From Halomonas sp. CUBES01 (GTDB lineage: Bacteria; Pseudomonadota; Gammaproteobacteria; Pseudomonadales; Halomonadaceae), in NCBI RefSeq assembly GCF_020991005.1, contig NZ_JAJLLW010000001.1:124001-188000 (forward strand): 64,000 nt of DNA, read 5' to 3'. The position numbers and the translations under genes are program-made. The notes beneath the pieces were generated by a model. That model did not search any database. It saw only the letters and a list, made by a program, of their open reading frames with translations, and had not been told where the DNA came from. Shown here piece by piece: positions 1 through 64,000 of this stretch (the first letter of the stretch is position 1; every line of letters starts with the position of its first letter).

Positions 1-168
1 AACGAGATTGTTGAGGGTGAACAGCAACGCCCGGGTATCGCCGTCATTGACCAGCCAGTAGCAGAGAGCCCCCGCCAGCAACATGGCGACCCCCACATGC
101 CAGCGACAGCCCAGCATCACCAGCAGGACACCGAGCGCGATGGCGCCCACTTCCAGGCCACCGATCAT
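1..168 (-). CDS. dctM: TRAP transporter large permease DctM, N-terminal part only
   Basis: This is the first 56 or so residues of a hydrophobic membrane protein that runs off the left edge of the window. The visible part begins MIGGLEVGAIALG and forms one to two membrane helices, as at the N-terminus of DctM-type large TRAP subunits. The start codon overlaps the stop of the small subunit gene in an ATGA arrangement, which fits translational coupling in a dctP-dctQ-dctM operon. DctM forms the sodium-driven channel that accepts substrate from the periplasmic binding protein. The identity rests mainly on position, because only a short piece is visible. Confidence 0.75.
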   Translation of the reverse strand, partial: MIGGLEVGAIALGVLLVMLGCRWHVGVAMLLAGALCYWLVNDGDTRALLFTLNNLV

Positions 169-671
169 GGACGCTCTCCTCCCGTTGCCGCTTCCCTGGC
201 GTCCCCGGTCAGTTGGAGAACGCTCTTATGGAGCGCGCAGACCCCGAGCAGAGCGAGGCCCGCCAGCATGGCGACCTGGGGGATCCATTGCGGAATGCCT
301 AGTTGCACGCTCTGGGCGCCGTAGTCGAGGCTGTCGACGGCCAATAGCGCCGTTCGCCATACCAGCAACGCGCTGACCAGCGCCAGCATAAGGTGCGAGA
401 TCGCCAGCAGGGCGCGATTGAGCCTGGCCGGGAAGAGCGTGGCAACGATATCGACCCGGATGTGTCGGTCGTTGACCTCGCACAGCGGCAGGAAACAGGC
501 CACGGTGACCGCGACCAGCATCTGCAGCAGCTCGATGTCCCCCGTAATGGGCGTGGAGAAGAGCCGGCGGCCGAGCATCGAGACCAGCGACATGCCGATC
601 GCCGTCATCAGCAGCACACCACCGACCATGGCCAGCGCCATTGCCGAGCGTTTCAATATGACACCCATCAT
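165..671 (-). CDS. dctQ: TRAP transporter small permease DctQ
   Basis: The protein has about 168 residues and four predicted membrane helices, the usual layout of the small TRAP subunit. The segment around TPITGDIELLQMLV matches the typical first DctQ loop. I start it at the ATGATG at 671/668, because a GGAGG lies five bases upstream; an upstream ATG at 701 has no ribosome site. It sits between dctP (51 bases upstream) and dctM (4-base overlap), so the three should be co-transcribed. With DctM it imports the solute captured by DctP, probably an aromatic or organic acid given the neighbouring catabolic genes. The substrate is inference. Confidence 0.88.
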   Translation of the reverse strand: MMGVILKRSAMALAMVGGVLLMTAIGMSLVSMLGRRLFSTPITGDIELLQMLVAVTVACFLPLCEVNDRHIRVDIVATLFPARLNRALLAISHLMLALVSALLVWRTALLAVDSLDYGAQSVQLGIPQWIPQVAMLAGLALLGVCALHKSVLQLTGDAREAATGGERP

Positions 672-722
672 AAAGGCCTCCGTGCGCCTTCGGCACGCCA
701 TTCGGTCAATCCGGTCATCGCG

Positions 723-1799
723 TCACTCCGCGCGTCGCAGGTCAGGGGCATGCTCGGCGACGACCGACGCGAGTTGCTCGACCAGTGCACCACGGTCAGT
801 ATCGTTGTCGCCGGCGGCGATCCAGTCCTCGACGATGCCACGGGTGGCGTCGCGCATATCGTCATAGGCGGCGTCATCAAGCGTTATCATCGTCTGGTCG
901 GGGTCGCCTTCCAGGCGTGTCTTGACCTTGTCGATCGCTTCGTCCCAGGCGCGGCCGAAGCGAACCGACAGCGTCTCTCCGCTCAGCGAATCGAGTACCT
1001 GACGCGCCTTCTCGGGTAGCCGGTCATAGCTTTGCTGGTTCATCAGCAGCGCCAGCACCGTCACCGTCGGCGTCGCCTGATCGGCCGCCGTCTCGATGTG
1101 GTAGCGGGTAACCTCGTCGAGTTTCGTCGGTGGCACGACTTCCCAGCCAGCCGATGCGCCATCGATAACGCCCTTGGCCAGTGTGTCGGCGATCTGGGCC
1201 GGTGGCATGCTCACCGCCGAGGCGCCGAGCATGTCGATCACGTTCGAGGCCATGCGCGTGGGCGCGCGCAGTCGCAGCCCCTGCATATCGGCGCGGTCGT
1301 GGACCGGGGTTTCCCGGGTATGGAAGACGCTGCCGCCATCGCTATGTACGGCGAGCACCTTGTAATCGGCAAAGTCCGCCGCGGCGGGCCCCTGGGTGAA
1401 TGCCCAGGCGATACGGCTGGCCTCGACGCCACCGGCAGGCAGCATGAAGGGCAGTTCCAGCGCCTCGCTGCGCGGGAAGCGACCTGCTGAATAACCCAGT
1501 GCGGTCCAGGCGACATCGACGACCCCGTTGCGCACCATGTCGGCGAGCTGCGCCGGGGTGCCGCCCAGTTGCATGGACGGGTATATCTGGCAGCGCAGCT
1601 CTCCCTCGGACTGGGTTTCGAGATCCTCGCACCAGGGCTCGATGACGTGCTGCTGGGCGTTGGACATCGCCGGCAGGAAATGCGCAATGCGCAGGGTGGT
1701 TGCCGCCGACGCCGCCTGGCTGGTCAAGCTGAGTACCAGACAGAGCCCCCACACCCGTTTCAAGCAGTGCATCATGGTTGCCGCGTTTTTCATTGTCAT
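723..1799 (-). CDS. dctP: TRAP transporter periplasmic substrate-binding protein DctP
   Basis: This 358-residue secreted protein has a signal peptide (hydrophobic core GLCLVLSLTSQAASA) followed by TLRIAHFLPAMS, the first strand of DctP-family binding proteins. The start at 1799 is chosen because an AGGAGG lies seven bases upstream; an in-frame extension to 1991 has no such site and overlaps the P450 fusion gene. It is the first gene of a dctPQM set and lies 64 bases downstream of the P450 fusion, reading the same way, so uptake and ring oxidation may share a transcript. The likely ligand is an aromatic carboxylate such as a phenylacetate derivative, by context only. Confidence 0.88.
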   Translation of the reverse strand: MTMKNAATMMHCLKRVWGLCLVLSLTSQAASAATTLRIAHFLPAMSNAQQHVIEPWCEDLETQSEGELRCQIYPSMQLGGTPAQLADMVRNGVVDVAWTALGYSAGRFPRSEALELPFMLPAGGVEASRIAWAFTQGPAAADFADYKVLAVHSDGGSVFHTRETPVHDRADMQGLRLRAPTRMASNVIDMLGASAVSMPPAQIADTLAKGVIDGASAGWEVVPPTKLDEVTRYHIETAADQATPTVTVLALLMNQQSYDRLPEKARQVLDSLSGETLSVRFGRAWDEAIDKVKTRLEGDPDQTMITLDDAAYDDMRDATRGIVEDWIAAGDNDTDRGALVEQLASVVAEHAPDLRRAE

Positions 1800-1863
1800 T
1801 GGATTGCCTCCTAACTCCGTTGATAGGACCTCTGGGCGGGTGCCAGTCGCGACACCGGCGTCC

Positions 1864-4800
1864 TCAGGCCGGCAGCTTTGCCTCGCTCGCCACCAGGGCC
1901 AGCACGCCCTCTGCCCAGTCCAGCGCCACGTCCGAGGCGGCAAGCGCGCCGCTGGCATCGTGGCGGCCGTACTCCCCGATTTGCGTTGCACCGCAGGCTA
2001 TCAAGGCCTCGGTGAGCCGTTCGCTGCCCCGGGAATAGGTCTTGGCGTAGCTGCTGTCGCCCAGCCCCAGGCTTGCAAAGCGAATCCCGGCGAGGTCTGG
2101 CGCGTCATCGCGCAGCGCTTCGTAGAATCCGCGTGCGCCGCTGGGCACCTCGCCGTCGCCGTAGGTCGAGCAGACGATGAGGTAGAACCGTTCCGGGTCG
2201 AGCGAAGGCGGGTCGGTGTCGGCGAGATCCGCCACGCTTACCGCGCAGCGCCCGTCGAGGGAGTACTCGAGTTCCTCGGCGACCAACTCGGCGTTGCCGG
2301 ACTCGGTACCGAACAGAATGCTGATCGTGAGGTCGCCCAGACGGTCGCCGCCGTCAGTGGTGCGCTGCGCGTCATATTCGACCACCAGCGACTCATCCCG
2401 CGCCGCCGCCAAAAGCGCTTCGAGCGTGGCCAGTTTGGTGCGTACCCGCCCCAGCGGGGGTTGCATGCGCTCCAGATGATCGATCCGCCGCCAGCCGTCG
2501 ATGTCGGTTGCTCCCGAGTGGGGGACGAGCCCATCGCGCTGGCAGCGCACCTCGCCGGCGGCGATATCGGCGCCGATCACGCCGGCAAGCGCCCGGGCGT
2601 CGGTGCGCTGGTCTGGGATCGTGCCCCGGGCGCCGCGCCGCCGCCAGCCGGCCAGATAGAGCCCGGCCTCGACGCGCCCGGTCTCGGAAGCTGCCGGCAG
2701 CTCGGACAGCGCGCTTGATATAGCGTCCGCCGGGTCGGGCACGAAGCCGATGGCGGTAATCACCGCGTCCACCGCCAGCGCGACGGTCTCTTCATGGTGG
2801 TAGAGCACGACACCCTCGACCCGGGTCTGCCCGTCGATGCGCTCGGGTACCGCCTCGAACCACCACTCGACCGTCATGCGTGGCGCTTCTTCGACCTCGA
2901 CCCTGCCCACGCCCGGCAGCGTACGCAGCGCGTCCAGCCGGGCGTCCTTGCCCTCCGGCGCGCTGTCAGGGTTGACACCGTGGAGGCGATGTTCGATGCC
3001 CGAAAAGCGGCTCAGCTCGCGGATCATCACCGGATCGAAGCGTGCCTGCTGTGCGCTTGAGCGACCGATGATATGAAGGGTGTCGATCTCACGGGTCAGG
3101 GCACCGTGCACGGCATCGTCGATGTCGCTGCCCTCGAGGTCGGCGGCGCGAATCGACAGCAGTCGCAGCACGTCGATGGCCACATTACCCTGCCCGATAA
3201 TCGCCACGTGTCGGCCTAGCCTCGGCGTTTCGGTCTCGTCCGGGTGGCCATTCAGCCGCCGGGTAATGCAGCCCGCGCCGTACACCCGGGCCAGGGCATC
3301 ACCAGGGATCTCCAGCCGACGATCCGCGTGTACGCCGGAGGCGAGCACCACCGCGTCGTAGCTAGCCCGCAGGTCATCGACGGTGACATGCTGGCCGATG
3401 GTGGTGTTGCCGATAAAGCGCACCTTGGGGGAGTCGAACAGGCGGTCGAACTGGCGCGCCACGGCCTTGGTGCCCTGGTGGTCGCCGGCGACGCCGTAGC
3501 GCAGCAGCCCATAGGGCACCGGAAGGCGGTCAAACAGGTCGATGTGGGCGCCGGGCATGCGGCGCTGGATTTCCTTGGCGGTGAAACAGCCCGCCGGCCC
3601 CGCCCCCACAATGGCCACATGCGGGGTCGCCTCGGATTCGGCGGCAGATCCCACCTGACCACGGACCGACATGGATACACCGCTGCCTTCGAGCGGACGC
3701 ACGTCGTGCCAGATCACCGGCAACGAGAGCATGCCGCGAAACACCCAGCCGCCGATGGTGGGGGCGCGGTCAGGATGCAGTTCAAGGCCATTCAGGTGAT
3801 TGAACAGCAGCGGCAGCGCCACATCGGCAATCTCCGCCCGCGCTGCCCGGGCACCCAGGCAGACATGGGTGCCCTTGCTGAAGGCCAGGTGTGGCTTGAC
3901 CTCGCGATGGATATCGAAGGCGTCCGGGCGATCCCAGATCGATTCATCGCGGTTGGCCGAGAGAATGCAGATGCCCAGCCGCGCCCCTTCCGGCAGCTCG
4001 ACGCCTGCCAGCACGGTGCGTTTCGTGGTCTGGCGCGAATAAAGCCCGATGGGCGCCACCCAGCGAATGGTTTCATCGAACACCGTCGGCCAGAGGCTGG
4101 GGTCGCGTTCCACCGCGCGGCGCTGGTCGGGGTGGGTCAGCATCGCCCAGGCGGCCACGCCCAGGGCGTCGCGTGGCTCGTTCAAGCCGCCGCCGATGCT
4201 CATCTTGATGTTGGCGCGAATCTTCTCCAGCGGCATCTGTTCTTCGGGCGAGGAGAGCAGCGATGAAATCAGGGAATGATCGCGGTGGTGGAGGTGCCAC
4301 GCGAGCATCTCGTCGAGGGCGACATCCACCTCGTCGAAGGAGCGCCTGCCCGCCGCCCAGACCTCCGGGTCGTCGCCGTAGTTGCCGGTGGCGTCGATCA
4401 GCGTCTGCGACCAGCGCTGCAAATCTTCGGCCGAGGCGTTATACAGCCCGAGCAGCGATTTCAGACATTCGGCCGCAAAGGGCGCCGCGAAATCCCAGAT
4501 CAGGTCCGCACCCGGCCCCTTGTCGATGAAGCGGGCCAGCTGCTCGCGGCCCTTGTCATGGAAGGTCTGCGTCCAGACGTTTTTGACCGCATTGGGCTTG
4601 AACACGGTCTGCCACTGGCGCCGCTCGCGGTAGTGTTCCGGGTCGTCGCGGCGCAGCATCGAGTGGCCCATGGCGCGGATCTGCAGCGAGTCCTTTTCAT
4701 TGGCAGAGTAGGTTGCCTGGTCGTGCTCGGTGGTGATCACGGCGTCGTAGCTGGTGATCAGGTAGCGGTTGACGCAGGGCACCCAGTGCACGCCACCCTC

Positions 4801-4902
4801 GCGGCGTAGCCGCTTGTAGATCGGGAAAGGATCCTGATAGAGCGTCTCGAGATCGACCCAGTCCGCCACGGGGGCGGGGCGCGCGTTGATTGGCTTGTTC
4901 AT
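1864..4902 (-). CDS. Cytochrome P450 - adrenodoxin-reductase-like - flavodoxin fusion protein
   Basis: One uninterrupted 1012-residue frame carries three redox modules. Residues 1-400 are a soluble P450: ExxR at 277-280 (DETIR) and the heme loop FSKGTHVCLG at 341-350, with Cys348 as iron ligand. Residues 425-790 resemble adrenodoxin/ferredoxin-NADP reductases: FAD site GAGPAG at 433-438, pyridine-nucleotide site GQGNVA at 570-575, and a GWRRRG segment at 752. Residues 855-1000 are a flavodoxin: FGTESGN at 864, STYGDGE at 912 and GLGDSSY at 946. Electrons should pass from NAD(P)H to FAD to FMN to heme within one chain. The I-helix at 236-246 (IGGGLNEPRDA) lacks the usual acid-threonine pair. 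A GGAG lies five bases before the ATG. The likely role is hydroxylation or O-demethylation of an aromatic acid that feeds the hpa pathway; the substrate is inferred. Confidence 0.9.
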   Translation of the reverse strand: MNKPINARPAPVADWVDLETLYQDPFPIYKRLRREGGVHWVPCVNRYLITSYDAVITTEHDQATYSANEKDSLQIRAMGHSMLRRDDPEHYRERRQWQTVFKPNAVKNVWTQTFHDKGREQLARFIDKGPGADLIWDFAAPFAAECLKSLLGLYNASAEDLQRWSQTLIDATGNYGDDPEVWAAGRRSFDEVDVALDEMLAWHLHHRDHSLISSLLSSPEEQMPLEKIRANIKMSIGGGLNEPRDALGVAAWAMLTHPDQRRAVERDPSLWPTVFDETIRWVAPIGLYSRQTTKRTVLAGVELPEGARLGICILSANRDESIWDRPDAFDIHREVKPHLAFSKGTHVCLGARAARAEIADVALPLLFNHLNGLELHPDRAPTIGGWVFRGMLSLPVIWHDVRPLEGSGVSMSVRGQVGSAAESEATPHVAIVGAGPAGCFTAKEIQRRMPGAHIDLFDRLPVPYGLLRYGVAGDHQGTKAVARQFDRLFDSPKVRFIGNTTIGQHVTVDDLRASYDAVVLASGVHADRRLEIPGDALARVYGAGCITRRLNGHPDETETPRLGRHVAIIGQGNVAIDVLRLLSIRAADLEGSDIDDAVHGALTREIDTLHIIGRSSAQQARFDPVMIRELSRFSGIEHRLHGVNPDSAPEGKDARLDALRTLPGVGRVEVEEAPRMTVEWWFEAVPERIDGQTRVEGVVLYHHEETVALAVDAVITAIGFVPDPADAISSALSELPAASETGRVEAGLYLAGWRRRGARGTIPDQRTDARALAGVIGADIAAGEVRCQRDGLVPHSGATDIDGWRRIDHLERMQPPLGRVRTKLATLEALLAAARDESLVVEYDAQRTTDGGDRLGDLTISILFGTESGNAELVAEELEYSLDGRCAVSVADLADTDPPSLDPERFYLIVCSTYGDGEVPSGARGFYEALRDDAPDLAGIRFASLGLGDSSYAKTYSRGSERLTEALIACGATQIGEYGRHDASGALAASDVALDWAEGVLALVASEAKLPA

Positions 4903-5150
4903 ACGATCTCCATCAAGTCGGCGCTGACGCCTATCGTTATTTGATTAATAATCTACGCTAGATGATCGTTAATAAATTAACAAATAGACTTTATGCACAA
5001 GCCGACATACCCGTGCGCTTCGAGGTTTAACATTAAGATTGCATCTTTCATCGTCCTGGCTACCTTTTCCCGAGCCTCAACGAAAATGGCCGCACACCTG
5101 GGCGTACGGCCATGGGTAGACATTGCCTGTGCCCGAAAGGCGAGGTCGCC
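4903..5150 (-). promoter_or_regulatory. AT-rich control region upstream of the P450 fusion
   Basis: These 248 bases separate the flavin hydroxylase gene from the P450 fusion gene on the same strand. The part from about 4930 to 4995 is much richer in A and T than its surroundings and contains ATTAATAAT at 4944-4952. The same nine bases occur at 7382-7390 in the divergent hpa promoter region. A promoter for the P450-TRAP segment and a shared regulator site are plausible. I could not assign a clear -35/-10 pair. Confidence 0.4.
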
Positions 5151-7028
5151 TCAGGCCATTAGGCGCTGGAAGAAGGCCGCCAGCCGGTCGACCTCGGCGA
5201 GCGGCAGCACGTCGGCGACGTACTGGTCGGGGCGCACCACCACGACCGCGCCTTCGCGGTCGATGCCACGCGTCTCGAAGATGTCTTCGTCAGGGGCCAC
5301 GCCGTAGACGTTTTCAAGGTCGATCAGCGCGAAGGGGCCTACCTCCGGGGTGAACACGTCGGGCACATCCTGGATCGCGACGTCTTCGTGACGCTGCTGG
5401 TAAATCACCTTGATGTCGAACCAGTCAACCCAGGCGCCGCCGGGCAGGTTCGCGTTGAGCGGCGAGTCGGCCGACTGGGTCAGCCACTCGGCAAGGCGCC
5501 GGGTGGCTGAATCGCCCGTCTGGGCGGCGGCGTCGGCAAACACGTAGAGGCGCCAGCGCCCGTCGGCCTGGGCCTGATGGCCCAGGTGCAGCGGGTTGCC
5601 ATCGCATACCCGCGAAACCATGGCCGACTTGAAGCGCTTGCCGACGGGAAAGCCGGTGGCACGCGCCTGGTGCGCGGTGTCGTGGGTGATCAGGGACGGC
5701 TCATATTCGGTCATGAAGCCTGCCGGAAACTCGATGGTGCGCGTGTAGAACGCCTCGAGCTCGCCGGGATCCTCGAACTCTTCGGGGCGTTTGGCCATCA
5801 TCGTCGACCACTCCTTGTCGAACGCGATCAGGTTCCTGGCCACCACCTGGCGCTCGGCGGAGTAGGTTGAGAGCAGGCGGGCCGTGCTGCAGCCGGACAG
5901 CACGTAGCCCAGCTTCCAGCCCAGGTTGAAGCCGTCCTGCATCGAGACGTTCATGCCCTGGCCTGCCTTGGCGCTATGGGTGTGGCAGGCATCGCCGGTG
6001 ATGAACACCCGTGGTAGCTGGCCGGACGCCGGGTGCTCGACGTCGTCAAAGCGATCGGTCAGACGGTGGCCCACCTCGTAGACGCTATGCCAGGCGACGT
6101 TGCGCACGTCGAGGGTGTAGGGCGCAAGAATCTCGTTGGCCTTGGCGATGATCTGCTCGATAGGCGTGTTGCGCACGGCGTTGCTGCCGTCGGCGGGCAC
6201 TTCGCCCAGGTCGACGTACATGCGGAACAGGTGCCCACCCTCGCGGGGAATCAGCAGGATGCTGCCACCGGCATGGGATTGGATGGCGCACTTGGTGCGG
6301 ATGTCGGGGAAGTCGGTGCGCGCGAGTACGTCCATCACCCCCCAGGCGTGGTTGGCCTGGTCGCCGGCCAGGGTACAGCCGATGGCACGGCGCACGCCGC
6401 TGCGTGCGCCGTCACAGCCCACCACGTACTTGGCACGCACGGTGCGCTGCTGCCCTTTCTCGGAGCCGGCCTCCATGCGCAGCGACACGCTCACCGGGTA
6501 GTCACCGTCGTCTGCGACCTCGAGGTCCTCGAACGCAATGCCGAAATCCGGTCGAATCCGCGCCGGGCCGTTGGACGCGGACTCGGCCAGATAGTCGAGC
6601 ACCCGCGCCTGGTTGACGATCAGGTGGGGAAACTCGCTGATGCCTGTGGGGTCATCGGGCGTTCGGGCGGTGCGCACTATGTGCTCGGGCCGGTCGGGAT
6701 CCGGCTTCCAGAACGCCATCTCGGTAATGCGGTAGGCCTCGGCCGTGATGCGGTCGGCAAAGCCGAACGCCTGGAAGGTTTCGACGCTGCGCGCCTGGAT
6801 ACCGTCGGCGTGGCCGATCTCGAGCCGCCCCGGGCGACGCTCGATGATGCGGGTCCGGAGGTGGGGAAACTGTGACAGCTGCGCCGCCATGATCATGCCG
6901 GCCGGGCCGGTGCCGACGATGAGCACATCCACCTCGTCGGGCAGCGTCTCGGGTCGGTCGAGCCCTTCGCCGCGCGGGGATTGAATGCGGGGGTCGCCTG
7001 ACACATAACCGTGATGGTGAAATTGCAT
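5151..7028 (-). CDS. FAD-dependent aromatic ring hydroxylase, 3-hydroxybenzoate 4-monooxygenase / phenol hydroxylase (MobA) family
   Basis: The 625-residue protein has the three hallmarks of class A flavin monooxygenases: the FAD-binding GTGPAG at residues 39-44, the DG motif GCDGARSG at 204-211 and the GD motif FITGDACHTH at 342-351. The last 170 or so residues fit the thioredoxin-like dimerisation domain of the phenol hydroxylase/MobA group, and the length matches that group rather than the 390-residue p-hydroxybenzoate hydroxylase. It would use NAD(P)H and O2 to put a hydroxyl ortho to an existing phenol. With a homoprotocatechuate pathway opposite, 3- or 4-hydroxyphenylacetate is the most economical substrate guess. 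A GAGGAA lies seven bases before the ATG. Confidence 0.88.
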   Translation of the reverse strand: MQFHHHGYVSGDPRIQSPRGEGLDRPETLPDEVDVLIVGTGPAGMIMAAQLSQFPHLRTRIIERRPGRLEIGHADGIQARSVETFQAFGFADRITAEAYRITEMAFWKPDPDRPEHIVRTARTPDDPTGISEFPHLIVNQARVLDYLAESASNGPARIRPDFGIAFEDLEVADDGDYPVSVSLRMEAGSEKGQQRTVRAKYVVGCDGARSGVRRAIGCTLAGDQANHAWGVMDVLARTDFPDIRTKCAIQSHAGGSILLIPREGGHLFRMYVDLGEVPADGSNAVRNTPIEQIIAKANEILAPYTLDVRNVAWHSVYEVGHRLTDRFDDVEHPASGQLPRVFITGDACHTHSAKAGQGMNVSMQDGFNLGWKLGYVLSGCSTARLLSTYSAERQVVARNLIAFDKEWSTMMAKRPEEFEDPGELEAFYTRTIEFPAGFMTEYEPSLITHDTAHQARATGFPVGKRFKSAMVSRVCDGNPLHLGHQAQADGRWRLYVFADAAAQTGDSATRRLAEWLTQSADSPLNANLPGGAWVDWFDIKVIYQQRHEDVAIQDVPDVFTPEVGPFALIDLENVYGVAPDEDIFETRGIDREGAVVVVRPDQYVADVLPLAEVDRLAAFFQRLMA

Positions 7029-7443
7029 AGTCTATTCCTCATTGAGCGTGACGGCCCCGGCTGGCCGTGCATCGCGCAGCGGCCTGGTCGTTCGACAGCG
7101 CAGCCGGGTGCCCTGACCCTTTTCATGCTGAACACTCGCCGACGCGGTGAGGATGTGTTTTACGCCCCCTTGATTGTACTTTTCATAAATATGCCCCCTA
7201 CCTTGGTCGGTATGCCGCCAAATAGCCTCGATTGCTCGTTAATCTATGAATGAGATAGTCGGGAAGCGTCCTTAAAGGCACTTTTTAGACGCATTTCCCG
7301 TCGCTGGATTGCGCATGCGATATCTGTCGAAATGATTGAATACGGTTGCTTGACACAGCATTATCGAACAGTCATTAATATATTAATAATATCGGGCTGG
7401 CCCCGGCCGTTTGCCACCCATGCAGGCTTTCAAGGAGAACGAC
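7029..7443. promoter_or_regulatory. Divergent promoter region between the flavin hydroxylase and hpaF
   Basis: This 415-base stretch has no gene and must drive transcription both ways. On the plus strand a perfect TTGACA lies at 7350-7355, followed about 17 bases later by AT-rich sequence containing a perfect 14-bp palindrome, ATTAATATATTAAT, at 7374-7387. The palindrome overlaps the expected -10 region, so a bound protein could repress or activate hpaF. The AraC-type regulator at 12168-13064 is an obvious candidate. No start site can be fixed by eye. Confidence 0.5.
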
Positions 7444-7830
7444 GTGCCCCATCTGCATATCGAATATTCACCCGGTCTCGCCCAGCGTGTCGACGTTCGT
7501 GAGGTCTGCCGGGCCGCCCATGGGGTGATGACGGCGTCCGCGCTCTTCCCGCTGGCCGGGATCCGTATACGCGCCTTTGCCGCCGATCATTGCATCGTGG
7601 CCGATGACCACCCCGACAACGACTTTCTGGCCATGACATTGAGCGTGGGCAGCGGGCGGTTCCAAAGCGATCTCCAGGCCGCCGGTGAGCAACTCTTCTC
7701 CGCCGTGCAGCAGATGCTTGCCGGCCCGCTATCCACCCCGCATTTCGCCCTGTCGCTGGAAATCCGCGAAATCGATGCCGCGCTGAGCTGGAAAGACACC
7801 CCGATCCATGCCCGGCTATCCAAACAGTGA
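7444..7830 (+). CDS. hpaF: 5-carboxymethyl-2-hydroxymuconate delta-isomerase
   Basis: A small 128-residue enzyme of the tautomerase-like CHMI family that isomerises 5-carboxymethyl-2-hydroxymuconate in the homoprotocatechuate pathway. After the start codon the protein reads PHLHIEYSP, the conserved N-terminus in which the proline exposed by removal of Met is the catalytic residue. The start is the GTG at 7444, because an AAGGAG sits six bases upstream; an ATG at 7411 precedes that site and would bury the proline. It is the first gene of the rightward hpa operon and is followed 28 bases later by hpaE. Confidence 0.9.
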   Translation: MPHLHIEYSPGLAQRVDVREVCRAAHGVMTASALFPLAGIRIRAFAADHCIVADDHPDNDFLAMTLSVGSGRFQSDLQAAGEQLFSAVQQMLAGPLSTPHFALSLEIREIDAALSWKDTPIHARLSKQ

Positions 7831-7858
7831 GCCCCATGCCCCTTCCGGAGGATTCTTG

Positions 7859-9367
7859 ATGAGCCAATTGAACGATAATATCGCCCGCGCGCAGGACTAC
7901 ATGAGACGGTTTCGCGACCGCGGAGTCTTGAACCACATCAACGGTGAGTCGCTGGCGGCCGATTCCGGCAAGACCTTCGAGACACTCTCGCCGGTGGATC
8001 TTGCCCCGCTGGCCAACGTGGCCTGCGGCGGTGCCAGCGATATTGACCGCGCCGTTCAGGCCGCAGAGAAAGCGTTCAAGACCTGGAGCAAGACACCGGG
8101 CAAGGAACGTCGCGCGATTCTGATCAAGGTGGCCGAGGCCATCGAGGCCCGCGCCGAGGAAATTGCCTTCACCGAGTGCATGGATACCGGCCAGTCGCTG
8201 CGCTTCATGTCCAAGGCAGCCATTCGCGGGGCGGCCAACTTCCGTTTCTTCGCCGACAAGGCACCCCAGGCCGAGGACGGTCAGGCACTGCGCAATGATA
8301 CCCAGATGAACGTGACCTCCCGGCGCCCGCTCGGGCCAATCGGCGTCATCACGCCCTGGAACACGCCGTTCATGCTGTCGACCTGGAAGATTGCCCCGGC
8401 GCTGGCCTCCGGCTGTACCGTGGTCCACAAGCCGGCCGAGTTCTCGCCGATGACCGCCAAGCTGCTGGTCGAGATCGCCGAGGAAGCCGGGCTGCCCAAG
8501 GGGGTGCTGAACCTGGTCAACGGCTTCGGCGAGGACGCCGGCAAGGCGCTGACCGAGCATCCGGGCATCAAGGCGGTCGCGTTTGTCGGTGAAAGCCGCA
8601 CCGGCCAGCTGATCATGGCTCAAGCCGCCCCGACCCTGAAGCGCTTTCACTTCGAGCTCGGCGGCAAAAACCCGGTCGTGGTCTTTGACGACGCCGACAT
8701 CGATCGCGCGGTCAACGCGGCCAGTTTCATGATCTACTCCCTCAACGGTGAGCGCTGCACCTCATCCTCCCGCCTGCTGGTGCAGGACACCATCTACGAA
8801 GAATTCACCCGCCGTGTGGCGGAAGTAGCCAACGGGGTGAAGGTCGGCCACCCGCTGGATCCCGACACCGTGGTCGGCCCGCTGATTCATCCCGAGCATG
8901 AAGAAAAGGTGCTGTCGTACTTCGACAAGGCGCGCGAGGAAGGCGCCACCGTCGCCGCCGGCGGTGAAAAGGTTGGCGACGCGGGCTGCTTCGTGCGCCC
9001 GACGCTGTTCACCAACGCCCGCAACGACATGACCATCGCCCAGGAAGAGATCTTCGGCCCAGTGCTGACCGCCATTCCCTTCAAGGATGAAGAAGAAGCC
9101 CTGCGCCTGGCCAACGATACCCAGTACGGCCTGGCTGCCTATTTGTGGACCAATGACCTCGATCGCGCCATGCGGCTGACCGACGAGCTGGAAGCCGGCA
9201 TGATCTGGGTCAACTCCGAGAACGTGCGCCACCTGCCTTCGCCGTTCGGCGGCGTCAAGGCGTCCGGTATCGGCCGCGACGGCGGTGACTGGTCGTTCGA
9301 TTTCTACATGGAGACGGTCAACGTCTCCTTCCCGCGCAAGGCCCATCCGGTGCCCAAACTCGGCTGA
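7859..9367 (+). CDS. hpaE: 5-carboxymethyl-2-hydroxymuconate semialdehyde dehydrogenase
   Basis: The 502-residue protein is an NAD-dependent aldehyde dehydrogenase. It carries the substrate-channel segment GVITPWNTP, the general-base motif FELGGKNP and the catalytic cysteine in GERCTSSSR. Length and sequence match HpaE, which oxidises the ring-cleavage product of homoprotocatechuate to 5-carboxymethyl-2-hydroxymuconate. I start it at 7859, where a GGAGG lies seven bases upstream, rather than at an in-frame ATG 51 bases earlier inside hpaF. Its place directly between hpaF and hpaD supports the assignment over other aldehyde dehydrogenases. Confidence 0.92.
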   Translation: MSQLNDNIARAQDYMRRFRDRGVLNHINGESLAADSGKTFETLSPVDLAPLANVACGGASDIDRAVQAAEKAFKTWSKTPGKERRAILIKVAEAIEARAEEIAFTECMDTGQSLRFMSKAAIRGAANFRFFADKAPQAEDGQALRNDTQMNVTSRRPLGPIGVITPWNTPFMLSTWKIAPALASGCTVVHKPAEFSPMTAKLLVEIAEEAGLPKGVLNLVNGFGEDAGKALTEHPGIKAVAFVGESRTGQLIMAQAAPTLKRFHFELGGKNPVVVFDDADIDRAVNAASFMIYSLNGERCTSSSRLLVQDTIYEEFTRRVAEVANGVKVGHPLDPDTVVGPLIHPEHEEKVLSYFDKAREEGATVAAGGEKVGDAGCFVRPTLFTNARNDMTIAQEEIFGPVLTAIPFKDEEEALRLANDTQYGLAAYLWTNDLDRAMRLTDELEAGMIWVNSENVRHLPSPFGGVKASGIGRDGGDWSFDFYMETVNVSFPRKAHPVPKLG

Positions 9368-9377
9368 TGCCATTTTC

Positions 9378-9400
9378 GCAGGGCGGATGCGCCGCCCTGC
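9378..9400 (+). other. Intercistronic hairpin between hpaE and hpaD
   Basis: A perfect nine-base-pair inverted repeat (GCAGGGCGG and its complement) closes a five-base loop in the 56-base gap between hpaE and hpaD. There is no U-run after it, so it is unlikely to be a full terminator. It may stabilise or partition the operon mRNA. Confidence 0.6.
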
Positions 9401-9423
9401 CTGTCGAACAAAGGAGACGTTTC

Positions 9424-10404
9424 ATGCCTATTCCAACGCCCAATCTCTACCCTCCGTTCAATATCATTCGACTGAGCCACGTTGTGTTTGGCGTGTCCGA
9501 CCTTGCCAAGAGCCGTCATTTCTACGTTGACACCCTGGGCCTGCAGGTCACCGATGAGGACGATCAGCGCATTTACCTGCGCGCCATGGAGGAGCGCGGC
9601 CACCACTGCATCGTGCTGGAGCAAAGCGCCAGCGCCACCGTGCAGTCGCTGTCGTTCAAGGTCTTCGACGAGCAGGAGCTCGACAAGGCGCACGACTGGT
9701 TCAAGGCGCAGGGGCATCCGGTGGAATGGGTCGAGCGGCCCTATCAGGGACGCACGCTGCGCACCACCGACTGCTTCGACGTGCCCATCGAGCTGTACTT
9801 CAAGATGGAGCGGCTGGCCCCGATTCATCAGCAGTACGCCCTCTACAGAGGCGTCAAGCCGTTGCGCATCGACCATTTCAACCTGTTCTCGCCCAACGTT
9901 GACGAGGCAGTCGCCTTCTACAACCGCCTCGGGTTCCGGGTCACCGAATACACCGAGGACGAGGAAAGCGGCAAGCTGTGGGCGGCCTGGACCCACCGCA
10001 AGGGCGGTGTACACGACATGGCCTTCACCAACGGCCGCGGCCCGCGCCTGCACCACACGGCATTCTGGGTACCCACGCCCCTGAACATCATCGACCTGTG
10101 CGACCTGATGGCCACCACCGGCTACGTCGATAACATCGAGCGCGGCCCGGGCCGTCACGGCATCTCCAACGCCTTCTTCCTGTACATCCTCGACCCGGAC
10201 GGGCACCGCATCGAGATCTACTGCTCGGACTACCAGACCGTCGACCCGGATCTGGAGGCGATCAAGTGGGACCTGAAGGATCCGCAGCGTCAAACGCTGT
10301 GGGGTGCCCCGGCACCGCGTTCCTGGTTCGAGCACGGTTCGCTGTTTGAAAATCTTGAGCCTGTGGATGCCGAGCTCAATGCCACGCCCATCATCGCGCC
10401 CTGA
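9424..10404 (+). CDS. hpaD: Homoprotocatechuate (3,4-dihydroxyphenylacetate) 2,3-dioxygenase, type I extradiol
   Basis: The 326-residue protein is built from repeated vicinal-oxygen-chelate modules. Metal ligands are visible as His in LRIDHFNLF and LHHTAFW and as Glu in HRIEIYCSDY near the end. This is the fold of the Fe or Mn homoprotocatechuate dioxygenases of Brevibacterium and Arthrobacter, not the unrelated LigB-type HpaD of enteric bacteria. It cleaves the catechol ring beside the hydroxyls to give 5-carboxymethyl-2-hydroxymuconate semialdehyde. The start at 9424 follows AAAGGAGA; a longer frame from 9367 is unsupported. Confidence 0.92.
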   Translation: MPIPTPNLYPPFNIIRLSHVVFGVSDLAKSRHFYVDTLGLQVTDEDDQRIYLRAMEERGHHCIVLEQSASATVQSLSFKVFDEQELDKAHDWFKAQGHPVEWVERPYQGRTLRTTDCFDVPIELYFKMERLAPIHQQYALYRGVKPLRIDHFNLFSPNVDEAVAFYNRLGFRVTEYTEDEESGKLWAAWTHRKGGVHDMAFTNGRGPRLHHTAFWVPTPLNIIDLCDLMATTGYVDNIERGPGRHGISNAFFLYILDPDGHRIEIYCSDYQTVDPDLEAIKWDLKDPQRQTLWGAPAPRSWFEHGSLFENLEPVDAELNATPIIAP

Positions 10405-10439
10405 ACCGGACGCGGATGCGTATCGCCCATGACTCAACA

Positions 10440-10459
10440 GGCCCGGGAAGGCTCGGGCC
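10440..10459 (+). other. Intercistronic hairpin between hpaD and hpaG
   Basis: GGCCCG at 10440-10445 pairs with CGGGCC at 10454-10459 around an eight-base loop, 15 bases before the hpaG start. It is one of several stem-loops between genes of this island and lacks a U-run. Confidence 0.45.
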
Positions 10460-10474
10460 GTCTGGAGACTGTCC

Positions 10475-11365
10475 ATGAGTAACCCCCTTCCTCCCCGTCT
10501 CGCGGCCTTTCGCGCCAGCGGTGCCGACCGCTTCGGCGTCGTCACCGAGGACGGTATCGTCGACCTGACCCCGGAATTCGGTGCCCGCTTCAAAGGGCTC
10601 AAGGAAGTGATCGAGGCTGGCGCCATCGACGAGCTGCTGAGCGTCGCCGCAGGCCGCCGCCCGAGCTACCGCGATGCCGACGTCACCTACCTGCTGCCGG
10701 TCGCCAATCCGGAAAAGCTGATCTGCGTCGGCGTCAACTTTCCGTCGCGCAACGAAGAGTACAAGGACGGCCAGGCCGCGCCGAGCAAGCCGTCGCTGTT
10801 CATTCGTTTTCCGCGCAGCTTCGTCGGCCACCGTGCGAACCTCGTGCGCCCGCCGGAAAGCGAGCAGCTCGATTACGAAGGCGAGGTGACCATCGTGATT
10901 GGCAAGGGCGGTCGCCGTATCCCGCGCGACAAGGCCTATGAACACATCGCCGCCCTGACGCTGTGCAACGAAGGCACCATCCGCGACTGGGTGCGCCACG
11001 CCAAGTTCAACGTCACCCAGGGCAAGAACTTCGACGCCACCGGTGCCATCGGCCCCTGGCTGGTGCCGTTCAAGCGCGCAGCGCAGCTGGATGACATCGA
11101 ACTGACCACTCGGGTCAACGGCGAGGTGCGTCAGAACGATCGCACCTCGCGGATGATGTTCGACTTCCGCTACATCGTGAATTACGTCTCGACCTTCACC
11201 ACCCTGGCGCCGGGGGATGTCATCGTCTGCGGTACACCCACCGGTGCCGGTGCGCGCTTCGACCCGCCCGTCTGGCTCAAGCCGGGGGATGTGATCGAGG
11301 TCGAGGCCGACGGCATCGGCACCCTCGTCAACGGCGTGGAGGACGAACAGCATGGCACTGACTGA
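10475..11365 (+). CDS. hpaG: Fumarylacetoacetate-hydrolase-family decarboxylase/isomerase of the homoprotocatechuate pathway
   Basis: The 296-residue protein contains one FAH catalytic domain from about residue 75 to the end, with metal-binding acids in the DYEGEVTIVIGK segment and the conserved GTPTGAG loop. In this pathway FAH proteins decarboxylate 5-oxopent-3-ene-1,2,5-tricarboxylate and isomerise the product 2-hydroxyhepta-2,4-dienedioate. The enteric HpaG has two FAH domains for the two steps, whereas only one is present here. Either the single domain does both or one step is spontaneous or encoded elsewhere. Its 3' end overlaps hpaH by 14 bases. Confidence 0.85.
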   Translation: MSNPLPPRLAAFRASGADRFGVVTEDGIVDLTPEFGARFKGLKEVIEAGAIDELLSVAAGRRPSYRDADVTYLLPVANPEKLICVGVNFPSRNEEYKDGQAAPSKPSLFIRFPRSFVGHRANLVRPPESEQLDYEGEVTIVIGKGGRRIPRDKAYEHIAALTLCNEGTIRDWVRHAKFNVTQGKNFDATGAIGPWLVPFKRAAQLDDIELTTRVNGEVRQNDRTSRMMFDFRYIVNYVSTFTTLAPGDVIVCGTPTGAGARFDPPVWLKPGDVIEVEADGIGTLVNGVEDEQHGTD

Positions 11366-12152
11366 GGATCAGATCGCGGCGGCGGCCGACGCCCTGCTCA
11401 CGGCGGAGGCGCGTCGCGAGCAGGTCGGCCTGCTCTCGAAAGCGTACCCGGACATGACCCTGGATGATGCCTACGCAATTCAGACCGCCCAGATGGCACG
11501 CAAGAAAGCCGATCACGAGATCATCGGTTGGAAGATCGGGCTGACCTCGAAGGTCATGCAGGACGCGCTGGGCATCGACACGCCGGACAGCGGCGTGCTC
11601 TATGACTACATGCGCTACGCCACCGATGCGGTGATCCCGCCGGGCCACTTCATCCAGCCCCGCATCGAGGCTGAGATCGCCTTTGTGATGAAGGCGCCGC
11701 TGGATGGCGACGTTACCCGCGACGACGTGCTGGCCGCCACCGACTACGTGGCGCCGGCCATCGAGATCCTGGATACCCGCATCGTGCGCAAGGACGAAGA
11801 GACCGGCCAGACGCGCGTGATTGTCGACACGGTCTCCGACAACGCCGCCAACGCCGGCATCGTGCTGGGGGCCGAGCGCCACGACCCGCAGGCGCTGGAC
11901 CTGCGCTGGGTCGGCTCGATCGTCAAGCGCAACGGCGAGGTGATGGCCACCGGCCTCGGCGCCGGGGTGCTGGATGACCCGGTCATCGGGCTTGTCTGGC
12001 TGGCCCGCCGCATGGCGACCTACGGTCAGCGCATCGAGGCCGGCCAGGTGATTCTCTCGGGGTCGTTCATCGGCCCCATCGAGTGCCCGTCCGGCAGCCG
12101 GATCGAGGCCGATTACGGACCGTTCGGGGCCGTGTCACTGACGTTCGACTAG
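11352..12152 (+). CDS. hpaH: 2-oxohept-3-ene-1,7-dioate (4-oxalocrotonate-type) hydratase
   Basis: The 266-residue protein belongs to the MhpD/HpaH hydratase group of the FAH superfamily. It has the typical GWKIGLTSKVMQ segment near residue 58 and the metal-site region QPRIEAEIAFV near 101. It adds water to 2-oxohept-3-ene-1,7-dioate to make 4-hydroxy-2-oxoheptane-1,7-dioate, the substrate of HpaI. The length matches the enteric enzyme. The start overlaps the end of hpaG, which indicates coupled translation. The gene ends 15 bases from the convergent AraC-type regulator. Confidence 0.9.
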   Translation: MALTEDQIAAAADALLTAEARREQVGLLSKAYPDMTLDDAYAIQTAQMARKKADHEIIGWKIGLTSKVMQDALGIDTPDSGVLYDYMRYATDAVIPPGHFIQPRIEAEIAFVMKAPLDGDVTRDDVLAATDYVAPAIEILDTRIVRKDEETGQTRVIVDTVSDNAANAGIVLGAERHDPQALDLRWVGSIVKRNGEVMATGLGAGVLDDPVIGLVWLARRMATYGQRIEAGQVILSGSFIGPIECPSGSRIEADYGPFGAVSLTFD

Positions 12153-12167
12153 GCGGCCTGTCCGCCG

Positions 12168-13064
12168 TCAATGGCCAGGCTGGTCACGGCGATAACCCGA
12201 GGGAGTGGTGCCCGCATGACGTGCAAAGAAGCGACAGAAGTAACCGGGATCCTTGAACCCGAGCTGGTAGCCGATCTCGTTGACGCTCATGCGGGTAAAG
12301 GTCAGCAGACGGCGCGCTTCCTGCATCAGCCGGTCGTGAACCACCCGCTTGCTGGGCACTCCGGCGATGCGCCGACAGACGTTGTTGAGGCGGGCCTCGG
12401 TGACATTCAGGGTGCGCGCGTAGTCCAGCAGCGTCCAGTGCGCCTTGTAATGGGCCTCGATCTCCAGATTGAAGCGATGAAACAGCGCCAGCTCGTCGCG
12501 GCGCACGCTCTGGGCGGGCAGCGAGTTGGCCGAGAGCCGAAAGAGGCTCACGAAGATCAGCCGCGTCAGCGTGGTGAGCGCCAGCTCCCTGCCCGGGCGG
12601 TCGGCCTCGAACTCAAGACGAAGCTCGTCGAAGAGGCGTTCGACGCGGGCCACGTCGAGCCTTGCCTCGTCGCTGACGTGCCCCGTCGCCACGCAGACCG
12701 GGGCAACGCGCTGGGCGGCCCCCAGATCCGGGCTTTCCTCCAGCAGCGACCACACCAACTGCTGGCGCACCGTCAGCACGTGGCCGTCGCTGCCTTCCTC
12801 GGTAGTGAAGGAGTGGGGGACGGTCGGCGGGGTCAGAAAGAACATCGGCCCCTGCTGATGGAACGGCCGCTCGTCCAGATAGACACGCACCATGCCGCGC
12901 TTGACGTAGTGCACCTGAAAGAACCGGTCGTGATGATGAACCGGCATGTTGCGACCGTAAAAATCCGCCATGCGACCCAGCGCATCGTAATGCACCGTCG
13001 CATCGGCATACCGCTGGTCGTATTCCTGACCGATCGTGATGTTGGGAATGGGATCCAACGCCAT
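12168..13064 (-). CDS. hpaA: AraC/XylS-family regulator of the homoprotocatechuate genes
   Basis: The 298-residue protein has an N-terminal cupin-like sensor half (residues about 20-130, with HHHDRFFQVHYV) and a C-terminal double helix-turn-helix typical of AraC activators, ending in MSVNEIGYQLGFKDPGYFCRFF. Length and position match HpaA, the activator of 4-hydroxyphenylacetate catabolism. The start at 13064 follows AGGAG by seven bases. It is convergent with hpaH and divergent from hpaI across 209 bases, so it can control both flanking units. The effector is presumably a hydroxyphenylacetate, by analogy. Confidence 0.85.
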   Translation of the reverse strand: MALDPIPNITIGQEYDQRYADATVHYDALGRMADFYGRNMPVHHHDRFFQVHYVKRGMVRVYLDERPFHQQGPMFFLTPPTVPHSFTTEEGSDGHVLTVRQQLVWSLLEESPDLGAAQRVAPVCVATGHVSDEARLDVARVERLFDELRLEFEADRPGRELALTTLTRLIFVSLFRLSANSLPAQSVRRDELALFHRFNLEIEAHYKAHWTLLDYARTLNVTEARLNNVCRRIAGVPSKRVVHDRLMQEARRLLTFTRMSVNEIGYQLGFKDPGYFCRFFARHAGTTPSGYRRDQPGH

Positions 13065-13273
13065 GCTTGCGCTCCTGAACTCGTGCGGTGCGTCCGCCCG
13101 ACAAGCCTCTATAGTAAACACCGACGGGCCTCTTGCTCCATGGCATTGACGACCTGCGGTTCAGATCGCGCTGCTCCGCCCACTCTCGCCGACGTTTTGC
13201 ACGCTGCTGCACGGCCAGATCGACGCGGTATGGCCGATGTAATGCGACACGCCAACCTTTGAGGAGCCTCCTA
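13065..13273. promoter_or_regulatory. Divergent promoter region between hpaA and hpaI
   Basis: This 209-base spacer separates the AraC-type regulator from hpaI, which is transcribed the other way. The hpaI side ends with a clear GAGGAG ribosome site at 13261-13266. I see no strong sigma-70 consensus or palindrome. Promoter function is inferred from the divergent layout. Confidence 0.4.
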
Positions 13274-14077
13274 ATGGACATGCCCATCAATACCTTCAAG
13301 CAGGCCCTTGGCAACAAGGCCCCCCAGATCGGTCTCTGGCTCGGGCTGGCCAACGGCTACTGCGCCGAACTGGCCGCCAACGCCGATTTCGACTGGCTGC
13401 TGATCGACGGCGAACACGCCCCCAACGACCTGCGCAGCATCCTCGCCCAGCTGCAGGCCATCGCGCCCTATCCGGCTCAGCCGGTGGCGCGCCCTCCCGT
13501 CGGCGACGCCGCGACGCTCAAGCAGTACCTGGATCTCGGCGTGCAGACCCTGCTAGTGCCCATGGTCGACACCGCCGAGCAGGCCCGAGCGCTGGTACGT
13601 GCCACGCGCTACCCGCCCGATGGCATCCGCGGGGTGGGCAGTGCGCTGGCCCGCGCCTCGCGCTGGAATTCGATCCCCGACTACCTGGATCACGCCGACA
13701 GCCAAATCTGTCTGCTGGTACAGATCGAGACCCGGGAGGGCCTCGAGAATCTGGATGATATCGCCGCCGTCGAGGGCGTGGATGGCGTCTTCATCGGTCC
13801 GGCGGACCTCAGCGCCTCGCTCGGCCACCGAGGCAATCCCGGCCATGAAGACGTACAGCGGGCCATTGAGGACGGCATCGCCCGCATTCAGAAAGCCCAC
13901 AAGGCCGCCGGCATTCTCTCGGCCAACAAGACGCTGGCCAGGCGCTATCTCGAACTCGGCGCCACCTTCGTGGCCGTGGGCGTTGACACCAGCCTGCTGA
14001 TGAATTCGCTGAAAGCGCTCTCCAGCGAGTTCAAGGGCAGCGATGACGATGCGCCATCGGCTCCCTCGGTCTACTGA
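13274..14077 (+). CDS. hpaI: 4-hydroxy-2-oxoheptane-1,7-dioate aldolase
   Basis: The 267-residue protein is a class II aldolase of the HpcH/HpaI family. Metal-site and active-site segments are visible: [10 protein letters not shown] near residue 42, [12 protein letters not shown] near 146 and [14 protein letters not shown] near 172. It splits 4-hydroxy-2-oxoheptanedioate to pyruvate and succinate semialdehyde, the last carbon-chain step of homoprotocatechuate breakdown. The ATG at 13274 follows GAGGAG by seven bases. The next gene encodes the dehydrogenase needed for the semialdehyde product, which fits this assignment. Confidence 0.92.
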
Positions 14078-14096
14078 CTCCCCTTCGCTTTTACCC

Positions 14097-14113
14097 GGGC
14101 CTGCTTCAGGCCC
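14097..14113 (+). other. Intercistronic hairpin between hpaI and the semialdehyde dehydrogenase gene
   Basis: GGGCCTG and CAGGCCC form a seven-base-pair stem with a three-base loop in the 54-base gap. There is no U-run, so it is probably an RNA-stability element or a weak attenuator. Confidence 0.5.
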
Positions 14114-14131
14114 CCAACGCCAGGAAAACAC

Positions 14132-15583
14132 ATGCATCTCACCGATCCGCAACTTCTGCGCCAACAGGCCTACATCGACGGCCAGTGGCAGGACGCCGAC
14201 AGCGGCGACACCTTTGACGTGACCAACCCGGCCAATGGCCATACCGTCGCGACCGTGGCACGCGTGGGCATCGCCGAGACCCAGCGCGCCATCAGTGCCG
14301 CCGCAACGGCGCTTCCGGCCTGGCGCGAGATGACCGCCAAGGCCCGCTCGGCCATTCTGAAACGCTGGTTCGCGCTGATGCAGGAACACCGGGAAGACCT
14401 GGCGCGCCTGCTGAGCGCGGAACAGGGCAAGCCGCTTACCGAGAGCCGCGGCGAGGTCGATTACGGCGCCAGCTTCATCGAGTGGTTTGCCGAAGAAGGC
14501 AAGCGCGTGTACGGCGATGTGATTCCCAACGACAAGCCGGATCGGCGGCTGGTGGTAATCAAGCAGCCGGTCGGCGTGGTGGCCGCGATCACGCCGTGGA
14601 ACTTCCCCATTGCCATGATTACCCGCAAGGCTGGACCTGCGCTGGCCGCCGGCTGCACCATGGTACTCAAGCCCGCATCCGAGACGCCGCTGTCGGCGCT
14701 GGCGCTGGCGGAGCTTGCCGAGCGGGCAGGCGTGCCGGCTGGGGTGTTCAACGTGGTAGCCGGGCGTGCCGGTGAGATCGGCACGGAGCTAACCCACAAC
14801 GTGGCCATCCGCAAGCTTTCCTTTACCGGCTCCACCGACATCGGTCGCCAGCTGATGGAAGCGTGCGCCGGCACCATCAAGAAGGTCAGCATGGAGCTTG
14901 GCGGCAATGCGCCGTTCATCGTGTTCGATGACGCCGATCTGGACGCGGCGGTCGAGGGCGCGATCGCCTCGAAGTTTCGCAATAGCGGCCAGACCTGCGT
15001 GTGTACCAACCGCATTCTGGTGCACGACGCCGTGTACGACGCCTTCAGCGACAAGCTGGTTGCCGCCGTGAAGGCGCTCAGGGTCGCCTCCGCCGACGAC
15101 GAAGGCGCCCAGCAGGGCCCGTTGATCAATCCGAAGGCCGTGGCCAAGGTGCGCGCCCACATCGACAACGCCGTCGGGCATGGTGCGACCGTGCTCTGCG
15201 GCGGCCAGCTCCACGCGCTGGGCGGCAATTTCTTCGAGCCCACCGTGCTCGGCGACGTGACCCAGGCGATGGACGTGGCCGGTGAGGAAACCTTCGGCCC
15301 GCTCGCCCCGTTGTTTCGTTTCAGTACCGAGCAGCAGGCCATCGAGATGGCCAACGACACGCCCTTCGGCCTGGCCGCCTATATGTACACCCAGAACCTG
15401 GGGCGCAGCTGGCGCCTGGGGGAGGCGCTCGAATACGGCATGGTCGGCATCAACGAAGGCATCATCTCGACAGAAGTCGCGCCCTTCGGCGGGATCAAGG
15501 CCTCCGGCGTCGGCCGGGAAGGCTCCCGCTACGGTATCGAGGACTATCTCGAGATCAAGTACCTATGCATGGGGATCAAGTGA
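14132..15583 (+). CDS. gabD: Succinate-semialdehyde dehydrogenase
   Basis: The 483-residue aldehyde dehydrogenase has the GabD-type motifs ITPWNFPIAM, MELGGNAPFIVF and the catalytic Cys in NSGQTCVCTNR, and ends in the usual YLEIKYLCMG. It oxidises succinate semialdehyde with NAD(P) to succinate for the TCA cycle. Its place directly after hpaI, whose product is that aldehyde, closes the pathway within one operon. A CAGGAAAA precedes the ATG. A role with another aldehyde is possible, but context favours succinate semialdehyde. Confidence 0.9.
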   Translation: MHLTDPQLLRQQAYIDGQWQDADSGDTFDVTNPANGHTVATVARVGIAETQRAISAAATALPAWREMTAKARSAILKRWFALMQEHREDLARLLSAEQGKPLTESRGEVDYGASFIEWFAEEGKRVYGDVIPNDKPDRRLVVIKQPVGVVAAITPWNFPIAMITRKAGPALAAGCTMVLKPASETPLSALALAELAERAGVPAGVFNVVAGRAGEIGTELTHNVAIRKLSFTGSTDIGRQLMEACAGTIKKVSMELGGNAPFIVFDDADLDAAVEGAIASKFRNSGQTCVCTNRILVHDAVYDAFSDKLVAAVKALRVASADDEGAQQGPLINPKAVAKVRAHIDNAVGHGATVLCGGQLHALGGNFFEPTVLGDVTQAMDVAGEETFGPLAPLFRFSTEQQAIEMANDTPFGLAAYMYTQNLGRSWRLGEALEYGMVGINEGIISTEVAPFGGIKASGVGREGSRYGIEDYLEIKYLCMGIK

Positions 15584-15770
15584 TTCATCACTACCTGTCG
15601 AACGAAGTACGACGAAAGTATATCTTTTTAACTTATTGATAAGCATGCTAATTAAACCGCGTGTCAGCCAGTGACAATGGCTCGGCACGCTCGGTCAATT
15701 GATCCCGCCCCGGGCTTCTTACGCTGCTCCTTGACGCGCCCCTGGCGCTCTACAACCTCAAGGAGGCACC

Positions 15771-17393
15771 ATGCAACAAGATTACGATTACATCATCGTC
15801 GGCGCCGGTTCGGCCGGGTGCGTGATGGCCCACCGCCTGATTCAGGCGCTGAACGTCTCGGTGCTGCTGGTCGAGGCCGGCGGATCCGATTCCAGTCTGC
15901 TCATTCGAATGCCCGCCGCGGTCGGCAAGGTGATCCCGACCCACACCTGGCCCTATATGACCACCCCCCACGGCGCGACCAACAACCGCGCCATGACCAT
16001 CGCCCAGGGGCGGCTGATCGGCGGCAGCAGCTCGGTCAACGGAATGATCTACATCCGCGGGCATCGCACCGACTACGACGCCTGGGCGCACGACCACGGC
16101 TGTACCGGCTGGGATTACGACAGCCTGCTGCCCTATTTCATTCGCAGTGAGGGCAATGAGTCTCTGTCCGGCCCGCTCCACGGCAATGACGGCCCACTCA
16201 AGGTCAGCGAGAACCGCTACCGCCACCCGCTGACCCAGGCGTTTGTTCGCGCCGGCCAGGAGTGCGGCCTGCCCTACGTCAACGACTTCAACGACAACGG
16301 CCGCCAGGGGGTCGGCTATTACCAGACCACCACCTTCGAGGGCGAGCGCTACAGCACCTCCAAGGCCTACCTGAGCCAGGTACGCCAGAACCCGCGCCTG
16401 ACCATCATGGCCGATACCGACGTGGAGCGGGTGATCATCGAGCAGGGCAAGGCCACCGGCGTCCAGGCCCGTCACATCAGAAAGGGCGCGTTGACCCTGC
16501 ACGCCCGCCGGGAGGTCATCGTCAGTGCCGGCGCGATCGGCAGCCCCAGAATCCTGATGAGTTCTGGCATCGGCCCCCGCGACCATCTGGAAGAGCAGGG
16601 CATCGAGTGTCTGCGGGACCTGCCGGTGGGCGATAATCTGCAGGATCATCTGCACCTCTCGATCAACGCCACCCTCAAGGAGCCGACTTCCCTGTACGGA
16701 GAAGACGCCGGCGTGAAGGCGCTGCGCCATGGCGCCGAGTGGCTGCTCCACCGGCGCGGCCTCATGACCTCCAACGTCCTGGAGGGCGGCGCCTTTCTGG
16801 ACACCGCCAATGAAGGCCGCCCGGACACCCAGATTCATTTCATGCCGGGTCTGGACACCTGGGACGACCCCAACGGCATCGGCCGTGGTCGCACCCATGG
16901 CATTACCCTCAAGGTCGGCCACCTGCGGCCTGCTTCCCGGGGCACAGTGCGCCTGAGCGGCTCAAGCGACGACCGCCGTGCAGTTATCAACGCCAACTAC
17001 CTCGACGCGCCGGAAGACCTTGCACATCAGGTTCGCTCGCTGCGTGCCGGGCTCGAACTGCTGGATACGCAGGCGCTATCAAGCGTCATCGACGATGTCT
17101 TCTCACCTCCCGAGGCGCGCCACCTGATGGCGCAAAGCCGCGCCGACAGCCAACAGGCGCTCGAGGCCTTCACGCGTCAATACTGCAAGACGACCTATCA
17201 CCCGGTGGGGACCTGCCGCATGGGGCCAGACGCCGACCAGTCGGTCGTCGATCTCGCGCTTAACGTGCATGGCGTGCCAGGCCTTCGGGTCATCGACTGC
17301 TCGGTGTTTCCTGCCCTGCCCGGCGGCAATACCAACGCCCCGACCATCGCGGTGGCGGAGAAGGCTGCTGACCTCTTGATCAACGCCGGCTGA
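15771..17393 (+). CDS. GMC-family FAD-dependent alcohol dehydrogenase (choline-dehydrogenase-like)
   Basis: The 540-residue protein starts with the FAD-binding [13 protein letters not shown] (residues 10-22). It carries the GMC signature near 80-90 ([12 protein letters not shown]) and the catalytic His/Asn region [11 protein letters not shown] and [12 protein letters not shown] near the C-terminus. These enzymes oxidise primary alcohols to aldehydes. It has its own AAGGAGG ribosome site and a 187-base AT-rich leader. Choline is one option, but no betaine aldehyde dehydrogenase is adjacent. Beside an aromatic acid pathway, an aryl or phenylethyl alcohol such as tyrosol is an attractive alternative. 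The substrate is unproven. Confidence 0.85.
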
Positions 17394-17402
17394 AAAAGCA
17401 GC

Positions 17403-17426
17403 GGGGCGCCCCTCATGGAGCGCCCC
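17403..17426. terminator. Hairpin between convergent GMC and permease genes
   Basis: GGGGCGC at 17403-17409 pairs with GCGCCCC at 17420-17426 around a ten-base loop, in the 53-base gap between two converging genes. An A-run precedes it, which gives a partial U-run on the minus strand. It probably ends transcription from both sides. Confidence 0.6.
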
Positions 17427-17446
17427 GTCGTCTGCCTCGAACGGCG

Positions 17447-18841
17447 CTAATCAGTTAGGTCCGGCTCGAAGAGGCCTTTTTTCATCTTGAACTTGACCCA
17501 GAGGATGGCGATCAGGCTGACGATGCCCAGCACCACCGCCAGGAGCGTATAGATCAGGGCGGTCATGTCCGGCGAGGGAGACGCGTTGGCGGCCACGTAG
17601 GCCATGCCAACGATACCCAGTATCTGCGGCAGCGGATAAAAGGGCGTGCGGTACGGGCGGCGGTGCGCGGGGCGGCGGCGACGCAGCACCATCACATCGA
17701 TATGCGCGACGATGTAGGCCAGCAGCCAGCTGGTCGCCGCCGCGATTACCAGGGCGATGATCTGATCGGGTTTGATCAGCAAAAAGGGCACGATCACGCC
17801 CAGCGCCAGAAAGAGGATGCCGACCCAGGGGGTGTTATAGCGCGGATGCAGCTTGCCCATGATGGCAAACGCCTGGCCGTTATCGGCCATGCCCGACAGC
17901 ATGCGCGGGACGGCGGCAAGCACCGTGTTGACCGTGCTGCAGGTCGCGGTGACCCCCATCACGGTGGCAATGATCAAGCCGGCCTGGCCAAACACGCCGT
18001 CGACCAGGTCGAGATACGGCAGGGGCGAGGTGGTCAGGGTTTCAACGGAAAGATAGTGGCCGGCGCCGAGGCAGAAGATCGAGAACAGCACGAAGATGAT
18101 GCAAAGCGACAGGAACATGGCGCGGGGAATCCGCTTTTCCGGCTGGCGAATGTCGTTGATCATCGGGCAGACGAACTCGCAGCCGACGAACATCCACATG
18201 GCCAGGGCGACCAGGCCGATAAAGCTGCCATCGACAATCCCGCCGATGCCCCAGTCGATACCTGCCGCGGCCTGGGCGACCTCCGGCGACGGCGGCTGGA
18301 GCAGGGCGGTGGCGCCCACGAGTAAGATGGCAACGATCATGGCGAAGGTGAACACGTTCTGAAGCTTGGCAAAGACGTCGGTGCCCAGGATATTGAGCAC
18401 GGCAAGGATCACCAGCAGCAGGATCGGCACCAGATGCGAGGGCAGCGTTTCAGGGAACAGCGTCTGCAGCAGGGCATCCACCAGCAGAAATTCGGCAGGA
18501 ATCGCGAAGATGGCCACTACCACATAACCTGCAAACACCGACACGATGGCCGGAAAATGGCCGATGGCCTTCTGTGTGTAGGTGGCCAGCGTGCCCGCCT
18601 GCGGGTACATCAGCGCAAGCTCCGAGAAAGACATGGCGTTGCAGACGGCGAGCAGGGTGGCGACCAGCATGGCGGCCAGGAAGCTCAAGCCGCCGATGCC
18701 AAAGCCCATCAACGCCGAGGCCATGGCGCCCTGCACTACCACGGTACCCACACAGATGGCGATCATGGTTCTGAAGCCGATGTGCTGACGCACGGGGGCA
18801 CTTGCCTGGGGCACTGGGCCCGCCTTCGAGGTGTCGAGCAT
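17447..18841 (-). CDS. APC-superfamily amino acid/polyamine permease
   Basis: The 464-residue protein is almost entirely hydrophobic with about twelve membrane helices, and has the APC pattern of a small-residue-rich first helix (GTVVVQGAMASALMGFG). It ends in a short basic cytoplasmic tail. It should import an amino acid or amine by ion-coupled symport. It diverges from the MoaF gene across 263 bases. Because MoaF-family genes belong to the monoamine regulon in enteric bacteria, an aromatic amine is a reasonable guess. Sequence alone does not fix the substrate. Confidence 0.8.
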   Translation of the reverse strand: MLDTSKAGPVPQASAPVRQHIGFRTMIAICVGTVVVQGAMASALMGFGIGGLSFLAAMLVATLLAVCNAMSFSELALMYPQAGTLATYTQKAIGHFPAIVSVFAGYVVVAIFAIPAEFLLVDALLQTLFPETLPSHLVPILLLVILAVLNILGTDVFAKLQNVFTFAMIVAILLVGATALLQPPSPEVAQAAAGIDWGIGGIVDGSFIGLVALAMWMFVGCEFVCPMINDIRQPEKRIPRAMFLSLCIIFVLFSIFCLGAGHYLSVETLTTSPLPYLDLVDGVFGQAGLIIATVMGVTATCSTVNTVLAAVPRMLSGMADNGQAFAIMGKLHPRYNTPWVGILFLALGVIVPFLLIKPDQIIALVIAAATSWLLAYIVAHIDVMVLRRRRPAHRRPYRTPFYPLPQILGIVGMAYVAANASPSPDMTALIYTLLAVVLGIVSLIAILWVKFKMKKGLFEPDLTD

Positions 18842-19104
18842 GGTGAGTCATCTCCTGGCCGGTTGAGTTCTTGTTCGGTTGATACGGACAACCTGATACT
18901 CAATCTGCGCCTTACCCGACTCGCATTCTTGTTTGGTGCTGCCAGAAATTTTCCTCTGCCTGCCTGCCGCCGTCTCGATCGCCCCGGCCCGTGGTCGACC
19001 TCCCCCATCCGGGGGATACCCCGGGGGCGAAACAGCGCCGACGATACATGGGTACATGGCCATTTGCTGCCGTACACCTAATCCCGGTCCCAGGAGACAA
19101 CCCC
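18842..19104. promoter_or_regulatory. Divergent regulatory region upstream of moaF and the permease gene
   Basis: These 263 bases contain conspicuous repeats close to moaF. CCGGGGG occurs at 19009-19015 and 19021-19027 next to a CCCCC run, forming overlapping dyads. TACATGG is repeated at 19045-19051 and 19053-19059. An AGGAG at 19092-19096 is the moaF ribosome site. The repeats are candidate sites for the LuxR-type regulator encoded at 21613-22284. No promoter consensus is certain. Confidence 0.45.
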
Positions 19105-19923
19105 ATGACAACAACCTCTTCCCCCACTGACTGGATCTCGGTTGCCGACCTTGAAAAGGGCTTTGCGACGGGTTCTTATGCGCTGGATAACTCGGCCGAC
19201 CTCACCGGCAAGCAGGTCGAACTGCACGCCGCCGACGGCACCGTGCGCCGCCTCGAGTTCGACCAGGAGCAGTTGTCCATCGATGGCGGCGAGGCGGCCA
19301 AGGTGCGCATTACCTCGGTACGTGAAGGCGTCTATCTGCTCGACTGGCTGGATGAACGCACCAAGCCCGCTACGTCCTACACCGTAGTGCTGGATACGCT
19401 GACCGACAGCTACACCCAGGTCATCGGCACCCTGCCCACCTTTGACGTCATCAAGACCGGTCTGTACGAGCGTGCTCTGGGCGGCCGTCCGCTGACCGAC
19501 GTCAAGGTCGACATCAGCCACGGCGCGGTGAACACACCCTACCGCGACGGGGCCTGCCCGCATGCCCAGACTGACGAGCTGATCGGCGTGCGCAATCTCT
19601 ACCACTACAGCCCCACCGAGGTGTATGAGCACGTCTACCTGAACGCGCACTTCTACACCTGGCACTGCCTGAAAGGCGTGGAGCAGGGCCTTTGCGACAC
19701 CGACGCCTGCCACTACTACAAGATTACCGATGCGCTGTACCTGTTCATCTGGCGCGAGAAGATCGTCCCGACGCTGGGTATCGTCATGGTCGACGAGCGC
19801 AATCACCGCAGCGACGGCAAGATCTTCGGCGTGGGCGACACCGAAGACGCGCCGCTGGCCAACTTCCCGATGGCCTCCTACTGCCAGCGCCTGACCGATA
19901 CGGAGTATCCCGATGACCTCTGA
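19105..19923 (+). CDS. moaF: MoaF-family protein
   Basis: The 272-residue protein resembles MoaF of the monoamine regulon, which has two related lipocalin-like halves. The second half carries the conserved region YEHVYLNAHFYTWHCLKG and later KIVPTLGIVMVDERN. No signal peptide or membrane helix is seen. The biochemical role of MoaF is not established; it usually sits beside a short-chain dehydrogenase, as here. The start at 19105 follows AGGAG by eight bases; a longer frame from 18991 runs through the repeat-rich leader and is not supported. It overlaps the next gene by 11 bases. Confidence 0.8.
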   Translation: MTTTSSPTDWISVADLEKGFATGSYALDNSADLTGKQVELHAADGTVRRLEFDQEQLSIDGGEAAKVRITSVREGVYLLDWLDERTKPATSYTVVLDTLTDSYTQVIGTLPTFDVIKTGLYERALGGRPLTDVKVDISHGAVNTPYRDGACPHAQTDELIGVRNLYHYSPTEVYEHVYLNAHFYTWHCLKGVEQGLCDTDACHYYKITDALYLFIWREKIVPTLGIVMVDERNHRSDGKIFGVGDTEDAPLANFPMASYCQRLTDTEYPDDL

Positions 19924-20701
19924 TACCAAAACCATCGTCATTACCGGCGCCGGTACCGGCGTGGGTGAAGCCTGTGCGCGCCAGCAGGCCGCGCTTGGCC
20001 ATAACGTCGTGCTGATCGGCCGCCGCAAGGCACCCCTTGAAGCGCTGGCGGCGGACACCGGCGGACTGGTGCTCGCCGGTGATGCCGCCAGCGCCAGCGA
20101 GTGGGACGGGTTCTGCCAGCGCATTATCGAGACCTTCGGCCGGATCGATAGCCTGATCTGCAGCGCGGGCGGCCACGGCCTGGGCACCGCCACCGACATG
20201 ACCGACGACGACTGGCATCAATCGATGCGCCTCAATCTGGATACGGCGTTCTACAGCGCCCGCGCCTGTCTGCCGCACCTGGTCGAGCAGCAGGGCACCA
20301 TGGTGCTGCTAGGGTCACTGGCCTCGTTCCAGGCCGGTGGCGAGGTCTGCGGCTACACCACCGCCAAGCACGCCATCGTGGGGCTGACGCGTTCCATGGC
20401 CCGCGACTTCGGCCCGCGAGGCGTCCGCGTCAACTGCGTCTGCCCGGGGTGGATTCGAACGCCCATGGCCGATGAAGAAATGCAGCCGCTGATGACTCAT
20501 TATAATGAGTCGCTCGACGACGCCTACGCCCGCGTGACGCAGCACGTGCCCCTGCGGCGGCCAGCCAGTGCCCACGAAATCGCCGAGGTCTGTCATTTTC
20601 TGATCAGTCCGGCTTCCGCCATCATTACCGGCAGCATGATCATGGCCGACGGCGGCTCGCATATCGTCGACACCCCCACCCTCGCTTTCGAGGCCCTCTA
20701 G
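19913..20701 (+). CDS. Short-chain dehydrogenase/reductase (first of two)
   Basis: The 262-residue protein is a classical SDR: cofactor loop TGAGTGVGEA at residues 11-20, the CSAGG motif, catalytic Ser in LLGSLAS and the YTTAK active site. The GRR after the second strand suggests NADP. It overlaps moaF by 11 bases, so the two are translationally coupled, matching the moaF-SDR pairing of monoamine regulons. It probably interconverts a hydroxyl and a keto group on an aromatic amine- or alcohol-derived intermediate. The substrate is unknown. Confidence 0.85.
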   Translation: MTSDTKTIVITGAGTGVGEACARQQAALGHNVVLIGRRKAPLEALAADTGGLVLAGDAASASEWDGFCQRIIETFGRIDSLICSAGGHGLGTATDMTDDDWHQSMRLNLDTAFYSARACLPHLVEQQGTMVLLGSLASFQAGGEVCGYTTAKHAIVGLTRSMARDFGPRGVRVNCVCPGWIRTPMADEEMQPLMTHYNESLDDAYARVTQHVPLRRPASAHEIAEVCHFLISPASAIITGSMIMADGGSHIVDTPTLAFEAL

Positions 20702-20706
20702 AAGAC

Positions 20707-20736
20707 GACAGGGCAGCCGGGCCCGGTTGCCCTGTC
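20707..20736 (+). other. Long near-perfect intercistronic palindrome between the two dehydrogenase genes
   Basis: Two 15-base arms running from GACAGGGCA to TGCCCTGTC are complementary except for one G-T pair, with no spacer. In RNA this folds into a very stable hairpin just before the second dehydrogenase gene. No U-run follows. It may set mRNA stability or uncouple expression of the downstream gene. Confidence 0.65.
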
Positions 20737-20757
20737 CCGGATCAATGGAGTCCGTTC

Positions 20758-21528
20758 ATGAGTATTCGTATCGATTACAGCGGCCAGCACGTACTGATCA
20801 CCGGCGGTGCCCAGGGCATCGGCGAGGCTATCGTGACCCGTTTTGCCGAGGCCGGTGCCCGCGTCACGCTGGCCGACATCAACGGCGACCAGGCCACGCG
20901 GGTGGCTGACAAACTCACGGCCGAGGGGCATCAGGTGCAGGCCTACGCCGTCGATCTTTCCGACGAGGCCGCCACCCGCGCCATGATCGAGGAAAGCGAC
21001 CCGGTCGACGTGCTGGTGCACAACGCCGGTTACTTCCCGCTGACGCCGTTTGAGGAGCTCACCCGCGAGCGGGTCGAGCGCACCTTCGCCGTCAACGTGC
21101 AGTCGCTGTTCTGGATGACGCAGGCCCTGCTGCCGTCTTTCAAGCAGAAGGGGCAGGGCGTGATCCTGTGTACGTCGTCGGTGACCGGCAATCGGGTCGC
21201 GTATCCGGGGCTGACCCACTACGCCGCGTCCAAGGCGGCGGTCAACGGCTTCATCCGCAACACCGCGCTGGAAATGGGCGGTTCAAACATCCGCATCAAC
21301 GGCGTCGAGCCGGGCATGATCCGCACCCCGGCGATGGACAACCTTGGCGACGACGCGCACAGCCAGCGCCTCGAGCGCGGCATTCCGCTGGGCCACCTGG
21401 GGGCACCGGAGGACATCGCCAACGCCATGCTGTTCTTGGGCTCTAACCTGGCCGGGTACATCACCGGCCAGACCATCATCGTCGATGGCGGCGCCCTGCT
21501 GCCGGAAAGCGTGACCGCGCTCGACTGA
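20758..21528 (+). CDS. Short-chain dehydrogenase/reductase (second of two)
   Basis: The 256-residue protein is another classical SDR with TGGAQGIGEA, the NAG motif (VHNAGYFP), Ser in CTSSVTGN and YAASK. An aspartate after the second strand (LADINGD) favours NAD. The C-terminal GQTIIVDGGALLPE is typical of the FabG-like group. It is the last enzyme gene of the moaF unit and differs clearly from its SDR neighbour, so the two likely catalyse different steps or use different cofactors. The substrate is not predictable from sequence. Confidence 0.85.
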   Translation: MSIRIDYSGQHVLITGGAQGIGEAIVTRFAEAGARVTLADINGDQATRVADKLTAEGHQVQAYAVDLSDEAATRAMIEESDPVDVLVHNAGYFPLTPFEELTRERVERTFAVNVQSLFWMTQALLPSFKQKGQGVILCTSSVTGNRVAYPGLTHYAASKAAVNGFIRNTALEMGGSNIRINGVEPGMIRTPAMDNLGDDAHSQRLERGIPLGHLGAPEDIANAMLFLGSNLAGYITGQTIIVDGGALLPESVTALD

Positions 21529-21612
21529 GCCGCCAAGGCGACAGATTCCCGTTGCTTGCACCCGGCCGACTCGTTATGTTGAAGGTATCGATCAACATGG
21601 AGTCGGCCAGCC

Positions 21613-22284
21613 ATGTACTCCCACCAGGAACTGGGCGTCAACTGCCTGAATGCCTTCACCCGAGCCGTGCCCGCCTCGCTGGCGGCGTTCTATCGCATCG
21701 ACGACGGCCTGAGCGCGGTCGATTTCCAGCTTCACGGCGATCCCACCCAGATGCACGACAGCTACCTGCGCCGCTATCGCCACCTGGACCCGCTTCAGCC
21801 GGGCTACTGTCAGCGCCTCGGCAGGCAGGTCGTCCCTCTGCGCGACGCCCAGGCGCTGCAGTCGAGACGGCACAACGAAGGATATCAGACGTTTCTGAGC
21901 CAGCACGACGTGGTGGACGTCACCGAGGTGCTGTTTTACACCCGCGACCGCCCGGTCATGGGCATGTCGCTGCTGCGCAAGTCCCGCTACGGGCGCTTTA
22001 CCCCACGGGAACTCGACACCTTGCAGTCGCTGCAGGAAATGCTTCAACTGGCGGTGTCGGCCAGCGCCGTCGAGCCGGCACCGGCGCAGATCCAGGACGC
22101 ACGCGTGCCCTTGACCGAACGCGAGGCGCAGTTGGTGCCGCTTTTACGCCAGGGCCTGAGCAACAAGGCCATGGCGCGTGCGCTCGGCATCGCCCCTTCC
22201 ACAATCAAGACCCATCTCGACAATCTGTACCGCAAGTTCGAGGTCACCAACCGCACCGAGCTGGTCGGTCGGCTGTATCCGTAG
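21613..22284 (+). CDS. LuxR-family transcriptional regulator
   Basis: The 223-residue protein ends in a LuxR/FixJ-type helix-turn-helix: LTEREAQLVPLLRQGLSNKAMARALG and the recognition helix STIKTHLDNLYRKF. The first 150 residues look like a small-molecule sensing domain rather than a phosphoreceiver, because no receiver aspartate pattern is seen. It lies 84 bases after the second SDR on the same strand, so it probably regulates the moaF/permease module. Its 3' end abuts the restriction-gene remnants, so the last residues may have been affected by that rearrangement. Confidence 0.82.
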   Translation: MYSHQELGVNCLNAFTRAVPASLAAFYRIDDGLSAVDFQLHGDPTQMHDSYLRRYRHLDPLQPGYCQRLGRQVVPLRDAQALQSRRHNEGYQTFLSQHDVVDVTEVLFYTRDRPVMGMSLLRKSRYGRFTPRELDTLQSLQEMLQLAVSASAVEPAPAQIQDARVPLTEREAQLVPLLRQGLSNKAMARALGIAPSTIKTHLDNLYRKFEVTNRTELVGRLYP

Positions 22285-22285
22285 T

Positions 22286-22536
22286 CGGCACCACCCCGGC
22301 CGCCTGGCTCATGTCGCCGCCTTCCATACCTTGGAGCAGGCAATTCATCAGCGCCAGCCGGTGGGTGCCGGGCCCCGTTCGCTGCCCACGAAGGCGCGGT
22401 TTTCTGGAATGCCTGTTGCTGGGCGGTCAGGTCGACAAAGCACCCGCTCGGTGACGTAGTCCGAGTCGTTGATGCCGTCGTCGCGCAGAACGTCGCAGAG
22501 GCTCCAGAGCTTTTGAACGATGTCGTTATGGGTCGT
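22286..22536 (-). pseudogene. hsdM: Remnant of type I restriction-modification methylase HsdM
   Basis: Two pieces of HsdM survive in different frames. At 22447-22536 the minus strand reads TTHNDIVQKLWSLCDVLRDD followed by GINDSDYVTE, the conserved HsdM N-terminus, without a start codon and directly after a stop. At about 22286-22379, in another frame, it reads THRLALMNCLLQGMEGGDMS, matching the helix of HsdM methylases that precedes the catalytic motif. Most of the gene is gone. The remnant lies just downstream of rloB and ends at the luxR stop, which marks a deletion junction. No methylase can be made. Confidence 0.72.
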
Positions 22537-22573
22537 GAATCAACCGATTGGCCTTGCCTGCACGGCAAGGGTG

Positions 22574-23110
22574 TCAAGAACGTTGCTCGGCGAGTGCGCT
22601 GCGCACGTCGACCACGGAGGCGTTGGTGGCCGCCTGAAGCACTGGGCGTGGGAAGAGGCCAGCGTAGGCGGCGGGTTCGGTGTGGTGTGCCGCCAGCCGT
22701 GGATGCAACCGATCTTTCAACTGCTGAGCCGTTTCGTGATCGTTCACTCGCTCGTCAAGCGTCTCTAAGAGCGCGCCTTCCAGGCAGGTCGGCGACCAGA
22801 GTATCAGGCGAAAACCCTGCTTTCGCGCCTTATCGCGCTGTTGCTGCGTGAGCGGCACATCGGCGTCCAGCACGATAAAGCGCCGGTCGAAGTCCTGGCT
22901 ATCGTACTTTCTGGCGGCGTTGTCGATGATGTTACCCGGCGAACCGCCGGACTGCTTTTCGATTCTCGGCTTGATGCAGCTCTGCGGTGAGCGAAGCTGT
23001 TGGTGCATGTGCTTGATAAAGGCCTGGTCGTCGGCGCCTTCACCCACGATCAAGAAGGTGGTCTGGCTGACCTGGCGCGGTCGTTTTCGGGTGGTGTGTT
23101 TTCTAGCCAT
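22574..23110 (-). CDS. rloB: RloB-family Toprim-like protein
   Basis: The 178-residue basic protein matches the RloB family (restriction-linked orf). Toprim-like acids are visible: the glutamate in FLIVGEGADDQ near residue 24 and the DxD in FIVLDADVP near 80. It could therefore be a metal-dependent nuclease or related phosphotransferase. It starts right after the ATPase gene (6-base gap), and the two should act together, as in other AAA ATPase/RloB pairs linked to phage defence. It is intact, although the restriction genes on both sides have decayed. The biochemical activity is inferred from family motifs. Confidence 0.78.
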   Translation of the reverse strand: MARKHTTRKRPRQVSQTTFLIVGEGADDQAFIKHMHQQLRSPQSCIKPRIEKQSGGSPGNIIDNAARKYDSQDFDRRFIVLDADVPLTQQQRDKARKQGFRLILWSPTCLEGALLETLDERVNDHETAQQLKDRLHPRLAAHHTEPAAYAGLFPRPVLQAATNASVVDVRSALAEQRS

Positions 23111-23116
23111 GGTGCG

Positions 23117-24301
23117 TTACAGCTCCGGGGTGGCGCCAAGGCCTCCGGCCATGTATTTGGCATACAGATTATCGTCGGCGCGCAGCCCCGTCATATCGTC
23201 CAACCGCCAGGCGTCACTCTGCTGATTACGCTTCTCGATCAGATAGATTTGATGCTTTTGCAGCAGGTTCAGCACTTCCGGCGTGTGGCAGGTAAAGATA
23301 AGCTGCGCCTGATAAGGGTTGGTGTGTTCAAACTCGAACCATTCCAATAGATGCGGCACCAGGTGCGGGTGCAGATCGTTGTCGATCTCGTCGATCACCG
23401 CGACGCCGCCGTTATGCAGCGTGTTCAGGATCGGTTCGAGCAGCACAAAGGCGGACTGGGTGCCGCTTGACTCTTCAAAGAACGAGAGCTCGAAGGAGCG
23501 GCCATCCTCGGTGGTGTGAGTGCCAAAGGGGAGGTAGATCTCTTCCTCCTGGCCTGTTTCGTCGAGGACGGGAAGCTTGCGTATCTCGACACTGTCCAAG
23601 CCCAGATCAAAGGTGCTCAGTGCCTTGGACATGCGCTTTTGCAGTTCCGGCGCTTTTTGAAAGGACGTCGCTGCACCCACCAGCGCACCATGATGAAAGT
23701 GACGCCGCCCATCGCTGACAACGTTGGTTTCGATACGTGAAAAGAAGTCGATAAACGGCTTGGCCGCTTCGACATCATAGCTATGCGCCGCGCTGATCAG
23801 CGAGGTGTTTCCCCGCAGCTTTTCCGCCTGCGCTTTGGGAAAGGGGAAACCCTTGTGCTTGAAGCGGTAGCCCTGCTCGCTTCTCTCGCGCTTGAAAAGG
23901 TAGCTGAACTGGGTGCTGGTCTTCTCATAGAGCGCTTCGAAGAGCACTTCCTTGGGGGTGAGCTCGAGCTGGTAGCGGTAATCAGTGCCCCCCACCATGA
24001 ATTCAAGTTCAAAGCGGCTGGGCTCGTTGCCATTGAGCGCATGCCCACTGATAGGGATATCTCGCTCGGGGTCGCTGCCCAAAAAGGAGTTGGCGATAAA
24101 CCAGCGCAAGAACGCCAGCGGCTTGAGAAACTGGGTCTTACCCGAGCCGTTGGCGCCCACCACTGCGATGGCCTTGTTGTAGCGTTCACCGCCGACGTCG
24201 ATATCGTACCCCGAAGGCGTTGGCTTCTTGCCCAGGGCAAAGTCGATGACGGTGTCGTCGGCAAAGCTATAGAAATTTTTGAAGATCAGATTTTTAATCA
24301 T
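23117..24301 (-). CDS. rloA: RloA-like AAA family ATPase
   Basis: The 394-residue protein is an ABC/SMC-like ATPase of the OLD-related type. It has Walker A VGANGSGKTQFLKPL near residues 48-62, Walker B GGVAVIDEIDNDLHPHL near 300-316 and a switch histidine in IFTCHTPEVL near 335. The region between is the long insertion usual in RloA/AbiLi-type ATPases. It pairs with RloB immediately downstream. Such pairs are passenger genes of type I restriction loci and act in phage defence in several cases. The leader holds a perfect 16-bp palindrome. No strong ribosome site precedes the ATG. Confidence 0.8.
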   Translation of the reverse strand: MIKNLIFKNFYSFADDTVIDFALGKKPTPSGYDIDVGGERYNKAIAVVGANGSGKTQFLKPLAFLRWFIANSFLGSDPERDIPISGHALNGNEPSRFELEFMVGGTDYRYQLELTPKEVLFEALYEKTSTQFSYLFKRERSEQGYRFKHKGFPFPKAQAEKLRGNTSLISAAHSYDVEAAKPFIDFFSRIETNVVSDGRRHFHHGALVGAATSFQKAPELQKRMSKALSTFDLGLDSVEIRKLPVLDETGQEEEIYLPFGTHTTEDGRSFELSFFEESSGTQSAFVLLEPILNTLHNGGVAVIDEIDNDLHPHLVPHLLEWFEFEHTNPYQAQLIFTCHTPEVLNLLQKHQIYLIEKRNQQSDAWRLDDMTGLRADDNLYAKYMAGGLGATPEL

Positions 24302-24314
24302 ATTCAGCGATAAC

Positions 24315-24330
24315 CAACGAAATTTCGTTG
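24315..24330. promoter_or_regulatory. Perfect 16-bp palindrome upstream of rloA
   Basis: CAACGAAATTTCGTTG reads the same on both strands and lies 13 bases upstream of the rloA start, in a short AT-rich spacer after the hsdR remnant. It is placed like an operator that could keep the ATPase/RloB pair repressed. No regulator gene is visible next to it. Confidence 0.5.
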
Positions 24331-24366
24331 ATTCTGCGCTTTCATTTTGTCTTGTTCAAGCGTCTA

Positions 24367-24540
24367 TTAGCCTGCTGACGGCCACATCGCCTCGTTGAGT
24401 TCTTCCAGCACGTTATCCAGCTGTTCGCTGAGCACCTTGACCAGCTACTTGGCCAGACGCTGCAGCCACTTGCGCTGGTTGGCGTTCCAGGCGTGCTGGG
24501 TGAGGATAGTATCCATGGCCTCGGCCACGCGAGGCTCTCT
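24367..24540 (-). pseudogene. hsdR: Remnant of type I restriction endonuclease HsdR, C-terminal end
   Basis: On the minus strand the frame reads RVAEAMDTILTQHAWNANQR and continues KWLQRLAK to an in-frame stop, then EQLDNVLEELNEAMWPSAG to a final stop. These are the two helices that close type I HsdR proteins, with the 40 or so residues that normally separate them missing and a TAG in between. The rest of the gene is absent; its upstream edge runs into the 3' end of the lacI-type gene. With the hsdM piece on the other side of rloAB, it shows that a complete type I locus once stood here. Confidence 0.62.
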
Positions 24541-24590
24541 TTGTTTGGCACTCGAACCGCTTGGCCGACGAGGCGGGGGCGAGCGGTCAT

Positions 24591-25604
24591 TCAAGTCAAA
24601 CCTACCTTAGCGGGCGGCGCGGTGGAACCGCGTACTACCAGCCGGGGAGGGAAGTTCTGGTGGGCAATGGCCTGCTCGGGCTGGTCGATAAGCGCGGTGA
24701 TCAGTTGAACCCCATAATTGGCCATCTCTTCCACCGGGGCGTGGATCGTGGTCAGGCTAGGCACCATGTGGCGTGCGTACATCTCATCGTCGTAACCCAC
24801 CACCGATATATCGTGGGGTAGCGCATAGCCCTGCGCGCGCAGGGCGCCCATGGCGCTGATGGCCATCTCGTCGTTGCCGGTAACGAGGCCGGTAAAGGCC
24901 ACGCCGCGTTCATGGAGCGTCCTGACGCCAGCGGCACCGCTGGCTTCGGTGAAGTTGCCTTCCACAACGGCCCCCTCCGGCACGTCCAGACCGGCTTCGT
25001 CCATGGCGCGTTGAAACCCGGCCAGGCGGTGGTGAGCGTCCTGCTTGAACAGCGAGCCGGTCAAGCACGCAATCCGCTGATGGCCCAGGTCGATCAGATG
25101 CCGTGTGGCGAGATAGCCGCCAAGGACGTTGTCCGCCACGACACACTGGTCGGCCAGCGCGTCGACGTGGCGGTTGAGCACCACCAGCGGTACCCGGTCG
25201 GCCAGCTTGCCCAGCGCGGCGTCGCTCATGCCGTCGGCGTGGACGAGCAGGCCGTCGCAGCGCTTGCTGAGCAGGAAGTGAATGGCGGCCTGCTCCTGTT
25301 CCGCATCGCTCTGGCCGGAAGCGACGATGAGCGACATCTGCCTGTCACGTAGCGTCGTTTCCACCGTGGTGAGTAGCCGCCCGATGAAGGGGCCTGCCAG
25401 GTGGGAGATCAATAGCCCTACGCTGAAAGATCGATTGAAGGCCAATGAGCGCGCGAAGGCGTTGGGGGCGTAGTCGAGCGTTGCCATGGCGCGTTCGACG
25501 CGCCGACGGGTCTGTTCGTTGACCGGCGCATCGCCCGTCATAACCCGCGATACGGTGGCGACCGATACGCCTGCCTTTTTCGCCACATCACGAATGTTTG
25601 CCAT
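24591..25604 (-). CDS. LacI-family transcriptional repressor
   Basis: The 337-residue protein begins MANIRDVAKKAGVSVATVSR, the LacI helix-turn-helix. The hinge helix and a periplasmic-binding-protein-like sugar-sensing domain follow. I start it at the ATG at 25604, which has AGGGAG upstream; a longer frame from 25625 lacks one. It diverges from the GPH symporter gene and should bind the two tandem operators at 25705-25736, releasing them when the imported sugar or its hydrolysis product is present. Its 3' end lies at the restriction-locus scar, so the tail could be slightly altered. Confidence 0.88.
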   Translation of the reverse strand: MANIRDVAKKAGVSVATVSRVMTGDAPVNEQTRRRVERAMATLDYAPNAFARSLAFNRSFSVGLLISHLAGPFIGRLLTTVETTLRDRQMSLIVASGQSDAEQEQAAIHFLLSKRCDGLLVHADGMSDAALGKLADRVPLVVLNRHVDALADQCVVADNVLGGYLATRHLIDLGHQRIACLTGSLFKQDAHHRLAGFQRAMDEAGLDVPEGAVVEGNFTEASGAAGVRTLHERGVAFTGLVTGNDEMAISAMGALRAQGYALPHDISVVGYDDEMYARHMVPSLTTIHAPVEEMANYGVQLITALIDQPEQAIAHQNFPPRLVVRGSTAPPAKVGLT

Positions 25605-25704
25605 GAGGCTCCCTGTTGTTGTCACCAGGCCGAAGTATGCCGCTCATCGAGATGAGTCGCTATCGACAAAAGGTGTATACCTGTCGACGGGGGCTGCTAC
25701 TAGC

Positions 25705-25736
25705 ATGTAACCAGTTACTTATGTAACGCGTTACAT
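25705..25736. promoter_or_regulatory. Tandem LacI-type operators
   Basis: ATGTAACGCGTTACAT at 25721-25736 is a perfect 16-bp palindrome with the central CG typical of LacI-family sites. Immediately before it, ATGTAACCAGTTACTT at 25705-25720 is a second copy that keeps 6 of 8 dyad pairs. The pair ends 15 bases before the symporter start, so bound repressor would block transcription or initiation. A further CGACA/TGTCG inverted repeat lies at 25664-25686. Confidence 0.78.
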
Positions 25737-25751
25737 GGTGGGGAGTGATTT

Positions 25752-27074
25752 ATGCTGACACGACAAGAAAAACTAAGCTTTGGCATCGGGGATTTTGCCT
25801 TCGCGTTCACCTGGGCCTCCATATCGCTTTATCTGATGTATTTCTATACCGATGTGTTCGGCATCAACCCCGCGCTGGTGGGGACGCTATTTCTTGCCGC
25901 ACGGCTCTGGGATGCGATTACCGATCCGCTAGTGGGCGTGCTTAGCGACCGGACGCGCACCCGGTTTGGCCGCCTGAGGCCCTATCTGTTGTGGTTTTCG
26001 CTGCCGCTGGGGGTGTTACTGTGGCTGACCTTTACCACGCCTGAGCTCAGTCCAGCGGCCAAGGTGGCGTATGCCTTTGCGACCTACATGCTGCTGATGG
26101 GGTTTTACACGCTGGTCAATATTCCCTATTCGGCACTGCCGGTATCGATGACGACCGATAATCAGGAGCGACGGGATCTCAGCAATCTGCGCATGATCTG
26201 TTCGTATGCCGCTTTCGTCGGGTTGAGCTACGCCACCCTGCCGCTGGTCCACTGGTTGGGAGGCGGCGACGACGCCCTGGGGTTTTCGCGGGTGTTCGCG
26301 CTGTACGGCACGATCACGTTCGGGGTGTTGATGCTTACCTTCAAGGGTGTCAAGGAGCACCACACCGAGGGTGAAAGCGCGGGTAACCCGCTGACCAGCT
26401 TTAAAGACGTCGCAAAGACCAAACCCTTCTGGCTGATGTTCGCGACCTGCACGTTGATTTTTACCCTGATGCTGATGCCCGACTCGGTGGCGGTCTACTT
26501 CTTCAAGTATTACCTGGGTGATGAAGAGGGCGTCTCGCTCTTTCTGGCCTGTGGCTATCTGGCATTGATCGCCGGTGTACTGATCAACCAGTTCGTCTTG
26601 AATCGCTTCTGCAAGCGCAGCGTCATGCTCTGGACCAATTTGGGATACGCGGTGGCGCTGGTGGGCTTTTTCTTTGCAGCCGACATGGCGGCGCCGATCT
26701 ACTTTGGGGCTTTCATGCTGATCAAGCTGCTTTCCGGCATCGTGGCCGCCACCATGTGGGCGATGGTGGCCGATATTGCCGACTACGTGGAGTATCGCTC
26801 GGGGCGTCGGGCAACCGGCGCCTCGACCAGCGCCGTGACCTTCAGCCATAAATTTGGCATGAGCGTCGGCGGGCTGTTGACCGGCACCCTGTTCAGCGTT
26901 TTTGGCTATGTGGCCAACGCTGAACAGAGCGACGCCGTGTTGCTGCTGCTGAAGTCCATGATGAGCGTGCTGCCGGCGGTCGGTGCGCTGGGCGTGTTTG
27001 GCCTGATGCTGCGCTATCCGCTGAGCGACGCCGTCATGGCCAAGGTAAGGCGGCAAAAGCCGACCACCAACTGA
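25752..27074 (+). CDS. GPH-family sugar:cation symporter
   Basis: The 440-residue protein has twelve predicted membrane helices and the glycoside-pentoside-hexuronide family signatures near the N-terminus: ISLYLMYFYTDVFGI, then LWDAITDPLVGVLSDRTRTR. These transporters import glycosides or disaccharides with Na+ or H+. It is the first gene after the LacI operators and is followed 80 bases later by a cytosolic GH3 glycosidase, so it should bring in that enzyme's substrate. Both the sugar and the coupling ion are undetermined. Confidence 0.88.
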   Translation: MLTRQEKLSFGIGDFAFAFTWASISLYLMYFYTDVFGINPALVGTLFLAARLWDAITDPLVGVLSDRTRTRFGRLRPYLLWFSLPLGVLLWLTFTTPELSPAAKVAYAFATYMLLMGFYTLVNIPYSALPVSMTTDNQERRDLSNLRMICSYAAFVGLSYATLPLVHWLGGGDDALGFSRVFALYGTITFGVLMLTFKGVKEHHTEGESAGNPLTSFKDVAKTKPFWLMFATCTLIFTLMLMPDSVAVYFFKYYLGDEEGVSLFLACGYLALIAGVLINQFVLNRFCKRSVMLWTNLGYAVALVGFFFAADMAAPIYFGAFMLIKLLSGIVAATMWAMVADIADYVEYRSGRRATGASTSAVTFSHKFGMSVGGLLTGTLFSVFGYVANAEQSDAVLLLLKSMMSVLPAVGALGVFGLMLRYPLSDAVMAKVRRQKPTTN

Positions 27075-27154
27075 GCGCGTTTGGCCGAGCCGTCGTCGGC
27101 CAACCCTGAATGAGCAACAGCGCGACCCACCACTGCAAGGAAAAGGAGCCGTCC

Positions 27155-29440
27155 ATGCGTCCGATCAATGAAACGCTTGCCGCGATGACCCTCGAAGAGA
27201 AAGCCGCCCTCTGTTCGGGTCAAGATTTCTGGACAACCCGTGCCATCGAGCATCTCGATGTTCCTGCCCTTATGCTCTCCGATGGCCCCCATGGCCTGCG
27301 CAAGCAGCCCGATGGCCCCGGCGCCGACCATGCCGGGCTGCTGGATAGTGTACCGGCGACGTGCTTTCCCACCGCAGCGGGTCTGGCAAGCTCCTGGGAT
27401 ACGGCGCTACTGACCACCCTGGGCGAAGCGCTGGGCGACGAGGCACAGAGCGAGGGCGTGGATGTGGTGCTGGGGCCGGGCACCAATATCAAGCGCTCAC
27501 CGCTGTGCGGGCGTAACTTCGAGTACTTCTCGGAAGATCCGCTGCTTTCCTCCCGGCTTGCCAGCGCGCATATTCAGGGCGTGCAGGCGAAGGGCGTGGG
27601 CGCATCGCTCAAGCACTTTGCGGCCAACAACCAGGAACACCGGCGTATGTCGGTGGATGCGCGTATCGATGAGCGCGCCCTGCGCGAAATTTACCTGGCG
27701 AGCTTCGAAGAGGCCGTCAAGCAGGCCGAACCCTGGACGGTGATGTGCGCCTATAACCGTGTCAACGGCCCCTACTGCAGTGAACATGCGCGGCTATTGA
27801 GCGAGATACTGCGCGAGGAGTGGGGGTTTGACGGCGTCGTGGTGTCGGACTGGGGCGCGGTCAACGAGCGCGTGGCCGGACTTGAGGCGGGTTTGGAGCT
27901 GGAAATGCCGGGCAGCGGCGACACCCGCACCCGGGAGATTGTCGCGGCGGTGGAACAGGGGCGTCTCGACGAGGCGGTGCTGGATCGAGCTGTGGAGCGT
28001 TTGCTGAGGCTGATTCAACGAACGTCGACACGGCGCCGTCCCGAGTCCCGCGTCGATCTCGACGACCACCACCAGCTTGCCCGGCGCATTGCCCGTGAGT
28101 CCATGGTGCTGCTCAAGAATGAGGGTGCGCTGCCGTTGGCTGCCGGTCAGCGCGTGGCGGTAATCGGCGAGTTTGCCACCCGGCCCCGTTTTCAGGGCGG
28201 CGGCAGCTCCCACGTCAACCCGTACCGGGTCGACACGCCGTTGGATGCCATGCAGGCTCGCGGCGAGCAGGTGGATTATGCCCAGGGCGTTGCCATCGAC
28301 CGGGACGATATCGATCAGGCGCTGCTCGATGAGGCGGTTAAATGTGCGCAAAACGCCGAGGTCGCGGTGCTGTTTCTTGGCCTGCCTGAGCGTTATGAGT
28401 CAGAGGGTTATGACCGTCAGCACCTCGATATGCCCGCCAACCAGCATGCGCTGATCGAGGCGGTGCACGCGGTTCAGCCCAATATCGTGGTGGTGCTGGC
28501 CAACGGCTCGCCGGTGACGATGCCCTGGCTTGCCAAGGCGTCCGCCGTGCTGGAAGCCTACCTGGGTGGCCAGGCGATGGGGGTGGCCGTCACCGACCTG
28601 TTGTTTGGCGATGCTTCGCCCTGCGGCAAGCTCGCCGAGACCTTCCCTCAGCGCCTGGAAGACACGCCTTGCCATCTGGACTTTCCCGGCACCGGGGACG
28701 TGGTCAATTACAGCGAGGGCATCTTTGTCGGCTACCGTTATGTTGAGGCGAAACGGATGGCGCCGCTGTTTCCCTTCGGTCACGGGCTGAGTTATACCAC
28801 CTTCGAGTACCAGGACCTGACGCTGTCGAGCCGGGCCATGAGCGCCGATGAAACGCTAGAGGTGCAGGTAGCGGTAACCAATACGGGCCGGCGGGCAGGG
28901 AAAGAGATCGTTCAGCTTTATATCAGCGACCATTCCCGGACCTTGCCGGTCGCGCCCAAGGCGCTGCGCCACTTCGCCAAGGTGTATCTCGTGCCGGGCG
29001 CGTCGACCACGCTGCGTTTCACACTCTCCCGGCGTGACTTCGCCTATTTTGATGTCGAACGCAATGCTTGGCGGGTGCCGAGCGGCCAGTTCGTGGTGCG
29101 AATAGGTGCCTCGTCCGCGGATATCCGGCTTAGCCAGTCGCTGCAGGTGCGCGGTGATGCCCCCACCGTGCCGCATCTGGACCGCAATACCCTGGTAGGC
29201 GACCTCGAGGGCTTTCCGGCCCTCAAGCAAACCCTGCGCGATGAGCTGGCGTCACTTGCCAGCCAGAGCCCGCTACTCACGGCATTGGCCGAGGAGCCAG
29301 CGGATGAAGCACAAGGCGATGAGATGATCGCTGCCATGCTGCGCTATATGCCGCTGCGCTCGCTGGTGGCGTTCACCGCAGGGGCCTTAGACGAGACCCG
29401 GCTCGACCGGCTCGTGGCGCGTCTTCGTCAGAGGGCTTGA
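27155..29440 (+). CDS. Glycoside hydrolase family 3 beta-glycosidase
   Basis: The 761-residue protein has the GH3 layout: a TIM barrel with LKHFAANNQEHRR and the nucleophile Asp232 in VVVSDWGAV, an alpha/beta sandwich (FQGGGSSHVNP), and a fibronectin-III-like end domain. No signal peptide or PA14 insert is seen, so it acts in the cytoplasm on a substrate brought in by the adjacent symporter. A further 80 residues at the C-terminus extend past the usual domain. The start at 27155 follows AAGGAG by six bases; an upstream frame from 27110 is less likely. Beta-glucosidase or beta-xylosidase activity is expected. Confidence 0.88.
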   Translation: MRPINETLAAMTLEEKAALCSGQDFWTTRAIEHLDVPALMLSDGPHGLRKQPDGPGADHAGLLDSVPATCFPTAAGLASSWDTALLTTLGEALGDEAQSEGVDVVLGPGTNIKRSPLCGRNFEYFSEDPLLSSRLASAHIQGVQAKGVGASLKHFAANNQEHRRMSVDARIDERALREIYLASFEEAVKQAEPWTVMCAYNRVNGPYCSEHARLLSEILREEWGFDGVVVSDWGAVNERVAGLEAGLELEMPGSGDTRTREIVAAVEQGRLDEAVLDRAVERLLRLIQRTSTRRRPESRVDLDDHHQLARRIARESMVLLKNEGALPLAAGQRVAVIGEFATRPRFQGGGSSHVNPYRVDTPLDAMQARGEQVDYAQGVAIDRDDIDQALLDEAVKCAQNAEVAVLFLGLPERYESEGYDRQHLDMPANQHALIEAVHAVQPNIVVVLANGSPVTMPWLAKASAVLEAYLGGQAMGVAVTDLLFGDASPCGKLAETFPQRLEDTPCHLDFPGTGDVVNYSEGIFVGYRYVEAKRMAPLFPFGHGLSYTTFEYQDLTLSSRAMSADETLEVQVAVTNTGRRAGKEIVQLYISDHSRTLPVAPKALRHFAKVYLVPGASTTLRFTLSRRDFAYFDVERNAWRVPSGQFVVRIGASSADIRLSQSLQVRGDAPTVPHLDRNTLVGDLEGFPALKQTLRDELASLASQSPLLTALAEEPADEAQGDEMIAAMLRYMPLRSLVAFTAGALDETRLDRLVARLRQRA

Positions 29441-29445
29441 GGCCA

Positions 29446-31362
29446 ATGAACATTATCACAAGGCGTTGTCTTGCATCCGCAGCGATGGCAGGTGTGTTGG
29501 GCTGGTCGGTGAGCGCCCAGGCAAGCGTTACCGCCTTTGACGTGCAGGCAGTCACGGAGGCCTATCCAGAGCACGGCGATAGCCGGGTTGCCGGCTACGA
29601 AAAGATTGAAGCGGTGGCGTACTTTGCCGTGGATCCGGATTCGCCAAGGGCCAGCAAGGTAGTGGATATCGATCGGGTACCGGTCAATGAGCAAGGTGAG
29701 GTCGTCTTCAGCACCGACGTCGTCATACTCCGCCCGAAGGCTCAGGGCACAGGAATGCTGATGTATGACATACCCAATCGAGGCCGCAACTTGATGTTCC
29801 CGCTCATGAACCTGTCCGCGCCCGATGAGGCGTTTAGCGTTCAGGATCCGGGTGACGGTTTCTTGATGCGCCAGGGCGACACCATGGTGTGGAGCGGATG
29901 GCAAACGCATTTGGGCGATAAACGAATAGCGTTGAAGCTCCCAGTGGCCGACGGGGTGGCGGGCATGTCCCGGGAAGAATTTATCTTTGATAACCATGAA
30001 CCGGTCAGCGTGGCGACGCTCTCGTACCCGGCCGCCAACCAGCAGAGGGAAGCGGCGAGCCTGACGGTGCGACCCACGCCCGATGCGCCAAGGCAGGTGC
30101 TGGAAGGTCTGTCGTTTCGATACCTGGATGATACGCACATCGAGATTGTGCGGCCTGAGAGCATGGATGGCGGCGCGATATATGAATTTATCTACCCTGC
30201 TCGAGACGCTGAGCCGAGCGGGTTAGGCATGCTGGCGACCAGTGACCTCGTTTCTTTTCTGCGCGGGTCGCCCGGGCATGATGTGCCATCGCCGCTGGAC
30301 GATATCGCGCACACGATGGCGCTGGGGATTTCTCAGTCGGGGCGTTTTCTGCGCGACTTGATTTACCAGGGCTATAATGCGGATGCATCGGGCAACCGTG
30401 TTTTTGACGGCGCCATGGTGCACATCGCGGGGTCAAGAAAGACCTTCACCAACTATCGTTTCGCCCAGCCCGGAAGGTTCTCACGGCAGCACGAAGATCA
30501 CGATGCGCCTGGCGATCAATTCCCCTTCAGCTATGTCGAGACAGAGGATCCCTACAGCGGTCGCCGCGATAGTATCCTGGCAGCCTGTCGACAAACCGAG
30601 ACATGCCCCAGGCTGATGCATACCGACACCTCCGCCGAATTCTGGCAGGCACGGGCTTCCCTGGTATCAACCTCGCCGCAAGGGCAGCCGTTACGCATGC
30701 CGGATGACGTCAGGCTTTACTTCTTCTCTGGCGCGCCTCATTTCAACGCCTGGGGCGCCCAGTCAACGACCAACGACATATGTCAGTACCCGACTAACCC
30801 TCTCAGCGTCGCGCCCAGCATGCGGGCACTGATCCGCGCGATGCAGGCATGGGTGATGAATGACCAGCCACCTCCCGCAAGCCACTATCCAGGGTTGGCG
30901 GGTGACGACACCCTGGTTGCCCCGGGCGCTCTAGACCTGCCTGCCTTTTACGAAGAGGTGCCTGAACCGCCGATCAATACACTGCTGGCCCGCCGCCATG
31001 ACGTGCTGCCGCCGTCGTCGGGTGGTTCTGCATATAGCCTCAGCGTTCCCCGCGTCGACGAAGATGGCATCGACCTTGGGGGGATCCGTCAGCCTTATGT
31101 GGCGGCGCCGCTGGGTAGCTATCTGGGGTGGAACCTGCGTGATGAGGGATATGCCAAAGGCCAGCTATGTAACTTGGCGGGCAGCTTCATTGCCTTTGGC
31201 AACGACACCCCCCGCGATCCCAGAACACCGGTACGCGAGCGCTATCCCACGGCGCAGGCGTATCGAGAGGCGTTGAACACGTCAATTGAGGGACTCGTCG
31301 AAGAGGGGCTGATGCTTGACGCGGATCGTTCCTGGGTGCTGGAACAAGCGCCCCGGTGGTGA
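29446..31362 (+). CDS. Exported alpha/beta hydrolase-domain protein
   Basis: The 638-residue protein starts with a signal peptide (AAMAGVLGWSVSAQAS) and carries a nucleophile elbow GISQSGR with Ser296. It resembles large alpha/beta-hydrolase-domain proteins of poorly defined function (the Abhydrolase_10 type). The ATG at 29446 lies six bases after the GH3 stop, and GAGG overlaps that stop, so translation is coupled. In this setting it could be a periplasmic esterase that removes acyl or aromatic groups from a glycoside before import. That role is inference. Confidence 0.75.
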   Translation: MNIITRRCLASAAMAGVLGWSVSAQASVTAFDVQAVTEAYPEHGDSRVAGYEKIEAVAYFAVDPDSPRASKVVDIDRVPVNEQGEVVFSTDVVILRPKAQGTGMLMYDIPNRGRNLMFPLMNLSAPDEAFSVQDPGDGFLMRQGDTMVWSGWQTHLGDKRIALKLPVADGVAGMSREEFIFDNHEPVSVATLSYPAANQQREAASLTVRPTPDAPRQVLEGLSFRYLDDTHIEIVRPESMDGGAIYEFIYPARDAEPSGLGMLATSDLVSFLRGSPGHDVPSPLDDIAHTMALGISQSGRFLRDLIYQGYNADASGNRVFDGAMVHIAGSRKTFTNYRFAQPGRFSRQHEDHDAPGDQFPFSYVETEDPYSGRRDSILAACRQTETCPRLMHTDTSAEFWQARASLVSTSPQGQPLRMPDDVRLYFFSGAPHFNAWGAQSTTNDICQYPTNPLSVAPSMRALIRAMQAWVMNDQPPPASHYPGLAGDDTLVAPGALDLPAFYEEVPEPPINTLLARRHDVLPPSSGGSAYSLSVPRVDEDGIDLGGIRQPYVAAPLGSYLGWNLRDEGYAKGQLCNLAGSFIAFGNDTPRDPRTPVRERYPTAQAYREALNTSIEGLVEEGLMLDADRSWVLEQAPRW

Positions 31363-31480
31363 CTGGGTCGCTCGGTGGCGTGGGATCTGCCCATAGCGTT
31401 TAGGGCGAGTTGACCACTCCGGTGTCGACGGTGCTCGTCGGTGTCTATCTTTTGCAGAGTACCGTCACAGAGGCCACCCC

Positions 31481-32056
31481 ATGCCCACCCTTCGTCACAT
31501 GCTAGTGAACCTGCTCCTCGTGCTACTGGGCGCGCTGCCGCTCGGTGTTCAGGCCAACGAGGCCATCTGGCAGGCGCTCGAGGAGGGTGGCCTGGTGATG
31601 CTGATGCGCCATGCGCTGGCGCCGGGCATCGGCGACCCGCCCGGGTTCGAACGTGGCCGCTGCGAAACCCAGCGCAACCTATCTGAGGAGGGGCGTGCCG
31701 AGGCGCGGGCGATTGGTGAGGCGTTTCGCGAGCGGGATATCCCCATCGGGGCGGTGTACGCGTCGCGCTGGTGTCGGGCGCTGGATACCGCCGAGCTCAT
31801 GGAACTGGGCGACGTCGAGCCTGCGCCGTGGCTGGACTCGTTCTTTCGCGGACGCGGTGATCGGGACGTCATCACCCAAGCCGCCCGCGAGCAGATAGTC
31901 GCCTGGGAAAGGTCAGGCAATATGCTGCTGGTAACCCATCAGGTGAATATCTCGGCGCTCGCCGGGCGCGGCGTGGGCTCGGGCGAGATGGTGGTGGTGC
32001 GCCCGGCCGCGGATGGGCTGGAGGTGGTGGGACGACTGGACGTTCGCGCGCCGTAG
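31481..32056 (+). CDS. Secreted histidine phosphatase family protein
   Basis: This 191-residue protein has an N-terminal signal peptide (LLLVLLGALPLGVQA). The histidine-phosphatase core follows: LMRHALAPG with the phospho-accepting His, the second arginine in ASRWCRALDTA and the late His in LLVTHQVNISA. It should act in the periplasm on phosphate esters. A GAGG precedes the ATG. It stands alone between the sugar module and the pirin gene, with no clear partner. The substrate is unknown. Confidence 0.82.
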   Translation: MPTLRHMLVNLLLVLLGALPLGVQANEAIWQALEEGGLVMLMRHALAPGIGDPPGFERGRCETQRNLSEEGRAEARAIGEAFRERDIPIGAVYASRWCRALDTAELMELGDVEPAPWLDSFFRGRGDRDVITQAAREQIVAWERSGNMLLVTHQVNISALAGRGVGSGEMVVVRPAADGLEVVGRLDVRAP

Positions 32057-32156
32057 CCGGTTTCTACCAATTTCCTTCAATGAAACGAGGCAAATTATTC
32101 GCTCCTCATGGGGGCGTTGAGGTTTTACGCTGGGGGATATTAATAAGGAGATGGTT

Positions 32157-33032
32157 ATGTCCTCGAATAGCACCCAGCAAGCGCGTCATGTCATCGCCCA
32201 GCACCCGGCCAGGCGCGACGATATCGGCGATCTGGTCACCCGGCGGCCCTTGCCGGGGCCGCAGCTCGAGCAGCTCGATCCGTTTCTGTTTCTTAACCAC
32301 CACGGCCCCCAGACGTATCCGGCCCATAACCAGGGCCTGCCGTTCGGCCCACACCCGCACCGGGGCTTCGAGACGGTTACCTTTATTCTGGAAGGCTCAT
32401 TGGCCCACGCGGATAGCACTAAGCATCAGAGCGTGATCCAAGCGGGCGGCGTGCAGTGGATGACGGCGGGCAGCGGCATCGTGCATGCGGAAATTTCGCC
32501 GGAGGAGTTTCTGCGCGACGGCGGCCCGTTGGAGATCCTCCAGCTGTGGGTCAACCTGCCGTCGCGCCTGAAGATGAGCGAGCCGCGCTACGTCGGCCTG
32601 CAGCAGCCGGACATACCGGCCATCGCGTTGCCGGGCGGCGGCGAGCTGAACCTGATTGCCGGGCAGTGGCAGGAGAGCACCGGCCCTATCGACACGCTGA
32701 CCGGCGTTTTCATGTCCACGCTGCTGCTGCCGGCCGGTGGCCACGAACAGTTACCCGTGGCGCCGGGGCGGCAGGTATTTCTCTACGTGGTAAGCGGCGA
32801 GGTCACGGTGGGCGGCTCCGCCGTCAAGCCGCACCACCTGATCGAAGTGGATCGCGATGGTGACAGCCTCGATATCGACGCCGACAGCGACGCGCGCCTG
32901 CTGTTTGGCCACGGCGAGGTGATCGATGAGCCGGTGGTGTCCCACGGGCCTTTTGTGATGTCGAGCCGTGAAGAGATCGTTCAGGCGGTGGAGGACTACC
33001 AGAACGGCAAATTTGGCGGCCTCGATGCCTGA
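32157..33032 (+). CDS. Pirin family protein
   Basis: The 291-residue bicupin protein has the pirin metal-site region: FGPHPHRGFETVTFILEGS and later MTAGSGIVHAE, which provide the histidines and glutamate. Bacterial pirins are iron-binding regulators or quercetinase-like dioxygenases. The start is put at the ATG at 32157, since AAGGAG at 32145-32150 is six bases away, whereas the ATG at 32151 touches it. The gene converges with the DUF1989 gene, nine bases away. Confidence 0.88.
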   Translation: MSSNSTQQARHVIAQHPARRDDIGDLVTRRPLPGPQLEQLDPFLFLNHHGPQTYPAHNQGLPFGPHPHRGFETVTFILEGSLAHADSTKHQSVIQAGGVQWMTAGSGIVHAEISPEEFLRDGGPLEILQLWVNLPSRLKMSEPRYVGLQQPDIPAIALPGGGELNLIAGQWQESTGPIDTLTGVFMSTLLLPAGGHEQLPVAPGRQVFLYVVSGEVTVGGSAVKPHHLIEVDRDGDSLDIDADSDARLLFGHGEVIDEPVVSHGPFVMSSREEIVQAVEDYQNGKFGGLDA

Positions 33033-33040
33033 CGGGCGCG

Positions 33041-33913
33041 TCAGCAGCCTGAACGACGTTTGGCGCTCCAATCCGCTTCGGGTGGACGCACGCCGTGGTG
33101 GCCGCGATAGTCGGGCGGCGTCGGCGGCGACCAGCCCTCCAGAAGCTTGTCATCGGGCGCGTAAATCTCGATGCCGATAGGGTGGCAGGTGGCCAGTAGG
33201 TCGTCGTCGGTGGCGTCGCTGCCCCATAGATCCACCGAAAGATCGCCGCCCGGGCAGCAGGAAAGCGCACAGAGCAGGTCGATTTCGGCAAACAGCTCCA
33301 GATAGTCGCCTGCTTGTGCGGGGCAGGCTTTCATGAAGTACTGGTCCTGTTCGTTCAGGCCGGTGCACTGGAAGACGTTGAGCACGTCGTGGATATCGAA
33401 TTCGGTGAGACCGAACGGCGCCACGGCCCGGGTCAGGTTGGAGTGGCAGTGGAAGTCGAAATCCTCACCGGTCAGCAAATGGTTCACGTAGGGGTCGCAG
33501 CGCGTCCCTAGTAGATCGTGAACGCGCCCGCCGTCCTCGTCGATACCGTAGTGTTCGAGCGTGTCGGCGGTGATGGTGGCCATGGGGCGCAGATAGGGGA
33601 GGGTCGACCATAGGCGGTCGTGGACGCTGACGTGGGCGCGCTGCAGTTGGCGAGTGCGCGAGGCCCAGAAGCGCTCGCGAGGGTTGTGCAGCGACCAGAG
33701 GTTGAAATCGCCCACCTGAGGGCCCTGGCGGGTACAGATGCGCATCACGTGACCGGCGGGCACTTTCCAGGCGCGCGCGTCGCGAATCGGCACCTCCAGC
33801 TTCTCTACCAGCCTTCGCTGATCCGTGGCGTTGGCAATACGGTTGTAGAACGCCGGGTCAACGCTCAGGGGAGAGCCAGGTTTGGCGCGGTAGGCGGGGG
33901 CTGGGTTGGCCAT
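33041..33913 (-). CDS. DUF1989 urea-carboxylase-associated family protein
   Basis: The 290-residue protein matches proteins annotated as urea carboxylase-associated, with the cysteine-rich core GTRCDPYVNHLL, DFHCHSNLTRA, NVFQC and LCALSCCPGGDLS. No urea carboxylase or allophanate hydrolase gene is nearby, so this is a stand-alone member, perhaps an aminomethyltransferase-fold enzyme of C1 or nitrogen metabolism. The start at 33913 follows AAGGAG by nine bases. A longer in-frame stretch up to 34636 runs antisense-shifted through the next gene and is not coding. Confidence 0.78.
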   Translation of the reverse strand: MANPAPAYRAKPGSPLSVDPAFYNRIANATDQRRLVEKLEVPIRDARAWKVPAGHVMRICTRQGPQVGDFNLWSLHNPRERFWASRTRQLQRAHVSVHDRLWSTLPYLRPMATITADTLEHYGIDEDGGRVHDLLGTRCDPYVNHLLTGEDFDFHCHSNLTRAVAPFGLTEFDIHDVLNVFQCTGLNEQDQYFMKACPAQAGDYLELFAEIDLLCALSCCPGGDLSVDLWGSDATDDDLLATCHPIGIEIYAPDDKLLEGWSPPTPPDYRGHHGVRPPEADWSAKRRSGC

Positions 33914-33972
33914 GGTGAGTGACTCCTTGAAATGGCGATAAAGCGAGCACCGGGTGCTCAACGGCGGCGTCC

Positions 33973-34584
33973 CTACAGCGGTTCGCCACGATAGTAGTGC
34001 CACAGGAAAAGCGAGCCCACGCTGCGCCAGGGCGACCAGTGTTCGACCAGTTGGCGCGCCTGCTTGGGCGTGGGTTTGTCGTCCATGCCTTTCAAGCGAC
34101 CCAGCGCCACGCGCAGGGCGAGGTCGTCGGCGGGGAAGATGTCCGGGCGCTGCAGCGAAAACATCAGGTAGATCTCGGCGCTCCAGCGGCCGAAGCCGCG
34201 CAGCTGGGTGATGGCGGCAATCGCTTCGTCGTCGCTTAGCTGCTCGAGCCCATCGGCGCTGAACGTTCCGGCCAGTTCCGCCTCGGCCAGCCCCTTGGCG
34301 TATTCGATCTTGCGCCAGGAGAGCCCGGCATCGCGCAGCGCCTGCTCCTCCACGTCCATCACGGCCTGGGCATGCAGTTCGGGCAGCAGCGTGTTGACGC
34401 GGCCCATGATGGCGCGGGCGGCCTCGGTGGAAATCTGCTGGCTGACGATGGTAGCGAAAAACGTCGCAAAGCCCTGATCGCGCTGGCGTGGGGCAGGGGC
34501 GCCCACCAGTGGGTAAGCGCGGCCGATGTCCGGGTCGGCGCTGGCCAGTACCTGCATGGCCTCTTTGATGGTGTCGGGCGTCAT
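33973..34584 (-). CDS. DNA-3-methyladenine glycosylase (AlkA/HhH-GPD type)
   Basis: This 203-residue protein is a base-excision repair glycosylase. It shows the helix-hairpin-helix LRGFGRWSAEIYLMF and, just after it, the catalytic aspartate in FPADDLALRVALG. It lacks the N-terminal domain of E. coli AlkA and is the short bacterial form. It would remove alkylated purines such as 3-methyladenine. It lies 59 bases upstream of the DUF1989 gene on the same strand. Nothing in the surroundings suggests Ada-type control. Confidence 0.87.
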   Translation of the reverse strand: MTPDTIKEAMQVLASADPDIGRAYPLVGAPAPRQRDQGFATFFATIVSQQISTEAARAIMGRVNTLLPELHAQAVMDVEEQALRDAGLSWRKIEYAKGLAEAELAGTFSADGLEQLSDDEAIAAITQLRGFGRWSAEIYLMFSLQRPDIFPADDLALRVALGRLKGMDDKPTPKQARQLVEHWSPWRSVGSLFLWHYYRGEPL

Positions 34585-34792
34585 GGCAACCTCGCGCGGC
34601 TTGATTGTGCCGTATTGTGGACAGACTCGTCGTCAAAGCTCAAATCATGGTCGGGTGGTTGACTAACCATAGGCCATTTCTTCGCGCGCTAATTTTTTTG
34701 CCGCGTTATATTTATACTTTCGTCTAGTCCTGCGATCATTCCACTCTAAAGGCCGTTTTGTCAGCGGGTGCCGAGGTACCCGGGGGAGTGTT

Positions 34793-35995
34793 ATGCAGGC
34801 ATCGTCATCGGGGCTGGCGCGAAATCCGCGGCTGGCCGAATTTGTATTGGCGCTGGGTGGCTTTGGTATCGGCACCAGCGAGTTCGTGATCATGGGGCTG
34901 ATGAACCGCGTGGCGGGAGACCTGGCGGTCAGCGTGCCCCAGGTGGGCTACGCCATCAGCAGCTACGCGCTGGGCGTGGTGGTCGGCGCGCCGCTGATCT
35001 CAGCGCTGGCGGCCCGCGTCCCCAAGCGCGCGCTGCTGATCGCACTGATGCTGGTCTTTGCGCTGGGCAACATTGCCAGCGCCATGGCCCCCGGGTTCTG
35101 GTCGTTTGTGGGACTGCGGTTTATCGCCGGGCTGCCCCACGGTGCCTACTTTGGCGTGGCGGCGCTGGTCGCCGCCGGGGCGGTGCCGGTCGACCAGCGC
35201 GCGCGGGCCATTGCCCGCGTAATGATGGGCCTGACGGTGGCGATCCTGATCGGTGCGCCGCTGGGCACCTGGGCGGGCAATCTGTTCGGCTGGCAGGTAG
35301 CTTTCGGGGCAGTGGGGGGTATTGCGCTGTTCACCGCGTTGTTGATTCGCCTGTGGGTGCCGGTGCAGCCGTTCGATGCCCATGCGAGCCCGCTTCGCGA
35401 ACTCTCCGCGCTGGTCAAGCAGCGCGTATTGGTCACGGTGGCCATTGCGTGCATCGGCTGCGGCGGCATGTTCGCGATTTTCAGCTACGTGATGCCGACC
35501 CTGACGAATCAGGCGGGCATGAGCGAGGCGCTGGGTCCGCTGGTGCTGGTGATTTTCGGGCTGGGCTCGATTGCCGGCAACCTGGTTGGCGGCCGCGCGG
35601 CGGATAAAAACCTGATGCGGGCGATTCCTGCCACCCTGGTGTGGTGCGCGGTGATTCAGGGGCTTTTCTACTTTGCGGCCAACAATGTGTGGACCGGGCT
35701 GCTGTTCGTGGGGCTGGTGGGCTCCAGCATGGCGCTAGCCCCCGCGCTGCAGACCCGCCTGATGGACGTCGCCGAAGACGCCCAGACCATGGCGGCATCG
35801 CTTAACCATGCGGCGTTCAACGGCGCCAACGCATTGGGCGCATGGCTTGCCGGGCTTGTGATCAGCGCGGGTTTCAGCTGGTCGAGCACCGGTCTGGTGG
35901 GGACCGGGCTGGCGCTGTGCGGGCTGGTGCTGTTTGCCGTTGGCCGCTGGCTGGAAAAACGCTATCCGCCGACCCGGGTGGCGGTTGCGCATTAA
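34793..35995 (+). CDS. MFS efflux transporter (AraJ/PbuE-like DHA1 family)
   Basis: The 400-residue protein has twelve helices. It carries the DHA1 start FVLALGGFGIGTSEFVIMG and the motif RVPKRALLIALMLVFALGN, typical of AraJ, PbuE and chloramphenicol-exporter relatives. It probably exports sugars, nucleosides or drugs by proton antiport; the substrate cannot be read from sequence. A GGGGAG lies four bases upstream of the ATG. Its last codons overlap the extensin-like fragment on the opposite strand. Confidence 0.87.
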   Translation: MQASSSGLARNPRLAEFVLALGGFGIGTSEFVIMGLMNRVAGDLAVSVPQVGYAISSYALGVVVGAPLISALAARVPKRALLIALMLVFALGNIASAMAPGFWSFVGLRFIAGLPHGAYFGVAALVAAGAVPVDQRARAIARVMMGLTVAILIGAPLGTWAGNLFGWQVAFGAVGGIALFTALLIRLWVPVQPFDAHASPLRELSALVKQRVLVTVAIACIGCGGMFAIFSYVMPTLTNQAGMSEALGPLVLVIFGLGSIAGNLVGGRAADKNLMRAIPATLVWCAVIQGLFYFAANNVWTGLLFVGLVGSSMALAPALQTRLMDVAEDAQTMAASLNHAAFNGANALGAWLAGLVISAGFSWSSTGLVGTGLALCGLVLFAVGRWLEKRYPPTRVAVAH

Positions 35996-36144
35996 CGGCA
36001 GAGGCTGAAACCGCGCATGCCGAAGTGAAAATGGTCGGCGTGCGCGGCGTTGTAGTCGGGGCCCAGGGTGTTGCCGACGAAATCACAGGCGTCGCGGTCA
36101 GTGTCCAGCGCGATCAACGCCACTATCCATAGCGTGCTGCGCAT
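35992..36144 (-). pseudogene. C-terminal fragment of an extensin-like family protein
   Basis: A 50-codon frame on the minus strand ends with ACDFVGNTLGPDYNAAHADH followed by FHFGMRGFSLCR and a stop. This is the zinc-site C-terminus of bacterial extensin-like proteins, which are normally over 180 residues. Only this tail remains, fused to a short hydrophobic start (MRSTLWIVALIALD). It overlaps the stop of the MFS gene by four bases. I treat it as a truncated remnant; a functional mini-protein is not excluded. Confidence 0.6.
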
Positions 36145-36280
36145 GGTGACGCCCTGTTCTGCGAAACGCTACAGTCACAGCAGCGGGTATGCGATACTGC
36201 GTGCCTTTTCTACACGGCTCTGATTGAACGCGTTGTCGTCGCCAACGCTTGAGCCTACTTCGCCAACAAGGGAAGCGCGT

Positions 36281-36913
36281 ATGTCCCAAGGTACACTGTT
36301 TATCGTTTCTGCCCCCTCGGGGGCGGGTAAAACCAGCCTGGTACGCGAGCTGATCGAAAGCCTCGACGGTATTCAGGTATCGGTATCGCACACCACCCGC
36401 GCCCGGCGCGATGGTGAAGTCGATGGCGTGAACTACCACTTCACCGATACGGCGACCTTCGAGGCGATGATCGAACGCGGCGAGTTCTTTGAGTACGCCA
36501 AGGTGTTCGACAACTACTATGGCACCTCCCGGCAGGCGGCTCAAACGGTGCTGGATGCGGGCCAGGACGTGATCCTCGAGATTGACTGGCAGGGCGCGCG
36601 CCAGGTGCGCAAACAGATGCCCGAGGCGGTATCGATCTTCATCCTGCCGCCGTCGCGCAGCGAGCTTGAGCGGCGCCTGGCCAGCCGCGGCACCGACGAG
36701 CACGCCATCATTGCCCGGCGCATGCGCGACGCGATCAGCGAAATGTCGCACTATGACGAATACGACTACCTGGTGGTCAACGATGACTTCACCACTGCGC
36801 TGCGCGAACTTCAGTCGCTGGTCATCAGCCGTCGCCTAACGCGCCCGCTGATGAGCGAACGCCACGCGCCCTTGCTGGCAACGCTCTTGTCACAGGCGCC
36901 CGGCGTCGAGTAA
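36281..36913 (+). CDS. gmk: Guanylate kinase
   Basis: The 210-residue enzyme phosphorylates GMP to GDP with ATP. The P-loop APSGAGKTSLVRELI lies at residues 11-25, and the GMP-binding region VSHTTRARRDGEVDGVNYHF lies near 38-57. The ATG at 36281 is chosen because AAGGGAAG precedes it and the protein then begins MSQGTLFIVSAPSG as in other Gmk; an in-frame start 57 bases upstream is unsupported. It heads the conserved gmk-rpoZ-spoT block that ties GTP supply to the stringent response. Confidence 0.96.
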   Translation: MSQGTLFIVSAPSGAGKTSLVRELIESLDGIQVSVSHTTRARRDGEVDGVNYHFTDTATFEAMIERGEFFEYAKVFDNYYGTSRQAAQTVLDAGQDVILEIDWQGARQVRKQMPEAVSIFILPPSRSELERRLASRGTDEHAIIARRMRDAISEMSHYDEYDYLVVNDDFTTALRELQSLVISRRLTRPLMSERHAPLLATLLSQAPGVE

Positions 36914-36939
36914 TCTACAAGGTTCTACTACCCTCTTTA

Positions 36940-36980
36940 GCTGGATCGACCCGTTTGACCCCTTACGGACGCGATCCAGC
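36940..36980 (+). other. Stem-loop between gmk and rpoZ
   Basis: GCTGGATCG at 36940-36948 and CGATCCAGC at 36972-36980 are perfect nine-base complements flanking a 23-base loop, 23 bases before rpoZ. No U-run follows. It may be an attenuator, processing site or regulator target between the two genes. Confidence 0.5.
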
Positions 36981-37003
36981 GTCGTTATTACAGGAAGGCA
37001 CCC

Positions 37004-37264
37004 ATGGCTCGCGTCACCGTTGAAGACTGTCTTGAAAATGTGGAAAACCGTTTCAAGCTCGTGATGATCTCCACCCAGCGTGCCCGTCAGCTTGCGCGGG
37101 GCACCCGTGATTCCCAGCTGGCCTGGGAAAATGACAAGCCCACGGTCTTGGCGCTGCGTGAAATTGCAGCGGGTCTGGTCGATCACACGATACTGGACGA
37201 ACCGGTCGAAGCGCCCGTTCGCACGCGTCCGGCGATGGCTCCCAGCGCACAAATCGACGACTAG
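37004..37264 (+). CDS. rpoZ: RNA polymerase omega subunit
   Basis: The 86-residue protein begins [20 protein letters not shown] and contains RARQLARGT and [13 protein letters not shown], the full conserved omega core. Omega helps assemble the beta-prime subunit and forms part of a ppGpp site on RNA polymerase, which fits its place directly before spoT. A CAGGAAGG lies about eight bases upstream of the ATG. The gap to spoT is 28 bases. Confidence 0.96.
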
Positions 37265-37292
37265 GATTCATGACCGATTAGAGGCGCGGTGA

Positions 37293-39422
37293 ATGTTTAC
37301 CATTGATGACCTGGCCGACCGACTCGGCGGCTATTTACCCCCCGACGAGATTCAACAGGTCAAACGCGCCTTTTACTACGCCGAACAGGCCCATGATGGT
37401 CAGCGGCGGCGCTCCGGCGAGCCTTACGTCACCCACCCGCTGGCGGTGGCCAACATCCTCGCCAACATGCACATGGATCATCAGAGCCTGATGGCCGCCA
37501 TGCTGCACGACGTGATCGAAGATACGGGGGTGTCGAAAAAAGCCCTGGGCGCGCAGTTCGGCGAGCCGGTGGCCGAGCTGGTCGACGGGGTTTCCAAGCT
37601 GACCCAGATCACCTTCGAGGATAAAGCCGTCGCCCAGGCGGAAAATTTCCAGAAGATGGTGCTGGCGATGTCCCGGGATATCCGCGTGATTATCGTCAAG
37701 CTTGCCGACCGGCTGCACAACATGCGTACCCTGGGCGCATTGCGCCCCGACAAAAAGCGCCGCATCGCCCGCGAAACCCTGGAAATCTATGCCCGCATTG
37801 CCGGACGGCTGGGGATCAACACCATCCGCGTCGAGCTCGAAGACCTTTCCTTTCAGGCGATTCATCCAATGCGCTCCGAGCGCATCAAGCGCGCCGTCTC
37901 CAACGCTCGGGGGCATCGGCGTAGCGCCATGCGCGAAGTCCAGGCCACGCTGCAGAAGAGCGTCGATGACGAGGCCCTGAGCGGCACGGTGGTCGGACGC
38001 CAGAAGCATCTACTGTCGATCTATCGCAAGATGCGCGACCAGCGCAAACCGTTCGCTGAAATCATGGACGTGTTCGGGTTTCGGATCATCACCGAGGACG
38101 TGGCCAGCTGTTATCGCATTTTAGGTGTGGTGCACAACCTTTATAAGCCGGTACCCGGACGCTTCAAGGACTACATCGCCATACCCAAGGCCAACGGGTA
38201 CCAGAGCCTGCACACCACGTTATTCGGCGCGCGGGGCATGCCCATCGAGGTGCAGATTCGCACTCGGGAAATGGAGGCCATGGCCAACAACGGTATTGCC
38301 GCCCATTGGCTCTACAAGGCCGGGCAAACCTCCCACCCTATTGCCGAAGGCAGCCATGCACGGGCGCGTGCCTGGGTCAAGGGGCTGCTCGAGATGCAGC
38401 GCCATGCCGGCGATTCGCTCGAGTTCATCGAACACGTCAAGAACGACCTGTTCCCCGACGATATCTACGTGTTCACGCCCAAGGGCGACATCATGGAGCT
38501 TCCCCAAGGGGCCACCGTGATTGATTTCGCCTACAGCGTGCACACCGATATCGGCAATAACTGCATCGCTTGCCGGATCGATCGCCATCTGGCGCCGCTT
38601 TCCTCCCGCCTGGAAAGCGGCCAGACCCTTGAAATCATCACCGCCCCCGGCGCGCGCCCCAACGTGGCGTGGCTGAATTTTGTCACCACGGCCAAGGCGC
38701 GCTCGGCTATCCGCCACGCGCTCAAGCACCAGCAGCACACCGAGGCGGTGATACTCGGGCGGCGGCTGTTGAACAAGGCCCTGGCGCCGTTCAATACCAG
38801 CCTCGAGGAGCTGGATCCGGCGGTGCTCAACCGTGCGTTCGAGCCGCTCGACGCGTCCTCGGAAGAGGAACTGCTAGAATCGCTGGGGCTTGGTACCCGC
38901 GTGGCTCACGTGGTGGCGCAACGCCTGATGGATGTGGCGGACGGGCATCCAGGCGAACGGGCCAGCGAGGAGGCAGGCCAGAAGTCGGTAGTGATCAGCG
39001 GCAGCGAGGGCATGGTGACGAATTTTGCCCGTTGCTGCCATCCGTTGCCTGGCGATGCCGTCGTCGGACATTTATCGGTCGGTAAAGGGCTGGTGGTGCA
39101 TCGGGCGGAATGCAAGAATCTGGTGGATAGAGACGATCCCGACAAGGTCTTTGCCCTGGAGTGGTCGGCGCATATCGACGAAGATTTCCCGGTGGCGCTG
39201 CGTATCGAAATCGAAAGCCGCCGCGGTCTGGTCGCCGAGCTCGCCGGACTGGTCACCGACGCTGACGCCAACATCGAGCGAATCGGTATCGAAGAGCGCG
39301 ACGCACGCCTGGCGACGGTGAACCTTACCCTGTCGGTAAAAGGCCGCGTTCACCTCGCCCGCATCATGAAACGCATCCGCAACCTGCCCAACGTCGGCAA
39401 AATAACCCGCATGGCAAATTAA
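37293..39422 (+). CDS. spoT: Bifunctional (p)ppGpp synthase/hydrolase SpoT
   Basis: The 709-residue protein has all four parts of a long RSH enzyme. The HD hydrolase comes first, with intact HDVIEDT near residue 72. The synthetase follows with RFKDYIAIPKANGYQSLHTT near 290, then the TGS domain (VFTPKGDIMELPQGATVIDF near 394) and the C-terminal ACT domain. The hydrolase motif is intact, as in SpoT and unlike RelA. It sets ppGpp levels during carbon, phosphate or fatty acid stress. It follows rpoZ by 28 bases and is probably co-transcribed with gmk and rpoZ. Confidence 0.96.
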   Translation: MFTIDDLADRLGGYLPPDEIQQVKRAFYYAEQAHDGQRRRSGEPYVTHPLAVANILANMHMDHQSLMAAMLHDVIEDTGVSKKALGAQFGEPVAELVDGVSKLTQITFEDKAVAQAENFQKMVLAMSRDIRVIIVKLADRLHNMRTLGALRPDKKRRIARETLEIYARIAGRLGINTIRVELEDLSFQAIHPMRSERIKRAVSNARGHRRSAMREVQATLQKSVDDEALSGTVVGRQKHLLSIYRKMRDQRKPFAEIMDVFGFRIITEDVASCYRILGVVHNLYKPVPGRFKDYIAIPKANGYQSLHTTLFGARGMPIEVQIRTREMEAMANNGIAAHWLYKAGQTSHPIAEGSHARARAWVKGLLEMQRHAGDSLEFIEHVKNDLFPDDIYVFTPKGDIMELPQGATVIDFAYSVHTDIGNNCIACRIDRHLAPLSSRLESGQTLEIITAPGARPNVAWLNFVTTAKARSAIRHALKHQQHTEAVILGRRLLNKALAPFNTSLEELDPAVLNRAFEPLDASSEEELLESLGLGTRVAHVVAQRLMDVADGHPGERASEEAGQKSVVISGSEGMVTNFARCCHPLPGDAVVGHLSVGKGLVVHRAECKNLVDRDDPDKVFALEWSAHIDEDFPVALRIEIESRRGLVAELAGLVTDADANIERIGIEERDARLATVNLTLSVKGRVHLARIMKRIRNLPNVGKITRMAN

Positions 39423-39441
39423 GCGCCCACCATGGCGTTAC

Positions 39442-39458
39442 GCCAGCCATTGGCTGGC
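39442..39458 (+). other. Stem-loop between spoT and ridA
   Basis: GCCAGCC and GGCTGGC form a seven-base-pair stem with a three-base loop, 20 bases after the spoT stop. There is no U-run, so termination would be partial at best. Confidence 0.45.
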
Positions 39459-39522
39459 CAGCGTCAGCTATGGCAGCGGCCAAGCTAATCAACGTTGAGT
39501 GCATCAAGGAGCAAGAAAGCCA

Positions 39523-39912
39523 ATGAGCAACAAAGCTGTGATCAATACCGACAAGGCGCCGGCCGCCATCGGGCCTTATTCGCAGGCCGTCAAGGCCGGC
39601 AATACCGTCTACCTGTCGGGCCAGATCCCTCTCGACCCGGCGACCATGGAGATCGTCTCTGATGATTTCGAGGCTCAGGCCCGGCAGGTATTCACCAACC
39701 TGCAGGCGGTGTGCGAAGAAGCCGCGGGCAGCCTTGGCGATATCGTCAAGCTCAACCTCTACCTGGTCGACCTGGATAACTTCGCGATCGTGAACAAGGT
39801 CATGGAAGAGTACTTCTCATCGCCGTTTCCGGCCCGCGCGGCAGTAGGCGTGAAAGCGCTGCCCAAGGGCAGTCAGGTGGAAGCCGAAGCCGTCATGGTG
39901 ATTGGCGACTGA
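39523..39912 (+). CDS. ridA: RidA family 2-iminobutanoate/2-iminopropanoate deaminase
   Basis: The 129-residue protein is a standard Rid[19 protein letters not shown] near the start, [11 protein letters not shown], and the C-terminal [22 protein letters not shown] with the catalytic arginine. It hydrolyses reactive enamine/imine products of PLP enzymes to keto acids and ammonia. The ATG at 39523 follows AAGGAG; an in-frame GTG 24 bases earlier precedes that site. The spoT-ridA order is conserved in many gammaproteobacteria. Confidence 0.94.
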
Positions 39913-39920
39913 CGTCACTA

Positions 39921-39955
39921 CCGCCATGGGCGAGCCGGACGCTCGCTCATGGCGG
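39921..39955. terminator. Bidirectional terminator between ridA and the epimerase-like gene
   Basis: Arms CCGCCATG and GCGAGC pair with GCTCGC and CATGGCGG, separated by a single mismatch, to give a 14-pair stem with a five-base loop. It fills the 50-base gap between two converging genes. U-runs are weak on both strands, but the stability and position support a shared terminator. Confidence 0.7.
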
Positions 39956-39962
39956 GGATAGG

Positions 39963-40844
39963 TTATGCTTTCTGCACCTGCCAGAAGCCGCCTTCTTTCA
40001 ACACCTGAGCGTAGCCCTCACGAAAGGTGGGATAGCGGAACTGGTAGCCGGTTCCGAGGAGGCGGCGATTATCGCAGCGTTTGCTGGTACGCCGGCGCAG
40101 TGGCGACTGCATGGTTTCGGTGGACTCGACCTTTAACTGCTGGGCGATCCAGGCCATCACGTTATGCAGGGTGACCGGCTCGCAATCGCTACCCAGGTAA
40201 AGGTCGTCCAGGGGCTGGCCGTTTTCCTGGCAGTGGATCAGGTGGGCCAGAATGCCGGTGCAGTCATCGCGGTGAATGCGGTTGGAGTAGATTACCGGGG
40301 TCACCGTGGCTAGCCGTCCTTCGGCGACCTGATGAATCAGCCGGTCGCGGCCGGGGCCGTAAATGCCCGAAAAACGCACCACGGTGCCGGGAATCGGATG
40401 GTTGATCAGCGCCTGCTCGGCTTCGCACATCAGCGTGCCGGAGAAGCTGGTCGGCTCCGTGGGGCTTTCCTCGTTGACCACTTCGCCTTCCTGCTGGCCG
40501 TAAACGCTGGTCGAGGATACAAAGAAAACCCGGCGCGGCGGGGTGGCGTGCTGCTCCAGAACGCCCAGTACCCGCTTCATGCCGTCCGGATAGGCGCTTT
40601 GGTAGGCGCTTTCCTCAAAGTGGTCCGCGCTGACCGTGTAGATGACGTAGTCCGCTTCGGGGAGCGCGCTTGCGCAAGCCCCCTCCAGCGCGTCCAGATC
40701 CAGGGCCAGGGGCTCGATGCCGGTGTCCTGCAGCGCGTCGACGTGGCGGCGAACGCCAATTACGCGATGCCCCTCGCCCAGCAGTTCTCGGCCTAGCGTC
40801 ATGCCGATATCGCCGCAGCCGATAATCAGTACGGTTAGCGTCAC
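39963..40844 (-). CDS. NAD(P)-dependent epimerase/reductase-like protein (YeeZ type)
   Basis: The 293-residue Rossmann protein begins MTLTVLIIGCGDIGMTLGRE. It has FFVSSTSVYGQQEGEVVNEE and VVRFSGIYGPGRDRLI, the active-site region of extended SDRs, but its shorter C-terminus matches the YeeZ group of unknown function. The canonical YxxxK lysine is not obvious, so catalysis is uncertain. It is convergent with ridA and divergent from oxyR. Confidence 0.82.
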   Translation of the reverse strand: MTLTVLIIGCGDIGMTLGRELLGEGHRVIGVRRHVDALQDTGIEPLALDLDALEGACASALPEADYVIYTVSADHFEESAYQSAYPDGMKRVLGVLEQHATPPRRVFFVSSTSVYGQQEGEVVNEESPTEPTSFSGTLMCEAEQALINHPIPGTVVRFSGIYGPGRDRLIHQVAEGRLATVTPVIYSNRIHRDDCTGILAHLIHCQENGQPLDDLYLGSDCEPVTLHNVMAWIAQQLKVESTETMQSPLRRRTSKRCDNRRLLGTGYQFRYPTFREGYAQVLKEGGFWQVQKA

Positions 40845-41026
40845 CTTGCTTACTCCTATTGATAAATAATCCCTATTAGATACAAAGTCCCTGATCTACA
40901 ATTCCTTTATAGAGAAGCTATCGCAGAGACGATACCGTCAGCAGGGTTTGCCTGTCCTTTTCCTTCCCGCTTATTGTCACGCGAGTGAGTCACAAGCTGC
41001 TACGAGAGGATGCCACCGGCACCACC

Positions 41027-41956
41027 ATGACTTTAACAGAACTTCGCTACATCGTAACCCTTGCCCAAGAACGCCACTTTGGTCGCGCTGCTGAGCGCTG
41101 CCACGTTTCCCAGCCCACGCTGTCGGTGGCCGTCAAAAAGCTGGAGGACGAGCTTGAAACGCCGCTGTTCGAGCGTTCCAAGGCAACGGTTCAGGTCACG
41201 CCACTAGGCGAGAAGATCATTGCCCAGGCCCAGCGCGTGCTGGAGCAGAGCAGCCTGATCTTTGACATGGCAAGCGCCGGGAAAGACCAGTTGGCCAACC
41301 CGCTGCGCATCGGTGCTATCTACACTATTGGCCCCTATCTGTTTCCACACCTGATCCCTGAGCTGGCTAAGGCCGCACCGCAGATGCCGCTGTATATCGA
41401 GGAGGGGTTGACCGGCGCGCTGCGCACCAAGCTGCGCAGCGGCGAGTTGGACGTGATTATCGTGGCCCTGCCGTTCACCGAAACCGACGTCGTCACCAAG
41501 CCGATCTACGATGAATCCTTCGAAGTCCTGATGCCCGCCAAGCACCGCTGGGAGTCACGCGAGGCCATCCATAAAGAAGAGCTACTGGAAGAGCGATTGC
41601 TGCTGCTGGGCGAGGGACATTGCTTCCGCGACCAGCTGCTGGAAGCCTGCCCGGCGATCACGCAAAAGCTCAACAATCCCAATAACACCCTCATTGCCGA
41701 AGGCGGCTCGCTGGAGACGATTCGCCATATGGTAGCCTCGAAACTGGGCATCACCGTGCTGCCCCAGTCGGCGCTGGGCACCGACCAGTACGAAAACGCC
41801 ATGCTGATCAGCCGTCCGTTCGTGTCGCCTGCACCATCGCGCACGGTCGCCATCGCCTGGCGAGCCAGCTTTCCACGTCCGAAAGCCATCGATGTGCTGG
41901 TCAATGCGATCAATCAGTGCCACCGTCCCACCCAGGCGGCGACTGCTGTTTCATGA
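41027..41956 (+). CDS. oxyR: Hydrogen peroxide-sensing regulator OxyR
   Basis: This 309-residue LysR-type regulator begins MTLTELRYIVTLAQERHFGR. It has the two redox cysteines in GHCFRDQLLEAC, spaced as in E. coli OxyR (Cys199/Cys208). Peroxide forms the disulfide, and the protein then activates catalase and peroxiredoxin genes. I start at 41027, where the sequence aligns with OxyR; the frame continues upstream to 40985 without homology. The 182-base leader carries CTATT...ATA-like repeats at 40856-40882 that may be autoregulatory sites, but the match is loose. Its stop overlaps the recG start (ATGA). Confidence 0.94.
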   Translation: MTLTELRYIVTLAQERHFGRAAERCHVSQPTLSVAVKKLEDELETPLFERSKATVQVTPLGEKIIAQAQRVLEQSSLIFDMASAGKDQLANPLRIGAIYTIGPYLFPHLIPELAKAAPQMPLYIEEGLTGALRTKLRSGELDVIIVALPFTETDVVTKPIYDESFEVLMPAKHRWESREAIHKEELLEERLLLLGEGHCFRDQLLEACPAITQKLNNPNNTLIAEGGSLETIRHMVASKLGITVLPQSALGTDQYENAMLISRPFVSPAPSRTVAIAWRASFPRPKAIDVLVNAINQCHRPTQAATAVS

Positions 41957-44031
41957 CCACGCTGTCGGCACCGGTCACGGCCCTCAAGGGCGTCGGCGAA
42001 GCGCTGGCCCTGAAGCTTGCCCGTCTGGGGATCGAGCAGGTAAGCGATCTGCTGTTCCACTTGCCGCTGCGCTATCAGGATCGCACCCGGCTGACGCCGA
42101 TTGGCGAACTGCGCGCGGGCAGCGAGGCGGTGATCGAAGGCGAAGTCACCGCCTGCGACGTGGTCAAAGGACGGCGGCGCAGCCTGCTGGTGCGGCTGCG
42201 CGATAAAAGCGGCATTCTGAGCCTGCGGTTTTTCCACTTCTCGCCGGCCCAACAGCAGCAGCTGCGCCCCGGTGCCGTGGTGCGTGCCTTCGGCGAAGCC
42301 CGCGCCGGGGCCACGGGGCTGGAAATCTATCATCCCGAATACCGCTTGAGCGGCGGCAGCGATACCTCGGTAGATGAGTACTTTACGCCGATCTATCCCA
42401 CCACCGAGGGGCTTCACCAAACCCGCCTGCGCGCCCTGACCCAGCAGGCGCTGAGGCTGCTTGAAAGCGACCCCGACGCGCTGCCGGAGGTGATTCCCGA
42501 GGCGCTGCGCCAGCGCTTTCAGCTACTGGGGCTGCACGCCAGCCTGCAGCTGCTCCACCAGCCGCCGCCCGAGGCGGATATGGAGCAATTGAGCCACGGC
42601 CATCACCCGGCAACGCGGCGGTTGGCGGTGGAAGAGCTGCTGGCCCATCAGCTTAGCCTGCGTGAAGTGCGGCTGCGCATCCAGGCCGACGGCGCGCCCG
42701 AACTACCGTCCGGGCGTAACCTGCAAGCGCGCTTTCTGGCGCAGCTGCCCTTTGCGCTGACCGGCGCCCAGGGCCGGGTGCTTGACGAAATTGCCCTCGA
42801 TCTTGCCCGCCCCGCCCCCATGCTGCGTCTCGTTCAGGGGGACGTCGGCTCGGGGAAAACCGTGGTGGCGGCCATGGCGGCGCTCTCGGCGCTGGCGGGG
42901 AACTGCCAGGCGGCCATCATGGCGCCCACGGAAATCCTTGCCGAGCAGCACTACCGCTCGTTTAAAGCCTGGTTCGAGCCATTGGGCATCGAAGTGGCCT
43001 GGCTGTCCGGCAAGCTCAAGGGCAAGGCACGGCTGGATGCCAAGGCGGCGATTGCCGACGGTCGCGCGCGCATGGTGGTCGGCACCCACGCGCTGTTCCA
43101 GGACGACGTTCACTTCCAGTGCCTGGGGCTGGCGATTATCGACGAGCAGCACCGTTTCGGCGTGCACCAGCGCCTGGCGCTGCGTGAAAAAGGCGAAGCG
43201 GGCGGGCTGACACCCCATCAGCTGATCATGACCGCCACGCCCATTCCCCGCACGCTGGCCATGAGTGCCTACGCGGACCTGGATGTCTCGGTGATCGATG
43301 AACTGCCCCCGGGGCGCACCCCGGTGAAAACCGTGGTGGTGTCCGACGAGCGTCGCCCCGAAGTGGTCGAGCGTATCCGGCGCGCCTGCAGCGAAGGCCG
43401 CCAGGCCTACTGGGTATGCACGCTGATCGAAGAATCCGAAGCCCTGCAGTGCCAGGCGGCGGAAGTGACTCGCGACGAGCTGACCGACGCGCTACCGGAG
43501 CTGGCCATTGGCCTGGTGCACGGGCGTATGAAGTCCGGCGAAAAAGCCGAGGTGATGGCGGCGTTTAAAGAAGGCGAGCTGGACCTACTGGTCGCGACCA
43601 CGGTGATCGAGGTGGGCGTGGACGTCCCCAACGCCAGCCTGATGATTATCGAAAACCCCGAACGCCTGGGGCTTTCCCAGTTGCACCAGCTGCGTGGCCG
43701 CGTGGGGCGCGGCAGTACCGAGAGCTTCTGCGTACTGCTCTACCACCCGCCGCTTTCCAACACCTCCCGGCAGCGTTTGGCGGTGATGCGCGAAACCACC
43801 GACGGTTTCCGCATCGCCGAGAAAGACCTGGAGATTCGCGGCCCCGGCGAAGTCCTCGGCACCCGCCAGACCGGCCTTGCGCAGATGAAAATCGCCGACC
43901 TGGAGCGCGATGCTGATTTGCTGGACCAGGTCACCGCCCTGGCTCAGGCGCTCCAGGGCAACAAGGACATCACCACCGTGCTGGTGCGCCGCTGGCTGGG
44001 CGAAGCCGCCGGACGTTATGGGCAGGTTTAA
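41953..44031 (+). CDS. recG: ATP-dependent DNA helicase RecG
   Basis: The 692-residue helicase remodels stalled forks and branched DNA. An N-terminal wedge/OB domain is followed by Walker A GDVGSGKTVVA near residue 297, the DEQH box IIDEQHRFG near 396, TATPIPRT near 424 and the QLRGRVGRG motif VI near 580. The ATG at 41953 overlaps the oxyR stop, so the two are translationally linked, as in Pseudomonas and relatives. Its stop codon overlaps that of the converging FUSC gene. Confidence 0.96.
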   Translation: MTTLSAPVTALKGVGEALALKLARLGIEQVSDLLFHLPLRYQDRTRLTPIGELRAGSEAVIEGEVTACDVVKGRRRSLLVRLRDKSGILSLRFFHFSPAQQQQLRPGAVVRAFGEARAGATGLEIYHPEYRLSGGSDTSVDEYFTPIYPTTEGLHQTRLRALTQQALRLLESDPDALPEVIPEALRQRFQLLGLHASLQLLHQPPPEADMEQLSHGHHPATRRLAVEELLAHQLSLREVRLRIQADGAPELPSGRNLQARFLAQLPFALTGAQGRVLDEIALDLARPAPMLRLVQGDVGSGKTVVAAMAALSALAGNCQAAIMAPTEILAEQHYRSFKAWFEPLGIEVAWLSGKLKGKARLDAKAAIADGRARMVVGTHALFQDDVHFQCLGLAIIDEQHRFGVHQRLALREKGEAGGLTPHQLIMTATPIPRTLAMSAYADLDVSVIDELPPGRTPVKTVVVSDERRPEVVERIRRACSEGRQAYWVCTLIEESEALQCQAAEVTRDELTDALPELAIGLVHGRMKSGEKAEVMAAFKEGELDLLVATTVIEVGVDVPNASLMIIENPERLGLSQLHQLRGRVGRGSTESFCVLLYHPPLSNTSRQRLAVMRETTDGFRIAEKDLEIRGPGEVLGTRQTGLAQMKIADLERDADLLDQVTALAQALQGNKDITTVLVRRWLGEAAGRYGQV

Positions 44032-46226
44032 CTCAAGCTAGGGTCGTCGGCTCCGTTAGTGCTGATAAGACGGCTCGCCGCGTCGCTCAGCGGTGCCAAC
44101 TGGTTCGCAATCAGGCGTAGTTGGCTCTGGATCGGCCGGTAAAGCGTGACGGCGTTTTCCTCTTTGGGCGGGCCTTGCTCATCGAGCTGCGCGATCAGCG
44201 CCTCGGCCTGGGCCGACAGCGGGGTGATGGGCTGGCGGTTTTGTAGCTGCTCGGCGAGTTGGTCGAGCAGTTCGCACATGCGCTTGGCGGCGGGCACGGA
44301 CGCACTGTCGTCTTCATCGTCCGCCAGCCGGTGGCGGTGCGCGCCCAACGCCGACAGGTGGCTCAGCAGGGTGTTGGAGAGCACCAGAAAACGTAGCCCA
44401 TCATCGGCATCCTGCTTACGGTAATGGCCCGGTTCGTGAAGCATGTTGGTCAGCAGCGTGGACAGCGCCGCATCGGCATTGTGCGCGTTACGGCGAGCCA
44501 GGCGATACGCCAGGTCGTCCTGCTTGCCTTCCTCGTACTGGTGAATGATCTCTTCCAGATAGCGGCGATGGGTGGTCAGTACGTTGGCGGCTTCGCGATT
44601 GAGCCGTCGTCCCTGCCAGTCGGGCAGGATGAAGAACACCGCCAGGCCGGCAATCAGGGCGCCGATCAGCGTATCGAACAGGCGGGGCCAGATAAGGTCG
44701 AACCCGTCGCCCACCTGGTTGAAGCTGCAAAGTACCAGCAAGGTAATCGAGGCGGTGGCCAGCACATAGCGCTTTTCACGGTTGGCGAAAAACGACACCC
44801 CGGCGGCCACGGCGATCATGCTCTGTACCAGCGGGTGAGGAAAGAGGCTGATCGACGCCCAGCCGACCACCAGGCCAAGTATCGTGCCCATGATGCGCTG
44901 GGAGAGAAACCGCCGGGTGGTGGCAAAGTTGGGCCGACACACGAACAGCGTGGTCAGCAGTATCCAGAAGCCCTGTTCGGGATTGAGCCAATGCAGCAAG
45001 CCGTACCCGATGACCAGCGCGGTACTCAGCCGCACGGCGTGACGAAAGGTGGGCGATCCCAGGTGTAAATTGAGCCGCACGCGCTTCCACGCTTCCAGCA
45101 GACTGGAGGGCGAACGGTCAAATAGGGCACTGTCGCGGCGCTCACTCCTGGCGTCCGGGTTGTGCGCGCTGGCAATCTGGGCTTCCAGGGTGGTCAGGTT
45201 GTCGGCCAGGGCGTTGAGCGGGTGCATCAGCGGTTGCCATTCAGGTCTTCCCTGGTCGCGCAGGTTAGCGATCGAGGCGCGTAGGTCGGCCAGCGCCTGT
45301 TCGCTCTGTTCGTGGCCAAAGGGGCGGTTGAGCAGCAGCGACTTGGCGAGTTGGCGGCAGGCACGGCCCTGCTGATCCAGCAGCCGCTGGCAGCGGAACA
45401 GCACGTCATGGTGGAAAAACGCCTCGGTCAGGCTGCTATACGGATAGTGGGTCGAGCTTGCCCGCTCGTGGATATCCTGGGCGATAAAATAGATGCGCAG
45501 GTAGCGGTTGAGCTTGCGGTTCCCCCGCTGGCCTTCCAGGCGGCGAAAGATCATCTCCTTGGCCTGGTTCAGCGCGCTCACTACCTTGCCGTTCTGGCGT
45601 GCCAGGGCCACCCGCCGGGCTTCGACATCCACGCCGCGAACCGGCTCGAACAGCGCCGACTTGAGGATCAGGAACTCGCCCAGCGCCTTGTAGACCCGTG
45701 CCATGCTCTGCTTGACCGGTTGGCGCGAAAACAGCGCGCACCAGATCACCGAAATGACGCCGTACCAGGCGGCCCCTGCCAGCAATAGAAGCTGGCGGTA
45801 GGCGACGTCGTCGTCCACCCCGCCGTGCTGTTCGATATTGATCATCGAGTAGATCGACAGGATCAGCGTCCCCGAGGCGATGGTGGCGTAGCGCTGGCCG
45901 ATGGCGCCGAGCATGATCAGGGTAAAGGTCGACACCGCAAGCCCCAGGGCAAACAGCCAGGGCCAGGGGAACAGCCATTGGACGATGAACGACGCCGAGG
46001 CAAAGCAGGCAAGGGTTACCAGCAGGGCCTGAAAGCGACCCTCCCAGCTGTCGTCGGTTTCCGACAGGGCGCTGGCGATAATGCCCAGAAACAGCGGGAT
46101 GACCAGCGCCACGTCGCCGGACACCGCGCTGATCAGCAGGGCGCCGCTGAACGCGATGAAGACGCGCAGGCTGTAGGCGAACTTATCCAGCGTCCAAAGA
46201 CGGCGCAGCGGCAGGGCAAGGGGCAT
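44028..46226 (-). CDS. FUSC-family inner membrane protein (YccS/YhfK-like)
   Basis: The 732-residue protein has two sets of membrane helices (about residues 15-160 and 395-530) separated by a 230-residue cytoplasmic region, with a second cytoplasmic domain at the end. This is the YccS/YhfK arrangement. Related proteins include aromatic acid exporters (AaeB-like), so a role in efflux of aromatic or phenolic acids is possible. Its stop codon overlaps that of recG on the other strand. Transport substrate and direction are not known for this subgroup. Confidence 0.83.
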   Translation of the reverse strand: MPLALPLRRLWTLDKFAYSLRVFIAFSGALLISAVSGDVALVIPLFLGIIASALSETDDSWEGRFQALLVTLACFASASFIVQWLFPWPWLFALGLAVSTFTLIMLGAIGQRYATIASGTLILSIYSMINIEQHGGVDDDVAYRQLLLLAGAAWYGVISVIWCALFSRQPVKQSMARVYKALGEFLILKSALFEPVRGVDVEARRVALARQNGKVVSALNQAKEMIFRRLEGQRGNRKLNRYLRIYFIAQDIHERASSTHYPYSSLTEAFFHHDVLFRCQRLLDQQGRACRQLAKSLLLNRPFGHEQSEQALADLRASIANLRDQGRPEWQPLMHPLNALADNLTTLEAQIASAHNPDARSERRDSALFDRSPSSLLEAWKRVRLNLHLGSPTFRHAVRLSTALVIGYGLLHWLNPEQGFWILLTTLFVCRPNFATTRRFLSQRIMGTILGLVVGWASISLFPHPLVQSMIAVAAGVSFFANREKRYVLATASITLLVLCSFNQVGDGFDLIWPRLFDTLIGALIAGLAVFFILPDWQGRRLNREAANVLTTHRRYLEEIIHQYEEGKQDDLAYRLARRNAHNADAALSTLLTNMLHEPGHYRKQDADDGLRFLVLSNTLLSHLSALGAHRHRLADDEDDSASVPAAKRMCELLDQLAEQLQNRQPITPLSAQAEALIAQLDEQGPPKEENAVTLYRPIQSQLRLIANQLAPLSDAASRLISTNGADDPSLS

Positions 46227-46421
46227 AGGGGCTCTTCGTCATCGCTATTATTAGACTTTAGTCGTGCCCTTAGTATAAAGGGTTAGGGTAGCGATTGTCT
46301 TGCACGGCGGGCGGTTGGCGAGCAACAGGGCCAGGTCATCAAGGGAGAAGGCAGGGTGTCAACGGCGTGGTATGTGAAGACAAGACCCCTCGGGCGTGAA
46401 GATTGCCGTCGGGGCCGTCAG

Positions 46422-46778
46422 CTACAAATACTTGAGCAGTTTCTGCAGCTTGTTCATATCGGCGGAGTCGCCTACCAGGCGAACCTCGCCGTTGATCATG
46501 CCGTCGAGGAACGCCTGTTGCGTGGGCTTCTTGAGAATGCCCAACGCGGCTGACTCATCGCGAAAACGCAGCTCAAGATCCAGGTCGACCGGCAGCCCTT
46601 TATCCGAGGTGACGCGGTGGGGCGTCATGCGGTAATGGCGGGCTATCCGCAGATCCTCTGTGGCGATGCCCCAGTTCAGGCCGCGCATCTGTTCGAGCTG
46701 TTCACGAAAGCGCGGCTTGCGGCGCAGGGCCCGCTTGAGCAAAAGGCCCAGTAGCCACAGCGTCAGCTTAAGTTTCAT
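46422..46778 (-). CDS. Small SCP2 sterol-binding-like domain protein
   Basis: This 118-residue protein has a basic, amphipathic N-terminus (MKLKLTLWLLGLLLKRALRR) and a compact SCP2-like domain ending in FLDGMINGEVRLVGDSADMN. The fold binds lipophilic ligands; the first helix could associate with the membrane. Its ATG shares a base with the HU stop codon (TAATG), which gives tight translational coupling to a nucleoid protein. I do not know a defined function. Confidence 0.7.
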   Translation of the reverse strand: MKLKLTLWLLGLLLKRALRRKPRFREQLEQMRGLNWGIATEDLRIARHYRMTPHRVTSDKGLPVDLDLELRFRDESAALGILKKPTQQAFLDGMINGEVRLVGDSADMNKLQKLLKYL

Positions 46779-47050
46779 TACGAGACAGCGTCCTTGAGCG
46801 CTTTACCCGGCTTGAAGGCCACGTTCTTGCTGGCCGGAATCTGCAGCGGGGCGCCGGTTTGCGGGTTTTTGCCGGTACGGGCAGCCCGCTCACGAACGGT
46901 AAAGGTGCCAAAGCCAATCAGCGCAACGTCTTCGCCCTTGGCAACGCTGTTGGTGATTTCATCGAGAATCACGTTAAGGACCTGGCCCGCTTTGTCTTTG
47001 GACAGGTCGGCATTTTCAGCAATGGCGGCTGCAAGTTCAGGTTTACGCAT
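46778..47050 (-). CDS. hupB: HU-family DNA-binding protein
   Basis: The 90-residue protein is a typical HU: MRKPELAAAIAENADLSKDK, then GFGTFTVRERAARTGKNPQT with the DNA-bending arm, and a lysine-rich end (KPGKALKDAVS). It compacts and bends DNA as a dimer. The start at 47050 is chosen because AAGGGAG precedes it; an in-frame start 75 bases upstream adds residues not found in HU. It is followed without a gap by the SCP2-like gene. Confidence 0.94.
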   Translation of the reverse strand: MRKPELAAAIAENADLSKDKAGQVLNVILDEITNSVAKGEDVALIGFGTFTVRERAARTGKNPQTGAPLQIPASKNVAFKPGKALKDAVS

Positions 47051-47156
47051 AAGGAAACTCCCTTTGATAATGATGGTGCAGATACACTGTCGTGTTGTTG
47101 GTGAGGCCACCGCCGGATTGGCCATGGGTTCAACCAGGCCGTCAGTGCCGCAGCAT

Positions 47157-48326
47157 TTAGCCTAGCAGCGCGGGGGCTGCTCTGGAAAGCTCCACTTTCC
47201 TTCTCACGTTGCTGCCTGTCAATGCAAAACCAATCAAACGTCCGTCTTTATCTTCAGCGATTGCCGTCATGTCACGGCCTTCGCCTTCGATCCGCCAGCG
47301 TCCCGGCGGCTGGAGGGGCGGGTAGGCCACCACCGGCAGCAGCGGCGTCTTGACGATCACCGGCCAGGCGCCGAAGCGCACCGGCGTGGGCGTGCCTGCC
47401 AGGGTGGCGGCGAGGGCGTGAGCACTGGCCTGGAGGGGCTGGACATACATGGCGTTGACGCCGTCGACGCAGGCGGCGTCGCCCAGCGCGTGGATGGCCG
47501 GGTGCGAGGTTTGCAGCTGCCGATCGACATGGATACCGTTTGCGGACACGCTGAGTCCGGCGGCTTCCGCAAGGGCGGTGCGCGGCACCAGGCCGGTCGC
47601 CATCAACAGCACGTCCACCGTGAGTAGCTCGTCGTTATCCAGCGTCAGCGTGACGTTACCGTCATCGTCGAGCGCCATGGTCTTGAGCGTTCTGCCCAGC
47701 GCCAGATGGATGCCCGCCTCGGCAAACGCCTCGCCCAGCGCATGTCCCAGGGGGCCAGGCAGCAGGCGGGGAAGCGGCGCCGCGTCGGGCGCGATAACGC
47801 TGACGTCATGGCCGCCGGCGTGCAGGTCATTGGCAAACTCGCAGCCCACCAGGCCCGCGCCGATGACCGCCACGCGGCTAGGCGTTGCCCCCAGCGCACG
47901 GTGAAAGCGCCGATAGTCGTCAAGGTTGTTGACGGTAAAGCAGCGCGGTTTGAGCGGGTCGGGAATGGCCATGGGCACGCGGGGTTCGGCGCCGGTGGCC
48001 AGCACCAGGCGGTCGTAGCCAAGTGCCTGGCCGTCTGCCAACTGGAGCGATTGATGCGTAGCGTCCAGCCGGCTCACGGTCGTCTGGGTGATCACGCGGG
48101 CGTCCAGCGAGGCGGCGAGCTCGTCGGCGCTGCGTTGGGCGAGACGCTCCGGCGGCAGGCGCTTGGCAAAGCCGGTTGATAACAGGGGCTTGCTGTAGTC
48201 GTCGCCGCTGTCGGCGCTGATCAGACAGAGGGAGCGTGTATCGCCCTGGCGACGCAGCGCGCGGGCAAGGCCAACGCCCGCCATCCCGGTGCCGACAATC
48301 GTGAGTTCAGCGTGTGATGAGGGCAT
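47157..48326 (-). CDS. Rubredoxin-NAD(+) reductase-like FAD/NAD oxidoreductase
   Basis: The 389-residue flavoprotein has an FAD-binding GTGMAGVGLARALRR near the start, the KPLLSTGFAKRL loop, LVLATGAEPRVP, the NAD-binding GAGLVGCEFANDL near 163 and a late HALGDAACVDG. It matches the rubredoxin reductases found near ubiC-ubiA-phoB in pseudomonads. No rubredoxin gene is in the window, so the partner must be elsewhere. The start at 48326 is the first ATG with a sensible N-terminus. It diverges from ubiC. Confidence 0.84.
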   Translation of the reverse strand: MPSSHAELTIVGTGMAGVGLARALRRQGDTRSLCLISADSGDDYSKPLLSTGFAKRLPPERLAQRSADELAASLDARVITQTTVSRLDATHQSLQLADGQALGYDRLVLATGAEPRVPMAIPDPLKPRCFTVNNLDDYRRFHRALGATPSRVAVIGAGLVGCEFANDLHAGGHDVSVIAPDAAPLPRLLPGPLGHALGEAFAEAGIHLALGRTLKTMALDDDGNVTLTLDNDELLTVDVLLMATGLVPRTALAEAAGLSVSANGIHVDRQLQTSHPAIHALGDAACVDGVNAMYVQPLQASAHALAATLAGTPTPVRFGAWPVIVKTPLLPVVAYPPLQPPGRWRIEGEGRDMTAIAEDKDGRLIGFALTGSNVRRKVELSRAAPALLG

Positions 48327-48411
48327 GCAGTGGTCCAAGGGTCAGTGGGACAAAAGCCTTTACGTGGCCCCATGTTACACTAACGCACCGTTAAATTGCC
48401 TGGAGGCGCTG

Positions 48412-48999
48412 GTGTTGCGTCGCTCTGTTTGTTCAGCTCCCGATTTGCCGCGTTGGCGCCCGATTAGCGCGCTGCGCCCGGCCATGAGCGCCGCGTGGTG
48501 GCAGTGGGTGGCGTCCACGGATTCATTGACGGCACGCCTGGTGGCCGCCGGCGGCGAACGGTCGTTTCGCGTGCGGCTGTTGCGCCAGGGCGTGGGTCTC
48601 CCCCAGCCCCATGAGGCCCAGGCGTTGGGCATGGCGGCCAGGCGCTATGCCTGGCAGCGCGAGGTTGCCCTGTGCGTGGACGAGGCCCCCTGGGTCGTGG
48701 CGCGCTCGGTGGCACCTCTTGAAACCCTGCGCGGCCAGGGTTTGGAGCGTCTGGGCGAGCGGTCGCTGGGCAGCTGGCTGTTTCGCCAGCCGGATCTGGT
48801 GCGTGGGCCGCTTTACGCCACGCGACAGGCGCCTGAATTTACCTACCCAGGCGATGAAGACGTCACTAGCCAGTGGGGGCGGCGCTCGGTTTTCCAGCAC
48901 GGCTGTAAGCACGGCTGTAAGCACGGTGGGCTATCGCTACTGGTGCAGGAATATTTTTTATCGACCATGGCGGATGATCTTGCGCTGCCTTCGCGCTAG
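48412..48999 (+). CDS. ubiC: Chorismate lyase
   Basis: The protein of about 195 residues converts chorismate to 4-hydroxybenzoate and pyruvate, the first step of ubiquinone synthesis. Family features include LTARLVAAGGERSFRVRLLRQG, the central REVALCVDEAPWVVARSV and the C-terminal RRSVF and LLVQEYFL segments. No ATG is available; a GTG at 48412 or TTG at 48415 follows GGAGG at 48402-48406. Between RRSVF and LLVQEYF, where UbiC has a short loop, this protein carries a tandem repeat (HGCKHGCKHGG) with two cysteines. ubiA follows after 35 bases. Confidence 0.87.
   Translation: MLRRSVCSAPDLPRWRPISALRPAMSAAWWQWVASTDSLTARLVAAGGERSFRVRLLRQGVGLPQPHEAQALGMAARRYAWQREVALCVDEAPWVVARSVAPLETLRGQGLERLGERSLGSWLFRQPDLVRGPLYATRQAPEFTYPGDEDVTSQWGRRSVFQHGCKHGCKHGGLSLLVQEYFLSTMADDLALPSR
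48899..48928 (+). repeat. Short tandem repeat inside ubiC
   Basis: The 12-base unit CACGGCTGTAAG occurs twice in a row and is followed by a partial third copy (CACGG), keeping the reading frame. It inserts His-Gly-Cys-Lys units into the loop before the last strand of chorismate lyase. Replication slippage could change the copy number without a frameshift. Confidence 0.7.
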
Positions 49000-49034
49000 G
49001 CTAACGCTGCGTCTCTTGGATGGATGAGGTAAGC

Positions 49035-49943
49035 ATGGATCGTTCTCTACTGCGGCCGATAGGAATGGGTCGCCTGATGGATTTTATTCGGCTGATGCGG
49101 CTGGATCGGCCGATCGGTACCTGGTTGCTGATGTGGCCCACGCTCTGGGCCTTGTGGGTGGCCGCTGAGGGCGTCCCGGGGCGCAGCGTGCTGCTGGTCT
49201 TCATCGCTGGCGTCTACGTGATGCGCGCGGCCGGGTGCGTGGTCAACGATTACGCCGACCGCCACCTCGATGGTCACGTCAAACGCACCAAGCATCGTCC
49301 CCTGGCCACCGGGCGGATCAGTGAGACCGAGGCGCAGCTGCTGTTTATCGGGCTGGTGGTCGCGGCGTTCATGCTGGTGCTGTTGACCAACTGGTTTACC
49401 GTACTGTTGTCGCTAGGCGGCGTGGTGCTGGCCTTCATCTACCCGTTCATGAAGCGCTATACCCACTTTCCTCAGGTGGTGCTGGGGGCGGCGTTCTCCT
49501 GGGCGATTCCCATGGCGTTCGGCGCAGTGCTCGGGTATGTGCCGGTGGAAGCATGGCTGTTGTTCCTGGCCAACGTGCTGTGGACTGTCGCCTACGATAC
49601 CCAGTACGCCATGGTCGATCGCGACGACGATATCAAGATTGGCATCAAATCCACCGCCGTGCTGCTGGGCCACGCCGACCGCTGGGTGATCGGGCTGCTG
49701 CAGCTCATGACCCTGGCGCTGCTGGCCTGGGCGGGGGCGCGCGTGGGGCTGGGCGGCTTTTTCTGGCTGGGGCTGGCGGGAATGGCGGCAACCTTCGTCC
49801 ACCAGCAGCGGCTGATCCGTCACCGTGAGCGCGACGCCTGTTTTCAAGCGTTTTTGAATAATCACTGGTCGGGTCTGCTGGTGTTTGCCGGGATTGTGCT
49901 GAGTTGGTGGCCAGCGGCTGGCGAATCCCTGGCAATGTCATAG
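49035..49943 (+). CDS. ubiA: 4-hydroxybenzoate octaprenyltransferase
   Basis: The 302-residue membrane enzyme attaches the polyprenyl tail to 4-hydroxybenzoate. It has about eight helices and both aspartate-rich motifs: [20 protein letters not shown] near 75-94 and [17 protein letters not shown] near 192. The start at 49035 follows GAGGT; an ATG five codons upstream lacks a site. It follows ubiC as in other gammaproteobacteria. Its stop codon overlaps the Pho box that precedes phoB. Confidence 0.95.
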
Positions 49944-49952
49944 AATTGTCAT
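49935..49952 (+). promoter_or_regulatory. Pho box upstream of phoB
   Basis: Two TGTCAT half-sites start 11 bases apart (49936 and 49947) with AT-rich spacing, the PhoB-binding pattern. Further TGTCAT and TGTCAC copies follow at 49963 and 49980. The box overlaps the ubiA stop and lies 70 bases before phoB, so phoBR is likely autoregulated under phosphate starvation. Confidence 0.75.
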
Positions 49953-50021
49953 CAAGTCATGGTGTCATCGTCATTGATCTGTCACTGGATTTCTTTCTAT
50001 CGAACACCGTGAGGCTCCGGA

Positions 50022-50711
50022 ATGACTGCCAAGACCGTCTTGATCGTCGATGATGAGGCATCCATTCGCGAGATGATCGCGGTGGCGCTGGAAATGGCTG
50101 ACTATCGCGTACTGGAAGCGGAAAACGCCCAGGATGCCCATGCCATGGTGGTTGACCACCAGCCCGACCTGCTGCTGCTCGATTGGATGATGCCAGGAAC
50201 CAGCGGCATCGAGCTGGCGCGTCGGCTCAAGCGGGAAGAAGCCACCGCTGAATTGCCGATTATCATGCTTACCGCCAAGGGTGAGGAGGATAACAAGATT
50301 CAGGGCCTGGAAGCCGGCGCCGACGATTACATTACCAAGCCGTTTTCCCCCCGCGAGCTGGTGGCGCGCCTCAAGGCCGTGCTGCGCCGTGCGACCCCTC
50401 GCGGCGTTGAGGATCCCATCGAAATTAACGGCCTGTTGCTCGATCCGGTGAGTCACCGGGTCAGCGCCTACGGCAAAGCGCTGGATATGGGGCCCACCGA
50501 ATACCGCCTGCTGCAGTTTTTCATGACCCACCAGGAAAGGGCCTACACGCGCAGCCAGCTGCTCGATCAGGTGTGGGGAGGCAATGTCTACGTGGAAGAG
50601 CGCACCGTTGACGTACATATTCGCCGGTTACGCAAGGCGCTGGGTGATGCGCATCAGAATCTGATTCAAACGGTACGCGGTACCGGTTACCGCTTCTCCG
50701 CGCGAGCCTAA
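50022..50711 (+). CDS. phoB: Phosphate regulon response regulator PhoB
   Basis: The 229-residue protein has a receiver domain with acidic pocket IVDDEAS, the phospho-accepting Asp in [10 protein letters not shown] and the conserved Lys in [12 protein letters not shown] winged-helix DNA-binding domain follows ([32 protein letters not shown]). It is phosphorylated by PhoR when phosphate is scarce and binds Pho boxes such as those at 49935 and 57472. phoR follows after two bases. Confidence 0.96.
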
Positions 50712-50713
50712 CC

Positions 50714-52036
50714 GTGCGTTTGTGGAGTCGTGAGCTGTGGCGCCTGATCGGTTGGACGGCGCTTGGTATCTGCCTGGGGTGGCTGGTCGGCATGCCGGGC
50801 CTGGGCCTTGCCGGCGGCTTCGCGGTCTGTCTGACCTACCACCTGCGGCAGCTGCGCGCTGCGTATCGCTGGCTAACGCAACGCCCCCAGGATGAACCGC
50901 CCGCCGCTAACGGCCTGTGGGGCGAGCTGTTTGACCGCCTCTATCGCTACCAGAAAAGCCAGCGGATTACCCAGAACCGCCTGCGCACGACCCTTGCGCG
51001 TATCCAGGAATCCTCCGAGGCCATGCGCGACAGCATCGTGATGCTCGACCACCATGGCGACCTGGAGTGGTGGAACAGCGCTGCCACCAACATGCTGGGT
51101 CTGCAAACGGCCCACGACCGTGGTCAGCACATTACCAACCTGTTGCGTGATCCGCGGTTTATCAGTTACTTCAACGCCCGCGACTACAGCGAGCCGCTCA
51201 CCCTGACCTCGCCGATCGATGAACGACGTATCCTGCAGTACCAGATCACCCTCTACGGTGACGATGAACGTCTGGTGATGGCCCGTGATATCACCCGGCT
51301 GCATCAGCTGGAGCAGATGCGTCGCGATTTCGTCGCTAACGTCTCCCATGAGCTGCGTACGCCGTTGACCGTGCTGTCCGGCTATCTCGAGACCTACGGC
51401 GAGCTATCCGACCAGCTACCCCCTCGCCTGGGGCGTGGCATCGAGCAGATGCAGGCCCAGACGCAGCGTATGCAGAACTTGGTCAATGACCTGTTGCTGC
51501 TGTCGCGGCTGGAAATTGACCAGGGCGGGAAAGATCACCAGCCCCTGGATGTGGCGGCCCTGTTGAACAACGTGGGGGCCGATGCGCTGGCGCTTTCCGA
51601 CCACCAGCATACGCTTGATATCGACATCGACAACGTCGCACAGCTGGTGGGTAGCGAACAGGAAATCCGCAGTACCGTTTCCAACCTGGCGTTCAATGCG
51701 GTGCGCTATACGCCGCCAGGCAGTGCCATTACGCTGCGCTGGAAAGCGTTCGGTTCAGGCGCCTGTATCGAGGTGAGCGATAACGGTGAGGGGATCGACC
51801 CCGTGCATATTCCCCGTCTCACCGAACGCTTCTATCGCGTCGACAAGGGCCGTAGCACCGCGACCGGGGGCACCGGTCTCGGGCTTGCCATCGTCAAGCA
51901 CGTGCTGCTGCGCCATGACGCCCAGCTACAGATCGATTCACACCCGGGGGAAGGCGCCCTGTTCCGCTGTGTCTTCCCGGCTACCCGCCTCGTGACCCCC
52001 GCTGCGCCGACGCACAACGTCTCGTCCGTTACCTAG
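50714..52036 (+). CDS. phoR: Phosphate regulon sensor histidine kinase PhoR
   Basis: The 440-residue kinase has two N-terminal membrane helices, a linker with a PAS domain (SIVMLDHHGDLEWWNSAATN), the H-box FVANVSHELRTPLTVLSGY near 214 and an ATPase domain with DNGEGID and GGTGLGLAIVKHV. It starts with GTG two bases after phoB. It senses phosphate through the PstSCAB-PhoU complex encoded 1.3 kb further on. The 475 bases after its stop contain no credible gene. Confidence 0.95.
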   Translation: MRLWSRELWRLIGWTALGICLGWLVGMPGLGLAGGFAVCLTYHLRQLRAAYRWLTQRPQDEPPAANGLWGELFDRLYRYQKSQRITQNRLRTTLARIQESSEAMRDSIVMLDHHGDLEWWNSAATNMLGLQTAHDRGQHITNLLRDPRFISYFNARDYSEPLTLTSPIDERRILQYQITLYGDDERLVMARDITRLHQLEQMRRDFVANVSHELRTPLTVLSGYLETYGELSDQLPPRLGRGIEQMQAQTQRMQNLVNDLLLLSRLEIDQGGKDHQPLDVAALLNNVGADALALSDHQHTLDIDIDNVAQLVGSEQEIRSTVSNLAFNAVRYTPPGSAITLRWKAFGSGACIEVSDNGEGIDPVHIPRLTERFYRVDKGRSTATGGTGLGLAIVKHVLLRHDAQLQIDSHPGEGALFRCVFPATRLVTPAAPTHNVSSVT

Positions 52037-52201
52037 TTTGCTCGGCTTGTTTGCCCGGCTCACCGCTGGGTAGTCGCGCCACATGTGTCATAACGACCCA
52101 TGCCAAGGGTATCCAAATGTCACGCTCGGGGCTCTAAAATGCCTTTGCGTTTTAATTATAAGTATCTGTAAAGATGATTAAAAAAATGAATGTCGGGCAA
52201 C

Positions 52202-52217
52202 TGGCACAGTAGCTGCT
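52202..52217 (+). promoter_or_regulatory. Sigma-54-type promoter
   Basis: TGGCAC at 52202-52207, five bases, then CTGCT at 52213-52217 matches the -24/-12 consensus with one mismatch and exact spacing of the invariant GG and GC. A-rich DNA precedes it. Transcription would begin near 52228, heading toward the terminator at 52481-52510. No activator site was identified. Confidence 0.6.
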
Positions 52218-52227
52218 TTATAGTCTT

Positions 52228-52510
52228 CAAGACAGTGACTCCGCATTGTAAGATGCAGACATCTGTTGATACTTTTCTTTACGAAAATTGGAAAAGTAAC
52301 TACACTTAGATAGTGAACCGATGCAGGGCAAGGATGTCTTGTGTTAACAGGGATGATTGAAGATTCATGGAATGAATCAAGAAGGCGGTCACACTGCCAG
52401 TCAGGGTAACGTCCACGGTTGGAGTCCCGCAAAAGGATTGGAAGCTGGTACGCATCACCGCCTAAAAATGATCACTGTCGAAGACCCCGCCACGGCGGGG
52501 TCTTGTTTTT
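52228..52510 (+). ncRNA. Candidate structured small RNA with repeated GGA motifs
   Basis: About 280 bases lie between a sigma-54-type promoter and a strong intrinsic terminator, without a credible gene. GGA occurs seven times (52290, 52332, 52351, 52369, 52421, 52435, 52440). Several are presented by hairpins: GATTCAT-GGA-ATGAATC at 52362-52378 puts GGA alone in the loop, and TCCA/TGGA at 52412-52423, CAAG/CTTG at 52329-52341 and TACTTTTC/GAAAAGTA at 52270-52298 are others. A GGCGGT/ACTGCC stem lies at 52384-52398. This resembles CsrB/RsmY/RsmZ RNAs that titrate CsrA/RsmA. A 47-codon frame from 52372 exists, but it lacks a ribosome site and runs through the terminator. Confidence 0.5.
52481..52510 (+). 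terminator. Rho-independent terminator after the candidate small RNA
   Basis: AAGACCCCGCC at 52481-52491 pairs with GGCGGGGTCTT at 52494-52504, followed by GTTTTT on the plus strand. It is a textbook intrinsic terminator oriented for rightward transcription, and it ends two bases before the stop of the converging cysZ-like gene. It would also end read-through from phoR. Confidence 0.85.
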
Positions 52511-52511
52511 G

Positions 52512-53240
52512 CTAGCGGCTCATTGCCTGCCCATCACGGTAATGGTCGTCCCACATCAGCACGGCCCCGGCCACGGCCCCGGGAATCAAGAACAGGTTGG
52601 CCAGCGGAATCCAGGTCAAGAGCGTCACCACCCCACCGTAGCTCAGGCTTTGCCACCAGCGCGCCGACAGGCGTCCGCGCATGTCGCGAAACGAGACCTT
52701 GTTGTTATCCATCGGATAGTCCAGATAGGTAATGGCCATTACCCAGGCGGAAAACAGTGCCCACAGAATCGGCGCCAGCAGGTTGAGCCCCGGGATCCAG
52801 CCGATCAAAAACAGCAGCGCCGCACGGGGCAGGATATATCCCAGCTTGACCATTTCGCGACCCAGCGCATCAACGGTCGTTTTGGCGAGCCCCCGGTCAT
52901 CCTTAGGTTCGCGACCGGTGACTTGAACTTCAACTTTAGCGGCCAAGAAACCGTAAAAGGGCGCTGCAATCAGACTGGTCACCAGCGTGAACGTAAAAAA
53001 TACCACGACTAACAGGCTAATGACGAAAAGAGGCCATATAAGCCACGACAGCCAATCAAGCCAGTTAGGTACCATGCTCATCCAATGCGCCAGCCAGCCA
53101 TCAAAGCGGCTAATCACAAAGCTGAACATGCCGACATAGACCAGCAGGTTGACCAGGATGGGTAAAAAGACATAACGCCTCAGCCCAGGCCCGTACACAC
53201 AGCGTGTACCTCGGCTGATGGCAGTGACCGCGTCTAGCAT
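52512..53240 (-). CDS. CysZ-like (EI24 family) membrane protein
   Basis: The 242-residue protein has four or more hydrophobic segments (VNLLVYVGMFSFVI, LLVVVFFTFTLVTSLIAAPF and others) and the GWIPGLNLLAPILWALFSAW region typical of the CysZ/EI24 family. E. coli CysZ is a sulfate uptake channel; function outside enterics is less certain. The start at 53240 is the first ATG consistent with the family; the frame upstream to 53453 overlaps phoU in another frame. It follows phoU on the same strand with an 82-base gap. Confidence 0.82.
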   Translation of the reverse strand: MLDAVTAISRGTRCVYGPGLRRYVFLPILVNLLVYVGMFSFVISRFDGWLAHWMSMVPNWLDWLSWLIWPLFVISLLVVVFFTFTLVTSLIAAPFYGFLAAKVEVQVTGREPKDDRGLAKTTVDALGREMVKLGYILPRAALLFLIGWIPGLNLLAPILWALFSAWVMAITYLDYPMDNNKVSFRDMRGRLSARWWQSLSYGGVVTLLTWIPLANLFLIPGAVAGAVLMWDDHYRDGQAMSR

Positions 53241-53322
53241 GGCAGCGGATGACTCCTCGTTGATCGCAATTCCCTGGCTGCCGCGCAGCCAGGGCGTATT
53301 GCATGAGGAATCCAGCGTCAGG

Positions 53323-54051
53323 TCAAGACTTTTTCGGTGCCGCCTGCTGATCCAGGGTGTCGGGATCGGTATGGCGGATATCCAGCCCCTTGACGAGATA
53401 GACGACGTGTTCGGCCAGGTTGTTGGCGTGGTCACCGACGCGCTCCAGCGCACGCAGTACCCACATGATGCTGAGTACCGAGGTGATCGAGCGCGAATCC
53501 TCCATCATGAAGGTCATCAGCGAGCGCATGGCGCTGCCGTACTCGCCGTCGACAAACTCATCCTCGCGAACGACCTGCATGGCAAGCTCGGTATCGAAGC
53601 GGGCAAACGCCGTCAGCGAATCGCGCAGCATCTTGCGGACGTGTTCGCTGATGTGACGAACCTCGACCAGCCCGCGCACGGTATTGCTGTTTTCGCTCAG
53701 CGTCAGGGCGTTGCGGGCGATCTTGCTGGCCTCGTCGCCAATCCGTTCGAGATCGGACGTGGCGCGGATGACTGCCAGCACCAGGCGCAAATCCGAGGCG
53801 GCAGGCTGGCGGCGTGCCAGCACGCGGGTGCATTCATCATCGATTTGCATTTGCAGGTCGTTGACCTGGCGGTCGTTATCGCGGACCTTTTCGGCCAGCC
53901 GCGAATCGTTTTCCAGCAGGGCAAAAACGGCATCCTGCACCTGCTTTTCCACCATCCCGCCCATGGCCATCAGGTGGGTCTTGAGCTCTTCCAGCTCCTG
54001 GTTGAACTGGCGCGAGATATGCGTGCTGTGGGTATCGCTGGTAATGTCCAT
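53323..54051 (-). CDS. phoU: Phosphate-specific transport regulatory protein PhoU
   Basis: The 242-residue all-helical protein contains the two PhoU repeats with their metal-binding acids, including ATSDLERIGDEASKIARNAL and, in the second repeat, RALERVGDHANNLAEHVVYL. It links PstB to PhoR and keeps the regulon off when phosphate is plentiful. It is the last gene of the leftward pst operon, 28 bases after pstB. A GGAGGGCTCC precedes the start. Confidence 0.95.
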   Translation of the reverse strand: MDITSDTHSTHISRQFNQELEELKTHLMAMGGMVEKQVQDAVFALLENDSRLAEKVRDNDRQVNDLQMQIDDECTRVLARRQPAASDLRLVLAVIRATSDLERIGDEASKIARNALTLSENSNTVRGLVEVRHISEHVRKMLRDSLTAFARFDTELAMQVVREDEFVDGEYGSAMRSLMTFMMEDSRSITSVLSIMWVLRALERVGDHANNLAEHVVYLVKGLDIRHTDPDTLDQQAAPKKS

Positions 54052-54079
54052 GGAGCCCTCCTAACGGGGTTGCGGCAAC

Positions 54080-54895
54080 CTAAGCCATGCGGCCGGTTAT
54101 GTAGTTTTCGGTTCGTTGTAAACGAGGATTAGTGAAAACGTGGTCGGTGGGGCCGTACTCCACAAGCTCACCCTGTTGCAAAAAGGCGGTGTAATCGGAC
54201 ACCCGGGCCGCCTGCTGCATATTGTGAGTCACCAACACTAACGTTAGCTGAGATTTCAGATTACGGATCAACTCTTCGATCTTGAGCGTGGAAATGGGAT
54301 CCAGCGCCGATGCAGGTTCATCGAGCAGCAGGACATCGGGCTGAACCGCCAGGGTACGGGCGATCACCAGGCGCTGCTGCTGCCCGCCGGACAGCTGCCA
54401 GGCAGAATGATGCAGACGATCCTTGACTTCATCCCACAGCGCCGCCGAAGTGAGCGCCCACTCGATGATGTCGTCCCGCTGGCGCTTGGCGAGTCGCTTC
54501 TGCAGGCGCAGGCCAAAGGCCACGTTTTCGTAGATCGACATCGGAAAGGGATTGGGGGTTTGAAACACCATGCCCACCCGCCGCCTGAGCTCTGTCAACT
54601 TCATGTCTGCGGCATGAATGTTCTGCCCCTCCAGGGTGATATCACCGCTGTGGCTGACCGACTCATTCAGGTCGTGCAGCCGGTTGATGGCCCTTAACAG
54701 GGTCGACTTGCCACACCCTGAAGGCCCGATGAAGGCCGTTACCCGATGCCGGGGCACCTGCAGCGTCAGCTGCTGCAACGCCGGTTTCCCCGCATAGGCG
54801 AGGCTGAACCGGTCAATGGTCAGGCAGCGCTGATCCGCAGGAAAATGCGTCACCGGCGCCTGGGTGGCGTGATCGACATGTCGGGGTGCTAGCAT
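54080..54895 (-). CDS. pstB: Phosphate ABC transporter ATP-binding protein PstB
   Basis: The 271-residue ATPase has Walker [18 protein letters not shown], the signature [15 protein letters not shown], Walker [15 protein letters not shown] and a switch His in [15 protein letters not shown], all as in PstB. It powers phosphate import through PstCA. The start overlaps the pstA end by seven bases. The first 25 residues extend beyond typical PstB and may not all be translated if a later start is used. Confidence 0.95.
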
Positions 54896-56286
54896 TCGCT
54901 TCCTCGCTGACGACGTAGATGATGACGCAACAATATGGCAGTTAGGTTAAGCACCAGCACAATCAGCACCAATAACAGGGCGGTGGCATACACCAGGGGG
55001 ATAGCCGCCTGGACATCCTCGCCGTGGAAGGCGGTGTCGAACAGATGATAGCCAAGGTGCATGAACTTGCGCTCCAGGTGCAAGTAAGGGAATTCCCCGT
55101 CGAGGGGCATTTGCGGCGCCAGCTTGGCTACGCCGACCAGCATCAGGGGCGCCACCTCGCCAGCCGCCCGCGCCACCGCCAGAATCACCCCGGTCAACAT
55201 GGCCGGCGTGGCCATGGGCAGCACGACACGGGTCAGCATCTCAAGCCGGGTGGCGCCCAGCGCCACCGCACCTTCACGCTGCGCGTCGGGGATGCGGGCA
55301 AGCCCTTCCTCGGTGGCCACGATCACCACCGGCAGCGTCAGCAGGGCCAGGGTCAACGACGCCCATAGCAGGCCGCCGGTACCAAAAGTCGGTGAGGGCA
55401 GTGCATCGGCGAAGAACCACTCGTCCAGCGAACCGCCAATGCCGTACACGAACACCCCGAGTCCGAAAACGCCATAAACGATCGAGGGCACCCCCGCGAG
55501 GTTGCGTACGCCGACACGCACCAGCCGGGTGAGCGGCCCCTGGTGGGCAATCTCGTTGAGATAGATGGCGGCCAGCACGCCAAATGGGGTGACGATCACC
55601 GACATCACGATGACCATCAGCATGGTACCGAAAATGGCGGGCCATACGCCGCCGCCGGTATTGGCGGCCCGTGGCCCCTGACTCAAGAACTGCCAGACGT
55701 CGCTTCCCCAGGCGCCAAGCTTTTCCCCCAGGTGCATGGCGTTGGGCGCTTCGGCGCTGATCACGGTGGCCAGCGACTGGCGCAGCGTCTGCCCCTGGGG
55801 CGTGCGCAAGGTAAGCTGATAGCGGGCGCGCTGCGCGGTGGGCAGGGACAGCGCCTGCTGAACCTGCTGCCAGGCGTCATCGCCGGTAAAGCGCTCGCCA
55901 TTGACCTCCACTGCTTCCAGGTAGCCGATAAAGTCGCCCCAGGTGCGCCGCTCCAGGCGAAGCAGGTTCTCAGGCTGGGCCTGCCGGGCAATGGCGTCGG
56001 TGGCGACCCAGCGCCAGCGAGCGTCGTCGAGGTCGCGATTGCCCGTGAAGTAGAGCCGTTCGCTGCCGGACTGGTCGGGAAGCGGCATGTCGCGCACGGC
56101 CTCGCCGGCCACCACGTCGCCGCTATTCAGCGTCACCTCGGTCAACGCCGCCGGCCAGAAATGCCCCAGGCCACGGGTCAGCAATAACGCGAGCAGGGCG
56201 CCCAGCATGAGCAGCGAGAGCGCGACGCTGCCGGCACATAGCCAGGGCCATACGCCCTGCTGCAGAGCGTTTTTCAACCAGGTCAC
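54889..56286 (-). CDS. pstA: Phosphate ABC transporter permease PstA, long form
   Basis: The C-terminal 260 residues are a normal binding-protein-dependent permease with the EAA-type loop ([22 protein letters not shown] equivalent: [15 protein letters not shown]). The 465-residue protein also has, after the first helix, a periplasmic segment of about 150 residues (roughly 55-205) not found in the 296-residue E. coli PstA. Pseudomonads also have long PstA proteins. It overlaps pstC by four bases and pstB by seven, so translation is coupled. The role of the extra domain is unknown. Confidence 0.93.
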
Positions 56287-57395
56287 GCGCCACCCCCCAT
56301 GCGCTGATAGCGTCGCCGCAGCCGTTGACGCACCACTTCCGCCAGGGTGTTGACGAAAAAGGTGAACAAAAACAGCACCAGCGCCGCCAGCACCAGCATG
56401 CGATAGGTGACGCCGCCCACGGTGGCTTCGGGCAGTTCAATGGCGATGGCGGCCGCCATGGTGCGCATGCCTTCGAAGGGGCTGGCACTCAGCAGCGCCG
56501 TATTGCTGCTGGCCATCAGCACGATCATGGTTTCTCCCACCGCTCTGCCCGCGCCGATCATGACGGCGGAAAACAGCCCCGGCCCCGCGGCGGCAAGTGC
56601 CACCTTGATCACCGCCTGCCAGCGGCTGGCGCCCAACGCCTGGGCGCCTTCCATCAGCGGGCGGGGCACCTCGTTGAGCGCGTCTTCGGCCAGCGAATAA
56701 ACGCTGGGGATCACCGCGAAACCCATCGCCAGGCCGACAATCAGCGCATTGCGGGTCATGTAGTCGAGTCCAAAGGCGTCATACAGGTAGCGGCGAAGGT
56801 CGCCGCCCCATAGGGCCTGCTCGACCAGCGGGGTTGACCACAGCGCGAGCATGCCCATGGCGACAAGCCAGGGAATCAGCCACAGCGCCGCCCATGAAAG
56901 GGGCAGGCGGCGCTGCCAATGGCGACTTGCCAGATGCCAGAGCATGCCCGCGAGCCCTGCGCTGAGCGGCAGCCAGACGATGACCACCAACGTGCTCGCC
57001 AGGTGCCGCTCGACCCAGGGGGCAAGCACCATGCCGGCAATAAAGCCGACGACCACCCCGGGGATGGCCTCCATCATTTCCAGCGTCGGCTTGATGCGGC
57101 TGCGCAGCCGCGGCGACATGAAAAACGCCGAGTAGGCGGCCGCCCCCAGCGCCAGCGGCAGCGCAAACAGGAGTGCCATCAGCGCGGCTTTCAGCGTGCC
57201 CCAGGCCAGCGGGGTCAGCATGCTCAGCGAGCCAAGCTCCTCGTCCAGCAATAGGGGAGCCGCTTCCCACAGCAGAAATACCCCGATGCCCAAGACCGCC
57301 AGCAGCACGCCGATGCCCCCGGCGGTGATGAGCGCCGTGGCGATGCGGTCTTGCAAGTGGCGAAGCGGCTGGGATGAGAGCCGGGCGCGGGTCAT
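56283..57395 (-). CDS. pstC: Phosphate ABC transporter permease PstC
   Basis: The 370-residue permease has six or more helices and the conserved GTLKAALMALLFALPLALG and MEGAQALGASRWQAVIKVAL (EAA loop) segments. It forms the phosphate channel with PstA. Its length is close to the enteric form and much shorter than the long PstC of pseudomonads, so here only PstA is enlarged. A Pho box lies 77 bases upstream, between pstS and pstC. No strong ribosome site precedes the ATG at 57395, and the start could be a few codons later. Confidence 0.93.
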   Translation of the reverse strand: MTRARLSSQPLRHLQDRIATALITAGGIGVLLAVLGIGVFLLWEAAPLLLDEELGSLSMLTPLAWGTLKAALMALLFALPLALGAAAYSAFFMSPRLRSRIKPTLEMMEAIPGVVVGFIAGMVLAPWVERHLASTLVVIVWLPLSAGLAGMLWHLASRHWQRRLPLSWAALWLIPWLVAMGMLALWSTPLVEQALWGGDLRRYLYDAFGLDYMTRNALIVGLAMGFAVIPSVYSLAEDALNEVPRPLMEGAQALGASRWQAVIKVALAAAGPGLFSAVMIGAGRAVGETMIVLMASSNTALLSASPFEGMRTMAAAIAIELPEATVGGVTYRMLVLAALVLFLFTFFVNTLAEVVRQRLRRRYQRMGGGA

Positions 57396-57471
57396 GTGAC
57401 GATCATGGGCAAGTCAGCGATGGGATCGGCGTGTGGGATAGCATGAAGATTCCTCACGTTACGTGACCTTT

Positions 57472-57489
57472 ATGACAGATAAGTGACAG
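57472..57489 (-). promoter_or_regulatory. Pho box upstream of pstC
   Basis: On the minus strand CTGTCACTTATCTGTCAT matches the PhoB-binding consensus: two CTGTCA half-sites 11 bases apart. A third, weaker GGTCAC follows. It sits directly after the pstS stop and upstream of pstC, so pstCAB-phoU can be induced separately from pstS. Confidence 0.8.
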
Positions 57490-57496
57490 TGCTGGG

Positions 57497-58450
57497 TTAC
57501 CATGCCCGCTGCGCCTCCAGGGTGTCCATGGGCAAGGGAACGAAACCCGCAGCGCGGGTAATCTGCTGGCCCTCGGCGGACATGACCAGGTTCAGAAACG
57601 CCCGCTCCGCCGGGGGTAGCGGCGCTTCAGGCGGTAAATTGACGTAGATATACAGGTAGCGCGATAGCGGGTAGTCGCCATTTTGAATGGTCGTGTCGCT
57701 TGGCATCACCGGGCGACCCTGGCGGTTGGATAGCGGCAGTGGCCTTACCGAAGGCGTCAGATGGTTATAGCCCGAGTAGCCCATGGCTCCATAGGACTCG
57801 CCAACGGCGGCCACGACCGCCGAGGCCCCCATGTGCTTGCTGACCTTGGGTCGGAAGTCGCCGTCGCACAGCACACGCTGACGAAACACCCCGTAGGTGC
57901 CCGAGGTAATATTACGCCCATGCAGGGCAATGGGACCCCGGGGGCCCGTGTCGCCCTCGGCCAGTGTCTCCCAGTGCGCTATCGGCGCACGGCCACACGC
58001 CTGGGTGGACGAAAAAACCGCATCCACCTCGTCGAGCGAGATGTCAGGCAGCGGGTTATGCCGATGGACGATGACGATGAGTGCATCGCGGGCCACGCGC
58101 AGCTCGAGCGGAGGATAACCATAACGCTCGACAAAGGCGTGGCGTTCGTCGTCGGTCATGGGGCGCGACATGGGCCCGATGCGCGTCGTACCGGCCAGCA
58201 GCGCCGGGGGCGCGCTGGCCGAGCCGCTGGCTTGGAACTGAACGTTGATATCCGGGTATCGGGTGGTCAGCGCCTCGCCCCAGCGCAGCATCAGCCCGGC
58301 CATGGTATCCGAACCCACTGCCCCCAGGGTGCCGCTCACCGAAGGCCCCTGAGGCTGGGCCCAGCCGGCTGGCGGCAGGCTCAACAACAGCCAGGCCAGG
58401 CCCAGGGCGGCGGCATATTTCATGCGTACAGCGAAACCGTTACTATTCAA
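57497..58450 (-). CDS. pstS: Periplasmic phosphate-binding protein PstS
   Basis: The 317-residue secreted protein has a signal peptide (YAAALGLAWLLLSLPPAGWAQ) and then the PstS-type phosphate site segments GAVGSDTMAGLMLRW, QASGSASAPPALLAG and ALHGRNITSGTYGVF. It delivers phosphate to PstCA. The first codon appears to be TTG at 58450, with AGAGAG upstream; an ATG at 58423 lacks a site but gives a more usual signal peptide. The 106-base leader to the divergent thioesterase gene shows no convincing Pho box. Confidence 0.92.
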   Translation of the reverse strand: MNSNGFAVRMKYAAALGLAWLLLSLPPAGWAQPQGPSVSGTLGAVGSDTMAGLMLRWGEALTTRYPDINVQFQASGSASAPPALLAGTTRIGPMSRPMTDDERHAFVERYGYPPLELRVARDALIVIVHRHNPLPDISLDEVDAVFSSTQACGRAPIAHWETLAEGDTGPRGPIALHGRNITSGTYGVFRQRVLCDGDFRPKVSKHMGASAVVAAVGESYGAMGYSGYNHLTPSVRPLPLSNRQGRPVMPSDTTIQNGDYPLSRYLYIYVNLPPEAPLPPAERAFLNLVMSAEGQQITRAAGFVPLPMDTLEAQRAW

Positions 58451-58556
58451 TCGAACGCTCTCTTGTGATTAACTAGCCGTCTATTGCGATGCAACAAGGT
58501 GCGCCTTTGATGACGCCCTGATTTTCACAATAATAAACCGACAAAGCGACCGACAC

Positions 58557-58970
58557 ATGACACTGCTGGATACCGATTTGGACGATGTGCCTGCTCCCCA
58601 GGGACAACTGAGCCTCAAGCTGCTGGCCTCGCGCCAGGATACCAATGTTTACGGCGATATTTCCGGTGGCTGGCTGGTCAACCAGATGGACCAGGCGGCG
58701 GAGCTGGCGGCCGGCCGGGAGGCCGGCGGTCGAACCGCCACCGTCGCCATCGAGGCGATGGATTTTTTAAGCCCGGTGCGAGTAGGGTCGGTGATCAGCG
58801 TCTACACCCAGCTCCAGGAAGTGGGGCACAGCTCGATGACGATCGACGTCGAGGTATGGGTGCGCGCGCCCCACGAGCGGCATGTGGACGAGCGTCAAAA
58901 AGTCACCGAGGCGCGTTTCGTGATGGTGGCGCTGGACGACAACGGCCGTATCCGCGCCGTGCATGGCTAG
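58557..58970 (+). CDS. YciA-like acyl-CoA thioesterase
   Basis: The 137-residue hot-dog-fold protein has the YciA-type core DTNVYGDISGGWLVNQMDQA near residues 26-45 and a later FLSPVRVGSVISVYTQL. It would hydrolyse short or medium acyl-CoAs. It lies between pstS and an orphan TRAP binding-protein gene, is divergent from the former and convergent with the latter. No strong ribosome site is seen before the ATG. Confidence 0.87.
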   Translation: MTLLDTDLDDVPAPQGQLSLKLLASRQDTNVYGDISGGWLVNQMDQAAELAAGREAGGRTATVAIEAMDFLSPVRVGSVISVYTQLQEVGHSSMTIDVEVWVRAPHERHVDERQKVTEARFVMVALDDNGRIRAVHG

Positions 58971-58993
58971 CCAGAACAAGACCGGAAAAACAA

Positions 58994-59017
58994 AAGGGCG
59001 CTTGGTCGAGCGCCCTT
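58994..59017. terminator. Bidirectional terminator between thioesterase and TRAP protein genes
   Basis: AAGGGCGCT at 58994-59002 pairs with AGCGCCCTT at 59009-59017 around a six-base loop. An A-rich run before it gives a long U-run on the minus strand, so it is a strong terminator for the TRAP gene and a usable one for the thioesterase gene. Confidence 0.85.
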
Positions 59018-59046
59018 GATGCCTGCCTACTTCTGCCGTTGCCCGC

Positions 59047-60141
59047 TTAATCGCGAACGTTGTCACGACTCTTCAAGTAGGCGTATTCGCCTACGTCGCT
59101 GAAGGGGCGAACGGTTTTCTGGAACGCCGCATAGGACTCGTATACCCGACGTGATTCCTCGTCGTCGTCTACCTGACGCTGAATGGCGTCCTGTGAGCTT
59201 TGGTAAAGCGCTGCCATGACGTCGTCGGGGAAGGTTCGCAGCTTGACGTCGTGCTCGTTCACCAGGGCCTCGAGGGCCTGGGCGTTACGGAAGGCAAACT
59301 CGCTGTACATGGCCAGGTTCGAGGCACGGGCGGCTTCGGTGACCACCGCCTGGAGATCCTCGGGCAGCGCGTTCCAGGCGTCCAGGTTGATGGTGCCTTC
59401 CAGCACGGCCGAAGGCTCGTTCCACACCGAGGTGTAGTAGTAGTCAGCCACCTGGTGCAGACCGAAGGCCAGGTCGTTGTAGGGTCCGACCCAGTCGGCG
59501 GCATCCAGGGCGCCGGTTTGCAGCGAAGTGAATATCTCCGACCCCGGCATGTTGACGGTGCTCACGCCGATGCCGTTCATGGCTTCACCAGCGAGGCCCG
59601 GCAGGCGCAGCTTGAGACCCTGCATATCGTCCAGCGAGTTGATTTCTTTCTTGAACCAGCCCGCCATCTGCGGCCCGGTGTTGCCCACCGCAAAGGGTTT
59701 CAGATTGTGCGCCGCGTAGATCTCATCCCACAGCGTCTGACCGTCGCCGTAGTAAAGCCAGGCGTTCATTTCGGTGGTGGTCATGCCAAAGGGCACGGCC
59801 GTGAAAAACTGCGAGGCGGCGACCTTGCCGCGCCAGTAGTAAGACGCTGAATGGCCCATTTCCGCCGTGCCGGCGGCGACCGCGTCAAAGACTTCGAGGG
59901 CAGGCACCAGTTCTCCGGCGCCGTGAACGCGGATCGTCATGCGGCCGTTGGAAAGCTGTTCCACGCGGCGGGCAAAGTCATTGGCGCCGGTGCCTAACGC
60001 GGGAAAATTTTTTGGCCAGGAGGTGACCATGTCCCAGGTGTAGGTCTCGTCAGCGCGCGCACGTGACGACGATACGAACGGGGCAGCAGCGGCCCCTGCG
60101 ACGCTAAGGCTTGCGGTTTTGAGGAAGTGACGGCGTTGCAT
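59047..60141 (-). CDS. Orphan TRAP transporter substrate-binding protein (TakP-like)
   Basis: The 364-residue protein has a twin-arginine-type signal (RRHFLKTASLSVAGAA, cleavage near SRARA). The TakP/DctP-type start follows: YTWDMVTSWPKNFPALGTGA, then GELVPALEVFDAVAAGTAEM. TakP-like proteins bind 2-oxo acids or related carboxylates. No DctQ or DctM gene is adjacent, so its membrane partners must lie elsewhere. The start at 60141 gives the standard signal peptide; a frame from 60231 is longer without reason. Confidence 0.87.
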   Translation of the reverse strand: MQRRHFLKTASLSVAGAAAAPFVSSSRARADETYTWDMVTSWPKNFPALGTGANDFARRVEQLSNGRMTIRVHGAGELVPALEVFDAVAAGTAEMGHSASYYWRGKVAASQFFTAVPFGMTTTEMNAWLYYGDGQTLWDEIYAAHNLKPFAVGNTGPQMAGWFKKEINSLDDMQGLKLRLPGLAGEAMNGIGVSTVNMPGSEIFTSLQTGALDAADWVGPYNDLAFGLHQVADYYYTSVWNEPSAVLEGTINLDAWNALPEDLQAVVTEAARASNLAMYSEFAFRNAQALEALVNEHDVKLRTFPDDVMAALYQSSQDAIQRQVDDDEESRRVYESYAAFQKTVRPFSDVGEYAYLKSRDNVRD

Positions 60142-60239
60142 AGTGAGCAAGACTCCAGAAAGTATCACGCTGTTGTTATCGCGGCGGGGTGTCCGCCTGT
60201 CAGTATGCGTTAAAGCGAATTTTGCCAGCAAGTCTACCG

Positions 60240-60719
60240 TCAGTCATCGCTTGCGTCTTTCATACGGTTGGCATGACGAACCAGCCAATAGGTACCCCCC
60301 AAGGCCAGCCCCGCAGCGGCCAGTGAGGCAATTTGCCAGGGGTCGATGGTTTCCATGTCCAGCACCATGAACTTGCGCACCAGCGCCATGATGGCAATCA
60401 GCACCACGATTTCGACGTGGATAAAGCCTTTGCCGCTGGTCATTGTGCGGATGATGGAGTTGTTGAATTCCATGGCAATCAACACGGTGAGAATCATGTC
60501 GAACAGGGCTTGAAACACGCGGTAGTCGAAGGGGTCGCGACTCTCGATAAACAACAGCTGCACCACGTGAATCACCAGGTAGTACATGGCGACCAGCACA
60601 GCGCCGCCGATGGCCAGCGCCAGTACCAGTGAGATAATGCGTTCGAAACGATGGTAGCCGCTAAGTTCTGACCAGCCGTTACACACTTCAGGAAATAGGC
60701 GTTTCAAGCGTTGTTTCAT
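60240..60719 (-). CDS. psiE: Phosphate-starvation-inducible membrane protein PsiE
   Basis: The 159-residue protein has four membrane helices and the PsiE core ESRDPFDYRVFQALFDMILT and GFIHVEIVVLIAIMALVRKF. PsiE genes respond to phosphate starvation in enteric bacteria, which fits its location next to the pst-phoU block, but I see no clear Pho box in its 64-base leader. The biochemical role is unknown. Confidence 0.85.
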   Translation of the reverse strand: MKQRLKRLFPEVCNGWSELSGYHRFERIISLVLALAIGGAVLVAMYYLVIHVVQLLFIESRDPFDYRVFQALFDMILTVLIAMEFNNSIIRTMTSGKGFIHVEIVVLIAIMALVRKFMVLDMETIDPWQIASLAAAGLALGGTYWLVRHANRMKDASDD

Positions 60720-60783
60720 AAGGCCCTCTAAACGGCGCCCGGGGGCGTGAGTAATGACGCATGAGCGATGGGTCGTGAGTGGT

Positions 60784-62982
60784 TTACAGCGGCGTTAGCT
60801 TAGCAAATCCCAGCACCAGCCATTTGACGCCTTCGCCCTCAAAGCTGACCTGCACCCGGGCGCGGGGGCCCTCGCCTTCCGCGTTAAGGATAACGCCCTG
60901 GCCGAACACCGGGTGCTCGACTCCCTGGCCGACGTGCAGGCTGGGCAGATCGTCATGGCTCTCGACGCGTTGCTGGGCGTACGAAGGGCGCGAGGCGGTG
61001 ACCGGGCGTGACACATGCCCGAGCAGGCGCACTTCTTCGAGCAGGTGCGGGGGTAATTCGCGCAGAAAGCGCGACGGGCGCGGAAACACTTCCTTGCCGT
61101 GCAGGCGGCGGGTTTCGGCGTGGGTGAGGTAAAGTTTCTGCATCGCCCGGGTCACGCCGACGTAACACAGGCGACGTTCTTCCTCGAGCCTGCCCGGTTC
61201 CTCCAGGGACATCTTGTGGGGGAACAGGCCTTCCTCGACGCCGGCGATAAACACCACGGGAAACTCCAGCCCCTTGGCCGAGTGCAGCGTCATCAGCTGC
61301 ACGCTGTCTTCAAACTCCTCGGCCTCGTGGTCCCCGGCATTGAGCGCCGCTTCGGACAGGAATGCCTCCAGCGCGGCCATGCCTTCACCGGCTTCCGGGG
61401 TTTCGAAGGCATCGCCGTGGGTGAAGGCCCGGGCGGCGTTGACCAGCTCCTCGAGGTTTTCCACCCGCGCCTGGCCTTTCTCGCCGCGTTCGCTCTTGTG
61501 ATGTTCGATCAGGCCGGTACGCACGGTCACGTGGTCGATGATGTCGTGCAGGGCGAGCCCGGCGGCGTCGTTATCCAACTGCTCGATCAGGTTGGCAAAC
61601 GCCTGCACGGCGTTGCCTGCGCGGCCTTTCAGCGTACCGTCGTGAATTGCGTCGTGAAGCGCCTGCCACAGCGGGATGCCCTGTTCTCGGGCGCGCAGGC
61701 GAACGATTTCTACCGTGCGAGTGCCGATGCCCCGGGTGGGCACGTTGATCACCCGCTCCAGCGATGCATCGTCGTCGCGATTGAGCAGCAGGCGCAGGTA
61801 GGCCAGCGCATTCTTGATTTCCAGCCGCTCGTAGAAACGGTGGCCGCCGTAGATGCGATAGGGCATGCCCTGGCGGATCAGCGTTTCCTCCAGCAGCCGC
61901 GATTGGGCATTGGAGCGGTAGAGAATCGCGATATCACGCCGGTTGAGCCCTTCGTCGACTTTTTCCTTGATGGTGTCGACGATGAAGCGGGCTTCTTCAA
62001 GGTCGTTGAAGCCGGCGTAGATCGAGATGGGTTCGCCTTCGACGCCGTCGGTCCATAGCTGTTTGCCCATTCGTTCGCTGTTGTGGCTGATCAAGGCGTT
62101 GGCCGCATCGAGAATCGCGCTGGTCGAGCGGTAGTTCTGCTCGAGGCGGACGGTGTGGGTCTGGGGAAATTCCTGCTCGAAGCGGCGGATGTTCTCGACC
62201 TTGGCCCCGCGCCAGCCGTAGATCGACTGGTCGTCGTCGCCGACCACGGTCATCGGCGTTTGCATGCCGGTGAGCAGCTTCAGCCAGGCGTACTGGAGCG
62301 TGTTGGTGTCCTGAAACTCGTCGACCAGCAGGTGACCGAAGCGCTCGCGATAGTGGGCCAGCAGCGCCGGGTTGTCGCGCAGCAGTTCCAGGCTCCTGAG
62401 CAGTAGTTCGCCGAAGTCGACCAGCCCGCCGCGCTCGCAGGTGAGCTGATAGCGTTCATAGAGCTCGACCATCTGGCCCAGGTAGCCATCGCCGTCGACA
62501 TTGACCTGATGGGGGCGCAGGCCCTCTTCCTTGCAGCCGGAAATGAACCCTTGCACCTGGCGCGGCGGGAAGCGTTCGTCGTCGATGGCGTAGTCTTTGA
62601 GCAGCCGTTTGACCAGCCGCAGCTGGTCGTCGGCGTCGATGATCTGGAAGTGTTGCGGCAGCCGCGCATCCTGCCAGTGGGTACGCAGCAGGCGGTGGGA
62701 AATCGAGTGGAAGGTGCCCACCCAGACATGGCGCAACGAGATACCCAGCAGCGCTTCCAGCCGGGTACGCATCTCGCGCGCGGCCTTGTTGGTGAAGGTT
62801 ACCGCCAGCAGCGCGTAAGGCGACAGCCCCTCCGCCTGCATCAGCCAGGCAATACGGTGCACCAGCACCCGCGTTTTCCCAGAGCCCGCGCCTGCCAGTA
62901 CCAACAGGTTGCCCTGAGGGGCGCTGACCGCTTCGCGCTGGTCGGAGTTGAGCTGATCGAGTATCGCCGTGACGTCGTCCAT
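60784..62982 (-). CDS. uvrD: DNA helicase II UvrD
   Basis: The 732-residue superfamily 1A helicase has all its motifs: Q-motif LNSDQREAVSAPQGNLLVLA, Walker A AGAGSGKT near residue 31, DEFQDTN near 220, GDDDQSIYGWRG near 247, and the late TLHSAKGLEFPVVF near 564. The C-terminal Tudor-like domain (VEHPVFGQGVILNAEGEG) distinguishes UvrD from Rep. It unwinds DNA in nucleotide excision and mismatch repair. It has 245 bases of non-coding sequence upstream. Confidence 0.95.
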   Translation of the reverse strand: MDDVTAILDQLNSDQREAVSAPQGNLLVLAGAGSGKTRVLVHRIAWLMQAEGLSPYALLAVTFTNKAAREMRTRLEALLGISLRHVWVGTFHSISHRLLRTHWQDARLPQHFQIIDADDQLRLVKRLLKDYAIDDERFPPRQVQGFISGCKEEGLRPHQVNVDGDGYLGQMVELYERYQLTCERGGLVDFGELLLRSLELLRDNPALLAHYRERFGHLLVDEFQDTNTLQYAWLKLLTGMQTPMTVVGDDDQSIYGWRGAKVENIRRFEQEFPQTHTVRLEQNYRSTSAILDAANALISHNSERMGKQLWTDGVEGEPISIYAGFNDLEEARFIVDTIKEKVDEGLNRRDIAILYRSNAQSRLLEETLIRQGMPYRIYGGHRFYERLEIKNALAYLRLLLNRDDDASLERVINVPTRGIGTRTVEIVRLRAREQGIPLWQALHDAIHDGTLKGRAGNAVQAFANLIEQLDNDAAGLALHDIIDHVTVRTGLIEHHKSERGEKGQARVENLEELVNAARAFTHGDAFETPEAGEGMAALEAFLSEAALNAGDHEAEEFEDSVQLMTLHSAKGLEFPVVFIAGVEEGLFPHKMSLEEPGRLEEERRLCYVGVTRAMQKLYLTHAETRRLHGKEVFPRPSRFLRELPPHLLEEVRLLGHVSRPVTASRPSYAQQRVESHDDLPSLHVGQGVEHPVFGQGVILNAEGEGPRARVQVSFEGEGVKWLVLGFAKLTPL

Positions 62983-63125
62983 ATAAGCCGCTGCCGGGTC
63001 GAAAAATGGGCCGTCAGTTTAGCACAGCCAATGAACTGGCTGTGTATACAGGCATGGCATTTGCACGACTCAGTGCCGAGGGCAGGTCTCCGCGAGGGCG
63101 CTGTGAACCCATCCCTGGGCGCTAC

Positions 63126-63196
63126 TTTCGCCATCTGACCGCCATGGATGGCGGAAATGCCGGAAATGTCGGGAATATTTTCCGGCCATGGCGAAA
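63126..63196. repeat. Three-stem palindromic element between uvrD and hexR
   Basis: The outer arms TTTCGCCAT (63126-63134) and ATGGCGAAA (63188-63196) enclose two hairpins: CCGCCAT/ATGGCGG at 63139-63154 and CCGGAAA/TTTCCGG at 63160-63185. Together they would fold as a three-way junction in DNA or RNA. It lies 32 bases after the hexR stop. No U-run follows on the minus strand, so it is not a simple terminator. The rest of the 62983-63228 spacer shows nothing clear. Confidence 0.6.
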
Positions 63197-63228
63197 AACC
63201 CTCGCTTCAACCTGCCCTCGGACATGGG

Positions 63229-64000
63229 TTAGGAGTCTTCCGGGAAACGCAGCGAGTTAAGGCTCTTCTTCACCGACTTGAGCTGCTCGGCGAGTTTCGG
63301 GCCACGGGTCTTGGCGACGCCCACCGCCAGCACGTCGACCAGAACCAGATGCGCGATGCGCGAACTCATTGGGGTATAGATTTCGGTGTCTTCGTGCACA
63401 TCGATATACAGCGGCAGCGTGACTTCTTCGGCCAGCGGCGAGTCGCTGGGGCACAGGCCAATCACCGTCGCCCCCGCTTCCCTGGCCAGGCGAACGCTGG
63501 CCACCAGCGCCTTGGTGCGCCCGGTTTGCGAAATGGCCACCACCACATCGCCTTCCTTGAGCGTCACCGCCGACATGTTCTGCATGTGGGGGTCGGCATA
63601 GGCGGAGGTGGAAATCTGCAGGCGGAAAAACTTGTGCTGGGCGTCAAAGGCCACCGCCCCTGACGCGCCGAAACCGTAAAACTCGACGCGGTTGGCCATC
63701 GCCAGGGCATTGACGGCGCGGCCCAGGGCATCGTTGTCCAGGCGGTCGCGCACCGAGAGCAGCGTGCCCACCGTCGAGTCAAAAATGCTGTGGGAGAACT
63801 CGGCGACCGAGTCGCTATCGTTCATCGAGAACTGGGCAAACTGGCTGCCGGTGGCCAGCATCTGCGCTAGCTGCAATTTAAAATCCTGGAAACCGTTGCA
63901 GCCCAGGGCGCGGCAGAATCGCACCACCGTTGGCTCGCTGACCTTCGCCTCGGTGGCGAGATCGACAATCCGCATGTGGATGACTTCTTCCGGATTGCGC
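63229..64000 (-). CDS. hexR: RpiR/HexR-type transcriptional regulator, 5' end outside the window
   Basis: The visible 257 residues include the end of the N-terminal helix-turn-helix (NPEEVIHMRIVDLATEAKVS then EPTVVRFCRALGCNGFQDFK) and a C-terminal sugar isomerase (SIS) domain with VEFYGFGASGAVAFDAQ and VVVAISQTGRTKALV. The frame continues past the right edge; an ATG at 63975 lies inside the DNA-binding domain and is not the true start. HexR represses Entner-Doudoroff and glucose genes and is released by 2-keto-3-deoxy-6-phosphogluconate. The assignment to HexR rather than another RpiR member is by similarity. Confidence 0.88.
   Translation of the reverse strand, partial: RNPEEVIHMRIVDLATEAKVSEPTVVRFCRALGCNGFQDFKLQLAQMLATGSQFAQFSMNDSDSVAEFSHSIFDSTVGTLLSVRDRLDNDALGRAVNALAMANRVEFYGFGASGAVAFDAQHKFFRLQISTSAYADPHMQNMSAVTLKEGDVVVAISQTGRTKALVASVRLAREAGATVIGLCPSDSPLAEEVTLPLYIDVHEDTEIYTPMSSRIAHLVLVDVLAVGVAKTRGPKLAEQLKSVKKSLNSLRFPEDS

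Follow-up and report, generated by a model that had tools for sequence, protein, structure and literature searches.

The analysed stretch of DNA (the window; 64,000 nt of Halomonas sp. CUBES01, GCF_020991005.1, NZ_JAJLLW010000001.1, positions 124,001-188,000 of the forward strand) carries a gene for a 1012-residue protein in which a cytochrome P450, a reductase and a flavodoxin are joined in one chain (Table 1). The host is a salt-loving bacterium of the Halomonadaceae. An earlier note on this sequence had described one open frame with no strand given; the frame from 1864 to 4902 is open throughout and lies on the minus strand, its ATG being preceded at five bases by GGAG. The three modules and their order, as proposed in that note, were all recovered above the Pfam cut-offs, with p450 at residues 273-358 (49.6 bits; cut-off 22.8), Pyr_redox_2 at 428-578 (50.3 bits; cut-off 26.1) and Flavodoxin_1 at 862-984 (69.8 bits; cut-off 25), and the motifs lie exactly where it had placed them (Cys348, GAGPAG 433, GQGNVA 570 and STYGDGE 912). 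Among five Pfam families at E 0.01, neither a Fer2 nor an FNR-type domain was found. In an AlphaFold2 model of the protein (mean pLDDT 80.5, pTM 0.58), pLDDT fell below 50 in the two linkers (406-418 and 845-851), at both termini and at a few spots in the heme domain. With these modules in one chain, the protein is predicted to be a self-sufficient P450.

Table 1. Genes and protein domains at the fusion locus, by position in the window.
Feature	Position	Strand	Evidence or remark
Probable TRAP small membrane subunit	165..701	-	Between DctP and DctM; no NCBIfam match
TRAP transporter binding protein DctP	723..1799	-	NF037995 75.2 bits (cut-off 50); start picked by eye; directly downstream of fusion gene
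P450-reductase-flavodoxin fusion gene, 1012 aa	1864..4902	-	Open frame, three Pfam domains, full-length homologues
Flavodoxin (FMN) domain, residues 856-1012	1867..2337	-	Cindoxin 4oxx 91.8 bits; Flavodoxin_1
Linker 2, residues 846-855	2338..2367	-	pLDDT <50 at 845-851
FAD/NAD(P)H reductase domain, residues 423-845; adrenodoxin-reductase (AdR) fold, cindoxin-reductase-like	2368..3636	-	1cjc 156 bits; FprA 138.9 bits
Linker 1, residues 401-422	3637..3702	-	pLDDT <50 at 406-418; alignment variable and gappy
Heme (P450) domain, residues 1-400; Cys348 ligand codon 3859-3861	3703..4902	-	6g71_A 522 bits over 9-399; Foldseek top match CYP1232A24, 57% identity
MobA-like flavoprotein hydroxylase (3-hydroxybenzoate hydroxylase MobA/phenol 2-monooxygenase family)	5151..7028	-	2dkh 649 bits, full length; NF006144 above cut-off
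HpaF, 5-carboxymethyl-2-hydroxymuconate isomerase	7411..7830	+	PF02962 139.4 bits
HpaE	7808..9367	+	TIGR02299 760.6 bits, over cut-off
HpaD, homoprotocatechuate 2,3-dioxygenase	9367..10404	+	TIGR02295 426.2 bits, over cut-off
HpaG-like FAA hydrolase	10475..11365	+	TIGR02303 173.4 bits, below cut-off 276.4
HpaH	11352..12152	+	TIGR02312 348.6 bits, just below cut-off 351.5
AraC-family regulator	12168..13121	-	PF12833, PF02311
HpaI aldolase	13133..14077	+	TIGR02311 410.4 bits, over cut-off; real start likely further inside
Succinate-semialdehyde dehydrogenase, final step of the pathway	14132..15583	+	NF008415 829.9 bits (cut-off 828)

The gene for the MobA-like hydroxylase is directly upstream of the fusion gene on the same strand, and a DctM subunit (PF06808) comes next to the transporter genes, beyond the window. 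By their profile matches, the neighbouring genes constitute a homoprotocatechuate (hpa) meta-cleavage cluster in which HpaD, E, F, G, H and I are all represented.

Conservation and spread of the fused family

The homologue search, in which the 8000 candidates sharing the most words were scored, gave 280 hits overall. The listing comprises 120 database clusters, one of which is the protein of the window itself; all three Pfam domains were detected in 119 of them, the sole exception (P0110) having no Pyr_redox_2 call. The domain search for proteins of the same order that the earlier note had suggested thus confirms the architecture, yet the fusion is not the one-off implied there, as over 100 database proteins are of the same type, their named sources being mostly Micrococcales. 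A genome scan, with counts based on the best 80 of 167 confirmed loci, found all three domains in a single uninterrupted frame at 63 of 69 fused-type loci; of the others, two are truncated at a contig end (L052, L061) and the frame is disrupted in four (L040, L062, L066, L067). A chance or misjoined open frame is ruled out by this recurrence in listed clusters and loci. A relative was also found in 34 plasmid records, four of which were inspected.

In an alignment of 62 sequences (the window protein plus 61), C348, G433/G435/G438, G570/G572/N573/V574/A575 and Y914/G915/G917 are identical throughout, and S912, T913 and D916 are kept in 59, 60 and 61 sequences, respectively. The I-helix of the P450 reads GGGLNEPRD, with G237-G239 and N241-D245 identical in all 62 and L240 in 59.

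Kinship of the modules and origin of the fusion

The heme domain aligns colinearly with CYP1232A24 of Arthrobacter sp. (PDB 6g71) over 393 columns at ~57% identity, and next after CYP1232A24 in the Foldseek ranking of P450s come entries of SyoA and GcoA that contain syringol, guaiacol or vanillin. Custom in P450 naming sets >40% identity for a family and >55% for a subfamily; by sequence identity the heme domain therefore falls within CYP1232, a formal name being for the nomenclature committee to give. Stand-alone kin of the reductase domain are mostly 41-48% identical to it, including one named cindoxin reductase (P0216; 45%) that has the GRS...FDPVMI stretch in common with the fusion. Since Arg614-Ser615 occupies the Arg-Arg position of AdR/FprA, a preference for NADPH is unsure. 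Cindoxin is the closest solved flavodoxin, the runner-up MioC reaching 52.6 bits.

Stand-alone kin of the P450 are paired with a [2Fe-2S] ferredoxin and a different type of reductase, which suggests that the P450 switched its electron supply. In both free trees CYP1232A24 was placed inside the fused rows, apart from the ferredoxin-type stand-alone P450s; in the second tree, from which 17 rows of the first were removed (three distant P450s and 14 near-duplicates) and to which P0241 and P0242 were added, it clustered with these two apparently stand-alone P450s (support 100/99). A constraint grouping the fused rows together was not rejected (p-AU 0.53) and gave a likelihood slightly better than that of the free tree, which is compatible with, though no proof of, a single origin of the fusion. 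The tree indicates that the Halomonadaceae copies are a transfer from Micrococcales. A search with P0242 through 396 plus 398 genomes of two phyla yielded no new unfused relatives; it recovered known members in G275, G000 and G124, besides three P450s that are more remote, at 45-50% (the second copy of G275, and one each in G693 and G1385). P0242 and P0137 may lie on one contig (64361 bases in both, with equal sources).

Association with the homoprotocatechuate pathway

HpaD scored over the cut-off in eight of the nine Halomonadaceae genomes with the fusion versus 6 of the 266 without it (one-sided Fisher p 3.6e-11, uncorrected for kinship). In the ninth fusion genome (G192), a dioxygenase of the other family, HpaD_Fe, is encoded ~7.5 kb from the P450, so that a homoprotocatechuate dioxygenase of either family is present in all nine; the HpaD_Fe search covered three genomes and does not gauge the background rate outside these. 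In G219, the P450 is ~600 kb away from HpaD. All nine fusion genomes carry a MobA-like hydroxylase.

Among the best 80 of 167 loci, HpaE or HpaD kin flank 6 of 7 Halomonadaceae-type loci (both in 5), 15 of 62 actinobacterial fused loci (both in 14) and none of 11 stand-alone P450 loci, the difference between the last two being not significant (two-sided p 0.11). The retrieved flanks of the other 47 actinobacterial fused loci are without HpaE/HpaD kin; several flanks are truncated by contig ends. An HpaG-like hydrolase is found at 2 of the 11 stand-alone loci.

Comparison with known P450 systems

The P450cin system consists of three separate proteins and acts on 1,8-cineole. CYP102 (P450 BM3, class VIII) is self-sufficient and uses both FAD and FMN, as would the protein described here, yet its order is heme, FMN, FAD with an FNR-type FAD part, whereas here an AdR-type FAD part precedes the FMN domain. 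In XplA (class VI), a P450 of another family and chemistry is fused to an N-terminal flavodoxin and served by the separate AdR-type reductase XplB; the likeness lies in the P450-flavodoxin fusion and the reductase type. CYP116B (P450RhF, class VII) is likewise a single chain of heme, reductase and C-terminal small electron shuttle, but with a phthalate-dioxygenase-type FMN reductase and a [2Fe-2S] domain in place of the AdR-fold FAD reductase and FMN flavodoxin. Membership of class VIII was rejected on domain order and the absence of an FNR-type reductase at E 0.01, that of class VII on the absence of both CYP116B redox modules, and that of class VI because the flavodoxin is C-terminal and the reductase is in the chain.

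The difference in order from CYP102, CYP116B and XplA, pointed out in the earlier note, is thus upheld by domain types and positions, although the heme/reductase/shuttle topology is that of CYP116B with flavodoxin replacing [2Fe-2S]. A merger of XplB and XplA, as that note had it, was rejected: the closest parts are CYP1232A24, cindoxin-reductase-type proteins and cindoxin. Since the reductase and flavodoxin are cindoxin-type and the heme domain CYP1232A24-like, the set of parts matches the P450cin system (CYP176A1, CinB, CinC). By sequence, the redox chain has the composition of class III (a cindoxin-reductase-kind, AdR-type FAD reductase with a cindoxin-like FMN flavodoxin), here in one open frame rather than three polypeptides and with a different P450.

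A review from 2024 on the electron-transfer classes (I-X) of P450s describes class III and, in its accessible part, does not name a P450-reductase-flavodoxin fusion (PMC11173547). In the accessible text of another paper, CYP116B234 is suggested to be active on 2-hydroxyphenylacetate (PMC11889516). The earlier note knew of no characterised enzyme of this type, and in the open-access literature, as far as its texts were available, only engineered fusions and other classes were found, which is weak as evidence of absence; papers on SyoA-type peroxygenases held nothing about fusions. The heme domain does have a solved relative in CYP1232A24, whose fused or unfused state we infer. CYP1232A24 reportedly forms homoprotocatechuate by demethylating homovanillate and 3,4-dimethoxyphenylacetate, which leaves the chemistry less obscure than had been supposed.

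On balance, it is probable that the heme-FAD(AdR)-FMN(flavodoxin) chain represents a class outside the ten-class scheme, and that a Micrococcales aryl O-demethylase replaced its [2Fe-2S] ferredoxin by a cindoxin-type chain, went through a stage of unfused P450, reductase and flavodoxin that persists in CYP1232A24-like relatives, became fused, and later crossed phyla to reach Halomonadaceae with the homoprotocatechuate pathway.

Proposed function

Onto the domain types, order, conservation, kinship and gene neighbourhood observed here, a cofactor content, an electron path and a substrate can be proposed. The fusion is quite likely a self-sufficient aryl O-demethylase of a methoxyphenylacetic acid, with homovanillate or 3-methoxyphenylacetate as the foremost candidates, given its domains and motifs, its kinship to CYP1232A24 and the activity reported for that enzyme, the SyoA/GcoA fold matches, the hpa cluster, the co-occurrence in Halomonadaceae, and the presence of a MobA-like hydroxylase and lack of HpaB in the nine fusion genomes there; the 47 actinobacterial flanks, the six Halomonadaceae genomes with HpaD and no fusion, and the distance in G219 count against it.

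NAD(P)H would reduce the FAD of the middle domain, from which single electrons would pass to the flavodoxin FMN at the C-terminal end. On its flexible linker, the flavodoxin would reach the N-terminal P450, dock on its proximal face and reduce the heme; this docking geometry is a proposal, the full model having a pTM of 0.58. The P450 would then hydroxylate the methoxy carbon, the hemiacetal collapsing to formaldehyde and a phenol. Homovanillate would give homoprotocatechuate in one step, while 3-methoxyphenylacetate would give 3-hydroxyphenylacetate, to be converted to homoprotocatechuate by the neighbouring MobA-like hydroxylase. HpaD-E-F-G-H-I and the semialdehyde dehydrogenase would carry homoprotocatechuate to central metabolism, methyl removal from plant-derived methoxyphenylacetic acids preceding ring breakdown.

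A search for HpaB, positive in 4 of 14 control genomes, found it in none of the nine Halomonadaceae fusion genomes; these thus lack the customary entry from 4-hydroxyphenylacetate although they have homoprotocatechuate genes. The P450 could accordingly be a ring hydroxylase of 3- or 4-hydroxyphenylacetate (or phenylacetate) that replaces HpaBC; this is unlikely, as the same genomes already have the MobA-like ring hydroxylase, here adjoining the fusion gene, and two O-demethylases, GcoA and SyoA, are among the closest solved P450s. The P450 might instead act on a compound that has nothing to do with homoprotocatechuate, such as a terpenoid (the case of P450cin), and lie next to the cluster by chance or through shared regulation; this would fit the P450cin-kind reductase and flavodoxin and the 47 of 62 actinobacterial flanks (best 80 of 167 loci), but is rendered quite improbable by the strong Halomonadaceae co-occurrence, including the genome in which a dioxygenase of the other family lies beside the P450, and by a heme domain nearest to CYP1232A24 and aryl O-demethylases. 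Least credible is a peroxygenase-type O-demethylase that can use H2O2, its fused reductase mainly making or supplementing the peroxide: the I-helix does align with GGLQEPGH of SyoA, whose amide-acid pair has been associated with the use of peroxide, yet the invariance of the reductase and flavodoxin cofactor residues (62/62) indicates an electron chain under strong selection.

As an aryl O-demethylase, the fusion would be a likely entry route in salt-tolerant bacteria for methoxylated phenylacetates, which are products of lignin and catecholamine breakdown. Natural fusions serve as models for electron delivery to the P450 heme and as a source of practical one-piece biocatalysts, and the fused family offers a flavodoxin-driven chain in one piece in which the shuttle domain comes last. 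Living relatives have a similar heme domain with a ferredoxin supply, and thus how and why P450s switch redox partner can be tested within one enzyme family.

Architecture and conservation of the fusion

The earlier note had read this gene as encoding a P450, a reductase and a flavodoxin in one chain and in that order, and Pfam bore the reading out, with Cytochrome P450, Pyr_redox_2 and Flavodoxin_1 following one another, each above its cut-off. By comparison with solved structures, residues 9-399 matched CYP1232A24, an Arthrobacter P450 (6g71, 522 bits). A query of residues 401-1012 aligned, over residues ~423-831, with adrenodoxin reductase at 156 bits (1cjc) and with FprA at 138.9 bits; over residues 861-1008 its best flavodoxin match was cindoxin (4oxx, 91.8 bits), followed by MioC (52.6 bits). 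In Foldseek searches with an AlphaFold2 model (62-sequence alignment; mean pLDDT 80.5, pTM 0.58), adrenodoxin reductase/FprA followed directly on the top-ranked entry, 'CYP1232A24 from Arthrobacter sp.', the next P450s being SyoA and GcoA; low model confidence marks residues 406-418 and 845-851 as linkers.

Across 62 aligned sequences, the window's protein included, all three modules retained invariant residues (62/62): Cys348 and the ExxR residues E277 and R280 in the P450; three FAD-site glycines, the second nucleotide site GxGNVA and G613-R614 in the reductase; and E867-S868-G869, Y914-G915 and G917 in the flavodoxin. The same domain order recurred widely: among 280 database matches, the best 120 (one of them, P0001, the window's own protein) aligned across 96-100% of the query, and 119 carried all three domains, the sole exception, P0110, being without a Pyr_redox_2 call. 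In a scan of 84,980 species (one genome each), 174 pattern matches yielded 167 confirmed loci, the best 80 of which comprised 69 of the fused type and 11 stand-alone P450s. A single uninterrupted frame with three domains was found at 63 of these 69 fused loci; at two others (L052, L061) the frame leaves the contig end, and at four (L040, L062, L066, L067) it is broken. The architecture, that of a putatively self-sufficient P450, is real and well conserved.

The ten-class P450 scheme, as covered in passages of a 2024 review, includes separate reductase plus flavodoxin (class III), fused flavodoxin (class VI) and classes VII and VIII, and is there without a reductase-plus-flavodoxin triple fusion (PMC11173547). 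Neither a characterised P450-reductase-flavodoxin fusion nor a characterised CYP1232 or homovanillate P450 was among the matches listed from the open-access PMC literature. The architecture is apparently uncharacterised so far, and the earlier note, too, was aware of no characterised enzyme of the type; many database relatives exist, under generic names ('cytochrome P450', 'cytochrome P450/flavodoxin').

Coordinates of genes discussed in the text
Feature	Location	Strand	Remark
Fusion gene	window 1864-4902	minus	open frame, 1012 residues
MoaF-like gene (PF10703, PF17409), then short-chain dehydrogenase gene	window 18991-20701
HpaD_Fe gene of Terasakiispira (locus L133)	G192:C1:170965-171816		hpa genes and same P450 nearby
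Two tandem [2Fe-2S] ferredoxin genes	L080:9241-9567 and 9886-10212		behind one stand-alone P450
LysR-type regulator gene (example)	L077:6964-7926		near P450
Small HtaA-domain (heme-binding) protein gene (example)	L031:6466-6963		P450 flank
Second, distant P450 (43% identity) and fused P450, Arthrobacter terricola	L039:6655-7956 and 8535-11942		distant P450 upstream

Electron supply of fused and stand-alone P450s

Behind the stand-alone P450s, a [2Fe-2S] ferredoxin motif and the GxGQAG motif of a separate reductase of another type were each found at 11 of 11 loci, the reductase frames of L075 and L077 being short (264 and 334 codons); at L071, Pfam identified Fer2 and Pyr_redox_2 plus Reductase_C. 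L080 carries its ferredoxin genes in tandem. Among four of 34 plasmid records, three remoter P450s have the same ferredoxin and reductase pair annotated nearby, and the fourth (Bradyrhizobium) a [2Fe-2S] protein in the vicinity.

Stand-alone kin of the fusion's reductase were mostly 41-48% identical among 120 matches listed, the first five of which resemble pieces of the fused family itself. One protein, P0216, named cindoxin reductase, is 45% identical and shares GRS...FDPVMI with the fusion, where adrenodoxin reductase and FprA have GRRGPLQ; with Arg614-Ser615 replacing Arg-Arg, the preference for NADPH may, at a guess, be relaxed. A cindoxin-reductase-like reductase together with a cindoxin-like flavodoxin, against the [2Fe-2S] ferredoxin and other reductase type of the stand-alone relatives, argues at the sequence level for a changed electron supply in the fused family. 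In P0152 and P0187, an HtaA domain is joined to a reductase of the fusion's kind.

Two apparently stand-alone P450s (P0241 and P0242, among the best 120 of 596 matches) group with CYP1232A24 (support 100/99). Since the contigs of P0242 and of P0137, a stand-alone reductase of the matching kind, are equal in length and source, an unfused P450 plus reductase arrangement is suggested, though not proved. CYP1232A24 fell within the fused rows in both free trees, and holding all fused rows as one clade was not rejected (p-AU 0.53).

Distribution and probable horizontal acquisition

A P450 match at E 1e-80 or better occurred in 9 of 275 genomes of the window's family (Halomonadaceae by named loci), always inside an open frame (1019-1056 codons). 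Of 395 genomes in the family to which an Arthrobacter (L072) belongs, 66 carry a relative of CYP1232A24. Each of the 16 best matches (59-63% identity) falls in a frame of at least 1007 codons, and the other 50 (51-57%) fall in frames of 410-577 codons, save G364 (1076) and G287 (813).

In a midpoint-rooted P450 tree of 87 rows, some on flagged long branches, the eight rows from Halomonadaceae and Terasakiispira together formed one clade (100/100) nested in actinobacterial fused rows, joining 12 Brevibacterium and one Pseudoglutamicibacter (100/98). The fusion gene has 67.3% G+C, versus 62.1% for window bases 23001-64000. Under this rooting, the Halomonadaceae gene would be a horizontal acquisition.

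Association with homoprotocatechuate catabolism

On the minus strand, a MobA-like hydroxylase gene (649 bits to 3-hydroxybenzoate hydroxylase, 2dkh) precedes the fusion, followed by TRAP transporter genes and, as the run continues outside the window, genes for a 447-residue product that has no Pfam match and may be a porin and for an aldehyde dehydrogenase. The facing plus strand encodes HpaF, HpaE, HpaD, HpaG, HpaH, HpaI and succinate-semialdehyde dehydrogenase (by NCBIfam, HpaH is 3 bits and HpaG well below cut-off), a run predicted to specify a meta-cleavage route starting at homoprotocatechuate.

HpaB, the usual entry enzyme of this pathway, was found neither in the window's own genome nor in any of the nine Halomonadaceae genomes with the fusion (0/9); the same search was positive in 4 of 14 control genomes. 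All nine carry the MobA-like gene, and HpaD exceeded its cut-off in eight, against 6 of 266 others (one-sided Fisher p 3.6e-11, kinship ignored). The ninth, G192 (Terasakiispira by its coordinates), instead has HpaD_Fe, of a separate dioxygenase family searched in three genomes, ~7.5 kb from the P450. G258 has both, its HpaD_Fe over the cut-off with one in-frame TAG, and P450 and pathway ~23 kb apart on one contig; in G219 they lie ~600 kb apart.

Kin of HpaE (48% identity or more) or of HpaD (35% or more) were encoded in the retrieved flanking DNA of 6 of 7 Halomonadaceae-type loci; the 15 of 62 at actinobacterial fused loci did not differ significantly from the 0 of 11 at stand-alone loci (p 0.11), two of which have an HpaG-like gene. 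At 64 of 80 loci, among them most of the actinobacterial ones, fused and stand-alone alike, the P450 has a LysR-type regulator gene nearby; the cluster of this regulator is absent from all seven Halomonadaceae-type loci, which have an AraC-type regulator in common instead. Small HtaA-domain protein genes often flank actinobacterial fused P450s (30/80 loci). The two P450s of A. terricola are a possible two-step demethylation pair.

Proposed catalysis and role

By the established chemistry of these families, electrons would pass from NAD(P)H through FAD and FMN to heme, and the P450 would hydroxylate the methoxy carbon, formaldehyde then being lost. The C-terminal flavodoxin would have to shuttle from the middle domain to the N-terminal one and back; in CYP116B this task falls to the C-terminal domain, which is of the [2Fe-2S] type. 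CYP1232A24 reportedly converts homovanillate to homoprotocatechuate, with preference for the meta methoxy group. A similar conversion would supply the entry that the window's hpa cluster lacks, and a catabolic role of the fusion is probable. As moaEF is part of a monoamine regulon, membership of the window's MoaF-like gene in such a regulon would fit phenethylamine-derived phenylacetates feeding the pathway.
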